From the NCBI RefSeq assembly GCF_022655055.1, contig NZ_CP093384.1, positions 806,001-870,000 of the forward strand: a stretch of DNA of 64,000 nucleotides, in the 5' to 3' direction. This DNA comes from Vagococcus sp. CY52-2 (GTDB lineage Bacteria > Bacillota > Bacilli > Lactobacillales > Vagococcaceae). A program made the position numbers and the translations under genes. How positions within the stretch are numbered: position 1 is the first letter of the stretch; every line of letters starts with the position of its first letter. This document shows positions 1 to 64,000 of this stretch, piece by piece. The notes under the pieces were generated by a model. The model was given only the letters and a program-made list of their open reading frames with translations. It did no database searches and was not told the origin of the DNA.

Positions 1-1
1 T

Positions 2-304
2 GCCTGTAAGGATTACATACATATGTTAGTAAGCATTCCACCTAAACTTAGTGTTTTTGGTTTTATAGGTTATTTAAAAGGAAAAAGTAGTTTAATGATT
101 TTTGATAGACATGCAGAGCTAAAATATCGTGATGGAAACAGAAAATTTTGGTGTCGAGGTTATTATGTAGATACGGTTGGAAGAAATAAAAGGCAAATTG
201 AAGAATACATAAGAAATCAAATTCAAGAAGATTATGTAGCAGATCAGCTTACATTATTTGAAGAATGTGATCCATTTACTGGAGAAAAAAATAAAAAGAA
301 ATAA
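2..304 (+). CDS. tnpA: IS200/IS605-type transposase TnpA, C-terminal part
   Basis: Single-strand transposase of the small Y1 HUH class, cut by the window start. The visible part runs through the conserved block H-M-L-V-S-I-P-P-K, the G-Y-L-K-G-K-S-S helix, F-W-C-R-G-Y-Y-V-D-T-V-G, and the helix E-Y-I-R-N-Q that carries the catalytic tyrosine. The family motif before M-L-V is D-H-I-H, the metal-binding HUH pair; here bases 11-22 read D-Y-I-H, so the first histidine is a tyrosine. The reading frame is open to the window edge, so ATG 23 is only an internal methionine. I call the family firmly; activity is doubtful because of the substituted histidine. Confidence 0.85.
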   Translation, partial: ACKDYIHMLVSIPPKLSVFGFIGYLKGKSSLMIFDRHAELKYRDGNRKFWCRGYYVDTVGRNKRQIEEYIRNQIQEDYVADQLTLFEECDPFTGEKNKKK

Positions 305-440
305 TAGCTAATCTTTTTAGGATTAGCGAGTAAACGTGGTGCACGAGGGGAAACCCTTCGGTAAGCCTTTTAGGCTTAGGCCGGGAAAAGAGGCTTTCAG
401 CCGAAGAACAAACCTCCAGTTCACACTGGAGGTTTTGATT
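305..440 (+). mobile_element. Right end of the IS200-type element, with hairpin
   Basis: About 130 bases after the transposase stop are unlike the AT-rich flanks: G-rich, with several short self-complementary stretches, closing with a 9-bp perfect hairpin (AACCTCCAG at 411-419, CTGGAGGTT at 426-434) followed by TTTGAT. IS200/IS605 elements have subterminal hairpins rather than inverted repeats at their ends, so this is most likely the right-end recognition structure. The exact cleavage site cannot be fixed from one copy. Confidence 0.55.
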
Positions 441-511
441 TGATAATAATGAATAAATTTTAGAGTTAATTTAAGCAAACTACTTTTCAAAGTATTAAAA
501 ATGAGTTACAT

Positions 512-523
512 TTGACTGGTCAA
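512..523. promoter_or_regulatory. Candidate MarR operator
   Basis: Inverted repeat TTGAC-TG-GTCAA lies 33 bases upstream of the marR start codon. A short palindrome immediately before a MarR gene is the usual place for its autoregulatory operator. No second copy was seen in the cluster. Confidence 0.35.
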
Positions 524-556
524 CTATTGATTAATCACACATGAAAGGAGTAATAG

Positions 557-964
557 ATGAATTTAAGAAAATTTAGCAAACTATTATATCAACTTAAACT
601 TGCCAATCAAGAAATGACTACTAAATTTGAAAAAGAAACAGGATTTAGTATTACACGTTATGAATTAATGTTGTTTCTGAAAGAGAATGGACAGTGTTCG
701 CAAACAAATTTGCAAAATGAGTTGAAAATAGATAGTGCTGCGGTCACTAGACATTTAAAGATTTTAGAAGAAAAAAATTATGTTATACGTGAAAGAAACA
801 AAAATAATAATCGAGAAGTTGTTGTTAGAATTACAGAGAAGGCAACAAAAGAACTGGAACATTGTGAAAGAGAATTTAGTCATCCAAATAAAACGATGAT
901 GTCGCCATTGAATGAGGAAGAAGAAAATACTCTACTAAATTTATTAACAAAATTAGTGAAATAA
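557..964 (+). CDS. MarR family transcriptional regulator
   Basis: A 135-residue winged-helix regulator. The middle of the protein (about residues 45-95) carries the MarR DNA-binding pattern: a helix around Q-T-N-L-Q-N-E-L-K-I-D, a recognition helix with A-A-V-T-R-H-L-K-I-L-E, and a wing with N-N-N-R-E-V-V-V-R-I-T. The start is set by AAAGGAG a few bases upstream. It heads a co-directional run of redox genes (oxidoreductase remnant, nitroreductase, quinol monooxygenase-like, DUF1304), so it probably controls them in response to a phenolic or electrophilic ligand. That role is inferred from context. Confidence 0.85.
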   Translation: MNLRKFSKLLYQLKLANQEMTTKFEKETGFSITRYELMLFLKENGQCSQTNLQNELKIDSAAVTRHLKILEEKNYVIRERNKNNNREVVVRITEKATKELEHCEREFSHPNKTMMSPLNEEEENTLLNLLTKLVK

Positions 965-1002
965 ATATAGGAAATTAGATTGGCGAATGAAGGAGAGGAC
1001 AG

Positions 1003-1494
1003 ATGTTTGCGTATCAAATAAAGCAATACGGAAAGCAAGAATAACTTTTTTTGAATGAAATACAAAAACCTGTACTGTCTAAGAATAGTATAATAATCAA
1101 AGTTCATTCAGCAAGTTTGAATCCAGTTGATTACAGAATTCGCAATGGTGATGCAAAATTTGTTTTGCGTTATTCAATGCGCTTGACACTGGGGCATGAT
1201 TTTTCAGGCGATATAGAAGCTGTGGATTCAAAAATTACACAATTTAGAGTAGGTGATTCTGTATACGGAAGAACACCGATGACAGGGGCTTTCCAAGAAT
1301 ACGTTGTTGTTGGTGAAAATGATATAGCAAAAGCATCAAAAAATCGTTCTTTTGTTGAATCGGAAAAATTGATTATTTCAATTCAAAAGATTTACCCTAT
1401 TTCAGAGATTAATACTGCTATGAAAGAAATAAGCAGCGGACGTGTGAAAAGGAAAATTGTAGTTGATTTTACGAATAAAGAGAGAAATGAGTAG
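1003..1494 (+). pseudogene. Zinc-type/quinone oxidoreductase remnant
   Basis: From ATG 1003 the frame starts like an NADP-dependent quinone oxidoreductase (M-F-A-Y-Q-I-K-Q-Y-G-K) but meets TAA at 1042-1044. It then continues in the same frame with the family GroES-like fold: V-H-S-A-S-L-N-P-V-D-Y-R-I-R-N-G, L-G-H-D-F-S-G, V-G-D-S-V-Y-G-R. After about residue 110 the nucleotide-binding Rossmann half is missing and the sequence jumps to a C-terminal tail (Y-P-I-S-E-I-N-T-A, G-R-V-K-R-K-I-V-V). About 160 codons against the usual 310-330: a nonsense mutation plus an in-frame internal deletion. Translation from TTG 1051 could give a short protein, but it would lack the cofactor domain. Confidence 0.8.
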
Positions 1495-1571
1495 AATGAA
1501 GACTCATAAAAAGCGTAATAGCATAAATTGGTTTTTAAAAATTGTAAATATGAAATGGAAGAGGAAAGAAT

Positions 1572-2210
1572 ATGTCAAAAAATTTGGTAAACAATGATTT
1601 TTCAGAAATTATATTTGGAAGAAAGTCTGTTCGTGGATATGATGAAACAGTAAAAATATCTCATGAAGAAATGCTTGAAATGATTCAAGAAGCAACGACT
1701 GCACCATCATCAGTGAATATGCAACCTTGGCGTTTTGTCGTTGTTGAGAGTGATGAACAAAAATCTAAACTAAAACCATTAATTCGTTTCAATACAAAGC
1801 AAAATGATACTTCTTCAGCAATGGTTTTGATTTTTGGTGACATGCAATGCTATGAATTAGGGGAAGATATTTACAACCAAGCAGTTGAAGAAGGTAAAAT
1901 GCCAGCTGAAGTAAGAGACCAACAATTGGCTGCAATTATTCCATATTACAAAAGTTTTACTAAAGAACAAATGAATGATGTAGTAAAAATTGATTCAAGT
2001 TTAGTTGCGATGCAATTCATGCTCATTGCTCGGGCACATGGATATGAAACGAATCCAATTGGAGGATTCGAGTCTGACCAGTTAGCAGAAGCTTTTGGGT
2101 TAGATAAAGAGAGATATGTACCAGTAATGATTTTATCTATCGGAAAAGAGAAAGAAGCTGGATATACTTCTGTTCGATTGGCTGCTGAAAAAATCACTGA
2201 ATTTAAATGA
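1572..2210 (+). CDS. Nitroreductase family protein
   Basis: FMN-dependent NAD(P)H oxidoreductase fold of 212 residues. Visible marks are the N-terminal R-K-S-V-R-G-Y phosphate-binding stretch (residues 16-22), A-P-S-S-V-N-M-Q-P-W-R-F (about 43-54), and the C-terminal G-Y-E-T-N-P-I-G-G-F followed by V-P-V-M-I-L-S-I-G-K. Such enzymes reduce quinones and nitroaromatics in the cytosol. It sits between the broken oxidoreductase and a monooxygenase-like gene in the MarR cluster; AGAGGAAAG before the ATG is the ribosome site. The physiological substrate is unknown. Confidence 0.85.
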   Translation: MSKNLVNNDFSEIIFGRKSVRGYDETVKISHEEMLEMIQEATTAPSSVNMQPWRFVVVESDEQKSKLKPLIRFNTKQNDTSSAMVLIFGDMQCYELGEDIYNQAVEEGKMPAEVRDQQLAAIIPYYKSFTKEQMNDVVKIDSSLVAMQFMLIARAHGYETNPIGGFESDQLAEAFGLDKERYVPVMILSIGKEKEAGYTSVRLAAEKITEFK

Positions 2211-2224
2211 GAGGAGGGAGAAAA

Positions 2225-2512
2225 ATGAAAATTATACAAGCAAATTTTTATGTAAAAAATGATAAAAGAGAAGATTTTTTAGCGGATATAGTACCTTTAA
2301 TTGCTTCTACACGATTGGAAGAAGGCTGCTTGCTATATGATTTATATGAATCAGTGGAAAAGAAAAATCAATTTGTGATGATTGAACATTGGAAAAACCA
2401 AGAATCAATTGATAAACATAACCAAAATCCACTATTAATAAACTTATTTGGAAAAATGTCAGAATATGCTGAGAAGAAAACAGAATTAATTATCACAGAA
2501 AATGAGGAATAG
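2225..2512 (+). CDS. Antibiotic biosynthesis monooxygenase (ABM)-domain protein
   Basis: A 95-residue dimeric alpha-beta barrel of the ABM/quinol monooxygenase type: I-I-Q-A-N-F-Y-V at the start, R-L-E-E-G-C-L-L-Y-D-L-Y-E in the middle, and F-V-M-I-E-H-W-K-N-Q-E-S-I-D-K-H with the typical H-W and H residues. An upstream in-frame ATG at 2207 overlaps the nitroreductase stop, but GGAGGGAG at 2212-2219 fits ATG 2225 and not 2207. It probably acts on quinols or other reactive aromatics alongside the nitroreductase; its exact reaction is not readable from sequence. Confidence 0.75.
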   Translation: MKIIQANFYVKNDKREDFLADIVPLIASTRLEEGCLLYDLYESVEKKNQFVMIEHWKNQESIDKHNQNPLLINLFGKMSEYAEKKTELIITENEE

Positions 2513-2514
2513 AG

Positions 2515-2874
2515 ATGTCTATAATTTCAACTGTTTTAATCGTATTTGTTGCTTTGGAATTTTTCTATATCATGTATCTAGAGACTTTTGCAACTACATC
2601 AGGTGTAACGAGTAGAGTTTTTAATATGACAAAAGAAGAATTGAAAAGAAATTCTGTAAGTACCTTATTTAAAAATCAAGGGGTATATAATGGTCTAATT
2701 GGTGTAGGATTGTTGTATAGTGTATTTTTATCAAAGGCTTCACTTGAAATTAGTCGAGTATTATTAGTTTATATAATTTTAGTTGCTTTATATGGTAGTT
2801 TAACAAGTGATAAAAAGATTATTTTAACACAAGGTGGTTTAGCCATTCTAGCACTTGTTTCAACTTTCTTTTAA
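2515..2874 (+). CDS. DUF1304 family membrane protein
   Basis: A 119-residue protein with four hydrophobic segments, matching the small DUF1304 family: F-V-A-L-E-F-F-Y-I-M-Y-L-E-T-F in helix 1, the loop V-F-N-M-T, and N-Q-G-V-Y-N-G in the second half. The start is two bases after the monooxygenase stop, so the genes are translationally linked. It is the last gene of the MarR cluster, before a clear terminator. Function of the family is unknown to me. Confidence 0.75.
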   Translation: MSIISTVLIVFVALEFFYIMYLETFATTSGVTSRVFNMTKEELKRNSVSTLFKNQGVYNGLIGVGLLYSVFLSKASLEISRVLLVYIILVALYGSLTSDKKIILTQGGLAILALVSTFF

Positions 2875-2880
2875 AGAGAA

Positions 2881-2909
2881 AACCACAATCAATTAAGATT
2901 GTGGTTTTT
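2881..2909 (+). terminator. Terminator of the MarR redox cluster
   Basis: Perfect 10-bp stem AACCACAATC / GATTGTGGTT with a 6-base loop, followed by a T run. The ISL3 element begins three bases later. Confidence 0.85.
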
Positions 2910-2911
2910 GC

Positions 2912-4393
2912 GGCTCTATGTCAAATCGTGTTGATGGACAATAATATTGATGAAAAAGTCTCAAAAATGAAATAGAATTAATTGAAGTGAGGGAAGAAAT
3001 TCTCTCGCTTTTTTAATTAACCTGAAAAACTTTATTTTGAATCAAAAAGATACGTCGTTTGAATAGTAGAAAGTTTCGATAGCCATAGGTCACACGTTTA
3101 ATCACGTTAATTTTATTGTTAATGCCTTCTAAGAAACCATTTGAATAGGAGTATTTGAAGGCATTCATGACCCCTTGGGAGAACTTACCAAATATCTTGA
3201 ATTTATCTTTAACATGCTTTGGTAATTCAACAGATATCTTTGAACATCGCTAAAAAAATAAGACATAATCGTTGATTCTATAAGCATACTTCAATTCTTG
3301 GATAAAATGATACGCTTTTTTTATAGAGAACTATAAGAAAGTAACTCATCTACCAATTCGGTAGATGACACATTTCTCTTGAATAAAGGACGATAATAAA
3401 AGTGTTTATAGTTTAATTCAGAGCTGTCCTTTAAAAGGAGTTTCCAATAACGCTTTAATCTTCGATACTGCTTTCCTTCCTCTTGATTGTGGTGTTTTAG
3501 TTGATTCATTTCTTTTATTCTTAAGGTGTTGAAAGAGCGGTTAATCTGTTGAATGATATGAAATTGATCTGTGACGATTGCGGCGTTTGGAAAGACTGTT
3601 TTTAATAGTTGACCGTAACTTGCATTCATATCCATGACCAAAAATCTTACTTTTAAACGTGATTTTTTGGAATACTTCATAAAGTAAGAAACCAATTTAT
3701 GTCATCTTTTATCAGGTAAGATATCGATTATTTTTTTAGGTGTCGCATCAGCACAAATAAAGCTCATTCCAGCATGACAATCAAAAGTAGAGCTAAACTC
3801 ATCTACACAAAGAGCCGTGGGCAAGAAATTAACATTCGGTTGCTGATTGTTCGTAAATGAGACTAACACACGTTTAACAGTATCTTCAGAGACACTGTGG
3901 CATGCTGCGATTTTTTTACATGATTGATTCTCTTTTAAGTCAAAAGCAATTTGGTATTTAAGCTGTTTAGAAATGTGACAATAGTCATCTACTAGAGAAG
4001 TAGAAGCAAGGTAACGTTCTCTGTGAAGTTTCAGATAAGTTGGGCGACGTTCAACTTCAGGCAATTGACTGATGGTTTGATACGTTCCGTTTTTAACGGA
4101 TTGATAACATCCACATTTCTGGCATTGCTTATCTTTATTCACTCATCTTCCTGTCATCATGTTAACAGAGCGGTTGTTTCTCGCTTCGCGAGACAACCAA
4201 TCCTCATTAAAAATAAGAGAATCATCTGTTAAATTGAGTAGTTTTCTTGTACTATTATCCATAGGAGTATTCTCCTTTGTAATGTTAGTTATAGACGACT
4301 TAATTTTACCAATAAGAATGCCTCTTTTCTATGCCTCAAATAAAAAAACGCATTGATAGAATTTAATCTATCAACACGATTTAGTGTACAGCC
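2912..4393 (-). mobile_element. ISL3-family insertion sequence, decayed
   Basis: About 1.48 kb bounded by imperfect inverted repeats. The left end starts GGCTCTATGTC, the right end (read inward from 4393) starts GGCTGTACACT, and both continue with AAATCGTGTTGAT. Length, ends and the encoded protein all fit ISL3. The 8 bases outside each end (2904-2911 and 4394-4401) differ, so no target duplication remains. Inserted directly after the terminator of the upstream operon. Confidence 0.8.
3013..4262 (-). pseudogene. ISL3-family transposase, broken by two stops and a frameshift
   Basis: The frame opens at ATG 4262 (M-D-N-S-T-R-K-L-L-N-L-T-D) with AAAGGAG upstream. It hits TGA at 4145-4143 and continues in frame through the zinc-finger-like C-Q-K-C-G-C and helix-turn-helix region to a second TGA at 3704-3702. 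It then continues in frame through the DDE-domain stretch F-L-V-M-D-M-N-A-S-Y and D-Q-F-H-I-I-Q until a frameshift near 3321. The last part reads, in another frame, F-K-Y-S-Y-S-N-G-F-L-E-G-I-N-N-K-I-N-V-I, with one more stop before it. No functional transposase can be made. Confidence 0.85.
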
Positions 4394-4479
4394 TCTTTTA
4401 TTATGATAGTACAAACTCGGCAAAATAAAATCATGAATTAGTCAAATCTCTTTATCTTTACAAACACAAGCCAGTATGT

Positions 4480-5493
4480 TTAGTTAGAATGCTTTATGTA
4501 GTGTTCTAAAATTTGTACGGCATTTGTTGCAGCACCTTTTCTTACTTGGTCCCCACAACACCACAGAGTTATGACTGATTGATTACCGACTTTACTTTTT
4601 CTGATACGCCCAACATAAACTAAATCTTGGTTAGATGTATCAAGTGGCATTGGGTAACCTTGGTTGTCTAAGTCATCGACTAACTTCACGCCATCAGTTT
4701 CGCTAATGATTTGACGGGCTTCTTCAACGCTCAAATCATTATCTAAGAAAAGAGTGATCGCTTCTGAGTGCGAACGAACGACAGGAACACGCACACATGT
4801 ACATGTTACATCAAGTGTTGGATGATGGAGGATTTTACGTCCTTCATTTTGTAATTTCATTTCTTCGCTTGAATGCCCTTCAGCATTAAATCCACCAATT
4901 TGCGGAATTAAATTATAGGCAATCTGATAAGGGAAGACATGAGGAGTCACACTTTTTCCTTCAGAAATATCAACGACTTGAGTTTCAAGTTCTTCAATCC
5001 CTTGTTTACCAGCACCTGAAACAGCTTGGTAAGTTGACACAATCATTGAATTGATAGTGGCTTTTTTGTGTAGTTGGGCAATGGCAACAAGTGCAATAAT
5101 TGTTGAACAGTTAGGATTTGCAATGATCCCTTGATTGGTAAAAATATCATCAGGGTTCACTTCTGGTACAACTAAAGGTACGTCTTCATCTAGTCGATAA
5201 ATACTTGAATTATCAATAATTAAACAACCTTGTTTTTTGGCTTCAGGCAGGTAGATACGAGCAATATCGTCATCTAACGCACATAAGACAACATCAATTC
5301 CTTCAAAACAGTCTGTTGTTAATGTTTCGATTACTAATTCTTTGTCACCAAACGCAACTTTTTGTCCAGTACTTCGTTTAGAGGCAAATAATCTTAATTC
5401 TTTAATGGGAATCTGGTGTTCTAACAGAGAATTTAACATCTCTTTTCCAACTTCGCCAGTGGCTCCTAAAATTGCTACAGTTAACTCGCTCAT
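4480..5493 (-). CDS. asd: Aspartate-semialdehyde dehydrogenase
   Basis: Converts aspartyl phosphate to aspartate semialdehyde with NADPH, the branch point to lysine/diaminopimelate and threonine. 337 residues, normal length. The N-terminal nucleotide loop G-A-T-G-E-V-G is at residues 10-16, the catalytic cysteine is C129 in N-P-N-C-S-T-I, and the acid-base histidine is H242 in V-V-R-S-H-S-E-A. It is the last gene of a minus-strand trio; its ATG overlaps the aspartate kinase stop by 4 bases, so the two are translationally coupled. Firm assignment. Confidence 0.95.
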   Translation of the reverse strand: MSELTVAILGATGEVGKEMLNSLLEHQIPIKELRLFASKRSTGQKVAFGDKELVIETLTTDCFEGIDVVLCALDDDIARIYLPEAKKQGCLIIDNSSIYRLDEDVPLVVPEVNPDDIFTNQGIIANPNCSTIIALVAIAQLHKKATINSMIVSTYQAVSGAGKQGIEELETQVVDISEGKSVTPHVFPYQIAYNLIPQIGGFNAEGHSSEEMKLQNEGRKILHHPTLDVTCTCVRVPVVRSHSEAITLFLDNDLSVEEARQIISETDGVKLVDDLDNQGYPMPLDTSNQDLVYVGRIRKSKVGNQSVITLWCCGDQVRKGAATNAVQILEHYIKHSN

Positions 5494-6803
5494 AAACTAT
5501 CGTCTCCTTCAAATTCATAATAAATAGTTTGAATGGTCGTATTATAATCTTCGTTTTTAACACCAATAATAATGGTCAACTCATCACTTGTTTGAGAAAT
5601 CAGTGAGATATTGATGTGTTGCTCTCCAAGAGAGCTAAATAAACGACCACTCATACCTGTTTTGTTTTTCATAAAACGAGACACAATCGCAATAAGGGCG
5701 AAATCGTGAATGACACTGACTTTATCTGCTTGTGTACTCGCTTTTAAATCAGAGATAACTTCATAATAAAATGGTTTTAATTTTGCTGTTTCAACCACTA
5801 AAGAAAATGAATCCACACCAGTTGGAATATGTTCAACAATGATACGGTATTTTTCCATGCATTCTAATGCTTTTCTGATGGTACCAAAGTCATTGGACAT
5901 ATGGGATTTCACTACTGTGATAATGGAAAAATCCTTTTTACCTGTAATACCAGTGATTGCTTGACGCTTTTCTTGTTCGTCTTTAGCTGTAATTACTGTC
6001 CCATGATTATCAGGATCATTTGTATTTAAAATATGAATAGGAATCCCTTTTTCTCTAACAGGATTAACCGCTTCTTCATGGATAACATTAGCTCCCATGT
6101 AGGCTAATTCACGTAATTCTTCATAGGTAATGGTTTCAATTTGTTTTGGATTGTTCACGATTCTTGGATCGGCTTTTAAAATACCAGACACATCTGTCCA
6201 GTTTTCATAACAGACAGCATCCATTGCGCTAGCTAAAAAGCTTCCCGTAATATCACTGCCACCACGAGACATCAAGTGAATGGACTTATCAGGATAAGCC
6301 CCATAAAAACCAGGTACGACGATTTTATCAGAATGATTTTGAATGGCTTTGCATGAGCGTTTTTCATCAATTTGGCCATTTGGTTTAAAGATGATAATGT
6401 CTTTTGCATCAATAAACTTAAATCCTAAATAATTGCTTAATAATTTAGCTGTTAAATATTCACCACGACTGACTAAATAGTCTATATCAATAGAATCTTG
6501 CATTTTAGCATATAAAAAGTCTAAATCTTCAGAGATATTAGAGGTTAAATCAAGTTCGCTCTCAATTCTAGTTAATTTATCACGAATCATTTGAAATAAA
6601 TCATCAAATGGCATCCCATATCGTTTATGTTCATAGCATAAATATAATAAGTCAGTTATTTTATGATCATCTGATTGTTCTTTTCCACTAGCGCTTGTGA
6701 CCACAACTGTTCTTGTTGGATCACTATCAATAATGTTTTTAACTTTTTTAAACTGAGTGGCATTCGCAACACTACTTCCGCCGAATTTTGTTACTTTAAT
6801 CAT
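5490..6803 (-). CDS. lysC: Aspartate kinase
   Basis: Phosphorylates aspartate in the first step of the aspartate family pathway. 437 residues: an amino-acid kinase domain with K-F-G-G-S-S-V-A at residues 6-13 and M-S-R-G-G-S-D-I-T-G-S near 180, then a tandem ACT regulatory part (I-T-G-K-K-D-F-S-I-I-T-V and G-M-S-G-R-L-F-S-S-L). The length and single-gene form fit the YclM-like monofunctional class; which end product inhibits it is not visible. It overlaps homoserine dehydrogenase by 8 bases upstream and asd by 4 downstream, giving one minus-strand operon. Confidence 0.92.
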   Translation of the reverse strand: MIKVTKFGGSSVANATQFKKVKNIIDSDPTRTVVVTSASGKEQSDDHKITDLLYLCYEHKRYGMPFDDLFQMIRDKLTRIESELDLTSNISEDLDFLYAKMQDSIDIDYLVSRGEYLTAKLLSNYLGFKFIDAKDIIIFKPNGQIDEKRSCKAIQNHSDKIVVPGFYGAYPDKSIHLMSRGGSDITGSFLASAMDAVCYENWTDVSGILKADPRIVNNPKQIETITYEELRELAYMGANVIHEEAVNPVREKGIPIHILNTNDPDNHGTVITAKDEQEKRQAITGITGKKDFSIITVVKSHMSNDFGTIRKALECMEKYRIIVEHIPTGVDSFSLVVETAKLKPFYYEVISDLKASTQADKVSVIHDFALIAIVSRFMKNKTGMSGRLFSSLGEQHINISLISQTSDELTIIIGVKNEDYNTTIQTIYYEFEGDDSL

Positions 6804-7935
6804 GCCAGTCCTCCTGAGTAATCACTCTCACAATAAGAGCGTCTTTTAATTGTGTTTGCTTTTTGATATCAGATAAAGTGATTGGATGAGTGATAAGGTA
6901 GTCGCCATCTGTTTCTTTAATTAAATTAGCATCAACTGATTCGTTTGTTCGGATAACGAATGTATAGTGATTTTGTTTGGTATCAATTATAACACTATTT
7001 CCGTCATTATCAGTACCTAGATACGACATATTTTTTGAAATATCTAAAATATCTTGAACAACGGCATTAGCGGTTGGTAATTTACCTGCACCTTGTCCGT
7101 AGAATTTTAATGTTCCAATTGTTTTTCCTTCAAGACTAGCGATATTATTGTTACTTGGAATGGTTGCTTCAACAAATGTTTCTGGTACAGCATGTAACGA
7201 GATAATACCCTCGTCATGCGTAATTTCACCGATGTATTTTAGAATATGGCCTTTTTGTTTGAAGTAATGAATATCGTCTTTTGTAATGTGTTTCATTGGG
7301 TGAACAAAGAAATCATTTGGATCGAGTTTTTTATTGAATGCTTTTCTAGCAGAAATAATTAATTTATTTAACACATCAAAGCCATCAATATCTGCACTTG
7401 GGTCAGATTCTGCGTAACCTAAATCTTGGGCTTCTTTTAATACATCACCAAAATCTTGGTCTTCTTTTAACATGGTATCTAAGATAAAGTTTGATGTGCC
7501 ATTTAAAACACCATAGCATTTTGAAATAGAATCGATTCTTGAAGCTAATTCCACGTTTTTAATCCATGGAATTCCACCACCAACACTTGCTTCAAAGTTA
7601 AGTGACACACCATTTTCTTTTGCTAAATCCGTTAATGCGTCATAATGTCTTGCGATAACGGCTTTATTTGCAGTGACCACATGTTTTTTACTTTTTAACA
7701 TGCGAGAGATTAAATCAAACGGCACATCAATGCCACCTAAAACTTCAACGACTAATTCGATTTCTTTATCGTTTATAATGTCGTCGATATCTGGACAAAA
7801 ATTAGGAATATTGATATTTTTTTTGGGTCGTGACCATATCTTTTTTACACTAATTGATTTTGCTAAATTTTTTTTCTGTAAAATTTCATAAACACCTGAA
7901 CCAACAGTCCCATAACCAAGTATGGCAATTTTCAT
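6796..7935 (-). CDS. hom: Homoserine dehydrogenase
   Basis: Reduces aspartate semialdehyde to homoserine for threonine and methionine. 379 residues with G-Y-G-T-V-G-S-G-V at residues 7-15, V-T-A-N-K-A-V-I-A near 95, and the catalytic-domain stretch G-Y-A-E-S-D-P-S-A-D-I-D-G-F-D. An ATG 24 bases upstream is open, but AGGAGG sits 7 bases before ATG 7935, which decides the start. Shorter than the roughly 430-residue Bacillus-type enzyme: the C-terminal ACT-like region is compact. First gene of the hom-lysC-asd operon, divergent from thrC. Confidence 0.93.
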   Translation of the reverse strand: MKIAILGYGTVGSGVYEILQKKNLAKSISVKKIWSRPKKNINIPNFCPDIDDIINDKEIELVVEVLGGIDVPFDLISRMLKSKKHVVTANKAVIARHYDALTDLAKENGVSLNFEASVGGGIPWIKNVELASRIDSISKCYGVLNGTSNFILDTMLKEDQDFGDVLKEAQDLGYAESDPSADIDGFDVLNKLIISARKAFNKKLDPNDFFVHPMKHITKDDIHYFKQKGHILKYIGEITHDEGIISLHAVPETFVEATIPSNNNIASLEGKTIGTLKFYGQGAGKLPTANAVVQDILDISKNMSYLGTDNDGNSVIIDTKQNHYTFVIRTNESVDANLIKETDGDYLITHPITLSDIKKQTQLKDALIVRVITQEDWHD

Positions 7936-7959
7936 AATAAGTCCTCCTGTAAAATACAC

Positions 7960-7988
7960 TTGTTTTTATATGGTGAACATTGTATCAT
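7960..7988 (+). promoter_or_regulatory. Candidate thrC promoter
   Basis: TTGTTT (7960-7965), a 17-base spacer and TATCAT (7983-7988) lie 28 bases before thrC, within the 80-base divergent region shared with hom. Fits the housekeeping sigma pattern; not otherwise supported. Confidence 0.5.
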
Positions 7989-8015
7989 AGACTAAAATGA
8001 AAGACAAGGAGTGTT

Positions 8016-9509
8016 ATGATGGAAAAAAAATATCAAAGTACACGAAATAAAACGATTCAATTTTCCGCTAGTCAAGCGATTTTAGCAGGGTTAAGTCCTG
8101 ATGGAGGGTTGTTTGTTTTGCCTAACTTAGATGAGGTGAATTTAGACGTATCGACTGTTTTAGATAAAGATTATCAAGAGATTGCTTCACTAGTTATCAC
8201 TCAGTTTTTCAATGAGTTTTCAGAAAATGACATTAAGAAATGTGTGAAAGAGGCTTATACAAACACGTTTAGCGATGACAAAATCACGCCACTAAAAAAA
8301 GTAGGCGATGATTATGTTTTAGAATTATTCCACGGGCCAACATGTTCATTTAAGGATGTTGCCTTATCACTGTTGCCAAAATTAGTAAATTTGTCAGCGA
8401 AAACACAACATAATACCAACAAACGATTAATTTTAACCGCTACAAGTGGTGATACTGGTAAAGCGGCTTTAGAAGGGTTTAAAAATGATCCATTGGTGGA
8501 TATGATTGTGTATTACCCCAATAACGGGGTATCAACCATTCAAGAAAAACAAATGCAAACACAAGATGGAGGAAACGTGTCAGTTGTGTCAATTAACGGA
8601 AACTTTGATGATGCGCAAAGTAATGTGAAACGTTTATTTCATGATGAAGAATTAGTGGCGTTACTAAAAGAGCATCACATTGAATTCTCTAGTGCGAACT
8701 CAGTAAACATTGGTCGTTTGATTCCACAAGTGGTTTACTATTTTGCGTCATACGTAGAACTTGTTAATATAGGTGAGATTAAACTAGGTGAAAAGATCGA
8801 CTACATTGTGCCGACAGGAAACTTTGGTAATATTTTAGCCGGATATTACGCACAACAAATGGGGCTACCAATCAATAAACTCATTTGTGCCTCAAACGAA
8901 AACAACGTGTTATATGATTTCTTAAAAACAGGTGAATATGACACCAATCGTGAGTTTAAAAAGACTAGCTCACCAAGTATGGATATTTTAATTTCATCAA
9001 ACTTAGAAAGAATGCTGTTTCATTTAAGTGGAGGGGATGCAAATTACGTTGCTGACTTGATGAATCAATTAAAAAAGACAGGGAAATTCAAAATTTCTGA
9101 TGATTTATTACACACGATCCAAGAAACATTTGGAACGGGATATGCAACGGATAAACAAGTGGCTGAGCAAATTGACAAAGTGTATAACGAAAAAGGGTAT
9201 TTACTTGATCCGCATACAGCAGTGGCTTCCTATGTATTGGAAAATAGTCATGAGAAGAAAGAAAAAACCGTGATTTTATCAACAGCTTCTCCGTACAAAT
9301 TTGTCCAAGAAGTGAGTAAAGACATTCCAGAACTTGCGATTGATAGCGCGCAAGATGAATTCAAACTAATTGATGAATTAGAAGAAAAAACAAACGTCTA
9401 TGCGCCACGTCAGTTGAAAGACTTAAAAAATGCGCCAATTTTACATAATCAAGTCATTGATATTGATGAGATGAAGGATATTATTATTAAACAGGTAGGT
9501 GAGTCCTAA
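8016..9509 (+). CDS. thrC: Threonine synthase
   Basis: PLP enzyme that turns phosphohomoserine into threonine. 497 residues, the long class. The early block I-L-A-G-L-S-P-D-G-G-L-F-V is typical, the PLP lysine is K113 in G-P-T-C-S-F-K-D-V-A, and T-A-T-S-G-D-T-G-K-A-A plus I-V-P-T-G-N-F-G-N-I-L-A-G are the cofactor-binding loops. Two ATGs stand in tandem (8016, 8019); AAGGAG at 8006-8011 is better spaced for 8019. Followed without gap by thrB. Confidence 0.95.
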   Translation: MMEKKYQSTRNKTIQFSASQAILAGLSPDGGLFVLPNLDEVNLDVSTVLDKDYQEIASLVITQFFNEFSENDIKKCVKEAYTNTFSDDKITPLKKVGDDYVLELFHGPTCSFKDVALSLLPKLVNLSAKTQHNTNKRLILTATSGDTGKAALEGFKNDPLVDMIVYYPNNGVSTIQEKQMQTQDGGNVSVVSINGNFDDAQSNVKRLFHDEELVALLKEHHIEFSSANSVNIGRLIPQVVYYFASYVELVNIGEIKLGEKIDYIVPTGNFGNILAGYYAQQMGLPINKLICASNENNVLYDFLKTGEYDTNREFKKTSSPSMDILISSNLERMLFHLSGGDANYVADLMNQLKKTGKFKISDDLLHTIQETFGTGYATDKQVAEQIDKVYNEKGYLLDPHTAVASYVLENSHEKKEKTVILSTASPYKFVQEVSKDIPELAIDSAQDEFKLIDELEEKTNVYAPRQLKDLKNAPILHNQVIDIDEMKDIIIKQVGES

Positions 9510-10393
9510 TGGTTCGTATTAAAGTTCCGGCAACATCTGCCAATGTCGGTGTCGGGTTTGACACATTAGGGCTAGCTGTGACGTTTTATGGTGAGTGCGA
9601 GGTTGAATTATCAGACAAGTTGGAGATTACAGGGTGTCCTGTGGCGTTTCAGACAGAAGATAATTTAATTTATCAGTCATACAAATACGTGCTAGATGAC
9701 TTAAAACGACCTGTGACACCAATTAAATTACAGATAGATAGTGATATTCCATTTGCACGCGGTTTGGGTAGTAGTGCAGTGTGTATCGTGTCAGGTGTGT
9801 TAGCAGCCAATGAGTTGCATCAGCTTCATTTAAGCCAAGATGAGTTGGTGAAGTATTGTACTCAAATTGAAGGGCACCCTGATAATGTGGTACCTGCTTT
9901 ATTAGGGGGATTAAGTGCCTCTTATCAAATGAATGACGATATTTTTTTCCAACATTATCCAGTTGATGAGTCGTATCAATTTGTAGCTTTTGTTCCCGAT
10001 TTTACGTTGGAAACATCAGTCGCACGAGGAGCGTTACCTGAAAGTTATCCACTAAAAACAGTGGTAGCCAATCAAGCAAAATTATTGTTTTTATTAGACG
10101 CATTAAAAACAGGAGATGCGGCTAATTTGGATAAATTTTTAGATGATGGCATTCATCAGCCATACCGCAAAACATTAATTGACGAATATGATATAGTAGA
10201 AAATATCGCAAAAGAATCAGGAGCAAAAGGGTTTTATATTTCTGGTAGTGGCTCAACATTAATGGGCGTTTTCACGTCACAAGTTGACTTGAAAGGATTA
10301 AACATATCACTCAGCACGTTGAAACATAAATGGAAGGCTCTTGATTTATCAGTGGACTATAAAGGAGCAGAAGTATGTCACAGAACTATTTAA
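9509..10393 (+). CDS. thrB: Homoserine kinase
   Basis: GHMP-family kinase making phosphohomoserine for ThrC. 294 residues, usual size. Motif 1 K-V-P-A-T-S-A-N-V-G-V-G-F-D lies at residues 5-18, the ATP loop P-F-A-R-G-L-G-S-S-A at 81-90, and the C-terminal G-S-G-S-T-L-M-G motif closes the active site. The ATG shares its first base with the thrC stop, and the gene overlaps the ACT-domain gene downstream by 19 bases: one tightly coupled thrC-thrB-ACT unit. Confidence 0.95.
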   Translation: MVRIKVPATSANVGVGFDTLGLAVTFYGECEVELSDKLEITGCPVAFQTEDNLIYQSYKYVLDDLKRPVTPIKLQIDSDIPFARGLGSSAVCIVSGVLAANELHQLHLSQDELVKYCTQIEGHPDNVVPALLGGLSASYQMNDDIFFQHYPVDESYQFVAFVPDFTLETSVARGALPESYPLKTVVANQAKLLFLLDALKTGDAANLDKFLDDGIHQPYRKTLIDEYDIVENIAKESGAKGFYISGSGSTLMGVFTSQVDLKGLNISLSTLKHKWKALDLSVDYKGAEVCHRTI

Positions 10394-10812
10394 TCGTCAA
10401 TCAAGACGTATTACCTGAGGTTTTCTCAAAGGTAATCGAAGCAAAAAAATTATTAAATTCAGGAGATTTTAAACATGTGAGTGAGGTTGTCAATGAAGTT
10501 GGCCTATCTCGAAGTGCGTTTTACAAGTACAAAGACCATGTGTTTGTCGCTGATAAAACGGCACAAATCAGAAAAACACTCATTTCATTTAACTTAACCG
10601 ATAAAAAAGGCTTGTTGTCTTCTGTATTAAACCGTCTGTCAGAGTTAGGTGGAAATGTGTTAACTATTAATCAAAATATTCCCATTCAAGATACAGCAAC
10701 CGTTGTGATGGGGATTGATATTAAAGAACTATCAGTGTCAGTGAATGAACTCTTAGCAGAACTAGAAAAATTAACAGGAGTCAATCATCTACAACTCTTA
10801 TCAATTGAATAA
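10375..10812 (+). CDS. ACT domain-containing protein, PheB/UPF0735 family
   Basis: 145 residues. The N-terminal half (about 1-65) looks like a helix-turn-helix (V-S-E-V-V-N-E-V-G-L-S-R-S-A-F-Y-K-Y-K), the second half (about 70-145) is an ACT domain (L-I-S-F-N-L-T-D-K-K-G-L-L-S-S-V-L-N). This is the architecture of the UPF0735 proteins, called PheB in Bacillus where they accompany pheA. Here the gene is coupled to thrB and so may sense threonine or a related amino acid. That is inference; no ligand residue pattern proves it. Confidence 0.85.
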   Translation: MSQNYLIVNQDVLPEVFSKVIEAKKLLNSGDFKHVSEVVNEVGLSRSAFYKYKDHVFVADKTAQIRKTLISFNLTDKKGLLSSVLNRLSELGGNVLTINQNIPIQDTATVVMGIDIKELSVSVNELLAELEKLTGVNHLQLLSIE

Positions 10813-10815
10813 TAA

Positions 10816-10860
10816 AAGCCGGACACGACGTTTTAAGTTATCGTGTTCGGCTTATTTTTT
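10816..10860 (+). terminator. Terminator of the thr operon
   Basis: Near-perfect 13-bp stem AAGCCGGACACGA / TCGTGTTCGGCTT with a 12-base loop and a T run. It ends at the stop of the convergent decarboxylase gene and may work in both directions. Confidence 0.85.
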
Positions 10861-12253
10861 AGTTAGTTTCTAATTTTTCTATACAAGAAGAAATGTGTTC
10901 GATTGTTTTATCAATGTCTTCTTGTGTCGTTTCAGGCGATATGGTACACATACGTAATACCGTTTTCCCTTGAAGTTTTGTTGTCAAAATTTGAGCAAAA
11001 CCTTGATTAGCAATCATATTTGAAAGGGCTGTATTGAATGAATTTAATTCTTCTTCACTTAAGCCTTCACGGTGATATCTAAAGTTCAGAATCGCTGTTT
11101 GAGCTGGTGTGATAATCTCTAGTTTTGGTGTGTTTCGCACGACAGACTCAGTGTATTCAGCTAGTTTGATTCCGTAATCAATCGTGTCACCTAATTTTTT
11201 CGTTCCAAGTGCTTGTATAGATAACCATAGCTTCACGCCACGAGCTGGACGAGATAAATCAAGTCCTAAATCCCATGTATTGATGTGCTCGTTTTCAGAA
11301 GCATCTTCTAAATACTCAGGCGTTTCACTAAAACTTCGCAATAAATCGGTTTTATCTTTTACTAATAACATCGCACAAGAGTAACTTTGGAAGAGCCATT
11401 TATGCGCGTCCCACGTGATACTATCAGCCTGTTCAATCCCTTTAAGTAAGTGAGTGTGACTTGTTGATAATAAAACCGATGCGCCAAATGCTCCGTCCAC
11501 GTGCAGCCATATATCTTCTTCTTTACAAATTTTAGCCAATTCAGGTAATGGATCAATCACCCCCGCATTTGTTGTTCCAGCTGTCGCAATGACGATAAAT
11601 GGATGTAATGCATTCTTTTTATCAGCTTTGATTGTTTCTTGTAGTACTGTTGGGTCAATTTTTAATTGGTCATCTGTTTTTACACGACGAATTCTTTCAT
11701 CTGGAATACCAATCACGTGAAGTGCTTTATGGACACTATGATGTGCCTGATCAGAAATATAAACCACACCTCTTGTGATGTCATCTAACGATAAATATTT
11801 ATCTCTGGCAGCTATAGTGGCATTTAGATTGGCCATTGAACCACCTGATAAAAATGTGCCACTTGCTTTTTTGGGATTATATCCAGCTTTTTCACATAAA
11901 TAAGCCATCATTTCTTCTTCGATGACAGCTGTTCCAGAGCTAGAATAAAATCCTGCAGCATTTGGGTTATAAAATGATTCAAATAAGTCACCTAATTTTG
12001 AAATATCAACAACGGGTGCAGGAATAAAAGCAAAATTTCGTTTATGTTCACTAACATTTCTAAAAGGATAGACACTTTCTTCTAAAGTTGTGAGTAAACT
12101 AGATAGGTCTCGTCCTTCTTCAGTAAAGTTTAAAGTTTGTAATTGTTTGATTGTTTTTTCTGGAATAATATCGATTGGTTTTCCTTGTTGGATGGTATGT
12201 ATATTGTCATAAAAAGTATCAATAAATTCTTTCATATAATCTTGAATGTCCAT
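10859..12253 (-). CDS. PLP-dependent group II amino-acid decarboxylase
   Basis: 464 residues of the glutamate/aromatic/diaminobutyrate decarboxylase fold. Visible are S-G-G-S-M-A-N-L-N-A near 136-145, the ring-stacking histidine H172 in D-Q-A-H-H-S, H-V-D-G-A-F-G at 251-257 with the cofactor aspartate D253, and the Schiff-base lysine K285 in W-D-A-H-K-W. Produces an amine and CO2. Substrate is not readable: it could be an aromatic amino acid, diaminobutyrate or another. It stands alone on minus, convergent with thr genes and without a visible amine antiporter beside it, which argues against an acid-resistance pair. Confidence 0.82.
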   Translation of the reverse strand: MDIQDYMKEFIDTFYDNIHTIQQGKPIDIIPEKTIKQLQTLNFTEEGRDLSSLLTTLEESVYPFRNVSEHKRNFAFIPAPVVDISKLGDLFESFYNPNAAGFYSSSGTAVIEEEMMAYLCEKAGYNPKKASGTFLSGGSMANLNATIAARDKYLSLDDITRGVVYISDQAHHSVHKALHVIGIPDERIRRVKTDDQLKIDPTVLQETIKADKKNALHPFIVIATAGTTNAGVIDPLPELAKICKEEDIWLHVDGAFGASVLLSTSHTHLLKGIEQADSITWDAHKWLFQSYSCAMLLVKDKTDLLRSFSETPEYLEDASENEHINTWDLGLDLSRPARGVKLWLSIQALGTKKLGDTIDYGIKLAEYTESVVRNTPKLEIITPAQTAILNFRYHREGLSEEELNSFNTALSNMIANQGFAQILTTKLQGKTVLRMCTISPETTQEDIDKTIEHISSCIEKLETN

Positions 12254-12494
12254 TATAAATTCCTCCTACTCATGATAGTTTATGCCTCACTATTCTATCA
12301 TAGTTATTTAAAAAAAGTGCCGTTATTTGTATTGATAGTTGGATAATTCATGTTATCTTAACCAGAAACATAACTGTTTAACTGGTCACTTGATTGTTAA
12401 TATTAAAAAATGAAAAGTGATAATATTTAAATAAATGAACAAAAAGTAATAAAATGTTATGTAATTTTGATAAAATAAAGTAAACCTACGTATT

Positions 12495-12523
12495 TTGTTG
12501 TAAGAAAGTCGGGAAAATAATAA
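12495..12523 (+). promoter_or_regulatory. Candidate promoter in the 330-base gap before the NodB gene
   Basis: The AT-rich stretch 12254-12585 has no gene I can support. Within it, TTGTTG (12495-12500), 17 bases and TAATAA (12518-12523) form a weak promoter for the deacetylase gene. A second TAGAAT-like box lies near 12545. Confidence 0.3.
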
Positions 12524-12585
12524 ACAATTTTTAGAATTACTGTTAGAATAGAACTGGTATATTTAGAAAGGTGTAGATTTTAAAA

Positions 12586-13908
12586 TTGGCTGAAAAGAGA
12601 AAAAAGCAATTCATATTAATTTTTTTATTACTTATTTTGGTTGTAGAGGTCGTTTTTTTAGTTCGACGTATGACGTTAGATAAAAAAGCATCACAAACAT
12701 TGGCTAGTGTGACAAGTGAAAAAAAGATGATTGATGAGTCACTAAATTCGCTTGCTCATAATACGTTAGAAAACTATGTTACTAGCAAAGATTTATTAAC
12801 CACATCCAATAAAGCGCAAGAACAGGTTGAAACAAGTATCAAAAAAGTGGATGAGATTTCTAATATCTCTGGAAAAGTAAAGCATCAAAAAAGTCAGTTG
12901 TTAACTGAATTGCAAAAAGATTCAAAAGCGATTCAATTGGTTCAACATAAAATAAAAGTCTCTCAAGAGATGAGGGATATCTTTGGTACAACACCCTTTA
13001 GAAAAAATACGTTGGTTAAAAATCTAGCCATGACAAAAAGTGTTTCTTCTACTTTACAGGATGATTTAACATCACAGGTAAGTGCTTTACCAAAAGATGA
13101 GCAAAAGTCAGCTCTTGAAGAAGGACTGAAAGAAGTGACGACTCAAAATCAAGCGTTAGCAACCCTTGATAAAGAGATGGCAACTTATATTCAAAAAGAT
13201 AAGATTAAAACTGTTCCGTCATCTGATGAATATAAAAAGTTAGATAAAGCAGTTAGCGAGTTAAAAAATGATAAACTCAAAAAAACGTATGCTAGTCAGT
13301 TATCACTTCTAGAGCAAGAGGTTATTAAAAATGATCCAACTCTTTTAAACGATGATAAAAAAGTGGCGTTAACGTTTGATGATGGACCAAACAATACCAG
13401 TTCATTGCAAATATTAGATACGTTAAAAAAATACAATATTAAGGCTACGTTCTTTATGTTGGGTTCAATGGTTGACACTTACCCAGATGTTGTCAAAAAA
13501 ATTCATGAAGCAGGACATGATATTGGGAACCATACTTATGATCATAAGGATTTAACGAAATTAGATGAAGCAAGTATCAAGCAAGAAATTGATTCAACCA
13601 ATCAAAAAATAGAAAAACTAACAGGTGAAAAACCAACGCTTCTTCGTCCACCATATGGGGCATATAATGAGCGTGTGACAAAAGTTGAGCCAAATATGTC
13701 CATTGCGTTGTGGAATATCGATACATTAGATTGGAAAACACATAATCCTACAGCTATTCTAGGGGAAGTTAAAAAAGAATTACAGCCTCATAGTATTGTG
13801 TTGATGCATGACATCCATCAAGACTCAGCAGATAGTTTGGAAAATGTCATTAAGTTTTTAAAAAGCCAAGATTATACTTTTGTATTGGCTAAAGACTTAA
13901 TCAATTAA
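12586..13908 (+). CDS. Membrane-anchored polysaccharide deacetylase (NodB domain)
   Basis: Likely peptidoglycan N-acetylglucosamine deacetylase acting outside the membrane. 440 residues from TTG: an uncleaved signal anchor at about 9-26, a long lysine-rich helical/coiled stalk (about 30-255), then the NodB domain. Catalytic motifs are all present: L-T-F-D-D-G-P at 262-268, H316-T-Y-D-H320 for zinc, R-P-P-Y-G-A-Y at 354-360, L-D-W, and M-H-D-I-H with H408. The TTG start is chosen because it places the anchor directly at the N-terminus, after a weak AAAGGTG. Such enzymes give lysozyme resistance. Confidence 0.88.
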   Translation: MAEKRKKQFILIFLLLILVVEVVFLVRRMTLDKKASQTLASVTSEKKMIDESLNSLAHNTLENYVTSKDLLTTSNKAQEQVETSIKKVDEISNISGKVKHQKSQLLTELQKDSKAIQLVQHKIKVSQEMRDIFGTTPFRKNTLVKNLAMTKSVSSTLQDDLTSQVSALPKDEQKSALEEGLKEVTTQNQALATLDKEMATYIQKDKIKTVPSSDEYKKLDKAVSELKNDKLKKTYASQLSLLEQEVIKNDPTLLNDDKKVALTFDDGPNNTSSLQILDTLKKYNIKATFFMLGSMVDTYPDVVKKIHEAGHDIGNHTYDHKDLTKLDEASIKQEIDSTNQKIEKLTGEKPTLLRPPYGAYNERVTKVEPNMSIALWNIDTLDWKTHNPTAILGEVKKELQPHSIVLMHDIHQDSADSLENVIKFLKSQDYTFVLAKDLIN

Positions 13909-13918
13909 AAGTAAAAAA

Positions 13919-13951
13919 GATGATTAAATACCCGTTTAATCATCTTTTTTT
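13919..13951 (+). terminator. Terminator after the NodB gene
   Basis: Perfect 10-bp stem GATGATTAAA / TTTAATCATC with a 6-base loop and a T run. Confidence 0.85.
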
Positions 13952-14052
13952 ATTTTTTCTAGCGTCTAAATTTTACTTGTCGCTTAAAACACTGTATAGT
14001 ACTTATGGAACTAAATTAAAAATGAGTTGTATTCATGAGGGAGAGTAAAATT

Positions 14053-15243
14053 ATGTCAAGAATCATTGGAACTGTATCAAGGGGATTACGTTGTCCAATT
14101 ATTAATGAAGGTGATGATTTAGAATCAATCGTTATTGACAGTGTCATTGAAGCATCTAAAGAAGGAAACTTCTCAATTCAAGACAAAGATATTGTGGCTG
14201 TAACAGAATCGATTGTTGCTAGAGCTCAAGGAAATTATGCATCGATTGATCAAATTGCAGAAGATATTCGTCAAAAATTTAATGATGAGACAGTTGGGGT
14301 TATCTTCCCAATCTTTAGCCGTAATCGTTTTTCAAACTGTTTACGTGGTATTGCTAGAGGAAGCAAAAAAATTGTCTTAATGTTAAGTTATCCATCAGAT
14401 GAAGTGGGAAATCATTTGATTTCACTTGACGCATTAGATGAAAAAGGAGTGAATCCTTGGACAGATACGTTAACTGAAACAGAATTTAGAGAGCTATTTG
14501 GTTATCAAAAACATACCTTTACAGGTGTTGACTATATTGAATACTATAAAGAATTAATCGCAGCAGAAGGTGCTGAGTGTGAAGTCATTTTCTCTCAAAA
14601 GCCTAAAACGATTTTATCTTATACAAAAAATATCTTAACATGTGATATTCACACACGTTACCGTACAAAACGCATCTTAGAACAAAATGGTGCGGAAAAA
14701 GTGTACACATTGGACGATGTCTTATCTGAATCGGTTGATGGAAGTGGCTTTAACGAGCAATATGGCTTACTTGGTTCAAACAAATCAACAGACGATGGTG
14801 TGAAATTATTTCCAAGAAACTCGCAAGAAACAGTGGATAATATCCAACGTAAACTAAAAGAGTTGACTGGTAAACAAGTGGAAGTCATGGTTTATGGTGA
14901 TGGCGCGTTTAAAGATCCAGTTGGAAAAATTTGGGAATTAGCTGACCCAGTTGTGTCTCCTGCATACACATCAGGTTTAGAAGGCACACCAAATGAAGTG
15001 AAGTTAAAATATCTTGCGGACAACAACTTCTCTGACTTACGTGGAGCAGCATTAGAAGAAGCCATCAAAAAACACATTGATTCAAAAGCAGATGACTTAA
15101 CAGGATTAATGGAAGCACAAGGAACAACACCTAGAAAATTAACTGACTTAATCGGTTCATTATCAGATTTAACGTCAGGTAGTGGAGACAAAGGAACACC
15201 GATTGTCTTTATTCAAGGCTACTTTGATAACTTTACTAACTAA
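14053..15243 (+). CDS. Coenzyme F420-0:L-glutamate ligase-like protein
   Basis: 396 residues. The N-terminal two thirds resemble the F420 gamma-glutamyl ligase (CofE) fold: D-I-V-A-V-T-E-S-I-V-A-R-A-Q-G-N-Y, then G-V-I-F-P-I-F-S-R-N-R-F. The later part (Y-G-D-G-A-F-K-D-P, S-P-A-Y-T-S-G-L-E-G-T-P-N-E-V-K) is well formed and the gene intact. ATG 14035 is open upstream, but GAGGGAG before ATG 14053 sets the start there. No other F420 gene is in view and lactic acid bacteria are not known F420 makers, so the substrate is probably different. Followed by a small gene with its own strong ribosome site. Confidence 0.65.
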   Translation: MSRIIGTVSRGLRCPIINEGDDLESIVIDSVIEASKEGNFSIQDKDIVAVTESIVARAQGNYASIDQIAEDIRQKFNDETVGVIFPIFSRNRFSNCLRGIARGSKKIVLMLSYPSDEVGNHLISLDALDEKGVNPWTDTLTETEFRELFGYQKHTFTGVDYIEYYKELIAAEGAECEVIFSQKPKTILSYTKNILTCDIHTRYRTKRILEQNGAEKVYTLDDVLSESVDGSGFNEQYGLLGSNKSTDDGVKLFPRNSQETVDNIQRKLKELTGKQVEVMVYGDGAFKDPVGKIWELADPVVSPAYTSGLEGTPNEVKLKYLADNNFSDLRGAALEEAIKKHIDSKADDLTGLMEAQGTTPRKLTDLIGSLSDLTSGSGDKGTPIVFIQGYFDNFTN

Positions 15244-15271
15244 TCAAGGCTAATAAAGGAGGCGTGTGAAT

Positions 15272-15592
15272 ATGACACAAGAAGAAATGGATGTGTTGAC
15301 ACAACATTTATCAGCAGACAAACAGTTTATTCATGATGGGTATTATCGTTTAAGAAAATTAGATGAGACTACTTATGAGGTTGCTTTTTTAGTTGCGGAT
15401 GCGTGTGGGGCAACAAGTGTACACCCACAGATCACAATCGAAAAGCAAGGAGATACATGGCAAGCTGTGAAATTACTTGATTTTGTTTCAACACCAGTTG
15501 AAACGATTGTGTATTCACAAGAAACGGCTCAAGCATTATCAGAGAGATTAGAACAATTAAGTAAACAAGCATTACATGCTATAAATCAATAA
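15272..15592 (+). CDS. Conserved hypothetical protein (106 aa)
   Basis: Small acidic cytosolic protein with no signal or membrane segment. I do not recognise a named domain. The body alternates strand-like stretches (Y-E-V-A-F-L-V-A-D-A-C-G-A, V-H-P-Q-I-T-I-E-K-Q-G-D) with a C-terminal helix. AGGAGG at 15257-15262 fits ATG 15272 (9-base gap) better than the in-frame GTG six bases earlier. Co-directional and 28 bases behind the F420-ligase-like gene, so probably co-transcribed with it. Confidence 0.65.
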   Translation: MTQEEMDVLTQHLSADKQFIHDGYYRLRKLDETTYEVAFLVADACGATSVHPQITIEKQGDTWQAVKLLDFVSTPVETIVYSQETAQALSERLEQLSKQALHAINQ

Positions 15593-15595
15593 AGT

Positions 15596-15633
15596 AAAAG
15601 CAAGAGAACAATTCGTTCTTTTGCTTTTTTTGT
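15596..15633 (+). terminator. Terminator after the 106-aa gene
   Basis: 14-bp stem AAAAGCAAGAGAAC / GTTCTTTTGCTTTT with one mismatch, loop AATTC, then a T run. Confidence 0.85.
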
Positions 15634-15657
15634 TGTGCATGGATAGTGAGTTTGTCA

Positions 15658-15686
15658 TTGCAAATTAGACTTAAATCCTATATAGT
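15658..15686 (+). promoter_or_regulatory. Candidate rlmN promoter
   Basis: TTGCAA (15658-15663), a 17-base spacer and TATAGT (15681-15686), 36 bases before the rlmN start. Confidence 0.5.
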
Positions 15687-15721
15687 GATTAAGTGTACAA
15701 AGTAGAAAAGAGGAATAAATA

Positions 15722-16786
15722 ATGAAACCATCAATCTATGATTTTACACAACCTCAACTTGTTGACTGGTTTGTGAAAAATGGTGAAAAGAAATTTAGAG
15801 CAGCCCAAGTGTGGCAATGGTTATATGAAAAACGAGTGACTGATTTTTCAGAGATGAGTAATCTATCAAAACAAACAATTGAATTATTAAAAGAACATTT
15901 TGTATTAGATCCTTTAAAAGAAGTAGTCGTTCAAGAAGGTCAAGATGGAACGATAAAATATTTATTTGAGTTACCAGACCATCATATGATTGAAACAGTG
16001 TTGATGCGTCAAGCGTATGGTTTGTCTGTCTGTGTGACGACACAAATTGGGTGCAACATTGGTTGTACGTTTTGTGCGAGTGGGTTACTAAAAAAACAAC
16101 GTAACTTAACAACAGGCGAAATTGTTGCTCAAATTATGAAAGTGCAGCACTACCTAGACAAACAAGGGCAAGGCGAGAGGGTGAGTCATATTGTGGTCAT
16201 GGGAATTGGTGAGCCGTTTGATAATTATAACAATGTTATGAACTTCTTACACATTATGAATGATCCAAAAGGGTTACAAATAGGAGCAAGACATATGACC
16301 GTTTCAACGAGTGGTCTTGTACCAAAAATCAAGGAGTTTGCGACAAATGGCTTACAAGTTAATTTGGCTATCTCACTTCATGCGCCAAATAATGACACAC
16401 GCACATCTATCATGCAAATTAATCGAGCGTATCCATTAGAGCGTTTAATGGATGCAGTGGATTATTACTTAAAAGAAACCAATCGTCGTATCACGTTTGA
16501 ATACATTATGCTTCAAGGGGTTAATGACACACCAGAGCATGCCCAACAATTGGCAGACTTATTGAAAGATAAGAAAAAACTCACTTATGTCAACTTGATT
16601 CCTTATAATACAGTGGAAGAACATGACTTGTATCAACGAAGTACAAAAAAAGATACATTGGCTTTTTATGATATCTTAAAGAAAAATGGCATTAATTGTG
16701 TGGTCAGACAAGAATTTGGCTCTGATATTGATGCAGCATGTGGTCAACTTAGAAGTAAGCAAATGAGAAAAGAGAAGAGTAAATAA
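15722..16786 (+). CDS. rlmN: 23S rRNA (adenine-2503-C2)-methyltransferase
   Basis: Radical SAM enzyme that methylates A2503 in 23S rRNA and A37 in some tRNAs. 354 residues. The iron-sulfur cluster cysteines are C111, C115 and C118 in [13 protein letters not shown] is the SAM-contact stretch; the resolving cysteine lies in D-A-A-C-G-Q-L near the C-terminus. Preceded by its own promoter and flanked by terminators, so a single-gene unit. Confidence 0.95.
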
Positions 16787-16790
16787 ACTA

Positions 16791-16827
16791 AAAAAGCTAC
16801 GCCATTTTGATAATGACTGTAGCTTTT
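16791..16827. terminator. Shared terminator between rlmN and the FUSC gene
   Basis: Stem AAAAGCTAC / GTAGCTTTT around an 18-base loop, with A and T runs on both sides: can serve both convergent genes. Confidence 0.75.
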
Positions 16828-16829
16828 CT

Positions 16830-17804
16830 CTATCTTATGATTAGTTTTTGAAGCACGTGACCTATCATTGCGACTATCATAGCAATTACGATTCCAATAA
16901 ATAATCCGATAAATCGGTTAGCAATCGAGATACCACTTGGGAAAATAACGAGTGCTGCATTCATGGCAGCAATCGAATTAACAACCGTTTTGTGTTGATA
17001 GTCAACTAAAAAGTAACTGATGAATCCTACTGTTAAAATAAAGACAATGGCATAAGGTGTTGGAATTAGTTTAACTAAAAACAAATAAAAGACAATCACG
17101 CCAAACGTTGTTCCAATAATGCGTTCGCGTGTTTTTTTGACCGTTTCACTGAAATGAATTTCAGTCAATGACATCGCCACAATACTAATCCAAAGTGGCT
17201 TAGGTGCATGGAGTAAAATCGCAATTGTCATCGCTATTGAGACACTTAACGTCATCTTGAACAAATAAAAAGGATGTGTTAGTGAGCGAGTGATTTGTTC
17301 TTTTAGTGTAAGTTGTGAGTTGCTTAAAGGTTGTTTTTTAGTTGATTTAGTAGCTAATACACTTAGTACAATACTTCCTACAAGCAAACAAATGATTCGG
17401 TTTAGTGCATTTGATGACTCTACAGGTGTTGCCTGACAGAATAAAAAATTTATTAAATAAGGGATTGAATACTGAAAAACAATGGGTTCAGCAGTTAATA
17501 ATAAAATCAGAAACGTAAACCCAGCGTAAATAACACATAAACCAAGTGGCCTATCATGTGGCAATTGGGATACGATCCCACCTAAAGGAAAGAGTAATAA
17601 GTTGGTGAGTGTCAGAACGCTATCTTTTACACCAAAATTAATTTTTGGAAACATTAAAAATCCAACACTTAACGCAACAATGGGAAGAAGATTTTCTTGA
17701 CCGAAAATCAGTGTAAATAGTAAGATAAAAAGTAAATTACTCGTATAATCAATCAAATTGTTATGAAAATTTTTTTGTATATGTGTGGTTAGTTTAGTTA
17801 GCAT
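16830..17804 (-). CDS. FUSC-family membrane transporter
   Basis: 324 residues with two blocks of hydrophobic helices (about 20-160 and 185-320) separated by a polar linker (K-S-T-K-K-Q-P-L-S-N-S-Q-L-T). The second block contains K-P-L-W-I-S-I-V-A-M-S-L-T and R-E-R-I-I-G-T-T-F-G-V-I, the pattern of fusaric-acid-resistance/aromatic-acid exporter proteins. Likely exports an aromatic or other toxic organic acid. Transcribed divergently from a MarR gene with a perfect palindrome between them, the usual repressor-exporter arrangement. Confidence 0.8.
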   Translation of the reverse strand: MLTKLTTHIQKNFHNNLIDYTSNLLFILLFTLIFGQENLLPIVALSVGFLMFPKINFGVKDSVLTLTNLLLFPLGGIVSQLPHDRPLGLCVIYAGFTFLILLLTAEPIVFQYSIPYLINFLFCQATPVESSNALNRIICLLVGSIVLSVLATKSTKKQPLSNSQLTLKEQITRSLTHPFYLFKMTLSVSIAMTIAILLHAPKPLWISIVAMSLTEIHFSETVKKTRERIIGTTFGVIVFYLFLVKLIPTPYAIVFILTVGFISYFLVDYQHKTVVNSIAAMNAALVIFPSGISIANRFIGLFIGIVIAMIVAMIGHVLQKLIIR

Positions 17805-17822
17805 GAATCAGTCATCTCCATT

Positions 17823-17850
17823 TTATTAGTACACAAATATGTACTAATAA
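17823..17850. promoter_or_regulatory. Palindromic operator between exporter and MarR genes
   Basis: Perfect 11-bp arms TTATTAGTACA / TGTACTAATAA with a 6-base spacer, 18 bases before the exporter start and 44 before marR. Size and place fit a MarR dimer site that can shut both divergent promoters. Confidence 0.75.
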
Positions 17851-17894
17851 GGTATCATGAAGAGGATAAAAAAGTCAATTTAGGAGGATGAAAA

Positions 17895-18320
17895 ATGGAT
17901 GATATTTCAAATAAATTACTAAAACTATTACCATATTGGCATTTTAATGTCGAAAGACGAATCAAACAAAAAAATGAACTGAATATTACGTATGAAAGTT
18001 ATTATTGTTTATTAGGACTCACAAAAGTCAACTCTCTTACGATGAAAGAAATAGCGACGGATTTTTATTTTGGGAAACAACAAACCACGCGCATTATTAA
18101 TCAATTACTCGAACACGGATTTGTTGAAAAAGTAGTGAGCCAACAAGATAAGCGTGTTACGCATGTTTCAATTACAGAAAACGGTAGAATGTATTTGCAA
18201 AAAAATCCATTCGATACCACAGATTTAAAAGAGGACTTGTCTCGTCGTTTAACTCAAAAAGATATGAAAGAATTTAATGAGAGTCTTGATGTCTTACTAA
18301 AAATTTTTAAAAAATTATAA
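17895..18320 (+). CDS. MarR family transcriptional regulator
   Basis: 141 residues, winged helix. T-M-K-E-I-A-T-D-F-Y-F-G-K-Q-Q-T-T-R-I-I-N-Q-L forms the helix-turn-helix (about residues 48-70), and Q-Q-D-K-R-V-T-H-V-S-I-T-E-N-G the wing. AGGAGG precedes the ATG. Divergent from the FUSC exporter; most simply a repressor of that exporter and of itself, relieved by the exported compound. Ligand unknown. Confidence 0.85.
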   Translation: MDDISNKLLKLLPYWHFNVERRIKQKNELNITYESYYCLLGLTKVNSLTMKEIATDFYFGKQQTTRIINQLLEHGFVEKVVSQQDKRVTHVSITENGRMYLQKNPFDTTDLKEDLSRRLTQKDMKEFNESLDVLLKIFKKL

Positions 18321-18416
18321 TGTTTGCATCAAAATATTTTTAATAGACTATTTAGATAAAGTTTACAAATAACTTGTGTTATAATATTTTGGTATATTGT
18401 TTAAGGGGGTGTTGAG

Positions 18417-18980
18417 ATGAAACAAGCGATTAGACAAGGTATATTGGCTAAATTAAAGCATCTAGCAACACAAGAAGATAAAAAACATGCCTTAGAAGAG
18501 GATATGCTGTCTCGTTTATATGAAACTGACCAGTGGAGACAAGCAAATGTGATTGCCACGACTTACCCAATGACGCATGAATTTAATACAATAAAATTGA
18601 TGAATCAAGCTTTTTTAGAAGGAAAAACGATTGTTATTCCGAAAACAAAAAAGCGTGGTGAGATGGATTTTTATGCCTATCATGATGACGTTGCGTTAGA
18701 ATTAACACCATTTGGCGTGTATGAGCCAGTGGGCAGTCAACTCTATGATAAAAAATCAATTGATTTGATGATTGTTCCAGGGGTGGGATTTACACAAGAA
18801 GGCAAACGTATAGGTTATGGCGGCGGATTTTATGACCGATATTTAACTGATTTTAAAGGTCATACCATTAGTTTGGTTTTTGATGAACAGTTATTAGAAG
18901 AATTAGAAATAGAAGAACATGATAAGTTAGTTGATGCATTAATTTGTGCACATAAGGGGGAACTTTATGAGGGAATATAA
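18417..18980 (+). CDS. 5-formyltetrahydrofolate cyclo-ligase
   Basis: Makes 5,10-methenyl-THF from 5-formyl-THF with ATP. 187 residues, family length. The C-terminal signature G-V-G-F-T-Q-E-G-K-R-I-G-Y-G-G-G-F-Y-D-R-Y is complete (about residues 122-142). GGGGGTG precedes the ATG. Its last 14 bases overlap the rhomboid gene, opening a co-directional run that continues through yqgQ, glucokinase and the rhodanese gene. Confidence 0.93.
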   Translation: MKQAIRQGILAKLKHLATQEDKKHALEEDMLSRLYETDQWRQANVIATTYPMTHEFNTIKLMNQAFLEGKTIVIPKTKKRGEMDFYAYHDDVALELTPFGVYEPVGSQLYDKKSIDLMIVPGVGFTQEGKRIGYGGGFYDRYLTDFKGHTISLVFDEQLLEELEIEEHDKLVDALICAHKGELYEGI

Positions 18981-19695
18981 TACAAGTTATTGGATGCATT
19001 TCAAAAGAGGCCCATACTTTACGTATACGTTTTTAGCCATTCAAATAGTGGTGTTTATTTTGATGGAACTTGTTGGTATAAAACAAGGGATTTATTCTGG
19101 ATCAGAAGATGTGGGAATATTATATCAATTTGGTGCTATGACCCATGCAGCCATTATTTTAGATGGCGAGTTTTGGCGACTTGTGACGCCTATTTTTGTC
19201 CACATTGGTTTTTTCCATTTATTATTAAATTCGTTGGGACTATATTTTGTAGGCCGTATTTTAGAGCCTTTAATTGGTCACACTCGATTTTTCCTTGTTT
19301 ATATGTTAAGTGGAATTTTTGGTAATTTATGGAGTTTTGCCTTTGGTTCATCTAATTCTATTTCAGCAGGAGCGAGTACGTCACTTTTTGGAATTTTTGC
19401 GGCATTTATTATTCTAGGTCAGATTTATAAACATCATCCTGGTATTAAATACATGTCACGCAATATGACTCTTCTTATACTCATGAATTTAGTTATGAAT
19501 TTATTTGATTCAGGTGTGGATATTATGGGGCATTTTGGTGGTGCATTAGGTGGATTACTTGTGATGATGGTCGTTGGCGTACCGTCTAGTCGATTAGGTT
19601 TTAATGAAAACATTGATTGGAAAAAGCGTGTGATAGCACTTGTTTTCTTCGTCGTATTGTTCGTAGGATGTTTTTATAAAGGATTTAGTAGATAA
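18967..19695 (+). CDS. Rhomboid family intramembrane serine protease
   Basis: 242 residues with several membrane helices. The catalytic serine is S137 in G-A-S-T-S-L-F-G and the histidine H189 in M-G-H-F-G-G-A-L-G-G; the W-R-L-V-T-P-I-F-V-H and H-L-L-L-N-S stretches are typical. ATG 18967 is chosen over an upstream in-frame start because the G-rich ribosome site lies just before it, inside the cyclo-ligase gene. Cleaves membrane proteins within or next to their membrane helices; substrates unknown. GluP of Bacillus has the same neighbours (yqgQ, glucokinase). Confidence 0.93.
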   Translation: MREYNTSYWMHFKRGPYFTYTFLAIQIVVFILMELVGIKQGIYSGSEDVGILYQFGAMTHAAIILDGEFWRLVTPIFVHIGFFHLLLNSLGLYFVGRILEPLIGHTRFFLVYMLSGIFGNLWSFAFGSSNSISAGASTSLFGIFAAFIILGQIYKHHPGIKYMSRNMTLLILMNLVMNLFDSGVDIMGHFGGALGGLLVMMVVGVPSSRLGFNENIDWKKRVIALVFFVVLFVGCFYKGFSR

Positions 19696-19765
19696 AATAA
19701 AAATAAATTCAGACGAGACTAGGAATATCTGGTACTTATCTGTATAATAAGGTCGGTAGTGAAAA

Positions 19766-19975
19766 TTGAGAACAATGTATGATGTACAACAGTTATTTAA
19801 ACGATTTGGTATCTTTATTTATGTTGGAAATAGATTATGGGATATTGAATTAATGATGATTGAATTAAAACAACTTGAAGAAGCCGGATTAATTGATAAA
19901 CAGGAATACGTAAAGGCGATGCTTGTTTTAAAACATGAACATCATCTTGAAGAAGATTATCAGGAGGGACAATAA
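19766..19975 (+). CDS. YqgQ family protein
   Basis: 69 residues, small helical protein. M-Y-D-V-Q-Q-L-F-K-R-F-G-I-F-I-Y-V-G-N-R and the following E-L-M-M-I-E-L-K-Q-L match the YqgQ family of unknown function, always next to glucokinase. I keep the TTG start at 19766 because it gives the N-terminus M-R-T-M-Y-D that lines up with the Bacillus protein as I remember it; ATG 19775 is the alternative. The stop shares its last base with the glucokinase ATG. Confidence 0.8.
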   Translation: MRTMYDVQQLFKRFGIFIYVGNRLWDIELMMIELKQLEEAGLIDKQEYVKAMLVLKHEHHLEEDYQEGQ

Positions 19976-20946
19976 TGAAAAATAAATTAATTGGAATTGA
20001 TTTGGGTGGAACAACAGCAAAATTAGCGATTTTAACTGAAGATGGTGACATCCAACAACGATGGAGTGTGGAAACAAATATTGAAGATGATGGAGCTCAT
20101 ATTGTTCCAAATATTATTGAGTCCATCAAACACAGACTAGATTTATATAACATGACAGCATCTGATTTTATCGGAATTGGTATGGGAACACCAGGAACAG
20201 TCGATAAAGAAAAAGGAACGGTGATTGGCGCCTATAATTTAAACTGGTCAACGCTTCAAGAAATAAAAAAACCAATGGAAGAAACATTTGGTATTCCGTT
20301 TGATTTAGACAATGATGCAAACGTTGCAGCACTTGGTGAACGATGGAAAGGTGCTGGAAACAATGCACCTGATGTGACATTCATTACGCTTGGAACAGGT
20401 GTAGGTGGCGGGATTATCGCAGAAGGGCAATTATTACATGGCGTAGCAGGGGCAGCTGGAGAAATTGGTCATTTAACAGTAGATCCAACAGGATTTGATT
20501 GCACATGTGGAAAAAAAGGATGCCTTGAAACTGTGGCATCAGCTACAGGTGTGGTTCGTTTAGCCAGAGAGTTAAGTGAAGAATACTCTGGTGATTCAAA
20601 ATTAAAAACAATGATTGATGATGGACAAGAAGTGACAAGTAAAGATGTATTTGACTTAGCTAAAGACAATGATCACTTTGCTTTATTAGTTGTGGATAAA
20701 GTGTGCTTCTATCTAGGTTTAGCCTGTGGTAATATTGGAAATATGCTTAACCCACAAGAGATTGTCATTGGTGGTGGTGTATCCGCAGCTGGAGATTTCT
20801 TATTAGAAAAAGTTCAAGATTATTTTGAAGAGTTTACATTCCCACAAGTCACAAAAAGTACTTCAATAAAATTAGCAGAGTTAGGAAACTCAGCTGGTGT
20901 GATTGGTGCAGCATCTCTTGCGTTAAAATTTAAAGAAGAAAAATAA
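19975..20946 (+). CDS. glcK: ROK family glucokinase
   Basis: Phosphorylates cytosolic glucose with ATP. 323 residues. N-terminal phosphate loop G-I-D-L-G-G-T-T-A-K at 6-15, D-N-D-A-N-V-A-A-L-G-E glucose-binding stretch, G-T-G-V-G-G-G-I, and the ROK zinc motif C-T-C-G-K-K-G-C-L-E are all present. Strong ribosome site AGGAGG within the end of yqgQ. Same order as in Bacillus and enterococci. Confidence 0.93.
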   Translation: MKNKLIGIDLGGTTAKLAILTEDGDIQQRWSVETNIEDDGAHIVPNIIESIKHRLDLYNMTASDFIGIGMGTPGTVDKEKGTVIGAYNLNWSTLQEIKKPMEETFGIPFDLDNDANVAALGERWKGAGNNAPDVTFITLGTGVGGGIIAEGQLLHGVAGAAGEIGHLTVDPTGFDCTCGKKGCLETVASATGVVRLARELSEEYSGDSKLKTMIDDGQEVTSKDVFDLAKDNDHFALLVVDKVCFYLGLACGNIGNMLNPQEIVIGGGVSAAGDFLLEKVQDYFEEFTFPQVTKSTSIKLAELGNSAGVIGAASLALKFKEEK

Positions 20947-20971
20947 TTAATTAAAGAAAGGTAAATGCCCT

Positions 20972-21373
20972 GTGAGTTTTTTTGCAACGTTAAATATTAT
21001 ATTACTTATTGTTATTATTGGTTATGGTTTATATAAATTATTCTTTTTTATTAAACGAAAGAGAGCAGCTGAGTGGATTGAACAAGACAAGTTTCAAGAA
21101 ACGATGAGAACAGCTCAAGTGATTGACGTCAGAGAAAAAGAAGATTACAATCGTGGGCATATTTTAGGAGCAAGAAGTGTTCCTTATACAATTGCTAGAG
21201 CTCATAAAGAATATTTATTGGCTATTCGTAAAGACGCTCCTGTGTATTTATATGACAATCGTACTAGTATGGCAATTTATATGGCTGGTTTACTAAAAAA
21301 AGAAGGATACAAAGATATCTATATCTTAAAAGGTGGCTATATGAATTGGACAGGTAAGACAAAGAAAAAATAA
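20972..21373 (+). CDS. Membrane-anchored rhodanese-like protein without catalytic cysteine
   Basis: 133 residues from GTG, after AAAGGT. One N-terminal membrane helix (about 5-27), then a rhodanese domain: V-I-D-V-R-E-K-E-D-Y-N-R-G-H-I-L-G-A-R-S-V-P is intact. Where active sulfurtransferases have a cysteine loop after the Y-L-Y strand, the sequence reads Y-L-Y-D-N-R-T-S-M-A, so the cysteine is an aspartate. The protein is therefore likely a binding or scaffold module, not a sulfurtransferase. Last gene before the terminator. Confidence 0.85.
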   Translation: MSFFATLNIILLIVIIGYGLYKLFFFIKRKRAAEWIEQDKFQETMRTAQVIDVREKEDYNRGHILGARSVPYTIARAHKEYLLAIRKDAPVYLYDNRTSMAIYMAGLLKKEGYKDIYILKGGYMNWTGKTKKK

Positions 21374-21379
21374 TTAAAA

Positions 21380-21407
21380 AAAGATGTCGGAAAGGTCCGA
21401 CATCTTT
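21380..21407. terminator. Bidirectional terminator
   Basis: Perfect 12-bp stem AAAGATGTCGGA / TCCGACATCTTT, loop AAGG, A run before and T run after; serves the glucokinase run and the convergent bile salt hydrolase-like gene. Confidence 0.9.
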
Positions 21408-21408
21408 T

Positions 21409-22383
21409 TTAATTGACTGAATGAATACTTGTTTTGGTTACTAATGGATAATGGATTAAATCTGAGGCGTCAAGGTCTTCATGATGCAAGTAAACGGCAC
21501 TAATTTGGCTATTATTATAGGTTTTATAGTAATAAATGCCTGTATCTGTATCACAACAAGAAGAATAGATAGTATATTCATAGTGTTCCTCGCCAACGTC
21601 GCATAACCCTTTTGTTTGCCACACAGAAGATAAAATATGGAAAAACTGATTGATATCTTCTTCCACAGTTTGAAATTTTAGGCTGTGTTCTTTAGTGAAG
21701 GTTGCACGAACAAAACGTGACATAGAGGATAAATCTCCTGGTAAACCAATTGCTCCCATACCATTACTGTAGATATCTAAATCTAGTTCTGGTGCAAATA
21801 AGTTCGCACTTGTTTTAGAAGATAAATGTCTGTAGTTGTTTAAATTAAATAGTTGAGTGGGAAATGGTGGATTGTTTGTCAAAACACCGACAGGATTGTC
21901 ATAGACATGTAAACCATCTCTATCAGACTCAACTGTTATAGCAGCATGTTTATCAGCAATGATCCAATGCAGTGGAGAGTTTGGAAACTCAGGACTGAAA
22001 GCCACATCAGTGATAATGAGATCATCTAAAAGTGATTTAACCTCATCAATGGTGGTACATTGAGACAACACATAAGGAATCAACTCAAAAGATGCGATAC
22101 TTTTTTCTGTCTTTTCGTCTGGTTGATAAAAAGCATTTTTAGGATAGTTCAATCCAGCGATACTCAAGCCTTTTTCATTGGTCGCATCAAAATAAAGTGG
22201 GTAGTTATCTGAAATTACAGCCATGCCAATCATCGCAAAATGAGAGGATAAAGTTTGCCCGTTTCTTAATTCAAACACGACATTTCTAGGTGTAATGACG
22301 ACTTCTTGATTAAATGTGTAATCTAAATCAAGGTTTCGTCCAAAATAATGATGGTTTCCATTAAAACTAACTGATGTACACAT
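21409..22383 (-). CDS. Choloylglycine hydrolase family protein (bile salt hydrolase-like)
   Basis: N-terminal nucleophile amidase of 324 residues, the usual size. The protein starts M-C-T, so C2 is exposed after methionine removal and acts as nucleophile. Other active-site residues are in place: R16 and D19 in G-R-N-L-D, N79 in G-L-N-Y-P, N170-N171 in T-N-N-P-P, and an arginine in S-M-S-R-F-V-R (223/226). No signal peptide: cytosolic. Splits conjugated bile salts or, less likely, penicillin V or N-acyl homoserine lactones. Single gene. Confidence 0.88.
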   Translation of the reverse strand: MCTSVSFNGNHHYFGRNLDLDYTFNQEVVITPRNVVFELRNGQTLSSHFAMIGMAVISDNYPLYFDATNEKGLSIAGLNYPKNAFYQPDEKTEKSIASFELIPYVLSQCTTIDEVKSLLDDLIITDVAFSPEFPNSPLHWIIADKHAAITVESDRDGLHVYDNPVGVLTNNPPFPTQLFNLNNYRHLSSKTSANLFAPELDLDIYSNGMGAIGLPGDLSSMSRFVRATFTKEHSLKFQTVEEDINQFFHILSSVWQTKGLCDVGEEHYEYTIYSSCCDTDTGIYYYKTYNNSQISAVYLHHEDLDASDLIHYPLVTKTSIHSVN

Positions 22384-22466
22384 ATTGTCATCTCCTAAAT
22401 AAAATATACTATGAGTATAATGCTAAAAATATTTATAACAATGAATTTTTTATGAAGATTTATTAA

Positions 22467-23045
22467 CTATTTTATTAATTGTTGGACGTGTTCTTTAAAA
22501 ACGGGAACAATATCTGATTGAAATTCTGGATGTTTGGCAAACCAACGAAAATTTAGTGGAGATGAGTGGACAATAGGGAAATAGGTTGGTAAGTATTCTT
22601 CATAAGCAAAAACTGTTTCGGTTAATGTTTTTTTCGCTTTATCTTTTAAATAATACTTTTGAGCATATGTCCCCATCAAAATAGTTAACTCAATGTTTGG
22701 CATGCAGTCAATTAAAGCTGGGTGCCATTTTGCAGTAAAATTCTTTCTAGGTGGTAAGTCACCATGAGTTGCTTTTCCTGGAAAATAAAAATCAAGTGGC
22801 AATACGGCAATTTGTTTTGAATTATAAAATATGTCGTCTGTTACACCCATCCATTCACGTAGTTTTGCACCACTTTTATCGCGAAAGACTTGTCCTTTTT
22901 CTTGCGTTCTAATACCAGGCGCTTGTCCAATTATTAAAATTTTTGCTTCAGGATAAGCCATAAAGATGGGTTGCCATCCTTTATCGGTAAATTCTTTATT
23001 CTCTGGGTCTGAGATGATTTCTTGTTTGATTTCTTCAATAGTCAT
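22467..23045 (-). CDS. Uracil-DNA glycosylase family protein
   Basis: 192 residues. I-I-G-Q-A-P-G-I-R-T with downstream G-V-F-R-D-like G-Q-V-F-R-D is the uracil-pocket motif of the UDG superfamily, and I-V-H-S-S-P-L-N-F-R-W near the C-terminus is the second (minor-groove) motif. A longer frame reaches 23081, but AAAGGAG lies 9 bases before ATG 23045. No family 4 iron-sulfur cysteine set is obvious, so I stop at the superfamily name; a base-excision role is likely. Confidence 0.82.
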   Translation of the reverse strand: MTIEEIKQEIISDPENKEFTDKGWQPIFMAYPEAKILIIGQAPGIRTQEKGQVFRDKSGAKLREWMGVTDDIFYNSKQIAVLPLDFYFPGKATHGDLPPRKNFTAKWHPALIDCMPNIELTILMGTYAQKYYLKDKAKKTLTETVFAYEEYLPTYFPIVHSSPLNFRWFAKHPEFQSDIVPVFKEHVQQLIK

Positions 23046-23076
23046 GTAAAAAACTCCTTTCGGTGGTAATAAAAAA

Positions 23077-23106
23077 ACCAAAAAATAACATTAGCTATTT
23101 TTTGGT
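23077..23106 (-). terminator. Terminator of the DUF3042 gene
   Basis: Perfect 11-bp stem ACCAAAAAATA / TATTTTTTGGT with an 8-base loop; on the minus strand it is followed by a T run. Confidence 0.8.
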
Positions 23107-23115
23107 CAAATAATA

Positions 23116-23283
23116 CTATCTTGCTCTACTTTTTCTCATTGCTTTTTTACGGTTATCTTCAATTAATTCTTCTTTTTCTTCGATTGGTTCAATTAGAACT
23201 TTTTTAACGCCTAAAGCCACACCTGTTAAAGCGGCTAAAGTGGTTGCAGTTCCTACTAAAAATCCTTTTGAAAATTTCTTCAT
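23116..23283 (-). CDS. DUF3042 family small protein
   Basis: 55 residues, starting at ATG 23283. M-K-K-F-S-K-G-F-L-V-G-T-A-T-T-L forms a short N-terminal hydrophobic helix, followed by V-K-K-V-L-I-E-P-I-E-E-K-E-E-L-I-E and a basic tail R-K-K-A-M-R-K-S-R-A-R. This is the DUF3042 pattern of lactic acid bacteria. GTGAGG lies just upstream. Function unknown; a membrane-bound helper is plausible. Own terminator follows. Confidence 0.85.
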   Translation of the reverse strand: MKKFSKGFLVGTATTLAALTGVALGVKKVLIEPIEEKEELIEDNRKKAMRKSRAR

Positions 23284-23416
23284 AGTACCTCACGTCCTTA
23301 TCTGAATTTATACCTTTATTATACGCATTTTATAATAAAAATCTAGTGATAAGGCATACAACATCTATTAATTTCATTTTAAAATGGTAAAATTGTATGT
23401 GAATGGAAGTGATAAA

Positions 23417-24142
23417 ATGATAAAAGTAATCGCACATAGAGGAAGTAAAGGAACGCATCCAGAAAACACACTACCGGCGTTTCAAGAAGCCATTGATGTA
23501 AAGGCAGATGGAATCGAATTAGATGTTCAGTTAACATGTGATGGTAAGTTGGTTGTGATTCATGATGAAAAATTAAACCGAACCACGAATGCAAAAGGGT
23601 GGGTAAAGGATTTAACTTTAGCAGAAATTAAAGAACTAGATGCAGGATCTTGGTTTGCTGAAGAATACAAAGATACAAGAATCCCAACATTAGAAGAAGT
23701 TTTAAATTTATTAAAACATAATCGGTTTAGTGGGTTGTTGAATATCGAATTAAAAACAGATAGAGTAGAATACTTAGGTATCGAACAAAAAGTGTTGCGA
23801 GCTTTGGAACAAGCTGACTTGTCTTGTACAGTTGTGTTATCTAGTTTTAATCGTGATACAGTGAGACGACTTAAAGCACTGGATGATACTTATGAAACAG
23901 CCTTTATTTCATTTGGAAATCAAAGAGATGTTGCATGGTTAGATAAACAACGAGGGATAAATAGTTTTCATCCAGATATTCGATGGTTGAAACGACATAT
24001 GGATCAAACGACAGACATTGAAACGATTAGACCGTGGACAGTGAATAAAGAAGCCGATATGCAATTTTGTATGAAGCACCATTTGGCAGGGATGTTCACA
24101 GATTTTCCTAAAAAAGCATTAGAGGTAAGAGATAATGGATAA
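23417..24142 (+). CDS. Glycerophosphodiester phosphodiesterase
   Basis: Hydrolyses glycerophosphodiesters to glycerol-3-phosphate and an alcohol. 241 residues. Catalytic elements: I-A-H-R-G-S at the start, H-P-E-N-T, E-L-D-V-Q for the metal, and V-V-I-H-D-E-K-L-N-R-T-T with the second histidine. ATG 23417 is preferred to an in-frame ATG 33 bases upstream because the catalytic domain begins immediately and GGAAGTG precedes it. No signal peptide, so cytosolic. Its 3' end overlaps miaA by 8 bases. Confidence 0.9.
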   Translation: MIKVIAHRGSKGTHPENTLPAFQEAIDVKADGIELDVQLTCDGKLVVIHDEKLNRTTNAKGWVKDLTLAEIKELDAGSWFAEEYKDTRIPTLEEVLNLLKHNRFSGLLNIELKTDRVEYLGIEQKVLRALEQADLSCTVVLSSFNRDTVRRLKALDDTYETAFISFGNQRDVAWLDKQRGINSFHPDIRWLKRHMDQTTDIETIRPWTVNKEADMQFCMKHHLAGMFTDFPKKALEVRDNG

Positions 24143-25091
24143 ACAAAAAGTTCTTGTTATCGTTGGGCCGACTGCAGTTGGAAAAACGGCTCTAGGAGTC
24201 AAACTAAGTCAACGCTTTAATGGCGAGGTTATTAGTGGGGATTCACTACAAGTTTACAAACAATTAGATATTGGCACAGCGAAAGTAACGACAGAAGAGA
24301 TGCAAGGTGTGCCACATCATTTAATTGACATTAAGGAACCAACAGAAACCTATTCCGCTCATGAATTTAAACGTCATGCAACAGAGTGTATAAATGAATT
24401 AGCCTTACAAAATAAATTGCCTATTATAGTAGGTGGCACAGGTCTTTACATTCAGTCGCTCCTTTATGATTTTCATTTAGGCTCATCAGAGGTAAGCGAT
24501 GAGGAAAAGAAAAGCCGTAAAAAGTGGGAAGAGTTTGCTGAAAACTTATCTAATGAAGAATTATGGCAAGAATTAGAAAAAATGGATAAAAAAGGGGCAG
24601 ATACTATTCACCCGAATAACCGAAAACGGGTGATACGTGCGTTGGAAGTGTTTGATTTAACGGGAAAAAGTATCAGTGAGCAACAACAGATTGATTTAAT
24701 GGATCTGTCAAAAAGTTCGTTTGATGTGAAACTGATTGGGTTAACCACTGATCGAGAAGTTTTGTATAATAGAATCAATCAGCGAGTTGACATCATGATG
24801 GATGAAGGCTTGTTAGATGAAGCCAAGATGGTCTACGAGTTAGATTGCCCACAAGCAAGTCAAGGCATTGGCTACAAAGAATTTTTTCCTTATTTTGAAG
24901 GAAAGTGTTCACTGGAAAAATCAGTGGAGGAAGTGAAACAACATTCAAGACAGTATGCTAAACGCCAATTGACTTGGTTTAGAAATCGAATGCCTGTTGA
25001 GTGGTGGGATATTGTTTTAGAGGAGACCAATATGAGTAAACTAGAAGAGGATGTTTCTAAGTGGTTGGATAAGAAAGAAGGAATGACATGA
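24135..25091 (+). CDS. miaA: tRNA dimethylallyltransferase
   Basis: Adds a dimethylallyl group to A37 of tRNAs that read UNN codons. 318 residues. Walker A V-G-P-T-A-V-G-K-T-A at 9-18, D-S-L-Q-V-Y-K (about 37-43), G-G-T-G-L-Y-I and the C-terminal R-Q-Y-A-K-R-Q-L-T-W-F-R-N-R stretch are all typical. Coupled by overlaps to the phosphodiesterase before it and hflX after it. Confidence 0.95.
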   Translation: MDKQKVLVIVGPTAVGKTALGVKLSQRFNGEVISGDSLQVYKQLDIGTAKVTTEEMQGVPHHLIDIKEPTETYSAHEFKRHATECINELALQNKLPIIVGGTGLYIQSLLYDFHLGSSEVSDEEKKSRKKWEEFAENLSNEELWQELEKMDKKGADTIHPNNRKRVIRALEVFDLTGKSISEQQQIDLMDLSKSSFDVKLIGLTTDREVLYNRINQRVDIMMDEGLLDEAKMVYELDCPQASQGIGYKEFFPYFEGKCSLEKSVEEVKQHSRQYAKRQLTWFRNRMPVEWWDIVLEETNMSKLEEDVSKWLDKKEGMT

Positions 25092-26332
25092 TAGAACGCG
25101 TTGTAACCGTGGGGGTTGAAACCCAAGAAAATTTTTATTATTTTGACGAATCAATGAAGGAATTAGAAAATCTAACACAGACGGCACAAGGTGAAGTCGT
25201 TGGGACAATGACACAAAAAAGACCAACGATTGATCGCCGGACGATTATTGGAAAAGGAAAATTAGTTGAACTTGAAGCACTTGTGGCATCAACTGATGCG
25301 GACATGGTGATTTTTAATCATGAGTTAACTGCTAGACAGACAGCTGTGATTGAAGAAGCCGTGAAAGTAAAAGTGATTGACCGTGTGCAATTAATTTTAG
25401 ATATTTTTGCCTTAAGAGCAAAATCAAAAGAAGGTCAGTTGCAAGTTGAACTGGCGCAGTTGTCATATCTTTTACCAAGATTAAGTGGACAAGGAGCCAG
25501 TATGTCACGTCTTGGTGGGGGTATTGGGACACGTGGACCAGGGGAGACAAAACTTGAAACAGATCGACGTCACATCCGATTTAAAATGACACAGATTAAA
25601 CAAGAGTTAAAAGAAATTGAAAAACATCGCGAAAGAAGTCGTAAAAAACGTCAAGAATCTGACACCATGCAAGTGGGCTTGATTGGCTACACCAATGCCG
25701 GGAAATCTACTATTATGAATTTGTTGACGAAAGCAAATACGTATTCAGAAGATCAATTATTTGCGACACTGGATCCGTTGACGAAAAAATGGGAATTGCC
25801 AACAGGAACACAGGTGACATTGACTGATACAGTTGGGTTTATTCAAGATTTACCGACACAATTAATTGAAGCTTTTCAATCAACTCTTGAAGAAAGTAAA
25901 GCCATGGACTTTTTACTTCATGTAGTCGATGTGACGTCAACTAATCGTGACCAGCAAGAAAAAACCGTACTAAAATTGTTGCATGAGTTGGATATGGACC
26001 ATATTCCAGTGCTGACTGTCTACAATAAGGCGGATTTATTGGAAACAGAATTTGTGCCAACACTCTTTCCAAATTGTTTAGTATCAGCTAGACGCTTAGA
26101 GGATAAAGAGAAATTAACACAAGATATTATGACATTTTTAAAAGAAAACTTAACCAAGTACCATTTATTTTATTCACCAGCAGAAATGAAAGATTTTAAT
26201 CAATTAAAAGATGCGACGTTATTGGAAAGTTATGAATATGATGAATCTTTGAATGAATATGAATTAATCGGGTACGCAAAAAATGTGGCACGTTGGAGAA
26301 AAGGGGATAGTGAAGATGAGTTGGAGTGGTAA
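25088..26332 (+). CDS. hflX: GTPase HflX
   Basis: Ribosome-splitting/rescue GTPase of 414 residues. N-terminal HflX domain with R-L-G-G-G-I-G-T-R-G-P-G-E-T-K-L-E, then a G domain: G-Y-T-N-A-G-K-S-T-I (G1), D-T-V-G-F-I (G3), N-K-A-D (G4). Overlaps miaA by 4 bases and the next gene by 17, so one transcript. Confidence 0.95.
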   Translation: MIERVVTVGVETQENFYYFDESMKELENLTQTAQGEVVGTMTQKRPTIDRRTIIGKGKLVELEALVASTDADMVIFNHELTARQTAVIEEAVKVKVIDRVQLILDIFALRAKSKEGQLQVELAQLSYLLPRLSGQGASMSRLGGGIGTRGPGETKLETDRRHIRFKMTQIKQELKEIEKHRERSRKKRQESDTMQVGLIGYTNAGKSTIMNLLTKANTYSEDQLFATLDPLTKKWELPTGTQVTLTDTVGFIQDLPTQLIEAFQSTLEESKAMDFLLHVVDVTSTNRDQQEKTVLKLLHELDMDHIPVLTVYNKADLLETEFVPTLFPNCLVSARRLEDKEKLTQDIMTFLKENLTKYHLFYSPAEMKDFNQLKDATLLESYEYDESLNEYELIGYAKNVARWRKGDSEDELEW

Positions 26333-27566
26333 GTTACATCCAGAGTTAGTAGAAACCATCGAAGAGGTGGATAAAGATATATTAGAAGAACGTCAAAAAA
26401 TGCAAGATGTTGCATTAGCTAATCAAGCAAAAGTGTTAGATGCGTTTAGAGAACATCACGTATCAGAAAGTCATTTTGTCCCATCAACGGGGTATGGATA
26501 TGATGATATTGGAAGAGATGCATTAGAAGCAGTTTACGCGTCAGTATTTCATGCAGAAAAAGCGTTAGTGAGACCACATATCGTCTCAGGCACGCACGCG
26601 ATTTCGATGACTCTATTTGGTTTGCTTCGTCCAAATGATGAATTGATTTACATTACTGGCACACCTTATGACACATTGCTTGAAGTGATAGGGGTCGCTG
26701 GAGATGGCATTGGGTCGTTAAAAGAATACAACATTGAGTATAAAGAAGTGGCATTAAAAGAAAATGGCTTGGTGGACTTTGAAAAAATAAAAGAAGCTAT
26801 TTCTGATAAAACAAAAGTTATCGCCATTCAACGCTCACGTGGTTATGATTCTCGTCCATCATTTACTGTCGAACAAATTGGTGAGATGATTCGATTTGTT
26901 AAGCAAATTGATGAGAATTTGGTGGTATTTGTTGATAATTGTTACGGCGAATTTGCTGAAGAAATCGAGCCAACTGATGTTGGGGCAGATATTATGGCAG
27001 GTTCTCTAATAAAAAATCCTGGTGGTGGTATTGCCAAAACGGGTGGATACATTGTCGGAAAAGAAGACTTAGTTGATAAGGTATCGTATCGTTTAACCAC
27101 GCCTGGAGTTGGTGGTGAGGGTGGTGCGATGATTTATAGCACACATGAGATGCTACAAGGATTTTTCTTAGCACCACATGCCGTCAGTCAAGCCATTCAG
27201 GGGGCGATTTTTACCGCGCGATTATTAGAAAAGTTTGATGTAGAGTCAACACCAAAATGGAACGATAAACGCACGGATTTAATTCAAATGATTGAATTAA
27301 ATGATAAGGAAAAAATGATTGCCTTTTGTCAATCCATTCAAACATGTTCACCAATTGACGCACATGTTTTGCCAATCCCTTCATATATGCCGGGATACGA
27401 GGATGATGTGATTATGGCTGCTGGAACATTTGTGCAAGGTGGTAGCTTGGAACTAACAGCTGATGGGCCAATAAGAGAACCATACCAATTGTATGTTCAA
27501 GGTGGATTAACGTATGAACATGTTAAAATTGCCGTCTGTGAAGCAGTCAATAGTATCTATTTCTAA
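26316..27566 (+). CDS. Methionine gamma-lyase family / aluminium-resistance-like PLP protein
   Basis: 416 residues, PLP-dependent. S-G-T-H-A-I-S near 90-96, Q-R-S-R-G-Y-D-S-R-P-S and the cofactor-lysine stretch S-L-I-K-N-P-G-G-G-I-A-K-T-G-G-Y fit the YnbB/COG4100 group, which follows hflX in many Firmicutes. ATG 26316 lies inside hflX and is preferred to an in-frame start 33 bases earlier. Likely cleaves a sulfur amino acid; substrate not proven. Ends before the GlnR-box terminator. Confidence 0.82.
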   Translation: MSWSGKLHPELVETIEEVDKDILEERQKMQDVALANQAKVLDAFREHHVSESHFVPSTGYGYDDIGRDALEAVYASVFHAEKALVRPHIVSGTHAISMTLFGLLRPNDELIYITGTPYDTLLEVIGVAGDGIGSLKEYNIEYKEVALKENGLVDFEKIKEAISDKTKVIAIQRSRGYDSRPSFTVEQIGEMIRFVKQIDENLVVFVDNCYGEFAEEIEPTDVGADIMAGSLIKNPGGGIAKTGGYIVGKEDLVDKVSYRLTTPGVGGEGGAMIYSTHEMLQGFFLAPHAVSQAIQGAIFTARLLEKFDVESTPKWNDKRTDLIQMIELNDKEKMIAFCQSIQTCSPIDAHVLPIPSYMPGYEDDVIMAAGTFVQGGSLELTADGPIREPYQLYVQGGLTYEHVKIAVCEAVNSIYF

Positions 27567-27574
27567 AGTTTTTA

Positions 27575-27632
27575 GAAAGTTAGTTAATTGTGTGAGATAA
27601 TCTCACATGATTAATTGACTTTCTTTTTTTTT
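27575..27632 (+). terminator. Terminator whose stem contains a GlnR box
   Basis: A long imperfect inverted repeat (27575-27597 with 27601-27623) is followed by nine T residues, a strong terminator for the miaA-hflX transcript. The tip of the stem, 27591-27607, reads TGTGAGATAATCTCACA, a perfect match to the GlnR operator TGTNA-N7-TNACA and 68 bases before glnR. The same bases can thus end one transcript as RNA and bind a repressor for the next as DNA. Confidence 0.8.
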
Positions 27633-27674
27633 ATTGTTATCCTGTTTTTAACCTTTTATGAAAGGAGAAGAAAA

Positions 27675-28007
27675 ATGAATAAAAGAGACTTAAAACGTAG
27701 TAAATCTGTGTTTCCGATTGGCTCGGTGATGTTACTAACAGAACTGACTGCAAGGCAAATTCGTTACTATGAAGAACAACAATTAATTCATCCTGAAAGA
27801 AATGAAGGAAACAATCGATTATTTTCTCTCAATGATATTGATCTTCTACTGGACATAAAAGACATGTTAGACGATGGGTATACCATTAAAGACATTAAAG
27901 CATCTTTTGATAAGGAAAAAAGAAAACAGGAAAAATTATCAGAAGAAAAAATCCGGATTGCTTTATACAATGATTTAATGAAAGAAAGTCGCTTTAACAG
28001 ATACTAG
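27675..28007 (+). CDS. glnR: MerR-family nitrogen regulator GlnR
   Basis: 110 residues. The MerR helix-turn-helix is clear: F-P-I-G-S-V-M-L-L-T-E-L-T-A-R-Q-I-R-Y-Y-E-E-Q-Q-L-I, followed by N-R-L-F-S-L-N-D-I-D. A basic, lysine-rich C-terminal tail is where glutamine synthetase contacts GlnR. AAAGGAG before ATG 27675 rules out an upstream in-frame ATG whose product would begin with a hydrophobic stretch. Represses glnRA when nitrogen is plentiful; a GlnR box lies upstream and glnA directly downstream. Confidence 0.93.
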   Translation: MNKRDLKRSKSVFPIGSVMLLTELTARQIRYYEEQQLIHPERNEGNNRLFSLNDIDLLLDIKDMLDDGYTIKDIKASFDKEKRKQEKLSEEKIRIALYNDLMKESRFNRY

Positions 28008-28040
28008 GTGTTAAAACTTTAATTAAAAGGGTGGAAAACA

Positions 28041-29378
28041 ATGGCAAATTATTCAACAAAAGAAGAAATCAAAGCAGTTGTAGAAAAAGAAAATGTTCGA
28101 TTCTTAAGACTAATGTTTACTGACATTTTAGGTAGAATTAAAAACGTAGAAGTTCCAATTAGCCAATTAGATAAAGTTTTAGACAACAAAATGATGTTTG
28201 ACGGATCTTCCATCGAAGGATTTGTGCGTATCGAAGAAAGTGACATGTATTTATATCCTGATCTTGCCACATGGATGGTTTTTCCATGGGAAAGTGAAAA
28301 AGGAAAAGTAGCCCGTGTGATTTGTGATGTTTATGGAACAGACGGCAAACCTTTTGCTGGAGATCCTCGTAGTAACTTAAAACGTATTATGAAAGAAATG
28401 AAAGAATTAGGTTTTACTGGATTTAATATTGGACCTGAACCTGAATTTTTCTTATTTAAATTAGATGAAAATGGCAACCCGACGAAAAAATTAAATGACC
28501 AAGGTGGCTACTTTGACTATGCGCCAGTTGACTTAGGTGAAAATTGTCGTCGTGATATTGTATTAGAATTAGAAAGTTTAGGATTTGAAGTAGAAGCGTC
28601 TCACCATGAATGTGGACCAGGACAACATGAAATTGATTTTAAATACGCTGATGCAGTGGAAGCGTGTGACAATATCCAAACATTTGAATTAGTTGTTCGC
28701 ACCATTGCTAGAAAACATGGCTTACACGCTACATTTATGCCAAAACCATTGCATGGCATTGCTGGTAGTGGCATGCACATCAACATGTCTTTATTTAACG
28801 AGCAAGGAAATGCCTTCTTTGACGAAAATGGTGACGATCAATTAAGTGAAACTGCTTATCATTTCTTAGGTGGTTTGTTAGAACATGCTAGAGGGTATAC
28901 AGCCGTATGTAACCCAATTGTTAACTCATACAAACGTCTCGTACCTGGTTATGAAGCACCTGTTTATGTGGCATGGAGTGGTAAAAACCGTTCGCCATTA
29001 GTACGTGTCCCAAGTTCTCGTGGCTTATCAACCCGTTTAGAATTACGTTCAGTTGATCCAACGGCTAATCCCTATTTAGCAATGGCAGTGTTATTACAAG
29101 CTGGTTTAGATGGGATTAAACGTAAACTTAATCCACCTAAAGCTGTGGATCGTAATATTTATGTGATGACGGAAGAAGAACGCGAAGCCGCACATATCAC
29201 TGACTTACCATCTACTTTACATAATGCTATTAAGGCAATGAAAGACGATGAAATGGTTAAAGAAGCATTAGGAAGTCATATCTTCAATAACTTTATTGAA
29301 GCAAAACGTATGGAGTGGGATGCTTACCGTCAATCAGTTTCTGAATGGGAACGCGAGCAATATTTAGAAATGTATTAA
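28041..29378 (+). CDS. glnA: Glutamine synthetase, type I
   Basis: Makes glutamine from glutamate, ammonia and ATP. 445 residues, the GSI-alpha length of Firmicutes, which lack the adenylylation insertion. Visible motifs: [10 protein letters not shown] (about 53-62), G-P-E-P-E-F-F-L-F metal site, G-S-G-M-H-I-N-M-S near 245, and N-R-S-P-L-V-R-V-P. Lies 33 bases after glnR: the glnRA operon, feedback controlled through GlnR. Confidence 0.96.
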
Positions 29379-29385
29379 AAAAAGA

Positions 29386-29415
29386 AAACTTGCAGCCAAA
29401 CTGGTTGCAAGTTTT
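29386..29415 (+). terminator. Terminator of glnRA
   Basis: Stem AAACTTGCAGCCA / TGGTTGCAAGTTT with a 3-base loop, one G-T pair, and a T run. Confidence 0.85.
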
Positions 29416-29443
29416 TTTGTGTTTATTGTCATAGTGGGAATGG

Positions 29444-29755
29444 TTATATAAATTTGACCGCTGTACCATAAGCAGCAACTGATTGCATATCAGTTCCAAT
29501 AGAGCCTGAATCAAAACGCATCATCACAATCGCATCAGCTCCCATATTTTTTGCGTTCTCTTTTAATCGTTGAATTGCTAATTCACGAGATTCTTCTTGC
29601 ATTTCAGTGTAGGCTTTGATTTCTCCACCGACAATATTTTTAAGGCCGGCACCGATATTGCGAACCACGTTTTTAGAATTTGTTGTTAAACCAAATACTT
29701 CGCCAATGATTTCATAGTTTTTTCCAGGGATATTTTCTGTTGTTGTAATAAGCAT
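29444..29755 (-). CDS. YbjQ/UPF0145 family protein
   Basis: 103 residues, cytosolic. I-I-G-E-V-F-G-L-T near the start, the [12 protein letters not shown] helix and [11 protein letters not shown] near the end are the marks of this putative heavy-metal-binding family, thought to form a pentamer. Stands alone on minus, ribosome site AAAGGAGAT. Biological role not established. Confidence 0.85.
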
Positions 29756-29922
29756 GTGATCAATCTCCTTTGGTTATATTGTTCTTACATTATCTATTTT
29801 ATACTTAAATTTATGTGAGGATATCCAACTAAAGTTGTATTTTTGTGGTCAAATTCGTCAGCAAATAAAATGAATGGCATCATTTCAAAAAAGATTTGTT
29901 TTTAAATCAAGGTGTTAAACCA

Positions 29923-30392
29923 ATGAAGTTAAGAACAATCCAAACTGAAGATGATAAACACGTTAAAGAAGTGATTATTAAGGCTTTTGAGCAAAGTGAT
30001 CATGGTCATAATGGTGAAGTAATATCAGTCGAAAGAATGAGAGACCTACCAAGTGACAATCAAGAATTGGAAATCGTGGCTCTTATAGATAATGATATCG
30101 TGGGACATGGTGTATTAAGTGAGGCAGTGGTAAAACATGAGATAAATGACTTAAAAGGTTTAGTGCTAGCACCTCTGTCAGTGGTACCATAAAACGAACA
30201 AAAGAAACGGAACATACCTTTATTACGATTTTAGGTGATCCATCCTTTTATAGTCGATTTGGTTATGTATCAGCGAAGAATTCTCATGTGAGGATTCCAC
30301 TTGATGTGCCAAGTGAGTACTTGCTGATGAAAAAATTAAAGCCAGATATGACAGAAGGCATCTTGTTTTATAATCGTATATTTGGTTCATGA
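29923..30392 (+). pseudogene. GNAT acetyltransferase, broken
   Basis: From ATG 29923 the frame starts as a GNAT enzyme (M-K-L-R-T-I-Q-T-E-D-D) through G-L-V-L-A-P-L-S-V-V-P and stops at 30190. The C-terminal half, H-T-F-I-T-I-L-G-D-P-S-F-Y-S-R-F-G-Y-V and onward to TGA 30390-30392, is in another frame. The acetyl-CoA loop (Q-x-x-G-x-G) that should lie between the halves is missing. So a deletion of roughly 30 codons plus a frameshift has destroyed the cofactor site. Confidence 0.8.
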
Positions 30393-30529
30393 ATAATCTA
30401 AGTTTGGTTTATAGTCAGTTTATAAACGTGTCTAGGACGTGTTTTTTAGTCGTTTTTACCACAAGAATATTTTATTATGGCTCATTTTATGCTATGATAC
30501 GATTAGTAACTATTAAGGGAGATTGAAAA

Positions 30530-31090
30530 ATGATATCAGCAGTTGATTTAAGAGCAGGAAACACATTTGAAAAAGATGGTAAATTAATCAAAGTTTTAGA
30601 AGCAAGCCATCATAAACCTGGTAAAGGTAATACGGTTATGCGTATGAAACTAAAAGATTTACGTTCAGGTTCAACCGTTGAAACAACGATGCGTCCTGAT
30701 GAAAAAGTAAAAAAAGCACATATTGATACAAAAGCTGTACAATACTTATATATCCAAGATGATATGGCAGTGTTTATGGATTTAGAAACATATGAACAAT
30801 ATGAAATTCCCGTATCAGTGATTGAACATGAATTAAACTACTTGTTAGACAACATGGAGGTATCAATCCAATTTTACGATACAGAAGTTGTTGGGGTATC
30901 TTTACCATCATCTGTTGTGTTAACAGTAGCAGAAACTCAACCTTCTATTAAAGGGGCAACTGTTTCAGGTTCTGGTAAACCAGCGACAATGGAAACAGGC
31001 TTAGTAGTCAACGTTCCTGATTTTATCGAAGTAGGCGATAAATTAGAAATTAACACGTCTGAAGGAAACTACATGAAACGTGCGAAATAA
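30530..31090 (+). CDS. efp: Elongation factor P
   Basis: Relieves ribosome stalling at proline runs. 186 residues, three beta-barrel domains. The modifiable tip is H-K-P-G-K-G-N, lysine 32 being the usual site; the C-terminal [13 protein letters not shown] and I-N-T-S-E-G-N-Y motif is complete. Single gene with its own terminator; AGGGAG before ATG. Confidence 0.96.
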
Positions 31091-31096
31091 TCAATG

Positions 31097-31137
31097 AATC
31101 AACAGTCTGTAATCTAACAGACTGTTGATTTTTTTTG
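31097..31137 (+). terminator. Terminator of efp
   Basis: Perfect 14-bp stem AATCAACAGTCTGT / ACAGACTGTTGATT, 6-base loop, T run. Confidence 0.9.
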
Positions 31138-31196
31138 TGCTATATGTGCTATAATAGATGAAAAAGTGGAGGTAATTCAGTATAAAATGGCACACA

Positions 31197-31466
31197 ATGC
31201 ACGATTGGAACATTGTATTTGATAATAAGTATGCGGATTATTTTACCTTAATGACAAATGACCAATACGTTTCAATTATTTGTTTAAAGACACAGTTTGG
31301 TGAATTTTCGCCTATTATGTTTGAGTTAACCGACGTCACAACGAAATTAATGAACCAACCTCATTTTGTCGAATCCATCACGATGGGTTTAGATAAAGTA
31401 ATTACAATTGAAATGAATGATTTCTTTGGTTTTCAAGATTTAGAAGAAAATCAAATAGAAGGATAA
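31197..31466 (+). CDS. Hypothetical protein (89 aa)
   Basis: Small acidic protein with no recognised domain: M-H-D-W-N-I-V-F-D-N-K-Y-A-D-Y-F at the start, strand-like Y-V-S-I-I-C-L-K-T-Q-F-G, and a glutamate-rich end. The only good ribosome site, GTGGAGG, is 24 bases before ATG 31197. In the same frame an ATA at 31182 is ideally spaced (9 bases), while the nearby ATG 31187 is out of frame. So either the start is a rare ATA or translation begins weakly at 31197. Between efp and the LCP gene. Confidence 0.55.
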   Translation: MHDWNIVFDNKYADYFTLMTNDQYVSIICLKTQFGEFSPIMFELTDVTTKLMNQPHFVESITMGLDKVITIEMNDFFGFQDLEENQIEG

Positions 31467-31538
31467 GAAAGAAACGTGAAAAGATATCCTATCAACTAGA
31501 TAGAGGGTATCTTTTCTTTATGATAAGGGGAGAGTCTT

Positions 31539-32585
31539 ATGCCTGGAATGTCTCGGATGGATAAAAGAAGACAAGAGGAAGCCAAAAAATATGCACCAAA
31601 AGATAAAAAAAGTGACAGACGACAACCTAGTGACACACAACGACCCACGAGCCAAGACGTTACGCCGAAAAAGAAACCAAAGAAGAAAAAATCGTTTCTT
31701 TTCAAGGTATTAATCGTACTCGTTGCATTAATTGGGTTATCTGGTGTGGGGTATGCTAAAGGGTATTTTACAGCTAAGGTAGATAAAGATAATAAAGAGT
31801 TTAACATGACAGCTTTTAATGGTCAAAAAAGTCACGACGATAGCATCAATATTTTATTACTAGGTAGTGACTCGCGTGGAGAAGACCAAGGTCGTTCGGA
31901 TTCGATTATGATTGCCCATTATAATCGAAAAACGAAGCAACCTCAAATTGTATCAATTATGAGAGATACGTTTGTTGGGATACCGACACATGATGGACTT
32001 GAATACAATAAAATCAATGCAGCGTATTCATATGGTGGACCAGAGATGGTGAGACAAACGATTGAAACTAATTTTGGTATCCCGATTCAATATTATGCGG
32101 TCGTTAATTTTGATTCGTTTCCTAAAATGATTGACGTGTTAGCACCACGTGGCTTGCCAATTACAGCTGAAAAAGATTTAGAAGTTGAAGGAACAGTGAT
32201 TAAAAAAGGGCAGACTAATTTAAGTGGTCATGAAGCCTTGCAATATGCTCGTTTTAGAAAAGATGCTGAAGGAGACTTTGGTCGCGTGAGACGTCAGCAA
32301 CAAGTCATGAGTGCTATCACGAAACAAGCAACAAATCCACTTCATGCATGGAAGTTACCAGAGATGTTAGGAGCGGTTGTTGGCTACACGCAAACGGACG
32401 TACCAATGTCTACTTATCTGTCGGTTGGAAGTAGTTATTTATTCAGTTCACATAAATCACTTGAAATCTTAACAGTTCCAGTCGAAGGTTCATGGAACAA
32501 TGGCTACTATGACTACGCCGGAAGTGTCTTGGAAATCAATGAAGAAATGAATAAGCAAGCCATACAGAAATTTTTCAGTAAATAA
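31539..32585 (+). CDS. LytR-CpsA-Psr (LCP) family cell-wall glycopolymer ligase
   Basis: 348 residues. A lysine- and proline-rich cytosolic N-terminus (1-52), one membrane helix (about 54-73), then the extracellular LCP domain: I-N-I-L-L-L-G-S-D-S-R, G-R-S-D-S-I-M-I, S-I-M-R-D-T-F-V-G-I-P, and G-H-E-A-L-Q-Y-A-R-F-R near 230. The R and D residues bind the polyprenyl pyrophosphate. Transfers wall teichoic acid or polysaccharide from the lipid carrier to peptidoglycan. Confidence 0.92.
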   Translation: MPGMSRMDKRRQEEAKKYAPKDKKSDRRQPSDTQRPTSQDVTPKKKPKKKKSFLFKVLIVLVALIGLSGVGYAKGYFTAKVDKDNKEFNMTAFNGQKSHDDSINILLLGSDSRGEDQGRSDSIMIAHYNRKTKQPQIVSIMRDTFVGIPTHDGLEYNKINAAYSYGGPEMVRQTIETNFGIPIQYYAVVNFDSFPKMIDVLAPRGLPITAEKDLEVEGTVIKKGQTNLSGHEALQYARFRKDAEGDFGRVRRQQQVMSAITKQATNPLHAWKLPEMLGAVVGYTQTDVPMSTYLSVGSSYLFSSHKSLEILTVPVEGSWNNGYYDYAGSVLEINEEMNKQAIQKFFSK

Positions 32586-32672
32586 AATAGTTTTCAGACT
32601 TTACTTTAAACTCTAAGAAACCTATAATGTAAGTTGTGAACTTAGCGTAGTAAATAGAATTGAGGAAATACA

Positions 32673-33527
32673 ATGAAGATTGCAATAGTGACGGATAGCA
32701 CCGCTTATATACAAGAGCAGTACCAAAATCATAAAAATTTATTTGTCTTATCTGTTCCATTAATCATTGATGATGTGGTTTATCAAGAAGGAATTGATAT
32801 TACAGACGAAGCATTTTATGAAAAATTAAAAGTAGCCAAAGAATTTCCTAAAACTAGCCAACCTGCACTGGGTGAAGTTTATGAACTTTACGAAACATTA
32901 GCTAAGTCAGGATATGATGCAGTAATTAGTATTCATCTATCAACTGGGATATCTGGGTTTATTACGACATTAAATGGTATTTCAAAAGATTTTTCTGACA
33001 TCGATATTTATCCATTTGATTCTTATATTACAAGTGGTCCAATGGGTCGAATGGTTGAAGTCGCTTTGGAGATGACTGAACATAAGGAAGCAAACCCTAA
33101 AGAGATGATTCAACATTTAGAAGAAATGAGACGATTTGCAGAAGGGTATATTGTCGTGGATGATTTAAATCACTTAGTTCGTGGTGGACGGTTAAAAAAT
33201 GGGGCAGCAATTATTGGAACCTTATTAAAAATCAAACCTATTTTACGTTTCCAAGACGGTGACATTATTTTATCAGAAAAAATTCGTTCTCAGAAAAAAG
33301 CCTTGTCTCGCGTGATTGATATTGTGCTTGAGGAAGTGCCAAGTAAACCACATGACAGTATGTTTTATGTGATCCATTGCAATAACATAGAGGTAGCAGA
33401 ACACGTAAAAGAAGACATGCTAAAAAGAGATAGCCAATTAGAAGTCATTTTATGTGATTTCGGTCCAGTTATTGGGACCCATCTGGGGGAAAAATCAATC
33501 GGGATAGGTGTTATTCCTAAAAAATAG
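32673..33527 (+). CDS. DegV family fatty-acid-binding protein
   Basis: 284 residues. I-A-I-V-T-D-S-T-A-Y at 3-12, K-T-S-Q-P-A-L-G-E, I-H-L-S-T-G-I-S-G and the C-terminal I-G-T-H-L-G-E-K-S-I-G-I-G form the DegV lipid-binding pattern. Such proteins hand exogenous fatty acids to the FakA kinase. TTGAGGAAAT precedes the ATG. Confidence 0.9.
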   Translation: MKIAIVTDSTAYIQEQYQNHKNLFVLSVPLIIDDVVYQEGIDITDEAFYEKLKVAKEFPKTSQPALGEVYELYETLAKSGYDAVISIHLSTGISGFITTLNGISKDFSDIDIYPFDSYITSGPMGRMVEVALEMTEHKEANPKEMIQHLEEMRRFAEGYIVVDDLNHLVRGGRLKNGAAIIGTLLKIKPILRFQDGDIILSEKIRSQKKALSRVIDIVLEEVPSKPHDSMFYVIHCNNIEVAEHVKEDMLKRDSQLEVILCDFGPVIGTHLGEKSIGIGVIPKK

Positions 33528-33597
33528 TGACATGGTAGGAGGATAATTTAAATTATCCTTCTTTTTTAATAAATTTAATGGAAAAGAGTGAAGAATA

Positions 33598-34737
33598 ATG
33601 ATAGAAAGTACACATAGACCAAGTCAAGTTGTGGTGGATTTATCTGCCATTGAATACAATATTAAACAAGAATTAGCTAGATTAAATGATGAGCAAGTCT
33701 TATTTGCAGTCGTTAAAGCCAATGCATACGGTCATGGTGCAATCAAAGTCGCACAAGCGGCCGAAAAAGCCGGCGCAACAGGTTTTTGCGTGTCAAATTT
33801 GGATGAAGCGCTGGAATTAAGAGAAGCCGGCATCACGTTACCGATTTTAGTATTGAGTTATGTGTCGCCAAACTATATCGATTTAGCTATCTCACAAAGC
33901 ATTTCTTTAACTGCTCCTTCACTTGAATGGCTAAAACAAGTTGAAGAGACTCTAGCAGAAAAACCTATGATGAATCCATTAAGTGTGCATTTAAAAATTG
34001 ATACAGGGATGGGACGCATTGGATTAAGAGATGAAGATGAAATGGTTCAAGCAAAAGAATTATTTGTTTTATCCAATCACATGACGTTAGATGGTATTTT
34101 CACGCATTTTTCTTGTGCAGATACGAAAGACACGACGTATTTTGAATTGCAACAACAACGATTTACTCGTGCAATGGATATTTTCTCTGATTTAGAGATT
34201 CGCTACATTCACACATCAAACTCGGCGACAGCTTTATGGCATGATGCGTGGAATAGTAATTTGATTCGTTTGGGTGATGCGTTATATGGCTTAAATCCTT
34301 CAGGGAAAGCCCTTGATCTGCCTTATGAGTTAAAACCAGCGTTGTCTCTTACAACCGAGCTAATCCATGTTAAACAAGTATCTGCCGGAGAAAAAATTGG
34401 GTATGGTGCGACATATACTGCTGAAAAGGAAGAATGGATTGGTACACTTCCCATTGGTTATGCGGATGGATTGATTCGTAAATTCCAAGGTTATAAGGTG
34501 ATTATTGATGGAGAATATGCTGAAATAGTGGGACGAGTGTGTATGGATCAATGTATGATTCGTTTGTCAAAAAGATACGCTGTTGGGACACCGGTGACTA
34601 TTTTTGGAAAAAATGGTGAGCTAGAAAACACATTAGATGACGCTGCTGAATTTATTGACACGATTAATTATGAAATCGTGTGTGGCTTAACGGATCGATT
34701 GCCACGTTATTATCTAAATGAAAGGATAAACAATTAG
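33598..34737 (+). CDS. alr: Alanine racemase
   Basis: Makes D-alanine for peptidoglycan and teichoic acids. 379 residues. PLP lysine K40 in F-A-V-V-K-A-N-A-Y-G-H-G; the second base is the tyrosine in G-Y-G-A-T-Y-T with the following L-P-I-G-Y-A-D-G; R-V-C-M-D-Q lies in the C-terminal domain. Immediately followed, with no gap, by an AEC transporter gene. Confidence 0.95.
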   Translation: MIESTHRPSQVVVDLSAIEYNIKQELARLNDEQVLFAVVKANAYGHGAIKVAQAAEKAGATGFCVSNLDEALELREAGITLPILVLSYVSPNYIDLAISQSISLTAPSLEWLKQVEETLAEKPMMNPLSVHLKIDTGMGRIGLRDEDEMVQAKELFVLSNHMTLDGIFTHFSCADTKDTTYFELQQQRFTRAMDIFSDLEIRYIHTSNSATALWHDAWNSNLIRLGDALYGLNPSGKALDLPYELKPALSLTTELIHVKQVSAGEKIGYGATYTAEKEEWIGTLPIGYADGLIRKFQGYKVIIDGEYAEIVGRVCMDQCMIRLSKRYAVGTPVTIFGKNGELENTLDDAAEFIDTINYEIVCGLTDRLPRYYLNERINN

Positions 34738-35679
34738 ATGATTACGGCGTATTTAAATATTTTAGTGGTATTTGCGATGATCTTTTTAGGCTATATGCTG
34801 ACTAAAAAACAATGGTTTGATAATCATATCGCCAATGTATTTTCAAAATTAGTGTTAAATATCACGTTGCCTTTAAGTATGTTTTTAAATATGACCCAAA
34901 AATTTACTCGAGCAGAATTTTTAGAACTATTCACAGGATTAGCATTACCATTTGTCTCGATTATTGTGACGTTTTTGATTAGTATGGTGTATTCTCGTAT
35001 TACGCGTGTACCAGATACGCGTAAGGGATCGTTTCGTACCATGTTTACGGCGGCTAATACTATTTTCATGGGATTACCTGTCAATATGGCTATTTTTGGT
35101 GAAAAAGCCATTCCTTATGCATTGCTTTACTATATTTGTAATACCACGTTTTTCTTTACAGTTGGTATTATGTTGATTAGTCGAGATAACCCAGATAACC
35201 ATTTAGAAAAAGCCAATTTTAGTTTTGAAAAATTATTGAAGCAATTATTGTCACCGGCTATTTTAGGGTTTTTTGTTGGAATTTTATGGATGTTGACTGA
35301 TATGGCCGTGCCAAAACCGATGATTGATTTTTCTTCTTATGTTGGTGGGATGACAACCGCTCTGTCTCTTTTTGTGATTGGCATTATCATTTATCAAACA
35401 GGATTTAAAAATTTAAAAATGGATAAAGATGTCGCGGGTGTGATGCTTGGTCGCTATATTATTTCACCGCTTGTGGTATATGGGTTATCTTTTATTATTC
35501 CTGTACCTAGTTTGATGTTAAAAGTCTTTATTTTACAATCTGCCATGCCAGTTCAAAATGCGTTACCCATTTTAGCAAAAGGTTACGGAGCAGATGCAGA
35601 ATTTGCGACAACATCATTAACTTATTCCATCATTTTATATACTGCCTTTATATTCGTCATTTTAACATTATTTTTTTAG
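34738..35679 (+). CDS. AEC family transporter
   Basis: 313 residues with about ten hydrophobic helices and no soluble domain, the auxin-efflux-carrier type permease fold. Helices such as A-F-M-I-F-L-G-Y-M-L-T-K-K near the N-terminus and M-F-T-A-A-N-T-I-F-M-G-L-P in the middle are characteristic. The ATG directly follows the alr stop, so it is co-translated with alanine racemase; a small organic acid or amino acid as substrate is possible but unproven. Confidence 0.85.
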   Translation: MITAYLNILVVFAMIFLGYMLTKKQWFDNHIANVFSKLVLNITLPLSMFLNMTQKFTRAEFLELFTGLALPFVSIIVTFLISMVYSRITRVPDTRKGSFRTMFTAANTIFMGLPVNMAIFGEKAIPYALLYYICNTTFFFTVGIMLISRDNPDNHLEKANFSFEKLLKQLLSPAILGFFVGILWMLTDMAVPKPMIDFSSYVGGMTTALSLFVIGIIIYQTGFKNLKMDKDVAGVMLGRYIISPLVVYGLSFIIPVPSLMLKVFILQSAMPVQNALPILAKGYGADAEFATTSLTYSIILYTAFIFVILTLFF

Positions 35680-35727
35680 TTGAAACTGTGCTATAATGCC
35701 AAAGGAACGTAAAGGAAGGTGAATACA

Positions 35728-37074
35728 ATGACAAAATTTAACCAATTCGGATTAAACGATAACTTAATCCAAGCATTAGACGAAATAGGATTTAAAGAAG
35801 CAACAGAAGTGCAAGAGACATTGATTCCAGTGATAAATAAAGGAAAAAGTGTTGTTGGACAATCACAGACAGGTTCAGGAAAGACACACACGTTTTTATT
35901 ACCACTGATGAATAAAATAGATACCAAAAAAGAAGAAGTTCAAGTCATTATCACAGCACCAAGTCGTGAGTTAGCAGAACAAATCTATCAAGCAGCCAAT
36001 CAATTGGCTGGTCACTATGATGATGAGCTACGTGTGAGCAACTATGTTGGTGGAACAGATAAAAAACGCCAAATGGACAAGTTAGCAAACCAACAACCTC
36101 ATGTTGTGATTGGAACGCCTGGTCGTATTTTAGATTTAATCGAAAGTGGTGCACTAAAAACACATACAGCATTTGCTTTTGTCGTGGATGAAGCGGATAT
36201 GACACTTGACATGGGATTTTTAGAAGATGTCGATAAAATTGCCGCAACATTACCTGGTAACTTACAAATGTTAGTCTTCTCAGCGACAATACCAGTGAAA
36301 TTAAAACCATTCTTGAAAAAATACATGGACAATCCTGTTGTGGAACATATCAAACCAACGTCTGTTATTTCTGATACGATTGACAACTGGGTTATCTCGA
36401 CAAAAAGTAAAGACGTGGAGCAAGTCGTGTATGATTTATTAACGATTGGCCACCCGTTTTTAGCAATGGTGTTTGCGAACACGAAACAAAAAGTCGATGA
36501 AATCACTGATTTCTTAAAAGAAAAAGGCTTAAAAGTGGCGAAAATTCATGGGGATATTCCACCACGTGAACGTAAACGTGTGATGAAAAGCATTCAAAAC
36601 TTAGATTATCAATTTGTGGTAGCGACAGATTTAGCTGCTAGAGGGATTGATATTGAGGGCGTTTCTCATGTGATTAATGCGGAAATTCCAAAAGATCTAG
36701 AATTCTTTATTCATCGTGTGGGCCGTACTGGTCGTAATGGACTTCCAGGTATTGCCATCACGTTATATGAGCCAAAAGATGAATCGGCATTGGCTGAATT
36801 AGAAAAACTTGGTATTCGATTTGAACCAAAAACCATCAAAAAAGGGGAAATTGTGGATCATTATGATCGCAATCGTCGTGAGCAACGTTCACGTACGCAA
36901 AAACAATTAGACCCAACGATGATTGGTATGGTGAAAAAACAGAAGAAAAAAGTCAAACCGGGTTACAAGAAAAAAATTCGTTACGCAATTGCTGATGATC
37001 AAAAACAAAAACGTAAAATTGAGCAACGTCAATCAAATAGAAGCAAACGCAAAGCAAGAAAACAAGATTTTTAA
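35728..37074 (+). CDS. cshB: DEAD-box RNA helicase, CshB-like
   Basis: 448 residues. Q motif region F-N-Q-F-G-L-N-D near the start, Walker A Q-T-G-S-G-K-T-H, V-V-D-E-A-D, S-A-T, and H-R-V-G-R-T-G-R in the helicase C domain. A strongly basic tail (K-K-Q-K-K-K-V-K-P-G-Y-K-K-K) binds RNA. GGAAGG at 35714-35719 fits ATG 35728 rather than GTG 35719. Likely a cold-shock/ribosome-assembly helicase; CshB versus another DEAD-box paralogue is my best match from length and tail. Confidence 0.85.
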   Translation: MTKFNQFGLNDNLIQALDEIGFKEATEVQETLIPVINKGKSVVGQSQTGSGKTHTFLLPLMNKIDTKKEEVQVIITAPSRELAEQIYQAANQLAGHYDDELRVSNYVGGTDKKRQMDKLANQQPHVVIGTPGRILDLIESGALKTHTAFAFVVDEADMTLDMGFLEDVDKIAATLPGNLQMLVFSATIPVKLKPFLKKYMDNPVVEHIKPTSVISDTIDNWVISTKSKDVEQVVYDLLTIGHPFLAMVFANTKQKVDEITDFLKEKGLKVAKIHGDIPPRERKRVMKSIQNLDYQFVVATDLAARGIDIEGVSHVINAEIPKDLEFFIHRVGRTGRNGLPGIAITLYEPKDESALAELEKLGIRFEPKTIKKGEIVDHYDRNRREQRSRTQKQLDPTMIGMVKKQKKKVKPGYKKKIRYAIADDQKQKRKIEQRQSNRSKRKARKQDF

Positions 37075-37083
37075 TCAACAAAA

Positions 37084-37113
37084 AAACGACGAGAAAATCC
37101 CTCGTCGTTTTTT
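37084..37113. terminator. Shared terminator between the helicase gene and deoC
   Basis: Perfect 10-bp stem AAACGACGAG / CTCGTCGTTT with a 7-base loop; A run before and T run after, usable from both sides. Confidence 0.88.
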
Positions 37114-37116
37114 ATG

Positions 37117-37764
37117 TTAGTCTTCTTTTACTAAAAGGATTCCAGAACTTGTTCCAAGTCTGTCAGCACCCATTTCAATCATGGTGAAGGCATCTTCTTT
37201 AGAGCGGACGCCACCTGATGCTTTAACAAAGGCATTGTCTTTAACCGTGTCTTTCATTAGTTTCACGTCTTTAGGTGTTGCACCACCAGTTGAAAATCCT
37301 GTTGATGTTTTAACAAAGTCAGCATTTGCTGCTACAGATAATTCACATGCTTTAACGATTTCTTCGTCAGTTAAAAGACATGTTTCGATAATGACTTTTA
37401 CAATCGCTTTTGGATGACTTGCTTTAACAACTGCTGCAATATCTTGTTCTACGATATCGTATTCTTTATTTTTTAGTGCACCGATATTAATCACCATATC
37501 AATTTCTTCTGCACCATTTTCAATAGCATTTGTTGTTTCAAATACTTTGGTTTCTGTTGTGTTTGCTCCTAGAGGGAACCCAATAACTGTACACACTTTT
37601 GCTTTGGCATCAGCTAAAATTTCTGCTGCATAGCTTACCCAGAAAGGATTGACACAAACTGAGGCGAAATCATATTCTGCGGCTTCCTCGCACAATGTTT
37701 CGATTTGCTCTCTTGTGGCATCTGGTTTTAATAACGTGTGATCGACATATTTTGCTAAATTCAT
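37117..37764 (-). CDS. deoC: Deoxyribose-phosphate aldolase
   Basis: Splits deoxyribose-5-phosphate into glyceraldehyde-3-phosphate and acetaldehyde in nucleoside breakdown. 215 residues, class [10 protein letters not shown] at 7-15, V-K-V-I-I-E-T and the Schiff-base stretch [10 protein letters not shown] are present. Single gene here; no other deo gene is in view. Divergent from the metNIQ leader. Confidence 0.94.
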
Positions 37765-37892
37765 AAAATTAGCTCCTTCAAATAATATTTGTAAACGCTA
37801 CTGTATTACTACTACTATATTTTACAATGATTATGGTAGAATAGCAACGTAAACTAAGTAGTCATAATTATAAAAAATGACGAATAAAGTTG

Positions 37893-37921
37893 TTGACAGG
37901 CATTTTTTCATTTGTTATTAT
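37893..37921 (+). promoter_or_regulatory. metNIQ promoter
   Basis: Near-consensus TTGACA (37893-37898), 17-base spacer, TATTAT (37916-37921), just before the T-box leader. Confidence 0.75.
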
Positions 37922-37927
37922 ATGCCT

Positions 37928-38226
37928 TATAAATCATTGCTTTGAAAAGAAGAGTATATTTTTGGATTGTATAAAGAGACCTCGGATGGTGAGAAAGAGG
38001 AACAAGAAGGAAATAGAAGATGGTCTTTGAGCATAAAAGTATGAGCGTCTACCGCTAGTATTTTTCGGGAGTTCCCGTTACCGGACAACAGTATTTAAAG
38101 CGACTGGCTTGCGTACTGGGTAAGATTATTATCGTGAGGTAATAATGAAAAAAGGTGGTAACACGAAACAACGCTTTCGTCCTTTGTTTACTTATGTAAA
38201 GTAGATAAAGGACGGAAGCTTTTTTT
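37928..38226 (+). promoter_or_regulatory. T-box leader, probably methionine-specific
   Basis: A 300-base leader between a consensus promoter and metN. The conserved T-box AGGTGGTAACACG is at 38153-38165, and just after it a terminator stem (GCTTTCGTCCTTTG, paired with TAAAGGACGGAAGC) runs into seven T residues at 38220-38226. Upstream is a purine-rich, structured Stem I region. ATG triplets that could be the specifier lie at 38020-38022 and 37986-37988. Uncharged tRNA would pair with specifier and T-box and release transcription. Methionine specificity is inferred from the metNIQ genes downstream. Confidence 0.85.
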
Positions 38227-38252
38227 GTTATCAAGATATAGGAGGCAACATC

Positions 38253-39281
38253 ATGAGTAATATAGAGTTAATTGATGTCTGTAAAACATATAAAACGAAG
38301 AAACAAACAGTTGAAGCAGTTAAAGATGTCAATTTATCCATTAAAAGTGGCGACATTTTTGGGGTAATCGGTTTTTCAGGAGCAGGTAAGAGTACATTAA
38401 TTCGTTTATTGAATTTATTAGAACAACCAACAAGTGGCATCATCGAAGTGGATGGTGAGGACATCACGAAATTAAAAGGAAAAAGTTTACGAGATTACCG
38501 AAAAAAAGTTGGGATGATTTTCCAACATTTTAACCTATTATGGTCGAGAACGGTTTTAGACAATGTGTTACTACCTTTAGAATTTAGTCATGTGCCAAAA
38601 GCTGAAAGAGAAGCAAGAGCACGTGAGTTGATTAAACTAGTTGGCCTTGAAGGCCGTGAAAATGCTTATCCAAGTCAACTTTCAGGTGGACAAAAACAGC
38701 GTGTCGGCATCGCTAGAGCACTAACAAACGACCCAGAGATTTTATTATGTGATGAGGCAACAAGTGCTCTTGACCCACAAACAACCGAAGAAGTACTCGA
38801 TTTATTGTTAGACATCAACAAACAACTTGGCTTAACCATCGTGTTAATCACGCATGAGATGAATGTGATTCGAAAGATTTGTAACAAAGTCGCTGTCATG
38901 GAAACAGGAAGTGTGATTGAAACAGGAGATACTTTATCAGTCTTTAGACACCCAGAGCATGAAGTGACCGCAAGATTTATCAAACAAGACATTCAAGAAG
39001 ATAGTGAAGAAAACGAAGAAGCGATTCAATACTTGGTGAAACATTATCCTGAGGGGCTATTAGTTCGCTTGATTTTTGAGGGAGATAAAGCAAAAGAAAC
39101 GGTTATCTCGCAAGTCATTCATGAATACAACATCAACGTCAATATTTTACAAGCCAGTCTTAGACAAGCAAATCATTCATCTTTTGGAACAATGCTTGTG
39201 CAATTGACAGGCGACGAGGCAACGGTGTCTGAGAGTTTAATTTATTTTGAACAACATGGCGTAGGAGTTGAGGTGATTTAA
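38253..39281 (+). CDS. metN: Methionine ABC transporter, ATP-binding protein
   Basis: 342 residues. Walker A G-F-S-G-A-G-K-S-T at 40-48, signature L-S-G-G-Q-K-Q-R, Walker B I-L-L-C-D-E-A-T-S-A-L-D-P, then a C-terminal NIL domain (from about 265) that senses intracellular methionine and inhibits transport. AGGAGG before ATG. First gene after the T-box; metI starts one base past its stop. Confidence 0.95.
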   Translation: MSNIELIDVCKTYKTKKQTVEAVKDVNLSIKSGDIFGVIGFSGAGKSTLIRLLNLLEQPTSGIIEVDGEDITKLKGKSLRDYRKKVGMIFQHFNLLWSRTVLDNVLLPLEFSHVPKAEREARARELIKLVGLEGRENAYPSQLSGGQKQRVGIARALTNDPEILLCDEATSALDPQTTEEVLDLLLDINKQLGLTIVLITHEMNVIRKICNKVAVMETGSVIETGDTLSVFRHPEHEVTARFIKQDIQEDSEENEEAIQYLVKHYPEGLLVRLIFEGDKAKETVISQVIHEYNINVNILQASLRQANHSSFGTMLVQLTGDEATVSESLIYFEQHGVGVEVI

Positions 39282-39282
39282 C

Positions 39283-39972
39283 ATGGAAAAAGGATTAATA
39301 GAAACGTATTTTAATTTTAGTGAAATTAATGTCGATGATTTTATCAAAGCCACAAAAGAAACATTGTATATGACGTTTGTCTCAACATTTTTTGTGGTAA
39401 TTATCGGCCTTATAATTGGTCTAATGCTTTACTATTTCGGAAAAAGCAACAAACCACTTGGTAAGACACTTTACGGAATTGTCTCAATCATCAGTAACAC
39501 ATTCCGTTCGATACCATTTATTATTTTGATTATCTTATTGTTCCCTATCACAAAAGCATTGATAGGCACAATGTTAGGGCCAACAGCGGCATTACCAGCT
39601 TTAGTCATTTCAGCCGCACCGTTTTATGCAAGGTTGGTTGATATTGCGTTTCGTGAAGTAGATCCAGGCGTACTTGAAGCTAGTGAAGCAATGGGTGCCA
39701 CACAATTGCAAATTATTTTTAAAGTCTTAATTCCTGAAAGTGTGCCAGCATTAATCTCTGGTATCACAGTGACCACCATTACGATGATTGGCTTTACGGC
39801 TATGGCAGGGGCAATCGGGGCAGGTGGTTTAGGCTCTCTTGCTTATCAAGGAGGCTTTATGGGAAATAAGCATACGATTATCATGGTCGCAACAGTATTA
39901 ATTCTAATTATTGTGTTTATTTTACAATGGTTAGGCGATTTATTAGTAAAATTAACAGATAAACGAAATTAA
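39283..39972 (+). CDS. metI: Methionine ABC transporter, permease
   Basis: 229 residues, five or six membrane helices. The cytosolic coupling loop R-E-V-D-P-G-V-L-E-A-S-E-A-M-G-A-T with L-I-P-E-S-V-P is the permease EAA motif of MetI; S-N-T-F-R-S-I-P-F-I-I-L is another family mark. One base from metN. Confidence 0.95.
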   Translation: MEKGLIETYFNFSEINVDDFIKATKETLYMTFVSTFFVVIIGLIIGLMLYYFGKSNKPLGKTLYGIVSIISNTFRSIPFIILIILLFPITKALIGTMLGPTAALPALVISAAPFYARLVDIAFREVDPGVLEASEAMGATQLQIIFKVLIPESVPALISGITVTTITMIGFTAMAGAIGAGGLGSLAYQGGFMGNKHTIIMVATVLILIIVFILQWLGDLLVKLTDKRN

Positions 39973-39991
39973 CATTTAGGGGGAAAAGTAA

Positions 39992-40840
39992 ATGAAAAAA
40001 ACATGGATTAAATTAGGCGTGGCAGCATTAGCTGTTTTAACGTTGGTTGGATGTGGCAATAGTGGAAGCACAAAAGATAGTGCGTCAGGCAGCGGAAGTA
40101 AAGATGATAAGGTGATTAAAGTCGGTGCGTCTCCAACACCACACGCGGAAATTTTAGAAGAAGCAAAACCATTATTAAAAGAAAAAGGGTACGACTTAGA
40201 AATCGTGACATTCCAAGATTATATCTTGCCGAACAAAGCATTGGCTGAAAAAGAAATTGATGCCAACTATTTCCAACATATTCCATATTTTAATAAAGAA
40301 GTAAAAGAAAAAGGGTATGATTTTACTAATGCAGGAGCAATCCATTTAGAAAAAATGGGACTATACTCACAAAAAATTAAAGACATCAAAGACTTAGAAG
40401 ATGGTGCGACAATTTTAGTTAGTAACTCTCAAACTGACTGGGGTCGTGTGATTGGGATGCTTCAAGAAGCAGGACTTGTGAAAGTGAAAGATGGTGTTGA
40501 TTTAACCACTGCAACATTTGATGATATTTCAGAAAATCCGAAAAAATTAGTTTTCAAATATGACATCGATCCAGCGATGATGGCAACAACATACCAAAAC
40601 AAAGAGGGCGATTTAGTGGCGATTAATGCCAATTTTGCTGAAAGCATTGGCTTAAATCCTGAAAAAGATGGTGTTTTAGTTGAAGATAATAATTCACCAT
40701 ATGCTAATATCATTGCCGTAAGATCTGAAGACAAAGATTCTGACAAAACAAAAGCCCTTGTTGAAGCATTACATGATCAAAAAATAGTTGATTTTGTTAA
40801 TAACAAGTGGAAAGGTACCGTTACGATTGTGAATCAATAA
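39992..40840 (+). CDS. metQ: Methionine-binding lipoprotein
   Basis: 282 residues. Lipoprotein signal with lipobox L-V-G-C, lipidated cysteine C21, a Gly/Ser-rich linker, then the NlpA/MetQ fold: V-G-A-S-P-T-P-H-A-E-I-L, E-I-D-A-N-Y-F-Q-H, and N-S-P-Y-A-N-I near the C-terminus. Captures methionine outside the membrane for MetNI. AGGGGG precedes the ATG. Confidence 0.95.
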   Translation: MKKTWIKLGVAALAVLTLVGCGNSGSTKDSASGSGSKDDKVIKVGASPTPHAEILEEAKPLLKEKGYDLEIVTFQDYILPNKALAEKEIDANYFQHIPYFNKEVKEKGYDFTNAGAIHLEKMGLYSQKIKDIKDLEDGATILVSNSQTDWGRVIGMLQEAGLVKVKDGVDLTTATFDDISENPKKLVFKYDIDPAMMATTYQNKEGDLVAINANFAESIGLNPEKDGVLVEDNNSPYANIIAVRSEDKDSDKTKALVEALHDQKIVDFVNNKWKGTVTIVNQ

Positions 40841-40846
40841 GAAATA

Positions 40847-40890
40847 AAAAAAGTACGAGTTGAATGAAACATTTCAACTTGTACTTTTTT
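40847..40890 (+). terminator. Terminator of metNIQ
   Basis: 17-bp stem AAAAAGTACGAGTTGAA / TTCAACTTGTACTTTTT with one G-T pair, followed by T residues. Confidence 0.88.
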
Positions 40891-41005
40891 ATTTTGAGGT
40901 AGTTATTGCAAGATAGAGTTCAAACTTGAAATCAGTTTCCATTTATTATACGATTAATTTATAGAAGTAGTGTTAGAAAAAATCAAAGTGAGGTGTAGAG
41001 GGAAA

Positions 41006-41065
41006 ATGTCATTATTAACATTATGGAATCGTTCGTATAACGAAATAAAACATGAAAAGAGGTAG
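41006..41065 (+). CDS. Possible 19-residue leader peptide before the antiporter gene
   Basis: ATG 41006 follows AGAGGGA and opens a 19-codon frame (M-S-L-L-T-L-W-N-R-S-Y-N-E-I-K-H-E-K-R) that stops three bases before the antiporter ATG. Its last codons contain the antiporter ribosome site AAAAGAGG. Translation of this peptide could control access to that site. Small size means it may be chance. Confidence 0.35.
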   Translation: MSLLTLWNRSYNEIKHEKR

Positions 41066-41068
41066 ATT

Positions 41069-42250
41069 ATGGATATTTTGTTAACTTTAGGGTTAATTAT
41101 TTTATTGACAAAAATAGCAGATAGCATTGCAATGAAATTTGGACTTCCATCAGTCGTCGGGAGTTTGATTGTTGGGATATTAGTAGGACCATCTGTTTTT
41201 AACATCATACAAAACAATGCCTCAATTGAGTTGTTATCCCACTTGGGAGTTATTCTTCTAATGTTTATTGCTGGTGTGGAAAGTGATTTAAAGATATTAA
41301 AAAAGTATTTTAAACCTTCTCTCATCACAGGTCTTCTAGGGGTATTAATCCCATTCGCCGTATTTTTCTTTGCTTCAAGGTCGTTTAATTATTCGCAAGA
41401 CACTTCACTATTTATTGGTCTAATCTTCGGAGCAACTTCTCTAAGCATCGCCATTCAGGTACTCAAAGAGTTAAATTTCATACAAACAAAAGAAGGATCC
41501 ATTATTATCGGATCATCTATTTTAGACGATATCATCGTCGTTATCTTGTTGAACTTAGTCTTAAATCTAGTCAACCCCAATACAACTACTGCAGATGTAT
41601 TACCATTTCTTTTTAAAAATGTATTATTCTTCTTATTTATTTATATCTTCGGAAAATTTATTTTACCTATTATTCTTAAAGGGTTGTCATACTTTATCGT
41701 TCCAGAACGAGACGTTGCCTTTTCTTTAATCATGGTGTTCTTACTCAGTTTTTTAGCTGATTGGATTGGTATGTCAGATATTATCGGTGCTTTCTTTGCT
41801 GGTATTTTAATCTCACAAACACCATTTGCCGAATATGTTGAAAGAAAAGTAACCAGTATTACTTCTGCATTATTTGCCCCAGTATTCTTTGTAAGCATTG
41901 GATTAAAACTTGTTTTAGATGGTTTAGGCGAAAACATGTTATTAATCATTGTCTTTAGCGTACTAGCTATCTTTACTAAATTTATCGGTGGGTTCCTTGG
42001 AGGGAAAATCGAGAAATTTGATAACAATAGTAGTGCTATTATTGGTGCGAGTCTGATTTCACGTGGCGAGATGGCATTAATCTTGATTGCGTTAGGACTT
42101 GAAAAAGGCTTTATCGATCAAGGAATGTATGCGTCTTTAGTTTTAGTCATTATCTTTACCACAGTGGTTGCCCCAATATTGTTGAAATGGGCGATTGCGC
42201 TGGGAGATAAATCAAAAGCAGAATTAGACGACCCAGTGCATGAATCTTAA
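41069..42250 (+). CDS. Cation/proton antiporter (NapA/Kef type)
   Basis: 393 residues with about 12 membrane helices and no TrkA-N domain. P-S-V-V-G-S-L-I-V-G-I-L-V-G-P near the start; the ion-binding helix reads G-S-S-I-L-D-D-I-I-V-V, a paired aspartate typical of electrogenic Na+/H+ exchange; I-S-R-G-E-M-A-L lies near the end. Pumps sodium or another cation out in exchange for protons. Single gene with its own terminator. Confidence 0.88.
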   Translation: MDILLTLGLIILLTKIADSIAMKFGLPSVVGSLIVGILVGPSVFNIIQNNASIELLSHLGVILLMFIAGVESDLKILKKYFKPSLITGLLGVLIPFAVFFFASRSFNYSQDTSLFIGLIFGATSLSIAIQVLKELNFIQTKEGSIIIGSSILDDIIVVILLNLVLNLVNPNTTTADVLPFLFKNVLFFLFIYIFGKFILPIILKGLSYFIVPERDVAFSLIMVFLLSFLADWIGMSDIIGAFFAGILISQTPFAEYVERKVTSITSALFAPVFFVSIGLKLVLDGLGENMLLIIVFSVLAIFTKFIGGFLGGKIEKFDNNSSAIIGASLISRGEMALILIALGLEKGFIDQGMYASLVLVIIFTTVVAPILLKWAIALGDKSKAELDDPVHES

Positions 42251-42256
42251 AAAAAG

Positions 42257-42290
42257 AAATGTAGACAATATTGTCTGCATTTTTTTGTTA
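42257..42290 (+). terminator. Terminator of the antiporter gene
   Basis: Stem AAATGTAGACAA / TTGTCTGCATTT with one mismatched position and a 2-base loop, then a T run. Confidence 0.85.
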
Positions 42291-42366
42291 TTTGATAGAA
42301 ATATTAAATGAGAGTGATTATTATCTGCCTTTTTTCCAGATAAGACGTAATTGAAGCACTTTTAAA

Positions 42367-42395
42367 TTGAAGTCCATTCTCAATTAGGTTAGAAT
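42367..42395 (+). promoter_or_regulatory. Candidate suf operon promoter
   Basis: TTGAAG (42367-42372), 17-base spacer, TAGAAT (42390-42395), 47 bases before sufC. Confidence 0.6.
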
Positions 42396-42442
42396 TGAAA
42401 GAGAGTTAATTTTTATTAAAGTAATAATTTGGAGGGAAAAAC

Positions 42443-43216
42443 ATGTCCGTTTTAGAAATAAAGGATTTGCATGTATCAATCGAAGAAAAAGAAATACTAA
42501 AAGGTGTTAATTTAACCATGAAAACGGGTGAAATTCATGCCATCATGGGCCCAAACGGAACAGGTAAATCAACTTTATCTGCTGCGATTATGGGAAATCC
42601 AAATTATACGGTCACTAAAGGTGAAATTCTTTTAGACGGTGAAGATGTATTAGAAATGGAAGTTGACGAGCGTGCACGTGCTGGTCTATTTTTGGCGGTT
42701 CAATACCCGAGTGAAATTCCAGGGATTACAAATGCTGAATTTATGCGCGCGGCAATGAACGCAAAACGTGCTGATGATGACAAAATTTCAGTCATGGACT
42801 TTTTAGATAAATTAGATGACAAAATGGCGTTATTAGATATGCCAGAAGAAATGGCTGAACGTTACTTAAACGAAGGATTCTCAGGCGGAGAGAAAAAACG
42901 TAATGAAATTCTTCAATTATTAATGTTAGAACCAACGTTTGCGATTTTAGATGAAATCGACTCAGGTCTTGATATTGATGCCTTACAAGTTGTATCAAAA
43001 GGAATCAATGAAATGCGTGGCGATAACTTTGGGTCACTTATCATCACTCACTACCAACGACTATTAAATTATATCGTGCCAGATGTGGTTCATATTATGA
43101 TGGATGGCCGTGTGGTTATGACTGGTGGCGCTGATTTAGCGAAACGTCTTGAAGAAGAAGGATACAAAGGAATCAGTGAAGAATTAGGAATTGATTACGA
43201 AGAAAACGAAGAATAA
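42443..43216 (+). CDS. sufC: Fe-S cluster assembly ATPase SufC
   Basis: ABC-type ATPase of the SufBCD scaffold. 257 residues. Walker A G-P-N-G-T-G-K-S-T near 36-44, the Suf-specific L-F-L-A-V-Q-Y-P-S-E-I-P-G, the signature F-S-G-G-E-K-K-R-N-E, and I-L-D-E-I-D-S-G-L-D. GGAGGG before ATG. First gene of sufCDSUB, which is the standard Firmicute order and usually essential. Confidence 0.96.
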   Translation: MSVLEIKDLHVSIEEKEILKGVNLTMKTGEIHAIMGPNGTGKSTLSAAIMGNPNYTVTKGEILLDGEDVLEMEVDERARAGLFLAVQYPSEIPGITNAEFMRAAMNAKRADDDKISVMDFLDKLDDKMALLDMPEEMAERYLNEGFSGGEKKRNEILQLLMLEPTFAILDEIDSGLDIDALQVVSKGINEMRGDNFGSLIITHYQRLLNYIVPDVVHIMMDGRVVMTGGADLAKRLEEEGYKGISEELGIDYEENEE

Positions 43217-43233
43217 TGAAGGAGACAAGATAA

Positions 43234-44523
43234 ATGAAATCTACAAATGTAACTGATTATCTTGACGACGTGACATTATTTTCAGCTAGTCAGGAAGAAC
43301 CACAATGGATGTTAGAACGTCGTAAAGAGGCGTTAAATAAAATCGATGACTTAGAATTACCAGCAATCGAACGAGTCAAATACCATCGTTGGCCTTTAAT
43401 GAATGTTGGCGAGTTAAACAATGAAGTGATAAATGAAGAAATCTTGCCTTCTTTTACAGAACTAGAAGATAACCCATTAATCATTCAAGGTCGCACAACG
43501 ACTTATTTTGAACAAATGCCAGTCGAATTAGCTGAACAAGGCGTGATTTTTACTGATATTTTTACCGCAATGAAAGAGCACAGCGACTTAGTTGAAAAAT
43601 ATTTCATGACAAAAGCTGTGCCAAGTGACGAAGATAAATTAACTGCGTTCCATACAGCCTTTTTAAACGGCGGGGTATTTTTATACGTGCCCAAAAATGT
43701 GGTCGTGAAAGACGCATTTGAGTCATTATTTTATCACCAATTAAACGACAGCAGTGCCATGGTAAAACATGTCTTAATCGTAGCGGATGACAACAGTGAG
43801 TTAACTTACTTGGAAAGATTCCAATCAGTTGGCGAAACAGCTGAAAAATTAGCAGCAAATATCGTGGTTGAAGTGATTGCTAGACCAGGAGCAAAAGTAA
43901 AATTTGCTGCTATTGACCGTCTAGGAAAAGAAGTCAACACGTACTTAAATCGTCGAGGCTACATTATGCGTGATGCGAGTGTGGACTGGGCGTTAGGGTT
44001 AATGAGTGACGGAAATGTTGTCGCTGATTTTGACTCAGAACTTGTGGGCGAAGGCTCTCATGCGGAAGTGAAAGTTGTCGCCATTGCAACAGGTCGTCAA
44101 ATACAAGGAATCGACACACGTGTAACAAACAGAGCGTCACATTCAATTGGTCACATCTTACAACATGGTGTGATTCGTGAGAAAAGTACGTTAACCTTTA
44201 ACGGAATTGGTCACATTATCAAAGGGGCAAAAGGTGCAGACGCACAACAAGAAAGTCGTGTGTTAATGTTATCTGATAAAGCGCGTGGTGACGCGAACCC
44301 GATTTTATTAATTGATGAATTTGAAGTAACAGCAGGACACGCAGCAAGTGCTGGTCGTCTTGACCCAGAAGAATTATATTATTTAATGAGTAGAGGACTT
44401 CCTCAAAAAGAAGCAGAAAGATTGGTAACACGTGGATTCTTAGGGTCTGTGATTACGTCAATCCCGGTTAAATCTGTTCAAGAGGAGTTTGTTCAAGTAA
44501 TTGATAGAAAGCTGGCTGATTAA
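43234..44523 (+). CDS. sufD: Fe-S cluster assembly protein SufD
   Basis: 429 residues. Divergent paralogue of SufB in the scaffold; partner of SufC. P-Q-W-M-L-E-R-R-K-E-A near 24-34, the long parallel beta-helix, and the C-terminal [28 protein letters not shown] precedes the ATG. Stop and sufS ATG are adjacent. Confidence 0.95.
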   Translation: MKSTNVTDYLDDVTLFSASQEEPQWMLERRKEALNKIDDLELPAIERVKYHRWPLMNVGELNNEVINEEILPSFTELEDNPLIIQGRTTTYFEQMPVELAEQGVIFTDIFTAMKEHSDLVEKYFMTKAVPSDEDKLTAFHTAFLNGGVFLYVPKNVVVKDAFESLFYHQLNDSSAMVKHVLIVADDNSELTYLERFQSVGETAEKLAANIVVEVIARPGAKVKFAAIDRLGKEVNTYLNRRGYIMRDASVDWALGLMSDGNVVADFDSELVGEGSHAEVKVVAIATGRQIQGIDTRVTNRASHSIGHILQHGVIREKSTLTFNGIGHIIKGAKGADAQQESRVLMLSDKARGDANPILLIDEFEVTAGHAASAGRLDPEELYYLMSRGLPQKEAERLVTRGFLGSVITSIPVKSVQEEFVQVIDRKLAD

Positions 44524-45756
44524 ATGACTGTATCTAAACGCAAACAAGATTTTCCAATTCTTTTTCAACAAGTAAATGATGAGCCACTTGTCTATTTAGA
44601 CAACGCTGCGTCAACACATGTGCCAACACCTGTGATCAATGATTTGGTGACGTATATGCAAACCAGTCATGCGAATGTGCATCGTGGCGTGCATACATTG
44701 GCAGAACGTGCGACAAGTCAATATGAAGCAGCACGAGAAACCGTGCGAGCATTTATTGATGCGAGTAGTGTGAAAGAAGTGTTGTTTACACGAGGGACGA
44801 CAACAGGACTAAACTGGGTGGCACGTTCACTTGGTGAGTTAGTTGTTGAGCCAGGTGATAAAATTGTGATTAGTCGCATGGAACATCATTCAAACATTGT
44901 ACCGTGGCAAGAATTAGCCAAACGCAAACAAGCTGAACTCATCTACATTGATTTGACTGAAGACGGTGAGTTGGATATGGCTGATGCGAAAGAAAAAATC
45001 GTATCAGGTGTGAAAATTGTGTCGATTGCCCATGCATCGAATGTCTTAGGTGTGGTGAATCCTGTCAAAGACTTAGCGAAACTGGCTCATGAAGTCGGTG
45101 CTGTAATGGTCGTTGATGGCGCGCAATCAACGCCACACATGAAGATTTCAGTACAAGAATTGGATTGTGACTTTTATGCCTTTAGTGGTCATAAAATGTG
45201 TGCGCCAACTGGGATTGGTGTGTTGTATGGCAAACAAACGTGGCTTGAAAAAATGTCACCCGTTGAGTTTGGTGGTGAGATGATAGATTTTGTCTATGAT
45301 GATTACAGCACATGGGCAGAGTTGCCATATAAGTTTGAAGCCGGCACACCGAATATTTCTGGGGCGATTGGATTAGCAAGTGCGATCAAGTATTTGGAAG
45401 AAATTGGTTTAGATACCATCACAAAACATGAACAGGAACTAGTCGAGTATGTGTTGCCAAAATTACTAGCGATTGATGGGTTTGAGTTATATGGACCAAG
45501 AGAAGCGAGAAAACATACTGGTGTGATTGCCTTTAACATTAAAGGCGTACATCCACATGACTTGGCAACCGCATTAGACATGCAAGGCGTGGCGATTCGA
45601 GCGGGACATCATTGTGCTCAGCCATTGCTTCGCTATTTGGCTGTTCATTCAACAGCAAGAGCAAGTTTTTATTTTTACAATACCAAAGAAGATGCTGATT
45701 CATTAGTTGAATCAATCATCGCTGCAAAGGAGTTTTTCTCAGATGGCTTTATCTAG
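44524..45756 (+). CDS. sufS: Cysteine desulfurase SufS
   Basis: PLP enzyme that takes sulfur from cysteine for Fe-S assembly. 410 residues. Y-L-D-N-A-A-S-T-H near 24-32, M-E-H-H-S-N-I-V-P-W, the PLP lysine K224 in S-G-H-K-M, and the persulfide cysteine C364 in A-G-H-H-C-A-Q-P. Overlaps sufU by 14 bases. Confidence 0.96.
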   Translation: MTVSKRKQDFPILFQQVNDEPLVYLDNAASTHVPTPVINDLVTYMQTSHANVHRGVHTLAERATSQYEAARETVRAFIDASSVKEVLFTRGTTTGLNWVARSLGELVVEPGDKIVISRMEHHSNIVPWQELAKRKQAELIYIDLTEDGELDMADAKEKIVSGVKIVSIAHASNVLGVVNPVKDLAKLAHEVGAVMVVDGAQSTPHMKISVQELDCDFYAFSGHKMCAPTGIGVLYGKQTWLEKMSPVEFGGEMIDFVYDDYSTWAELPYKFEAGTPNISGAIGLASAIKYLEEIGLDTITKHEQELVEYVLPKLLAIDGFELYGPREARKHTGVIAFNIKGVHPHDLATALDMQGVAIRAGHHCAQPLLRYLAVHSTARASFYFYNTKEDADSLVESIIAAKEFFSDGFI

Positions 45757-46216
45757 ATTAGACAATCTTTATCGACAAGTTATTTTAGATCATACCAATC
45801 ACCCACACAACAAAGGGGTATTGGATGAAGCGACTAGCCAAATTGAATTGAATAACCCAACGTGTGGGGATGTGATTCAATTACAACTTGCGATGAAAGA
45901 TGGGGTAATTGATGAGATTGCCTTTGACGGTCATGGCTGTTCAATCAGTATGGCAAGTGCCAGTATGATGACTGACGCGGTAAAAGGAAAAACCGAAAAA
46001 GAAGCCATTGAAATCATTGCCGACTTTTTAGAGTTGGTGCAAGGTGAGAACATTGGTGAGAAGAAAAAAGTCTTGAAAGATGCTCAAATGCTAGGGGGCG
46101 TGGCAAAATTTCCTGCGAGGATAAAATGTGCAACACTAGCGTGGAAAGCATTAGAGCGTGGGATTATTGAAGACAATCAAACGGTTGTAACCGAAGAATT
46201 ACATAGTGAAGAATAA
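45743..46216 (+). CDS. sufU: Sulfur carrier/transferase SufU
   Basis: Zinc protein that accepts sulfur from SufS. 157 residues. Ligand cysteines lie in [14 protein letters not shown] and I-K-C-A-T-L-A-W. The last feature and the insertion between the cysteines distinguish SufU from IscU. ATG 45743 within sufS is chosen because AAAGGAG stands before it and [12 protein letters not shown] matches the family start. Confidence 0.95.
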
Positions 46217-46230
46217 GGAGTGTGACCCAA

Positions 46231-47625
46231 GTGAGTGAGGTACCACAATTAGAAGAGTATAAATTTGGTTTTCACGACGATGTGCAACCGATCTATACAA
46301 CAGGTGAAGGATTAACAGAAGAGATTGTTCGCGCGATTTCGGCTAAAAAAGAAGAACCAGAATGGATGCTTGAGTTTCGTTTGAAATCACTGGAAGCATT
46401 CCACAAAATGCCAATGCAAACATGGGGACCAGATTTATCTGACATGGACTTTGATAAGATTAACTATTATCAAAAACCAAGTGATAAACCAGCCCGTGAT
46501 TGGGATGATGTGCCAGATAAAATCAAAGAAACTTTTGAACGTATCGGGATTCCAGAAGCAGAACGTAAATATCTAGCTGGAGCAAGTGCGCAGTATGAAT
46601 CAGAAGTGGTGTATCACAACATGAAAGAAGAATTCCAAAAATTGGGAATCGTCTTTACTGATACAGACACCGCATTAAAAGAGTACCCGGATTTATTTAA
46701 ACAATATTTTGCCTCTTTAGTGCCACCAACCGATAATAAATTAGCAGCATTAAACTCAGCAGTATGGTCTGGTGGAACCTTTATCTATGTACCAAAAGGC
46801 GTGCGAGTAGATGTGCCACTACAAACATACTTCCGTATTAACGCTGAAAATACTGGACAGTTTGAGCGTACGTTGATCATTGTTGATGAAGGGGCAAGCG
46901 TGCATTATGTGGAAGGATGTACGGCACCAACTTATTCAAGCAATAGTTTGCATGCGGCGATTGTTGAGATTTTTACCTTAAAAGATGCGTATTGCCGTTA
47001 CACAACCATCCAAAACTGGTCTGACAACGTGTATAACTTAGTAACAAAACGTGCTCGTGCAGATCAAGGAGCAACAGTGGAATGGATTGATGGAAACTTA
47101 GGGGCTAAAACAACAATGAAATACCCTAGTGTTTATCTTGAAGGAGAAGGCGCGCGTGGAACGATGTTATCTGTTGCGTTTGCTGGAGCGAATCAAATTC
47201 AAGATACTGGGGCAAAAATGATTCACAACGCACCAAACACATCAAGCTCAATTGTTTCTAAATCAATCGCTAAAGATGGTGGAGAAGTGAACTATCGTGG
47301 ACAAGTAACTTTCTCTAAACAAAGTGAAGGGTCAATCTCACATATTGAGTGTGACACGATTATTATGGATGAATTATCGAAGAGTGATACGATTCCATTT
47401 AACGAAATCCACAATAGTCACGTGGCATTGGAACATGAAGCCAAAGTATCAAAAATCTCTGAAGAACAACTTTACTACTTGATGAGTCGTGGTTTGTCAG
47501 AAGAAGAAGCGACAGAGATGATTGTCATGGGATTTGTGGAACCATTTACGAAAGAATTGCCAATGGAATATGCCGTTGAATTAAATAGACTGATTTCATA
47601 TGAGATGGAAGGCAGTGTAGGTTAA
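46231..47625 (+). CDS. sufB: Fe-S cluster assembly protein SufB
   Basis: 464 residues, core scaffold protein. P-E-W-M-L-E-F-R near 46-53, E-G-C-T-A-P-T-Y with the conserved cysteine, and the C-terminal [12 protein letters not shown]. Two GTG codons are possible; AAGGAG at 46215-46220 is one base from GTG 46222 but 10 bases from GTG 46231, so the latter is taken. The last codons (M-E-G-S-V-G-stop) recur twice downstream: the insertion target of the accessory region. Confidence 0.95.
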
Positions 47626-47626
47626 T
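47605..47626 (+). repeat. sufB 3'-end repeat, copy 1 (in sufB)
   Basis: Encodes M-E-G-S-V-G-stop. Compared with copies 2 and 3 it starts identically (ATGGAAGG), differs at five bases inside, mostly synonymously, and ends TAAT. Taken as the left junction of the accessory region. Confidence 0.65.
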
Positions 47627-47636
47627 CATAATATTT

Positions 47637-47677
47637 AAGCTAGAAACGTTGATATAATAATGTTTCTAGCTTTTTTA
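47637..47677 (+). terminator. Terminator after sufB
   Basis: Perfect 11-bp stem AAGCTAGAAAC / GTTTCTAGCTT with a 14-base loop, then T residues. Confidence 0.85.
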
Positions 47678-47723
47678 TATTTTATGAAATTTTTATAATG
47701 AGTAGATTGAAATATCTTTAATT

Positions 47724-48305
47724 TTATTTCTTCTCTTCTAGCTTTAAATTTTTTTCATATAAATCCAGTTCTCTATCTTTTTGATCTAACTCTCTATTCT
47801 TCTGATATAATTTTTGAATTTCAATGTTATTTTCTATTTCCTTTTGTTTATTTTCTATAATACTAGTTTGTATATCAACAAAAGGCTGTACGAAGGTTCC
47901 TACTGCACCTAGAGCAGTACATATGGTTAAAATGGTTTTTGAGTATAAATTAATTATCGATTTGTTGACTGGTTTATCAGATAATTTAGATGGTCCTCCA
48001 ATAGGTTTAAGAGTATTAAAGTCATACTCGAATTGTAGTAATAACTCAGCTTGTTCATTTGATAAATCAAGATTTTCAATAAAGTTTTTGTAAGTCATAT
48101 TATTATTTTTCAAATAATTTTGAAGGTTTAAAGCAAACATTGTACTGTTTGAGGCAAGGTTTTTTATAGGAGAATCAGTAAGCATATCTATTGTAAAGCA
48201 AGTTGCATAAAAGGTTTCCACTCTTTGTTGTGGACTTTGATTAGAACAATTTTGTAAAGTATTATCTAAGTCAGTAAACAGTAAATTTAGGTCATTATAA
48301 GTCAT
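47724..48305 (-). CDS. Hypothetical membrane protein with C-terminal coiled coil
   Basis: 193 residues, no family recognised. Residues 1-115 are soluble and helix-rich (L-F-T-D-L-D-N-T-L, N-L-Q-N-Y-L-K-N-N-N); one hydrophobic segment follows (about 118-142, L-T-I-C-T-A-L-G-A-V-G-T-F-V); the end (about 148-193) is a charged coiled coil rich in E, K, L and D-R-E-L-D repeats. Very AT-rich and opposite in direction to the suf operon. First gene past the sufB end, so likely part of the inserted DNA. Confidence 0.6.
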   Translation of the reverse strand: MTYNDLNLLFTDLDNTLQNCSNQSPQQRVETFYATCFTIDMLTDSPIKNLASNSTMFALNLQNYLKNNNMTYKNFIENLDLSNEQAELLLQFEYDFNTLKPIGGPSKLSDKPVNKSIINLYSKTILTICTALGAVGTFVQPFVDIQTSIIENKQKEIENNIEIQKLYQKNRELDQKDRELDLYEKNLKLEEKK

Positions 48306-48394
48306 TATAAAATCAGCCCTTTTAAAATAATATTATCAAAATAGAATGTAACATACAATTAGTTTATTTTGTTAAATTAATTAAAACAATAATA

Positions 48395-48680
48395 ACGAAC
48401 GAAACAGGGTTTAACCATTTAGATACAATGAAAGATAGTCAATGTCGCTATATCTTACAACCCGATGTGACAGCTCCAAGTGGCTATGCGTTGTTTGGTG
48501 CTCCTTTACAAGTGCTTAGTGATAAACTACTAGCAAACACAGGAAAAGCCTTCCCTTTGATTATGGGTGATTTAAAACAAGCGGTATTTGTGGCAAAGAA
48601 GTAACCAAGTCACAACACAGTGGGGAAAATTTGACTTTTACTCACGTGGAGAGGAACGCTATTTAACATACATGCTATAA
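48395..48680 (+). pseudogene. HK97-type phage major capsid protein, 3' fragment
   Basis: Reads T-G-F-N-H-L-D-T-M-K-D, then C-R-Y-I-L-Q-P-D-V-T-A-P-S-G-Y-A-L-F-G-A-P, N-T-G-K-A-F-P-L-I-M-G-D-L-K-Q-A-V-F-V-A-K-K and stops at 48602. The G-D-L-K-x-A and L-Q-P-D-V blocks are those of HK97 capsid C-termini. In the next frame the sequence goes on with V-T-T-Q-W-G-K-F-D-F-Y-S-R-G-E-E-R-Y-L to TAA 48678-48680, so a frameshift near 48600 is likely. The 5' two thirds are absent. Evidence that a prophage or phage satellite once sat here. Confidence 0.7.
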
Positions 48681-48806
48681 ATTATGATTATAGATATAAG
48701 GAATAGACGATTTTAATTGCTAGTGAAATAATGATTAGCGTACTCTCAACGGGGTGTTTTTTTAGAATCATTTAGAAGTATATAGAAGAAAAACCTTGCT
48801 TTTTCA

Positions 48807-48843
48807 TAGTACATGTACTACACTTTAAGTGTATATAGTACAT
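48807..48843. promoter_or_regulatory. Operator-like palindromes before the toxin-antitoxin-like pair
   Basis: AGTACATGTACT (48808-48819), a perfect palindrome, abuts ACACTTTAAGTGT (48820-48832), a second inverted repeat; TAGTACAT occurs at 48807 and again at 48836. Such clustering just before a small first gene suggests autoregulation. Confidence 0.5.
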
Positions 48844-48860
48844 ATAAAGGAGGAATTACT

Positions 48861-49034
48861 ATGGCAACTAAAACGTTTACAAAAGAAATTAGCTTTAGTG
48901 CAAAAACAGCTGAGAAATTCCTAGATGCTATGGATCGTTCACAGAGAGTTGATATTACAAGTAAACATGAGATTAAAAATGCTCATGGTAAAAAAGAAAT
49001 TAATAATTTACTGGCTAAGGCTTTAGGGAAATAG
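48861..49034 (+). CDS. Small antitoxin-like protein (57 aa)
   Basis: Begins at ATG 48861 with an excellent ribosome site (AAAGGAGG, 7-base gap); an in-frame upstream ATG lacks one. The product is small and basic: F-T-K-E-I-S-F-S-A-K-T-A-E-K-F-L-D-A-M-D, then V-D-I-T-S-K-H-E-I-K-N and a lysine-rich helix. A strand followed by helices is compatible with an antitoxin DNA-binding module, but I recognise no named family. Its stop is 10 bases before the GNAT-like gene. Confidence 0.5.
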   Translation: MATKTFTKEISFSAKTAEKFLDAMDRSQRVDITSKHEIKNAHGKKEINNLLAKALGK

Positions 49035-49044
49035 AGGGGATTTT

Positions 49045-49668
49045 TTGGCATTAATTACTGTTAGTTTAAAAGAGCTGTTAGAAAATTCAGAGAGTATGGA
49101 GGATGTTGAAACGCTCCTCCATACTTTTTTTTGTGTAAAAGATTCTGAAACAAACTTTGGGAAAGATGTACAAGATTTTTTACACAAAAAAGCGATAAAT
49201 TTTGAGAATGCTGCAATTTCGAGAACGTTTTTAGTTATTTATAGTGATGAAAAAATTAGTTATTTAGCTGGTTATTTTTCATTAGCGAATAAGCCACTAA
49301 GTATGACAGGTAAAAATTTTGGAAAACTATCTCAATCTAAGAAAAAAATGCTTTTAGGCAGTGGTCATAAGACTGATAAAAATAATTATGTTTGTCCATC
49401 TGTTCTATTAGGACAACTTGGAAAAAATTGTAATTATCCTCAAGATATAGAAGATTCACAGAAAGTTGAGGGTAAAGATATTTTAAAAGCCTCTTATGAA
49501 AAAATAAGAGATATTTATACTTTGTTTGGTGGCAAAGTTTTATATCTTGAATGTGATAATAATGTAAAACTAAGAAATTTTTATAATGGGAATGGATTTA
49601 GTTTATTGGAAGGTTATGAATCTGAAAAAGATATGCTAGTATTTGTTAAAAAATTATCGCAAGTATAA
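49045..49668 (+). CDS. GNAT-like acetyltransferase, possible toxin
   Basis: 207 residues from TTG, after GAGGGGAT. The second half carries the GNAT pattern: F-L-V-I-Y-S-D-E-K-I-S-Y-L-A-G-Y-F-S-L-A strands, L-L-G-Q-L-G-K-N in the acetyl-CoA loop position, Y-E-K-I-R-D-I-Y helix, and L-Y-L-E-C-D-N-N-V-K-L-R-N-F-Y-N-G-N-G-F at the C-terminus. Paired with a tiny upstream gene behind palindromic sites, as in GNAT toxin-antitoxin modules (TacT/AtaT type). The toxin role is inference from arrangement; an ordinary cargo acetyltransferase is possible. Confidence 0.6.
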   Translation: MALITVSLKELLENSESMEDVETLLHTFFCVKDSETNFGKDVQDFLHKKAINFENAAISRTFLVIYSDEKISYLAGYFSLANKPLSMTGKNFGKLSQSKKKMLLGSGHKTDKNNYVCPSVLLGQLGKNCNYPQDIEDSQKVEGKDILKASYEKIRDIYTLFGGKVLYLECDNNVKLRNFYNGNGFSLLEGYESEKDMLVFVKKLSQV

Positions 49669-49809
49669 TTACCCCCAACTAAAAAATACTATCTTTATAC
49701 TATCTATAAGTTTAAATACTTGCTATTAGATAGTATATTCTTATGTTTAAAACTATCTATAAACGTTAATAAGTCAACATTTAGTAATAAAAAAATAACC
49801 GTATCTTAA

Positions 49810-49831
49810 ATGGAAGGGTCTGTGGGGTAAT
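49810..49831 (+). repeat. sufB 3'-end repeat, copy 2
   Basis: ATGGAAGGGTCTGTGGGG followed by TAAT. In frame it spells M-E-G-S-V-G-stop, the SufB C-terminus, though nothing upstream is coding. Identical to copy 3 at 20 of 22 bases. Followed directly by a terminator, as at the real sufB end. Confidence 0.7.
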
Positions 49832-49835
49832 TGAA

Positions 49836-49877
49836 AAAGCTCTAAGCGCTATGAAATAAACGTTTAGAGCTTTTTTT
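49836..49877 (+). terminator. Terminator behind repeat copy 2
   Basis: Stem AAAGCTCTAAGCG / CGTTTAGAGCTTT with one mismatch and a 12-base loop, T run to 49877. Probably the original terminator of sufB before insertion. Confidence 0.8.
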
Positions 49878-50341
49878 GTCTAGTAATATAATGTGGAAAA
49901 TTTAGTTATATAAAATAGGCAATAGTTTTTCAGAGTTTTTTTGAAACTCATTTTAGTAGAATCTTTTCTTTTTTATATAAAAAGTTCATCAGCAAAACTC
50001 TAATACTAATAAGGATGATGTACCTAAAGAAAAATGAATATCAAATTCATATAGCAATAATACTTAAATATATAAAGCAAAAAATTAGGTTTCTTGAAAT
50101 AAGTTTAAGATTGTTTACTGAGTAGATTTAATAGTCTATATTAGGATTAAGAACCGAAAATAATGATATATGAAAATGGAAAAAATAGATAGAAATAGCA
50201 ATTAAAAAGATGGAAAAAGAGTAAAACACCTTGTATGCTTATAATAATAGTTTCTAGTGATATTAAAAATATTGAATAAATATGTTTATAGAAAAAGTAC
50301 ATATTATGGGCTTTATTAATGAAACGAAAGAGGCGAGTTTT
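49878..50341. other. Gene-free AT-rich leader before the helicase gene
   Basis: No supportable gene. A TATAAT box at 50240-50245 could be the promoter of the helicase operon, but no matching -35 hexamer is evident. The rest is very AT-rich without clear repeats. Confidence 0.4.
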
Positions 50342-53300
50342 ATGAGTCAATATCCACAATTTATTGATAATAAGAGAAAGACTTTAGCAGAAACGTTACG
50401 TACAATCGCACCCAATTATAATGTTCTTCGTATAGCTACGGGTTATTGGGATCTATCAGGAACACTGGAACTAATAGATGAAATTAAAGATTATACTAAA
50501 ATTCAATTATTAATTGGACAAGAACCTTTAGCAAACCATCTTCAAAAAAAATTTAATATTTCAATTAATGAAAATGATTTATTTCCAGATAGTTATGTTC
50601 AATCTGATTTAGAGGAGTATGGTACAACTAATCAAATTAATGAATTACGTGAGACAGCACGTAAAATTGTAAGTCTAATTAAAGAAGGCTGTTTAGAAGT
50701 AAAAGTATTTAGGCAACCTAGATTACACGCCAAAGCATACATATTCGGAGAATTAGGCGATGGAAAATCTGTTGGGATAATTGGATCATCTAACTTTACA
50801 AAAGCGGGTCTTACTACTAGTCAGGAACTAAACTTTTTAACCGATGATTATAAAATAGTAGAGTTTGAACCAAAAACGGACAATCAAGAGAACGGTCATA
50901 TCACTTGGTTTGATGAGTTATGGAACGATGATGGGGCGGAGGATTGGACTGGTGATTTTACACAAATAATTAGTAACAGTCCAGTGGGTGATAAAACTTA
51001 TGGTCCATACGACGTATATATAAAGACATTGATGGAAGTTTTTCCAGATGAGCTGATTGATATATCTCCATTCGATACTGATATCGAAAGAGTTTTGCAT
51101 GAATTCCAAAATCAAAATGCACTTAGTCTACGTAGGAAATTAGATACTATGGGCGTTGCTATGCTTTCCGATTCTGTAGGACTAGGTAAAACCATAACAG
51201 CTGCAGCTATAATTAAACAATATATTTATGATGATAAGGTGAATATAGCTATTATTCCACCTGCGTCACTAAAGCAACAATGGGTAGATGAATTAGAAAG
51301 TGATAGATGGAATTTAGTAGAACATAGAGATTTTGAAATATACACTCAGCAGGATAGTAACAAAATTGAAGACTTAATTGAGAAATCAAAAAGTCGTAGA
51401 AATACAAGGGGTGAAATAGATTTATTTGTGATAGACGAAGCTCATAACTTAAGAAATTCAGGCTCTACACGACATCAACAAATATTAGAATTATTTCAGG
51501 AAAATCCAAATGCTAAAGTTTTACTTCTTACGGCAACACCAATAAATAATTCACTTATGGATTTCGCTAATCAAATTCAACTTGGTTCAAAGGGTGATTT
51601 AGTTTCTGTAAATGTTCCTTACGCAACAGGAAACTCCCAATTAGAATACATTGATTTCTTTGAAGCATTAAAAAGAATTCAATCACAGATAAGTAGGGCA
51701 GAAAAAAATGGTGAAAAATTAGATTGGAACATCTATCGAAAATCATTGACTTCTGGTATTAGGCATTATTTAGTTCGTTCTACAAGACAAGGTGTAATAA
51801 AAAGAAATGCAATGAAAAGCAATGTTGAGGGACAAAAACTATTCCCTGATACAAAAGTTGAACAATTTTCATATAGTTACGGGAAAGATAATTCAAAATT
51901 GGTAAAAGCAACGATTGAGGCACAGATTAGCAATGTTTTTGAAGGTCTAGATCCAAGGTTGTTAAATCTAGATTTTGTAAGTGAAATTACACAGAGAACG
52001 ATTCATCCGATTGATTTGTATTCTAATATACATAGACTTCAAGAGGATAATCAGAACGAACAAATATTTGAAGATAATGATATTTCAGAAAATTACTTAG
52101 ATATTAAAATATTAAATAGTAACATGTCGGAAACGGTAATATCGCTTCTTTTTCAATTAATTAATTTTCTAGGATTTACACCCTATAAGCCTGACTCTTA
52201 TCGTAATGAAATATATGGTAAATCTATTCCAGAAGTCCGTTCTATGAGTATCTCTTCTAAAATAAGAACGCAGTTAGCTATTCATAACATGCTGCATGTA
52301 ACTTGGTTAAAACGCTTGGAGTCATCAATGATGGCTTTAAAAAAATCTATTTCCAATTATAAACATAGAATTGAATTTTTCGAAACTTGGTTAGAAAAAG
52401 GCTATATCATAAATTTATCTGATGCATCGTTGTTGGAAAATGAGTATGGGGAAGATATTGATAGAGCCTTTGAGGACTATGAACAATATCTTTCCGAATT
52501 AGAAGAGGCAATGGATGGCGATGATGAGTATATTAAGAAACGTGGTATAGAGCGTAAAGAAGCAGATGAAGATATTTATAATTTGGTGCAACTACGAAAA
52601 GACATAGATCGTGATAAATCAATTATTAATCTATTATTAAGTTTACTAGACTTACTAACACAAGAAGGTTCTGATGAAAAACTAAATGCTTTTGTATCAC
52701 GCCTATGTGAGCAAATCAATGAAGGCAAACATGGTGGAAAAGTGCTAGTTTTTAGTTTCTTTTCTGATACAGTGGATTATTTGAGAGATACATTGCCTCG
52801 ATTATTAGAAAATAGAATACCAGGATTTAACAAGCAATCAGCATTCGTTTCAGGTAATAGTAAAGAAGTAGAAGATATTGCTAAGAGATTCTCTCCTAAT
52901 AGTAAAAAATATCAGTTGAAATCTGATGAAGTAGAGTTGAATTTTTTATTTGCAACAGATGTCTTGTCAGAAGGACAAAATCTTCAAGATGCAGGGATTT
53001 TAGTGAATTATGATTTACATTGGAACCCAGTGAGAATGATACAAAGAAATGGGCGTATTAATCGTTTGGGATCATGTTTTGATGAAGTTCTAATTGCCAA
53101 TGCAACTCCAAGCGATGATTTAGAGACATATTTAAAACTAGTTAAAAGAATTGAACGTAAAATTGATACCATCAATTCAACAGTAGGTAACGATCAAAGT
53201 ATATTAGGTGAAGAAGCGAATCCGATTGAATTTAATGATATGCTTGATTATTATAACGAAAATGAAGTAATAGCTAGTGAAGCAGCTTCTAGATTAGAAA

Positions 53301-54034
53301 ATCAAGGGGATCCCCTTGATTGGACTGATGATTATTCACTAGAATTGAGGTCTTTTTTAGAAGAGCATAAAGAAGATGGAGAGATGGAGAGAATAAAAGC
53401 AATTCCTAAAGGAAAATGGAACTATCTTCCTCAAACTAAAAAAACAATTATTGATCCTTCAGAAGTGATAGGATTATATACAACTAATGGAAAAATCACA
53501 GGAACTGGTGAAAAAATTAAAGATGTAAGTTTTGTAAAAATTGCATTTTCTGGTCAAAGTAGAGGTCCTTTCCAATCCATTAGAACAGAATATATGGAAG
53601 AACAAGAAGCTTTAAGACGAATAAAAACAACGCCTGATGATAATGGTATCAGCATGGATACAATTAAGGTGAATAGGGAAGAATATATATCTAAAGGAAA
53701 AGTAGAAGTAAAAGTGCATTTTGATTCAAATAAAACTGCTTTTGATTTAAAGTCACCTTCTCATATAAAAGCTTTAGAAATTGTAGGGACATACTTTACA
53801 TTGGATGTATTGGGTATAGTTAGAAAAGGTATTCAAAGATCAAATGAGAAGCGTGAATTTGAACAACTTGTAAGAAAGTTAAATAAGGAAGTAAAAGAAT
53901 CAGGTACTCCATATTCTACAACTATTCGAAAATTTGAAGTTTTTATTAAAAAACTTTTAGATAAAGAAAATCAGGAACAAAAAATAGATAAAATTGAAGG
54001 AGTATTATTTTATGCTAACAGCGAAAAGGCTTAG
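50342..54034 (+). CDS. PLD-nuclease/SF2 (SNF2-type) helicase, restriction-like
   Basis: About 1230 residues. N-terminal PLD domain: R-L-H-A-K-A-Y-I-F (H129, K131), then G-I-I-G-S-S-N-F-T-K-A-G-L (148-158). Helicase domain: L-S-D-S-V-G-L-G-K-T-I-T (Walker A about 278-284), V-I-D-E-A-H-N-L (365-368 DEAH), L-L-L-T-A-T-P-I-N-N, and in the second lobe D-V-L-S-E-G-Q-N-L-Q and Q-R-N-G-R-I-N-R-L-G. A charged coiled region separates the lobes. ATG 50342 follows AAAGAGGCGAG; earlier in-frame ATGs have no ribosome site. Overlaps the methyltransferase gene by 23 bases, so the two work together: likely an ATP-driven nuclease that cuts unmethylated DNA. Confidence 0.85.
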   Translation: MSQYPQFIDNKRKTLAETLRTIAPNYNVLRIATGYWDLSGTLELIDEIKDYTKIQLLIGQEPLANHLQKKFNISINENDLFPDSYVQSDLEEYGTTNQINELRETARKIVSLIKEGCLEVKVFRQPRLHAKAYIFGELGDGKSVGIIGSSNFTKAGLTTSQELNFLTDDYKIVEFEPKTDNQENGHITWFDELWNDDGAEDWTGDFTQIISNSPVGDKTYGPYDVYIKTLMEVFPDELIDISPFDTDIERVLHEFQNQNALSLRRKLDTMGVAMLSDSVGLGKTITAAAIIKQYIYDDKVNIAIIPPASLKQQWVDELESDRWNLVEHRDFEIYTQQDSNKIEDLIEKSKSRRNTRGEIDLFVIDEAHNLRNSGSTRHQQILELFQENPNAKVLLLTATPINNSLMDFANQIQLGSKGDLVSVNVPYATGNSQLEYIDFFEALKRIQSQISRAEKNGEKLDWNIYRKSLTSGIRHYLVRSTRQGVIKRNAMKSNVEGQKLFPDTKVEQFSYSYGKDNSKLVKATIEAQISNVFEGLDPRLLNLDFVSEITQRTIHPIDLYSNIHRLQEDNQNEQIFEDNDISENYLDIKILNSNMSETVISLLFQLINFLGFTPYKPDSYRNEIYGKSIPEVRSMSISSKIRTQLAIHNMLHVTWLKRLESSMMALKKSISNYKHRIEFFETWLEKGYIINLSDASLLENEYGEDIDRAFEDYEQYLSELEEAMDGDDEYIKKRGIERKEADEDIYNLVQLRKDIDRDKSIINLLLSLLDLLTQEGSDEKLNAFVSRLCEQINEGKHGGKVLVFSFFSDTVDYLRDTLPRLLENRIPGFNKQSAFVSGNSKEVEDIAKRFSPNSKKYQLKSDEVELNFLFATDVLSEGQNLQDAGILVNYDLHWNPVRMIQRNGRINRLGSCFDEVLIANATPSDDLETYLKLVKRIERKIDTINSTVGNDQSILGEEANPIEFNDMLDYYNENEVIASEAASRLENQGDPLDWTDDYSLELRSFLEEHKEDGEMERIKAIPKGKWNYLPQTKKTIIDPSEVIGLYTTNGKITGTGEKIKDVSFVKIAFSGQSRGPFQSIRTEYMEEQEALRRIKTTPDDNGISMDTIKVNREEYISKGKVEVKVHFDSNKTAFDLKSPSHIKALEIVGTYFTLDVLGIVRKGIQRSNEKREFEQLVRKLNKEVKESGTPYSTTIRKFEVFIKKLLDKENQEQKIDKIEGVLFYANSEKA

Positions 54035-57000
54035 TATCATAGATGATTTGGTTAAAAATCTTTCAAATGAAGATGATAAATGGATGTCCCTTGCAATTGC
54101 AATTGATTTAGCAGATGAAGTATTAAAGGTAATACTTCCTGATAATAATGATTGGGAAAATCAATTAAATAGAGACTCTAGTAATACTGGGAAATTGCCG
54201 GATCCACTCCCTTTAGACACTTTTAAAAATCAAAAACAGGTATCATGGTTTAATATTCATCCTGAATCAACTTCAGCAAGAAGTGCATTTAAACTATTTT
54301 ATTCAGAAGATTGTGCATTGGAGAGTAACTTTTTTTGGTTTAGTGAATCAGCAACTAAGCAAAAAATTGCTGCTGCCACAGAGTATTCACAAAATTGGGA
54401 GGATTCAGACCTTACTCGTAAGCCAGAGTATAAAGTAGGAATAGATTTCTTTTTAACACCAGATACTAATAGTTTGATGGTTGTTATTTCTAATCATCAA
54501 AAATTACGTGTATTAGAATTACATGGACAGTTGAGTAATACGCAAAAATTGATTTTGAAAGATAAACTGAATGGAGCTGCAGCGTATACTGGAATTGAAA
54601 ATGGAGAGCGATTAGAATTCGAACCACAACGTACAATTCATACGACACTTTGGAATGCCTTACAACTTAAAGAAGTAAATAAACAATTTTATGGCTATGT
54701 GGCTAGTCATTACGCAGAAGTTGTAACGTATTTAGAAAAAAATGGGAAAAAATCAGATGATGCAAAACAATTTTCTTCAAGATTATTGGGTAGATTATTA
54801 TTTATTTGGTTTTTAAGGAAAATGAATGTTATTAATGAAAGTGTTGGATACTTTGAAACAGATGATTTAACAGCAACTGAATATTATGATCAAAGACTGA
54901 AACAATTATTTTTTGAAACATTAAATACTGATGTAGAGTCTAGAACTAGCGGCGATTTGCTTACTCCTTATTTAAATGGGGGTCTATTTGAAGCGAAGGA
55001 AAACGACTTTGTCGATGAAACAATAGAATTTCCAGAAGGTTATTTCACACGCTTATATAATCATTTTGATGAATTTAATTTTACAACAGATGAATCTAGT
55101 GCTGATTTTGAATTAATAGCGGTAGATCCTGAAATGTTGGGACAAGTTTTTGAATCATTATTAGCTTCTCAAACAGATAATGAAGATAATAATGAGCGTA
55201 ATAATACAGGTTCGTTTTATACCCCACGTGAAATTGTTGGGTATATGGTTAAAGAAACTCTTAGACAATATTTATATTCTAAGATTGACGAAACAACTCA
55301 TAAAGGAATTGATGAATTATTAGATTTATCTGATTCTCAGTGGTTGAATAGAAAAAGCACATCTAGCGCAGATGTCTGGGGAGTTAATAGCAAGAAAGTT
55401 ATTTCTGAAATTAAAATAGCTCTCGACAATTTCAAAGTACTAGATCCTGCGGCAGGTTCAGGAGCATTTCCTATGGGGATGCTTCAGCAACTACTAAAAA
55501 CTTATGAAAGAATTGAAAAACGCTTTGACCCTTACAAGTTAAAACTATCTATTATTGAAAATAATATTTTTGGTGTTGATATTCAACCTATGGCTGTGGA
55601 AATAGCAAGGCTTCGTGTATGGTTATCAGTAATTGTTGATGAAAAAGATATTTCTAACATTAAGCCATTGCCTAATCTAGATTTTAAATTTATTGCAGCT
55701 AATTCATTAGTTCAGTTAGAAGATGGCCAAACAGATTTATTTGCTGATCCAGAATTAGATATTAAGCTTCAAGATTTAAGAAATAAATACTTTAATGCTA
55801 GATCTCCTAGAAGGAAAAAGGAACATCAAGAAAGATACTATAGATTGACGCTTGGTCAAGGGAATGTTTTCGATGATGAAAGAACTATTCAATTAAAATC
55901 ATTCGACCCGTTTAAGAATAGAACTGCCGCAGAATTTTTTGATCCACATGTAATGTTCGGAATAAGTGACGGATTTGATGCAATTATAGGAAATCCACCG
56001 TATCTTCTAGAAGGAAAAACCAATAAAAAGAAGTTTGAAGGTATTCCGTATTATCAAGGTAAAATGGACTTGTGGTATAGTTTTACTTGTTTAAGTATAG
56101 ATATGCTTAAGGAAAAAGGACATCTTTCTTTTATTGCCAAAAATAATTGGGTAACTAATTCAGGTGCAAGCATATTAAGAAACAAGGTAATAAATGATAC
56201 CAAAATAATTAAATTAATAGATTTTGGTAATTTATTTGTTTTTCAAAGTGCTAAGCAACAAACTATGATTATGATGTTTGAAAAAGATAAATTAACGGAT
56301 AATTATGAATTTGATTACAGAAAATTAAACGGTAGTAATAAAGAATTAACAAATAATGATATTAATAAATTTTTAAACAAAAATAATATAAAAGGTACAT
56401 ACGTTACTCCTCAAATAAAACGAGAAAATTATAAAGATTCTTTTTTTACGTTCAGTAAATATGAAAATATTCTAAACAAAATTAACTCAGATTCAGATTA
56501 TTTGAATAAAACAGAAGTTAATAATGGAATCCATTCGCATTATGATATTATTGACAAGAAATTAGCTAAATTACATAATATGCCAGTTGGAACTGGTATA
56601 TTTGTATTAAGCGATAGTGAATTAGAAAATTTAAATATAAACGATAATGAAGCTTTATTGATAAAGCCATTTTATACATCAAATGAAACAAAAAGATATT
56701 TAACCCAGAGTGCTAATAAATTATGGATAATATATACAGATTCAACATATAAATCTCCTAAATCTATGGATATATATCCAAACTTAAAAAAACATTTAGA
56801 TGTCTTTAAAAATGTAATTACTTCGGACAATAAACCTTATGGATTACATAGAGCTAGAAAAGAATTTCTCTTCAATGGCGAAAAAATATTGGCATTAAGA
56901 AAATGTGTTAATAAACCACTATTTTCATATTCAGACTTTGATTGCTATGTATCAGCTACGTTTAATGTGATTAAGACCAATAGATTTAATAATAAGTATT

Positions 57001-57293
57001 TATTAGCCTTATTAAATTCAAAATTAGTTCAATTTTGGCTTAAGTATAAAGGGAAAATGCAAGGAGATAATTATCAACTTGATCAAGCCCCCCTCATTAA
57101 AATACCAATAAAAGTTAGTAATGAAGAAATAACCAATAAAATTGTTATATTAGTTGACCGCATATTTTATAATATACAAAATAATACTGATACAAAAATA
57201 TTTGAAGAACAAATTGATCAGCTGATTTTTTCTATATATAATTTAGAGCCTTATGAAATAAAAATTATTGAAGATGATTTGAGAATAAAATGA
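54012..57293 (+). CDS. Eco57I-type adenine DNA methyltransferase with specificity domain
   Basis: 1093 residues. Motif I is L-D-P-A-A-G-S-G-A-F (DPAAGSG 478-484), and the catalytic motif IV is I-G-N-P-P-Y (661-664), so N6-adenine methylation. G-S-F-Y-T-P-R-E-I-V and F-G-V-D-I-Q-P-M-A-V-E-I-A-R-L-R are Eco57I/PglX family marks. The C-terminus (about 860-1060; Y-L-L-A-L-L-N-S-K-L-V-Q-F-W, G-D-N-Y-Q-L-D-Q-A-P-L) is a TaqI-type target recognition domain. No nuclease motif is seen in it. AAGGAG at 53997-54002 sets ATG 54012. Protects self DNA and sets specificity for the coupled helicase-nuclease. Confidence 0.88.
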   Translation: MLTAKRLSIIDDLVKNLSNEDDKWMSLAIAIDLADEVLKVILPDNNDWENQLNRDSSNTGKLPDPLPLDTFKNQKQVSWFNIHPESTSARSAFKLFYSEDCALESNFFWFSESATKQKIAAATEYSQNWEDSDLTRKPEYKVGIDFFLTPDTNSLMVVISNHQKLRVLELHGQLSNTQKLILKDKLNGAAAYTGIENGERLEFEPQRTIHTTLWNALQLKEVNKQFYGYVASHYAEVVTYLEKNGKKSDDAKQFSSRLLGRLLFIWFLRKMNVINESVGYFETDDLTATEYYDQRLKQLFFETLNTDVESRTSGDLLTPYLNGGLFEAKENDFVDETIEFPEGYFTRLYNHFDEFNFTTDESSADFELIAVDPEMLGQVFESLLASQTDNEDNNERNNTGSFYTPREIVGYMVKETLRQYLYSKIDETTHKGIDELLDLSDSQWLNRKSTSSADVWGVNSKKVISEIKIALDNFKVLDPAAGSGAFPMGMLQQLLKTYERIEKRFDPYKLKLSIIENNIFGVDIQPMAVEIARLRVWLSVIVDEKDISNIKPLPNLDFKFIAANSLVQLEDGQTDLFADPELDIKLQDLRNKYFNARSPRRKKEHQERYYRLTLGQGNVFDDERTIQLKSFDPFKNRTAAEFFDPHVMFGISDGFDAIIGNPPYLLEGKTNKKKFEGIPYYQGKMDLWYSFTCLSIDMLKEKGHLSFIAKNNWVTNSGASILRNKVINDTKIIKLIDFGNLFVFQSAKQQTMIMMFEKDKLTDNYEFDYRKLNGSNKELTNNDINKFLNKNNIKGTYVTPQIKRENYKDSFFTFSKYENILNKINSDSDYLNKTEVNNGIHSHYDIIDKKLAKLHNMPVGTGIFVLSDSELENLNINDNEALLIKPFYTSNETKRYLTQSANKLWIIYTDSTYKSPKSMDIYPNLKKHLDVFKNVITSDNKPYGLHRARKEFLFNGEKILALRKCVNKPLFSYSDFDCYVSATFNVIKTNRFNNKYLLALLNSKLVQFWLKYKGKMQGDNYQLDQAPLIKIPIKVSNEEITNKIVILVDRIFYNIQNNTDTKIFEEQIDQLIFSIYNLEPYEIKIIEDDLRIK

Positions 57294-57401
57294 TATTTGA
57301 TATTAATATAATGAGTGAATAAATTTTTCAAACAACTTCTCTACCTGCAAAATTGGATTCGTTTTTGGGTACGTTTTGATTACTATCAAGCAATATCATG
57401 T

Positions 57402-57452
57402 AGCAATAGTATCAGTATTTTATAATCAGAAAGTGCTGATACTATTGCTTTT
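57402..57452 (+). terminator. Terminator of the helicase-methyltransferase operon
   Basis: Perfect 14-bp stem AGCAATAGTATCAG / CTGATACTATTGCT around a 20-base loop, then T residues. Confidence 0.85.
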
Positions 57453-57479
57453 ATTAGTTTATTACCTTCCAATTTTTCA

Positions 57480-57501
57480 TTGGAAGGGTCTGTGGGATAA
57501 T
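57480..57501 (+). repeat. sufB 3'-end repeat, copy 3
   Basis: TTGGAAGGGTCTGTGGGA then TAAT. In frame it spells L-E-G-S-V-G-stop. With copy 2 it brackets the helicase-methyltransferase operon exactly. Confidence 0.7.
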
Positions 57502-57507
57502 AAAACT

Positions 57508-57554
57508 AAAGAGTACTAAAATATTGAATTGACAATGTTTTAGGCTCTTTTTTT
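57508..57554 (+). terminator. Terminator behind repeat copy 3
   Basis: Stem AAAGAG...TAAAATATTG paired with CAATGTTTTA...CTCTTT, imperfect, followed by seven T residues. Confidence 0.7.
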
Positions 57555-57741
57555 CCTGTGTAGTATAAGAGTAAATGAGATTATGTATATAATAAATAAT
57601 AATAGAGGGCTTAGCCTCCCTGTTATTACGACTTAATGCTTATTAATCTGATAACCTTTTTTTGCCTCATTTTGATAAATGATCAATAGCATAATTTCCA
57701 GACTCTTGCGAAAACTGTTCGGCGTAATCAGATATAAGTTG

Positions 57742-57961
57742 TTAGTATACTTTTTTCTTACTTAGACATAAACATTGTATATTAAATAGAATGTTCTTAA
57801 ATTCCTCCTGTTCAGAAGTAGGATACACGTTTTTTGATAATGCATCTTCATCAATTTCTTTATCAGATGCACTGTTATCAAAAAATATATCTGTAGATAT
57901 TACAATTAGCACGATTGTTGCGATAATCATTAGAACGAAAAGCCAACTTTTTTTTAATCAT
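57742..57961 (-). pseudogene. Small exported protein, frameshifted in a poly-A tract
   Basis: ATG 57961 opens M-I-K-K, then a run of eight A shifts the frame. With seven A the product would be M-I-K-K-S-W-L-F-V-L-M-I-I-A-T followed by a hydrophobic signal, D-I-F-F-D-N-S-A-S-D-K and an acidic tail ending at 57742. As it stands only an internal ATG (57930) is in the right frame. I do not recognise the family. Could be slippage-prone rather than dead. The gaps 57555-57741 and 57962-58243 hold no gene I can support. Confidence 0.45.
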
Positions 57962-58243
57962 GCTTACTATATGGATTATTCACAAGATAATATCCTCTTT
58001 AATTAATTATTGAATTTTTTAAGTATCCTATTTTTTTATTTGTTTTAACTCAGCTGTATTACTAAAGTGTATAAGTATCAATAAAACTAGATTATAATAG
58101 AAAACAGATTAGAGGTTCAGTCCCGCTCAAATTACTAGTCTTTTTTATTAATAAGAACAAAATCTCCATGTAAAATGTTAGAATAAAAGTGCTCAGATGA
58201 TTAAAGATTGGATATAAATATTAATAATTAGGGAGGTATTAAA

Positions 58244-59764
58244 TTGAAAATAGATTCTTTTATAAAGCAATATAGTAATCATCCTGTTCTTTTTATAGGT
58301 GCAGGATTTAGTTTAAGATATCTTGAAAATTCATTTACATGGGAAGAATTATTAAAACATGTTTCTTTAGAATTAACAGGAAATAAAGAGGTGTATTTAG
58401 ATTTTAAATCTGAATCAATCAGAAGTGATGGGTCTTACTCTTATGAAGAAATAGCTGGTAAGTTGGAAAGTCTATTTAATGAAACTTTATCTCAGGATAG
58501 GAATGGTAAATTTAAGGAAATTAATGATATTTTTTATAATAATATGGAAAAAGGTATTAAGCTAAGTCGTTTTAAAATTTATATTGCACAACTTCTAGGT
58601 GGAAAAAATTTAAAAGAGAATACAGAAAACGAAATAGCAGCTCTTAAAAGAGTTCGGAAAAATATCGGTTCGGTCATTACAACAAATTATGATAACCTGG
58701 TAGAGACTTTATTTGATTTTAATCCTTTAATAGGTAATGATATTTTATTAAGTAATCCGTACGGATCCGTTTATAAAATACATGGATGTGTTACTAATCC
58801 AGAAAAGATAATTATTACAGATAATGACTATGAATTATTTGAAGAGAAATATGAACTTATTAGGGCACAACTCTTATCATTATTTATTCATAATCCTATT
58901 ATTTTTATTGGGTATAGTATTGGTGATGAAAATATTAAAAAGCTTCTCAAAACTGTTTTTACATATGTAGAAGCTAACACAGAGATAGCTGAAAAAATTA
59001 AATCTAACTTTTTAGTTGTGGAGTATGAAAAAGATTCAAATAATTTAGAAGTTCATGATCATGATATCGTGCTTGAAGACTTGGTTACCATCAGAATAAA
59101 CAAAATTAAAACTGACAATTTTGAAGACATATACAATTCTTTAGCTTCAATTGAATTACCTGTTTCAGCTATGGATATAAGAAAAGTACAAAATGTTGTT
59201 AAGGAAATTTATGAAGGTGGAAATGTTTTAGTAAATATTGTCGATGACCTAAATGATTTGAAAAATAACGAAAAAGTTCTAGCAATTGGTAATGTTAATA
59301 GAATTAGTTATGATTATCAATCTATAGGAGAATTGATTGCTAATTACTTTAAAATTGTTGAGGAAGATAATTTTCAAATTTTAAAAGTAATTGATAAACA
59401 AAATATAAATAAAGGCCAGTTTTTCCCTATTTTTGCCTTTTCTGAAATTAATACTGATATTGAAAAAGCTGGCGAGTTAAAAGTACAGCAGGAAAAAAAA
59501 TTAAAAGAGATATATAGAAAATTAAAAAATAATCAGGAGAACTCTCATACAAGGATAGATGATATAATTAAGGATGATTGCATATCAAATTCTAATAAAG
59601 ATAATGCAATAATGTATGCAGTTTTTAATAAACAAATAGGATTAAAAGAATTTGAAGAACATTTATATACTAGGTCTAATAAAAAAGAAACTAGTTATAG
59701 AAGGTTGCTCTGTGTTTTTGATTTTATGAAATATTCAGGAGAATTAGAGAAGATAGAGTCTTAA
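58244..59764 (+). CDS. SIR2-domain protein, likely defence effector
   Basis: 506 residues from TTG, after GGGAGG. SIR2-type NAD-binding fold: F-I-G-A-G-F-S (GAGFS 19-23), V-I-T-T-N-Y-D-N-L-V-E (TTNYDN 146-151), K-I-H-G-C (H180), and F-I-G-Y-S-I-G-D-E-N at 221-230. The C-terminal half (from about 300) is unrecognised and probably senses the trigger. SIR2-domain proteins of this kind act in phage defence (Thoeris, DSR, SIR2-HerA) by degrading NAD+. The neighbouring restriction genes support that; it remains inference. Followed 31 bases later by a partner gene. Confidence 0.75.
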   Translation: MKIDSFIKQYSNHPVLFIGAGFSLRYLENSFTWEELLKHVSLELTGNKEVYLDFKSESIRSDGSYSYEEIAGKLESLFNETLSQDRNGKFKEINDIFYNNMEKGIKLSRFKIYIAQLLGGKNLKENTENEIAALKRVRKNIGSVITTNYDNLVETLFDFNPLIGNDILLSNPYGSVYKIHGCVTNPEKIIITDNDYELFEEKYELIRAQLLSLFIHNPIIFIGYSIGDENIKKLLKTVFTYVEANTEIAEKIKSNFLVVEYEKDSNNLEVHDHDIVLEDLVTIRINKIKTDNFEDIYNSLASIELPVSAMDIRKVQNVVKEIYEGGNVLVNIVDDLNDLKNNEKVLAIGNVNRISYDYQSIGELIANYFKIVEEDNFQILKVIDKQNINKGQFFPIFAFSEINTDIEKAGELKVQQEKKLKEIYRKLKNNQENSHTRIDDIIKDDCISNSNKDNAIMYAVFNKQIGLKEFEEHLYTRSNKKETSYRRLLCVFDFMKYSGELEKIES

Positions 59765-59795
59765 TTTAATATATGTCAAAGTGGTGATTATTTTA

Positions 59796-60401
59796 ATGAT
59801 AGATAGAGAAAAAAGAGTAAATGAAGGATTGGAAGCGAGAAAAAAATTTAATAGTCTAGAAGTGGACTATAAATTGGAAACTGAAAGAATATATAGAATA
59901 GTACAAAATCATCCAAATAAATTTGTTACTTCCAAAAGTATCTTTGTCATAACGTTAGGTTCAAATAAAGATTTTAAGCTAAAATATAAACAATATTTTA
60001 AATCGTTGTCAAAAAATGACTTAGAATCATATTATTATGTTTGGATAGGTCTATCAGAAGGAAATGTGGTAGTTGTAGGAAGAACATCTTTTTCAAAAAA
60101 TGCAAGATCAAGTTTTGGAGATTTATTCAATGAATATAATATATTTGGTGGTATCACTCAAGAAATTATTATGAGAATAATAATTTCTGAGAAAAAAGGA
60201 ATTGATGTAAATAAGATAAATCAATTAAACAATGATTTAAACGATTTTTTTACTCATGCAATAATAGTTCCTGTAGACGTTGGACAATGTAATAAAAAAG
60301 AAGCAGATTTAATTTGCAGTACTGTAGAACAGCAACTAGGAGATGGATTAATTAAGAATGAGATAGAGATACTTAATACTTACTCTCATAAGTTTTACTA
60401 G
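59796..60401 (+). CDS. Hypothetical protein next to SIR2 gene (201 aa)
   Basis: Starts at ATG 59796 (an in-frame GTG at 59781 is possible). No named family recognised. Notable is the central stretch S-Y-Y-Y-V-W-I-G-L-S-E-G-N-V-V-V-V-G-R-T-S-F with K-N-A-R-S-S-F-G-D-L after it, which faintly recalls a GIY-YIG core, and D-F-F-T-H-A-I-I-V-P-V-D-V-G-Q-C-N-K-K-E-A. Same direction and close behind the SIR2 gene, so most likely its operon partner (second effector, inhibitor or sensor). Confidence is in the gene, not the function. Confidence 0.6.
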   Translation: MIDREKRVNEGLEARKKFNSLEVDYKLETERIYRIVQNHPNKFVTSKSIFVITLGSNKDFKLKYKQYFKSLSKNDLESYYYVWIGLSEGNVVVVGRTSFSKNARSSFGDLFNEYNIFGGITQEIIMRIIISEKKGIDVNKINQLNNDLNDFFTHAIIVPVDVGQCNKKEADLICSTVEQQLGDGLIKNEIEILNTYSHKFY

Positions 60402-60436
60402 TGAAATCAAATATAAAATATAATAAACAAGTGGGT

Positions 60437-60613
60437 GTGAATACAGACTTTTTATTGACTTTACAAGAAAAGCTACCAGAATTTTTTACTAAAGAGTGTG
60501 AATTTAATTTATATGAACTTTAAGAAAAGTTACGAGAAAATAATATTCAGGAACTGTTAAACGGTCATCGTCTTAACTTTATTGGGAAAAGCTATTCAAA
60601 ATCACTAATATGA
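60437..60613 (+). pseudogene. Type III restriction-modification methyltransferase (Mod), N-terminal fragment
   Basis: From GTG 60437: N-T-D-F-L-L-T-L-Q-E-K-L-P-E-F-F-T-K-E-C-E-F-N-L-Y-E-L, then an in-frame TAA, then E-K-L-R-E-N-N-I-Q-E-L-L-N-G-H-R-L-N-F-I-G-K-S-Y-S-K and a stop. This is the N-terminal extension of type III Mod proteins, which goes on into the DPPY-motif methyltransferase; all of that is lost. A fossil of another restriction system at this locus. Confidence 0.65.
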
Positions 60614-60659
60614 AAAGGAATTTGAAATCTATCTGGAATTATTCGAATCTCTAGCTAAT

Positions 60660-61061
60660 TTGGATAGAAGTTTGGAAGAAATGTATGGATTATTAGTCTA
60701 TTTAAATAAACCTTATGAATCAATATCAAGTTTAATCATTACCAAAAAATTAGATAGTTCTATGAATAATCTAAATATAGCTTCTATAAATGTTAGAAGA
60801 ATTCAGATAAGATACTCACCATTTTTTATAGTAAATATTAAAGATGAATTATTAGAGATTAGTGTTAGTGTTGATAAGACTTCTAAAAAATTAATAGAGG
60901 AGATTATGATGAATGAAAAATCAATTGAAAGAATTGATATAGTTGAATGTCAAAAGAGTATTTTGAAAAGTATCAACATCTTAAGAGACTGTCATGAAAG
61001 AATTAGTACTGAAGTGAAAAGCTATTTGAACAATCTTAAGGTTAAAGAGATAAGTTGGTAA
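60660..61061 (+). CDS. Hypothetical protein, probably 5'-truncated
   Basis: From TTG 60660 the product is 133 residues: L-E-E-M-Y-G-L-L-V-Y-L-N-K-P-Y-E-S, R-I-Q-I-R-Y-S-P-F-F-I-V-N-I-K and a helical end. The frame is open upstream to about 60611 (Y-E-K-E-F-E-I-Y-L-E-L-F-E-S-L-A-N), in protein-like sequence with no start codon. So it looks like the C-terminal part of a longer protein joined to the Mod fragment by rearrangement. No family recognised; no ribosome site before the TTG. Confidence 0.4.
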   Translation: MDRSLEEMYGLLVYLNKPYESISSLIITKKLDSSMNNLNIASINVRRIQIRYSPFFIVNIKDELLEISVSVDKTSKKLIEEIMMNEKSIERIDIVECQKSILKSINILRDCHERISTEVKSYLNNLKVKEISW

Positions 61062-61129
61062 CATGTATATTTTTTAAGTCTAATAATTCAAACAGCAAAA
61101 CACTATTAACTGATGTTTTGCTGTTTATT

Positions 61130-61318
61130 TTAATTCACGGTTGTTAATTTATTAATAATTTCATTTTCTAATTCTTTTTGGTTAGTTGCAGTCATTTCAT
61201 CTGATGTTCTAATAATAACTGTACCAACAACAGTATATCCACCAGCAGAAGTTCCTTTGTCTATTACATCAGTACCAAAGACTTTATTTTGATCAACGAG
61301 AGTACTTGAAAAATACAC
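61130..61318 (-). CDS. Hypothetical small protein or fragment (62 aa)
   Basis: From GTG 61318: V-Y-F-S-S-T-L-V-D-Q-N-K-V-F-G-T-D-V-I-D, then G-G-Y-T-V-V-G-T-V-I-I-R-T-S-D-E and a helical end. Strand-rich, no signal peptide. Lies 55 bases behind the DUF4041 gene on the same strand. No good ribosome site, so it may be a remnant. Not recognised. Confidence 0.35.
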   Translation of the reverse strand: MYFSSTLVDQNKVFGTDVIDKGTSAGGYTVVGTVIIRTSDEMTATNQKELENEIINKLTTVN

Positions 61319-61373
61319 AACACATGTATTACTTTATCATATAAATACTCAAAAGGGTAAAAAACGTACATTA

Positions 61374-62744
61374 TTAATAAGAATGGTTATCTTGTATTGA
61401 ATCCCTCGACTGCATATATTCCTCTGCTTCAGGATATCTCGTGAAATCAATTGTTAAAGTTTCGTATTCTTTTAATTTTTGCTCAATTAAATCAATAGAG
61501 CATCTAAAAAATTCTTTTCGATTATTTACTTTATTAATACGATAATCATGGAAATAGTCATGAAGTTCGGCTTCAAGTTTGAAGGCATCATAACTAAATA
61601 TAAGGGCATGAACATCAAATTTGAAAGGGACTGATGCACTACTTAATTCGTTGATTCGCTCTAGTGGCTCCAATCGTCTAGTTACCCCAATTTTAAAGAC
61701 ATCTTCACCAAAAGCTCCGATGTTACTAATAATATAAACGTAACCAGCATAAGCATGTGCATTTCTATAATCTAACTCATTTTTTTCTTCTTCTTTGTTT
61801 TCAATTTGTTTCTGTAATTCAGCAATTTGTTGTTTTAAAGCGTCAATTTCTGCTTGATCATCGTTCTTTTTCATTTTTGATTCTAAATCTGAAATCATAT
61901 TATTGTAGTGGGTTAAGTCTTTATCTATTATCTTCATTTTTGCGTTAATCTCTTTTTGTAACGCTTTTTCTTCACGTTCTTTTTCACGCTGTAGTTTTAA
62001 TTCTTCTTTTTCTTCTTGTTTCTTTCGTTCGTATTCATATGCTAGATACATTTCTTGTTTTTTGATTTCTAGATAGGCTGGTGATATAGACAATTGGTTA
62101 TTTTCATTCATTTTATTAAGCTGTTGGTAGGACGTTTCCATTCTTTTTTTAGAAGCATCTAAGTTGTTGTATTTTACTTTCATAATGATGGTTTCACACT
62201 CATTATTGAACGAACGCAGAATTTGTTTAATATTGTTATTCGTCATTTTTTTACCTTCAGCAGCACTTCCATTAACTGTCCATCCATCAAAAAAATTGAC
62301 AGCAGTCTTATCTTTAATCATTTGTTTTTGTGTTGCTCGAACTTCAGTTAGTTTGTCTTTATACAAAAGTGATGAAGCAAAATTATATTGTGGTTCATAC
62401 AATCCCCAATTTTGCGCGTCAATTGTATTATTCAACGTATTTAATTCGTTCTTTTTGTCCATAATTTCAGCACCCAACTGCAATAATTTATTATTTAATT
62501 CTACTTCGGTGCGTTTTACTTTTAATACCGCGTCATCAAGTTTGTTCACTTCAATGGTTAAATCTTCAATCATCGTTTGCTTTTCTATAATCGACATAGA
62601 TTCAATGGAAAGTTGTTTCTTTTTGATGCGACTTAATTCTTCTGAACGATTATCTAATCTCTTTTGCATTTTTTTATTTTCATCTATTAATCGTTCGTTT
62701 TCTTGTTTTATTTTTTTGATTTTAAAAATATCTAAAATAGCGAT
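61374..62744 (-). CDS. DUF4041 / GIY-YIG-like (T5orf172) protein, probable ATC start
   Basis: About 456 residues. Long charged coiled coil (about 10-110), DUF4041-like middle (N-W-G-L-Y-E-P-Q-Y-N-F, R-S-F-N-N-E-C), a second coiled coil (E/K/Q-rich), and a C-terminal T5orf172 GIY-YIG domain: A-G-Y-V-Y-I-I-S-N, V-F-K-I-G-V-T-R-R, E-A-E-L-H-D-Y-F, N-R-K-E-F-F. The first ATG (62669) has no ribosome site. AGGAGGAG lies 6 bases before ATC 62744, which gives the family-like N-terminus x-A-I-L-D-I-F-K-I-K-K. Phage- and defence-associated; nuclease role likely, unproven. Confidence 0.7.
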   Translation of the reverse strand: MAILDIFKIKKIKQENERLIDENKKMQKRLDNRSEELSRIKKKQLSIESMSIIEKQTMIEDLTIEVNKLDDAVLKVKRTEVELNNKLLQLGAEIMDKKNELNTLNNTIDAQNWGLYEPQYNFASSLLYKDKLTEVRATQKQMIKDKTAVNFFDGWTVNGSAAEGKKMTNNNIKQILRSFNNECETIIMKVKYNNLDASKKRMETSYQQLNKMNENNQLSISPAYLEIKKQEMYLAYEYERKKQEEKEELKLQREKEREEKALQKEINAKMKIIDKDLTHYNNMISDLESKMKKNDDQAEIDALKQQIAELQKQIENKEEEKNELDYRNAHAYAGYVYIISNIGAFGEDVFKIGVTRRLEPLERINELSSASVPFKFDVHALIFSYDAFKLEAELHDYFHDYRINKVNNRKEFFRCSIDLIEQKLKEYETLTIDFTRYPEAEEYMQSRDSIQDNHSY

Positions 62745-62879
62745 AGTTAACTCCTCCTATATTACTAAAGATATGATTGTATGATTATATCACATCAAGT
62801 AGGAGGGAAATGACTATAGCTAGAAAATTATCAAAAATAAAAAACATTAGACATGTTTTCACATCTCTAACGTTTTTTT

Positions 62880-64000
62880 CTATCCTTCCTTCAACCATCT
62901 CTCCAACAATAATCTCTGAACTTTCATTGTGGCAGTATGAGGTATCTCGTCAAATGTTTTGATGATAGGTTCATTTAAATGAGGGAGGTCAGCTACTTGC
63001 AGCCACCACGCGTCCCAATCCATTTCTTTTCCAGGCACAACAGCTAAAACAGGTTGAGGAGAGTTATCTTTTCCACGCACAATCACGACTTCTTCCAAGA
63101 AATCCAAGGCATCTAATAAATAATCTTCCAGTGCAAGAGTGCTATCAATGTTTTCAATCAAATCGACTTGGCGATCTTTTAAGTATAAGTGACCACGCTC
63201 GTCCATCATGCCGTAATCGCCACTATCCCACCATTTACCATAAACATTTTCTTCAAAACGAGCGTCTTCTTTATAATAAGTTAATGCACGGCCTTTTGAT
63301 AAAAATTGAATGTGTCCATCTGTCATGACAGGTAGCAGTGTGCCATTTTCATCGGTAATTCTGGCTTTTGTTAATCCTTCAAGTCCAACGCCCATATCAC
63401 GAGCATCAGAGTCTTTTAGTGAATTAATGGTGTGCGAACGTAAAATCATTGGACCGCATTCACTTTGACCATAAACTTGTAAAAAGATAGGGTCATTTTC
63501 TTTTGATGCGTTTAAAAAGGCTAGCATAGTGGCATTGTTTATTGCATCAAATGTCGAATGATAAAACTTAATGCTAGAAAACACATGAGGTTTTTCTTTT
63601 GCCAGTCTTGCCCATTGGACGAAATTATTTGGATGAGTTTCCAATGCAATAGGTTGGTGTGTTGTTAGCATGTCTTCCACTTGCTGAGGTGTTGCACTTG
63701 CTAACGGCATCATAGGAAATCCCATACTCATCAATGAAGAAACCCCAATATTAAAACGAGAGTGCACAGGTGAGATGTGAAATGCAACCAATTCTTTTTT
63801 AGAAATATGAGTAAATATTTCTCGTTGCCATTTAGTTCGCCATCCCATTGAGTGATAAGAATGACAAATCAGTTTTGGGATACCTGTTGTGCCAGACGTG
63901 TGAGTCATGTATGCTATGTCGTCTTTGCCCAGCTCTTCTTGTGATACAGGCTGTGCTGAGGCGTTTAATAATGTCTCTAATGAAATTTTTTTCTCGCTTG
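62880..64000 (-). CDS. AMP-binding acyl-CoA synthetase-like protein, partial
   Basis: Only the C-terminal part is in the window; the frame is open to base 64000. The adenylate-forming P-loop is M-T-H-T-S-G-T-T-G-I-P-K, Q-V-Y-G-Q-S-E-C-G-P is the A5 motif, W-W-D-S-G-D-Y-G the A7 motif, and the C-terminal lid ends A-T-M-K-V-Q-R-L-L-L-E-R-W. Activates a carboxylic acid with ATP; substrate unknown. Its codon use and GC content resemble the housekeeping genes, so I take it as the chromosome resuming to the right of the accessory region. Confidence 0.85.
   Translation of the reverse strand, partial: SEKKISLETLLNASAQPVSQEELGKDDIAYMTHTSGTTGIPKLICHSYHSMGWRTKWQREIFTHISKKELVAFHISPVHSRFNIGVSSLMSMGFPMMPLASATPQQVEDMLTTHQPIALETHPNNFVQWARLAKEKPHVFSSIKFYHSTFDAINNATMLAFLNASKENDPIFLQVYGQSECGPMILRSHTINSLKDSDARDMGVGLEGLTKARITDENGTLLPVMTDGHIQFLSKGRALTYYKEDARFEENVYGKWWDSGDYGMMDERGHLYLKDRQVDLIENIDSTLALEDYLLDALDFLEEVVIVRGKDNSPQPVLAVVPGKEMDWDAWWLQVADLPHLNEPIIKTFDEIPHTATMKVQRLLLERWLKEG

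Follow-up and report, generated by a model that had tools for sequence, protein, structure and literature searches.

Stacked, probably decayed integrase-type elements at the 3' end of sufB in Vagococcus sp. CY52-2

How does the tail of a single gene come to stand three times in a row in a bacterial chromosome, and what do the copies enclose? The locus in question lies in a 64,000-nucleotide stretch of Vagococcus sp. CY52-2 (contig NZ_CP093384.1, positions 806,001 to 870,000), hereafter the window, whose first base is position 1. The cited passages of two publications already describe the sufB end as a prophage attachment site, in Latilactobacillus sakei (PMC9641780) and in Staphylococcus aureus (PMC11217367). 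Considering the evidence given below, we think it highly probable that three decayed, integrase-less elements of tyrosine integrase types are stacked at sufB and have kept their cargo.

Copies of the sufB tail and extent of the island

The original prediction, made from the sequence of the window, placed copies of the sufB tail at 47605, 49810 and 57480, and the core pattern search found them there, head to tail (Table 1). In a direct 22-mer comparison copies 2 and 3 share 20 of 22 bases, copy 1 shows five differences to copy 2 and six to copy 3, and all three encode E-G-S-V-G-stop. The 21-nt orphan form, searched with up to three mismatches, gave two matches in the window versus none in 100 shuffles, and the same two matches were the only ones in the whole 2.1 Mb genome, confirming that the repeat is not widespread away from sufB; a degenerate form of the core likewise recovered the three copies and no other match in this genome. 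Among the matches listed, the core pattern is present in 26 of 27 genomes of the family and 132 of 198 of the order, and the reversed pattern in none of the genomes listed. The terminator expected after each copy is seen as terminator-like hairpins of -18.1, -19.1 and -16.9 kcal/mol (z-scores -6.8, -5.4 and -5.8), of which a stricter terminator scan listed only the first. Some other genomes (e.g. G079, G148, G150 and G001) carry core copies on both strands or on different contigs.

Table 1. Features of the sufB locus, in window coordinates
Feature	Position	Strand	Basis
sufB	46222..47625	+	ORF; att copy 1 consists of its final codons and stop
Putative att core 1, present sufB end, TGGAAGGCAGTGTAGGTTAA	47606..47625	+	Core pattern search
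Element 1, integrase-less remnant with CTATCT-type right end	47627..49810	+	Capsid, repeat and right-end matches
Terminator after core 1	47637..47672	+	Hairpin folding, terminator scan
193-aa ORF	47724..48305	-	No family in Pfam, PADLOC, PHROGs or NCBIfam
Phage-type capsid C-terminal remnant, two frames	48350..48650	+	Related to capsid gene of element L052 in G022
73-aa ORF, phrog_6339 (function unknown)	48813..49034	+	PHROGs
Acetyltransferase ORF, phrog_1758	49045..49668	+	PHROGs
Element 1 right arm-type repeat, CTATCT type	49686..49705	+	125 nt before core 2
Putative att core 2	49811..49830	+	Core pattern search
Element 2, integrase-less, two-gene restriction-like operon, TTGGCTACG-type right end	49831..57480	+	Domains, repeat and right-end matches
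PLD and SNF2 helicase, PADLOC HKD+Snf2, C3a139	50282..54034	+	Pfam, PADLOC
Type IIG restriction-methyltransferase-like protein	53994..57293	+	Domain searches
Element 2 right arm-type repeat, TTGGCTACG type, 3 mismatches	57353..57373	+	128 nt before core 3
Putative att core 3	57481..57500	+	Core pattern search
Element 3	about 57501..62823	+	Right boundary from G005 and G008
Element 3 left end	57501..57577	+	Matches left ends in G001, G002 and G006
SIR2-domain defence candidate, PDC-S25	58244..59764	+	Pfam, PADLOC
206-aa ORF	59781..60401	+	No family in Pfam, PADLOC, PHROGs or NCBIfam
133-aa ORF	60660..61061	+	No family in Pfam, PADLOC, PHROGs or NCBIfam
PD-Lambda-1-like defence protein, DUF4041 and T5orf172 domains	61374..62669	-	Pfam, PADLOC
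Conserved right flank, AMP-binding, acyl-CoA-ligase-like gene	62824..64000	-	Adjoins sufB in G005, beyond the island in G008

Two relatives whose SufB is 100% identical by sequence comparison define the right border of the block. In the island-free genome G005, from the same genus, sufB joins window position 62824 within about 36 nt, whereas G008 carries different cargo at the site before the same right flank. The anticipated empty site thus exists in a relative, as a locus (L038) with a single core joined to the right flank. The block, at about 47627-62823, is larger than first described and comprises three elements: a reading with two insertions between the copies is rejected in view of the right border that the island-free genome indicates, at about 62823, and a third element had been missed. 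Positions 57481-57504 are identical to the sufB tail of G005. The latter may nevertheless represent a site that was emptied and not one in its original state, since its first bases after the core resemble an AAATGCC-type left end and about 36 nt there have no match.

Arm-type repeats and integrase types in relatives

As predicted, integrase-bearing elements ending in the sufB-tail repeat are present in relatives. Intact elements have a tyrosine integrase adjoining the left core and paired repeats at fixed places, some 72 nt past the left core and some 125 nt short of the right core, with a motif common to both ends of an element. We compared 18 full-length integrases with a legible repeat, a set that leaves out several profile matches (e.g. 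L035, L135, L145, L171, L172 and L174). Integrases sharing a motif are 75-99% identical (10 pairs, mean 89), those with different motifs 25-82% (143 pairs, mean 47), and none of 2000 label shuffles gave a tie as good. Because the motif tracks the integrase clade, the paired repeats look like integrase arm sites, with binding suggested by the repeats and their covariation; 6-8% of random stretches contain repeats of equal quality. At least nine integrase types, three of them with one member each, seem to share one 20-bp core, the most distant type being 25-33% identical. Read with this key, elements 1, 2 and 3 look like descendants of three integrase types, which are 53-57% identical to each other.

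The right end of element 1 (49669-49728) is 83% identical to that of an integrase-bearing element in G025 (L146). At its left end, 47606-47676 is 94% identical to DNA that follows a distal core in G019 and is itself followed by a CTATCT-type arm repeat; this end also has 90% identity to a left end of the TGACCAG type (L170), so that the type of element 1 is fixed only by its right end and capsid fragment. The proposed capsid remnant is real, with 68% and 78% amino-acid identity in its two frames, and element 1 is probably the rest of a satellite-like element that once had its own capsid gene. A suspected toxin-antitoxin pair was rejected for lack of support, the searches returning only the acetyltransferase behind the 73-residue phage-family protein.

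The operon of element 2 is 92.4% identical over 50314-56317 in Enterococcus sp. 8G7_MSG3316 (L055), where it sits between transposase genes and not between cores; other travel routes are therefore possible. No core was matched, with up to two mismatches, at 80 type IIG loci, of which L055 alone was analysed in more depth. A search of 295 order genomes for relatives of the type IIG protein (E up to 1e-60) found them in the strain's own genome only, and the outcome was the same for the SIR2 protein of element 3 (E up to 1e-40). The left flank of element 2 showed terminator-like similarity only, with no clear parent. The left end of element 3, together with core 3, is 84-87% identical to the core-to-integrase DNA of AAATGCC-type elements in G001, G002 and G006, and the match breaks off inside the first left arm repeat (TAAATG); the remaining half repeat is short, AAGAGTAAATG being present twice in the window. 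No right core is recognisable at its right border. Part of the cargo of the block is likely to serve anti-phage defence.

Loss of the integrase end and alternative readings

No integrase was found in the block, in agreement with the original prediction, by Pfam on ten ORFs, by an integrase profile on 13 ORFs or by a search of the strain's own genome, in which the best match to a CTATCT-type integrase is only 31% identical. A translated search of the block with the ORFs of 16 loci returned the capsid fragment and one weak match (E 0.005). All three elements have lost their integrase and have a left arm that is lost or broken, and the right arms are kept in elements 1 and 2. The same asymmetry is found in relatives. 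We counted 26 segments lying between cores (up to one mismatch) of a single retrieved stretch: 11 carry a full integrase, 4 carry fragments and 11 carry none; six loci (L033, L040, L048, L049, L051 and L153) were dropped for having no sufB, an overlap or no second core. This integrase-less share is an overestimate because longer integrase-bearing intervals are uncounted, at least seven of which (L145, L148, L150, L166, L168, L170 and L171) start with a full integrase after sufB. The left repeat is present in 11 of 11 full-integrase segments versus 2 of 11 integrase-less ones (Fisher 2.2e-4) and the right repeat in 10 of 11 versus 7 of 11 (p 0.31), in segments that are mutually related and include the window's own two. 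Ten cargo proteins, chosen by eye, illustrate variety rather than frequency.

The original prediction had left open whether the elements are decayed or moved in trans. Since left arm repeats are missing or broken and right ones remain, decay is favoured and movement in trans is not. We therefore considered it unlikely that the integrase-less units are living cassettes, moved in trans or in cis by an element of matching type and forming an exchangeable defence array. Such units are frequent (11 of 26, a share that is too high), keep cores and right repeats fairly well (7 of 11) and in some cases (the first unit of L136, L165 and the second unit of L161) have unlike end repeats, as if parts of different elements had been joined. 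Against this, 9 of 11 have lost or broken left repeats, the window's two included, no matching integrase was found in the strain's own genome, and megablast, the only search used here, gave no close hit to the block among 72,556 plasmid and 50,697 phage records.

It is very improbable that the orphan copies are instead sufB 3' ends duplicated by homologous recombination of incoming DNA. This does occur in family f7, where the distal cores (L156, L157, L158 and L159) end sufB duplications of 570, 78, 564, 589 and 348 bp and paired repeats are absent on either side (0 of 5); f7 was accordingly rejected as an example of the same mechanism, its repeats belonging to 78-589 bp duplications, and its five segments are not among the 26. 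In the window, however, the match is limited to about 20-26 bp, and the sequences leading up to cores 2 and 3 match right ends of elements in other genomes at equal distance from the core, which contradicts a duplication origin. Chance, or a conserved terminator-linked motif without any insertion, has a negligible probability and is contradicted by the island-free genome, besides the empty shuffles and reversed-pattern searches.

Decay of stacked elements, the reading we prefer, agrees with the proposal that sufB is an integration hotspot whose elements bring their own sufB tail. The last 20 bases of sufB would act as the attachment core for a set of tyrosine integrases, the incoming element presumably recombining in or beside the common TGGAAGG stretch, and each insertion would provide sufB with a fresh synonymous tail and its own terminator while shifting older insertions rightwards. 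A minimum of three elements, of three integrase types, would have landed, probably in the order 3, 2, 1, because core 3 has stayed identical to the sufB tail found in the island-free relative. Deletions starting at the left would then have removed or broken the integrase and left arm-type repeats, and with them mobility. As cargo and cores persist, together with the right arms in elements 1 and 2, likely anti-phage genes would stay fixed beside sufB.

This suggests a possible route to fixing mobile defence genes, in which the integrase end is lost and the cargo end kept. A broader and rather speculative idea is that sufB is a shared dock with private arm-repeat keys, where elements of different integrase types, each with its own arm repeats, could accumulate and leave one another in place, and that units of core and right arm make up a slowly shuffled array of defence cassettes across the order; if true, later elements could pick up integrase-less units that keep both. 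The arm-repeat key allows the integrase type behind a unit to be proposed from bare DNA after integrase loss, as well as the incoming phage or satellite that might move it.

Comparison with known systems

The L. sakei prophages TMW 1.1290 P1 and TMW 1.46 P2 share the sufB target, and their printed attL and attR correspond to the window core (PMC9641780); compared with the TMW 1.46 P2 integrase, two of the sufB integrases from this analysis show 42% and 48% identity. Sa1int prophages of S. aureus occupy the same gene end (PMC11217367), and Lactococcus site 5 lies between llmg_1968 and sufB (PMC3757294). In the cited passages sufB prophages carry an integrase, whereas the remnants in the window, three in number, lack one and bear likely defence cargo; to the published record found for this site we add phage satellites as well as defence cargo. 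The Enterococcus cecorum islands between dnaX and sufB (PMC10117131) are likewise beside sufB in a lactic acid bacterium, in a passage that describes neither cores nor arms. Defence hotspots of phages and satellites, as described in PMC9122126, also place variable anti-phage cargo in satellites, but within P2-like and P4-like elements of E. coli, and not as stacked remnants at a chromosomal att site.

Capsid-forming phage-inducible chromosomal islands (cf-PICIs) are elements of about 14 kb, from lactobacilli and enterococci among others, according to the passage cited (PMC10803314). Helper dependence aside, the 14.0 kb element L052 resembles them in gene set, as judged from its genes: it has an integrase, a repressor, a primase, att sites on both sides, small and large terminase, portal, capsid/protease and the connector genes Ad1 and Hc1, and none of its 17 ORFs of at least 60 residues matches a tail family. 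Its capsid has its best matches in the phage collection in records of 14.5 and 14.1 kb. Element 1 itself has neither the integrase nor the packaging genes of a cf-PICI, and the window retains only the capsid fragment of such a cf-PICI-like element.

A further parallel is offered by cis-mobilizable elements (CIMEs), which in the part of PMC5704250 considered here have lost integration genes, keep att sites and are stacked at a gene end, in tandems that also include generally decayed prophages and satellite prophages. Elements 1 and 2 have att sites on both sides, element 3 lacking a recognisable right core, and integration genes are lost, with no transfer gene among the scanned ORFs. The CIME class as described derives from conjugative or mobilizable elements, whereas the phage-type capsid fragment of element 1 points to a capsid-bearing ancestor, and elements 2 and 3 are known by arm type only; for these reasons, and judging from sequence, the window units work like CIMEs and are not called CIMEs. 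With units between repeated cores, an island-free relative and no mobility genes, the locus joins a known class, that of decayed elements arranged in tandem at the end of a gene, to which the arm repeats add a useful key for reading such arrays.

Core copies and extent of the inserted block

The last 20 bases of sufB, here called the core, recur twice downstream in the same orientation where no sufB-like gene ends, in agreement with the three copies claimed by the original prediction. The orphan form was matched twice in the window against none in 100 shuffles and, with up to three mismatches allowed, only at those two places in the whole genome. The degenerate core TGGAAGGNNSNGTNGGNTAR has exactly three matches in the genome, the sufB end and the two orphan copies; it occurs in 26 of 27 family genomes and 132 of 198 order genomes, and read backwards it gave no match in any genome listed in these scans. 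A hairpin and a T run follow each copy, as had been claimed, and a stricter terminator scan lists the first only. SufB ends in EGSVG-stop in 43 of 45 loci with sufB (a tally including three overlapping duplicates) and in VGSVG-stop in the remaining two; the changes in the sufB tail are thus silent.

Coordinates of the features at the 3' end of sufB
Feature	Position	Strand	Remark
sufB	46222-47625	+	ends in ATGGAAGGCAGTGTAGGTTAA
Core 1	47605	+	sufB end
Core 2	49810	+	orphan copy
Core 3	57480	+	orphan copy
Inserted block	47627 to ~62823		
Element 1	47627-49810		
Left-end match	47606-47676		element 1
Capsid fragment	48350-48650		element 1
Right-end match	49669-49728		element 1
CTATCT repeat	49686-49705		element 1, 125 nt before core 2
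Element 2	49831-57480		
Helicase/type IIG operon match	50314-56317		element 2, 6 kb
Right-end match	57328-57375		element 2
TTGGATTCGTTTTTGGGTACG	57353-57373		element 2
Element 3	57501 to ~62823		no recognisable right core

In G005, a genome of the same genus whose SufB protein is identical to that of the window, sufB carries a single core, and ~36 nt further on begins DNA that shares 95% identity with the window from 62824 onward, which provides the island-free site that had been sought. A second relative, G008, shares this right flank, yet its unit, 6 kb long and including a reverse-transcriptase gene, is a different one. Because both genomes share the flank from 62824, sequence comparison places the block border just before it. 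Two stacked insertions had been predicted; the stacking holds, whereas the number was too low, a third element having been missed. Just past its core, G005 starts with bases similar to the left end of an element with AAATGCC repeats, so this site could have been emptied by deletion instead of being original; the block border is independent of this. At the right border, G005 (L038 1537-1573) and G008 (L041 ~8925-8960), both turned, have GGCTCTACGTCAAATGATGAGG in common, which we take to resemble insertion-sequence ends.

Integrase-bearing relatives and their repeats

Sixty stretches from relatives were taken for comparison, and an integrase profile was built from six integrases found beside cores. 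Thirty-one core-to-core segments were classed, including the window's two, 26 of them outside f7, a family with long sufB duplications. A full tyrosine integrase was found in 11 of these 26 (7.6-17.3 kb), integrase fragments in four (3.5-7.1 kb) and no integrase in 11 (0.9-12.0 kb), counts that omit longer intervals, a full integrase standing at the start of at least seven of them. In all 11 full-integrase segments, the intact elements ending in the repeat that had been looked for, the gene sits close to the left core and is read in the direction opposite to sufB. The 14.0 kb element of G022 (L052) encodes an integrase, a repressor, a primase, small and large terminases, a portal, a capsid/protease and two connector proteins, with no match to tail families among its 17 ORFs; in a phage collection its capsid is best matched by records 14.5 and 14.1 kb long. 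It has the size, layout and gene order of capsid-forming satellites. A published account reports the size of such satellites and their own capsids (PMC10803314).

In integrase-bearing elements, 6-10 bases are repeated in tandem at two places, ~72 nt past the left core and ~125 nt short of the right core; the two ends of an element share one motif, and motifs differ between elements. Among 18 integrases, same-motif pairs are 75-99% identical (10 pairs, mean 89) and different-motif pairs 25-82% (143 pairs, mean 47), the values of 80-82% coming from GAATGCC against AAATGCC, almost one motif; none of 2000 label shuffles was as good. By analogy with other tyrosine integrases, for which the term arm site is used, we read the paired repeats as putative integrase arm sites. 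The distal cores of three different genomes (L033 3233, L041 8237 and L165 8975, sufB turned to +) are preceded by ATGACA.TGGTTGAGA.GCCG.TTCC.ATA and also share a TTGACCA repeat; the L041 and L165 units, the two seen whole, gave no integrase match.

Assignment, probable decay and proposed order of the elements

No integrase was found in the block, as had been noted. With the CTATCT-type integrase as single query, the best match in the genome has 31% identity, and a Pfam integrase search of the same genome gave none near sufB among the four of six matches listed. The right end of element 1 is 83% identical to that of a CTATCT-type element in G025, and its capsid fragment finds its match in the capsid encoded by G022's CTATCT-type element. 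Its left end shares 94% identity with a left end in G019 that runs on into a CTATCT repeat, at which point the window ceases to match; alone it does not decide the type, since it shares 90% identity with a TGACCAG-type left end in G118 (L170) as well. For element 2, the right-end stretch finds counterparts among right ends of G072, G154, G184 and G079; its spacing to the core is reproduced, to within one base, in G072, G154 and G184. The first 97 bases of element 3, core included, share 84-87% identity with the stretch that separates core and AAATGCC-type integrase in G001, G002 and G006, and this similarity ends inside the first repeat. The three integrase types so assigned share 53-57% identity, against the 31% of the best match in the window's own genome.

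The original prediction left decay and movement in trans side by side. Left repeats occur in 11/11 full-integrase but 2/11 integrase-less segments (Fisher 2.2e-4, too good a value as the segments are related), one of these two being low-complexity sequence, and right repeats in 10/11 and 7/11 (p 0.31); 6-8% of random stretches pass the same repeat test. The four segments with integrase fragments keep the left repeat in two and the right in all four. Deletion of the mobility genes would remove the integrase end and keep the cargo end, whereas units meant for trans movement should keep both arms; for these reasons we rank decay first. Transfer of the integrase-less units in trans or in cis is the bold alternative. 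Unlike repeats at the two ends of the first units of L136 and L165 and the second of L161 point to the joining of segments from different elements. Positions 57481-57504 repeat the sufB tail of G005 without a difference, which gives core 3 the appearance of the former sufB end; if newer elements enter between sufB and older ones, insertion would have proceeded from element 3 to 2 to 1.

Cargo and comparison with known systems

Element 2 encodes a predicted PLD-SNF2 helicase and a type IIG restriction-methyltransferase-like protein. Its operon is 92.4% identical to L055 6318-12318 of Enterococcus sp. 8G7_MSG3316, where transposase genes surround it and no core was found around it in a record with 2.3 kb of N, which suggests that it moved fairly recently and by another route. 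The type IIG protein has relatives (L056-L134) in very distant phyla, archaea among them. Element 3 encodes predicted defence proteins, a SIR2 protein (PDC-S25) and a PD-Lambda-1-like one. Ten proteins encoded downstream of sufB in relatives, chosen by eye, have matches to Gabija (two), Thoeris, AbiH, Old, IetS, TmtA, PDC-S06, a type III restriction enzyme and a defence-type reverse transcriptase; the site thus appears to hold varied candidate defence genes. A close parallel to the window is G017 (L047 1100-11993), with three cores within 11 kb and two integrase-less units, the second with IetS- and TmtA-like genes.

In family f7 (L156, L157, L158, L159; positions 4616, 2313, 4899, 5248 and 10568, sufB turned to +), 570, 78, 564, 589 and 348 bp of the sufB 3' end are duplicated at 89-99% identity, and the short units before them gave no integrase match and no paired repeats, which points to repeated homologous integration at the same gene, a mechanism unlike that of the window.

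Attachment at the sufB 3' end is already in print: published accounts give the same core as attL and attR of the L. sakei prophages TMW 1.1290 P1 and TMW 1.46 P2 (PMC9641780) and place S. aureus Sa1int prophages mostly there (PMC11217367), with more on the site in PMC3757294, PMC11769447, PMC8297860 and PMC10117131. Literature searches combining sufB with phage-inducible chromosomal island, or with satellite and Lacticaseibacillus, found no paper in the collection searched. The block works like a row of cis-mobilizable elements; we do not class it there, because element 1 suggests descent from a phage satellite and any mobilisation is putative. It fits what has been published on tandem elements, mostly decayed, at the end of a gene (PMC5704250), and it belongs to this already known kind.
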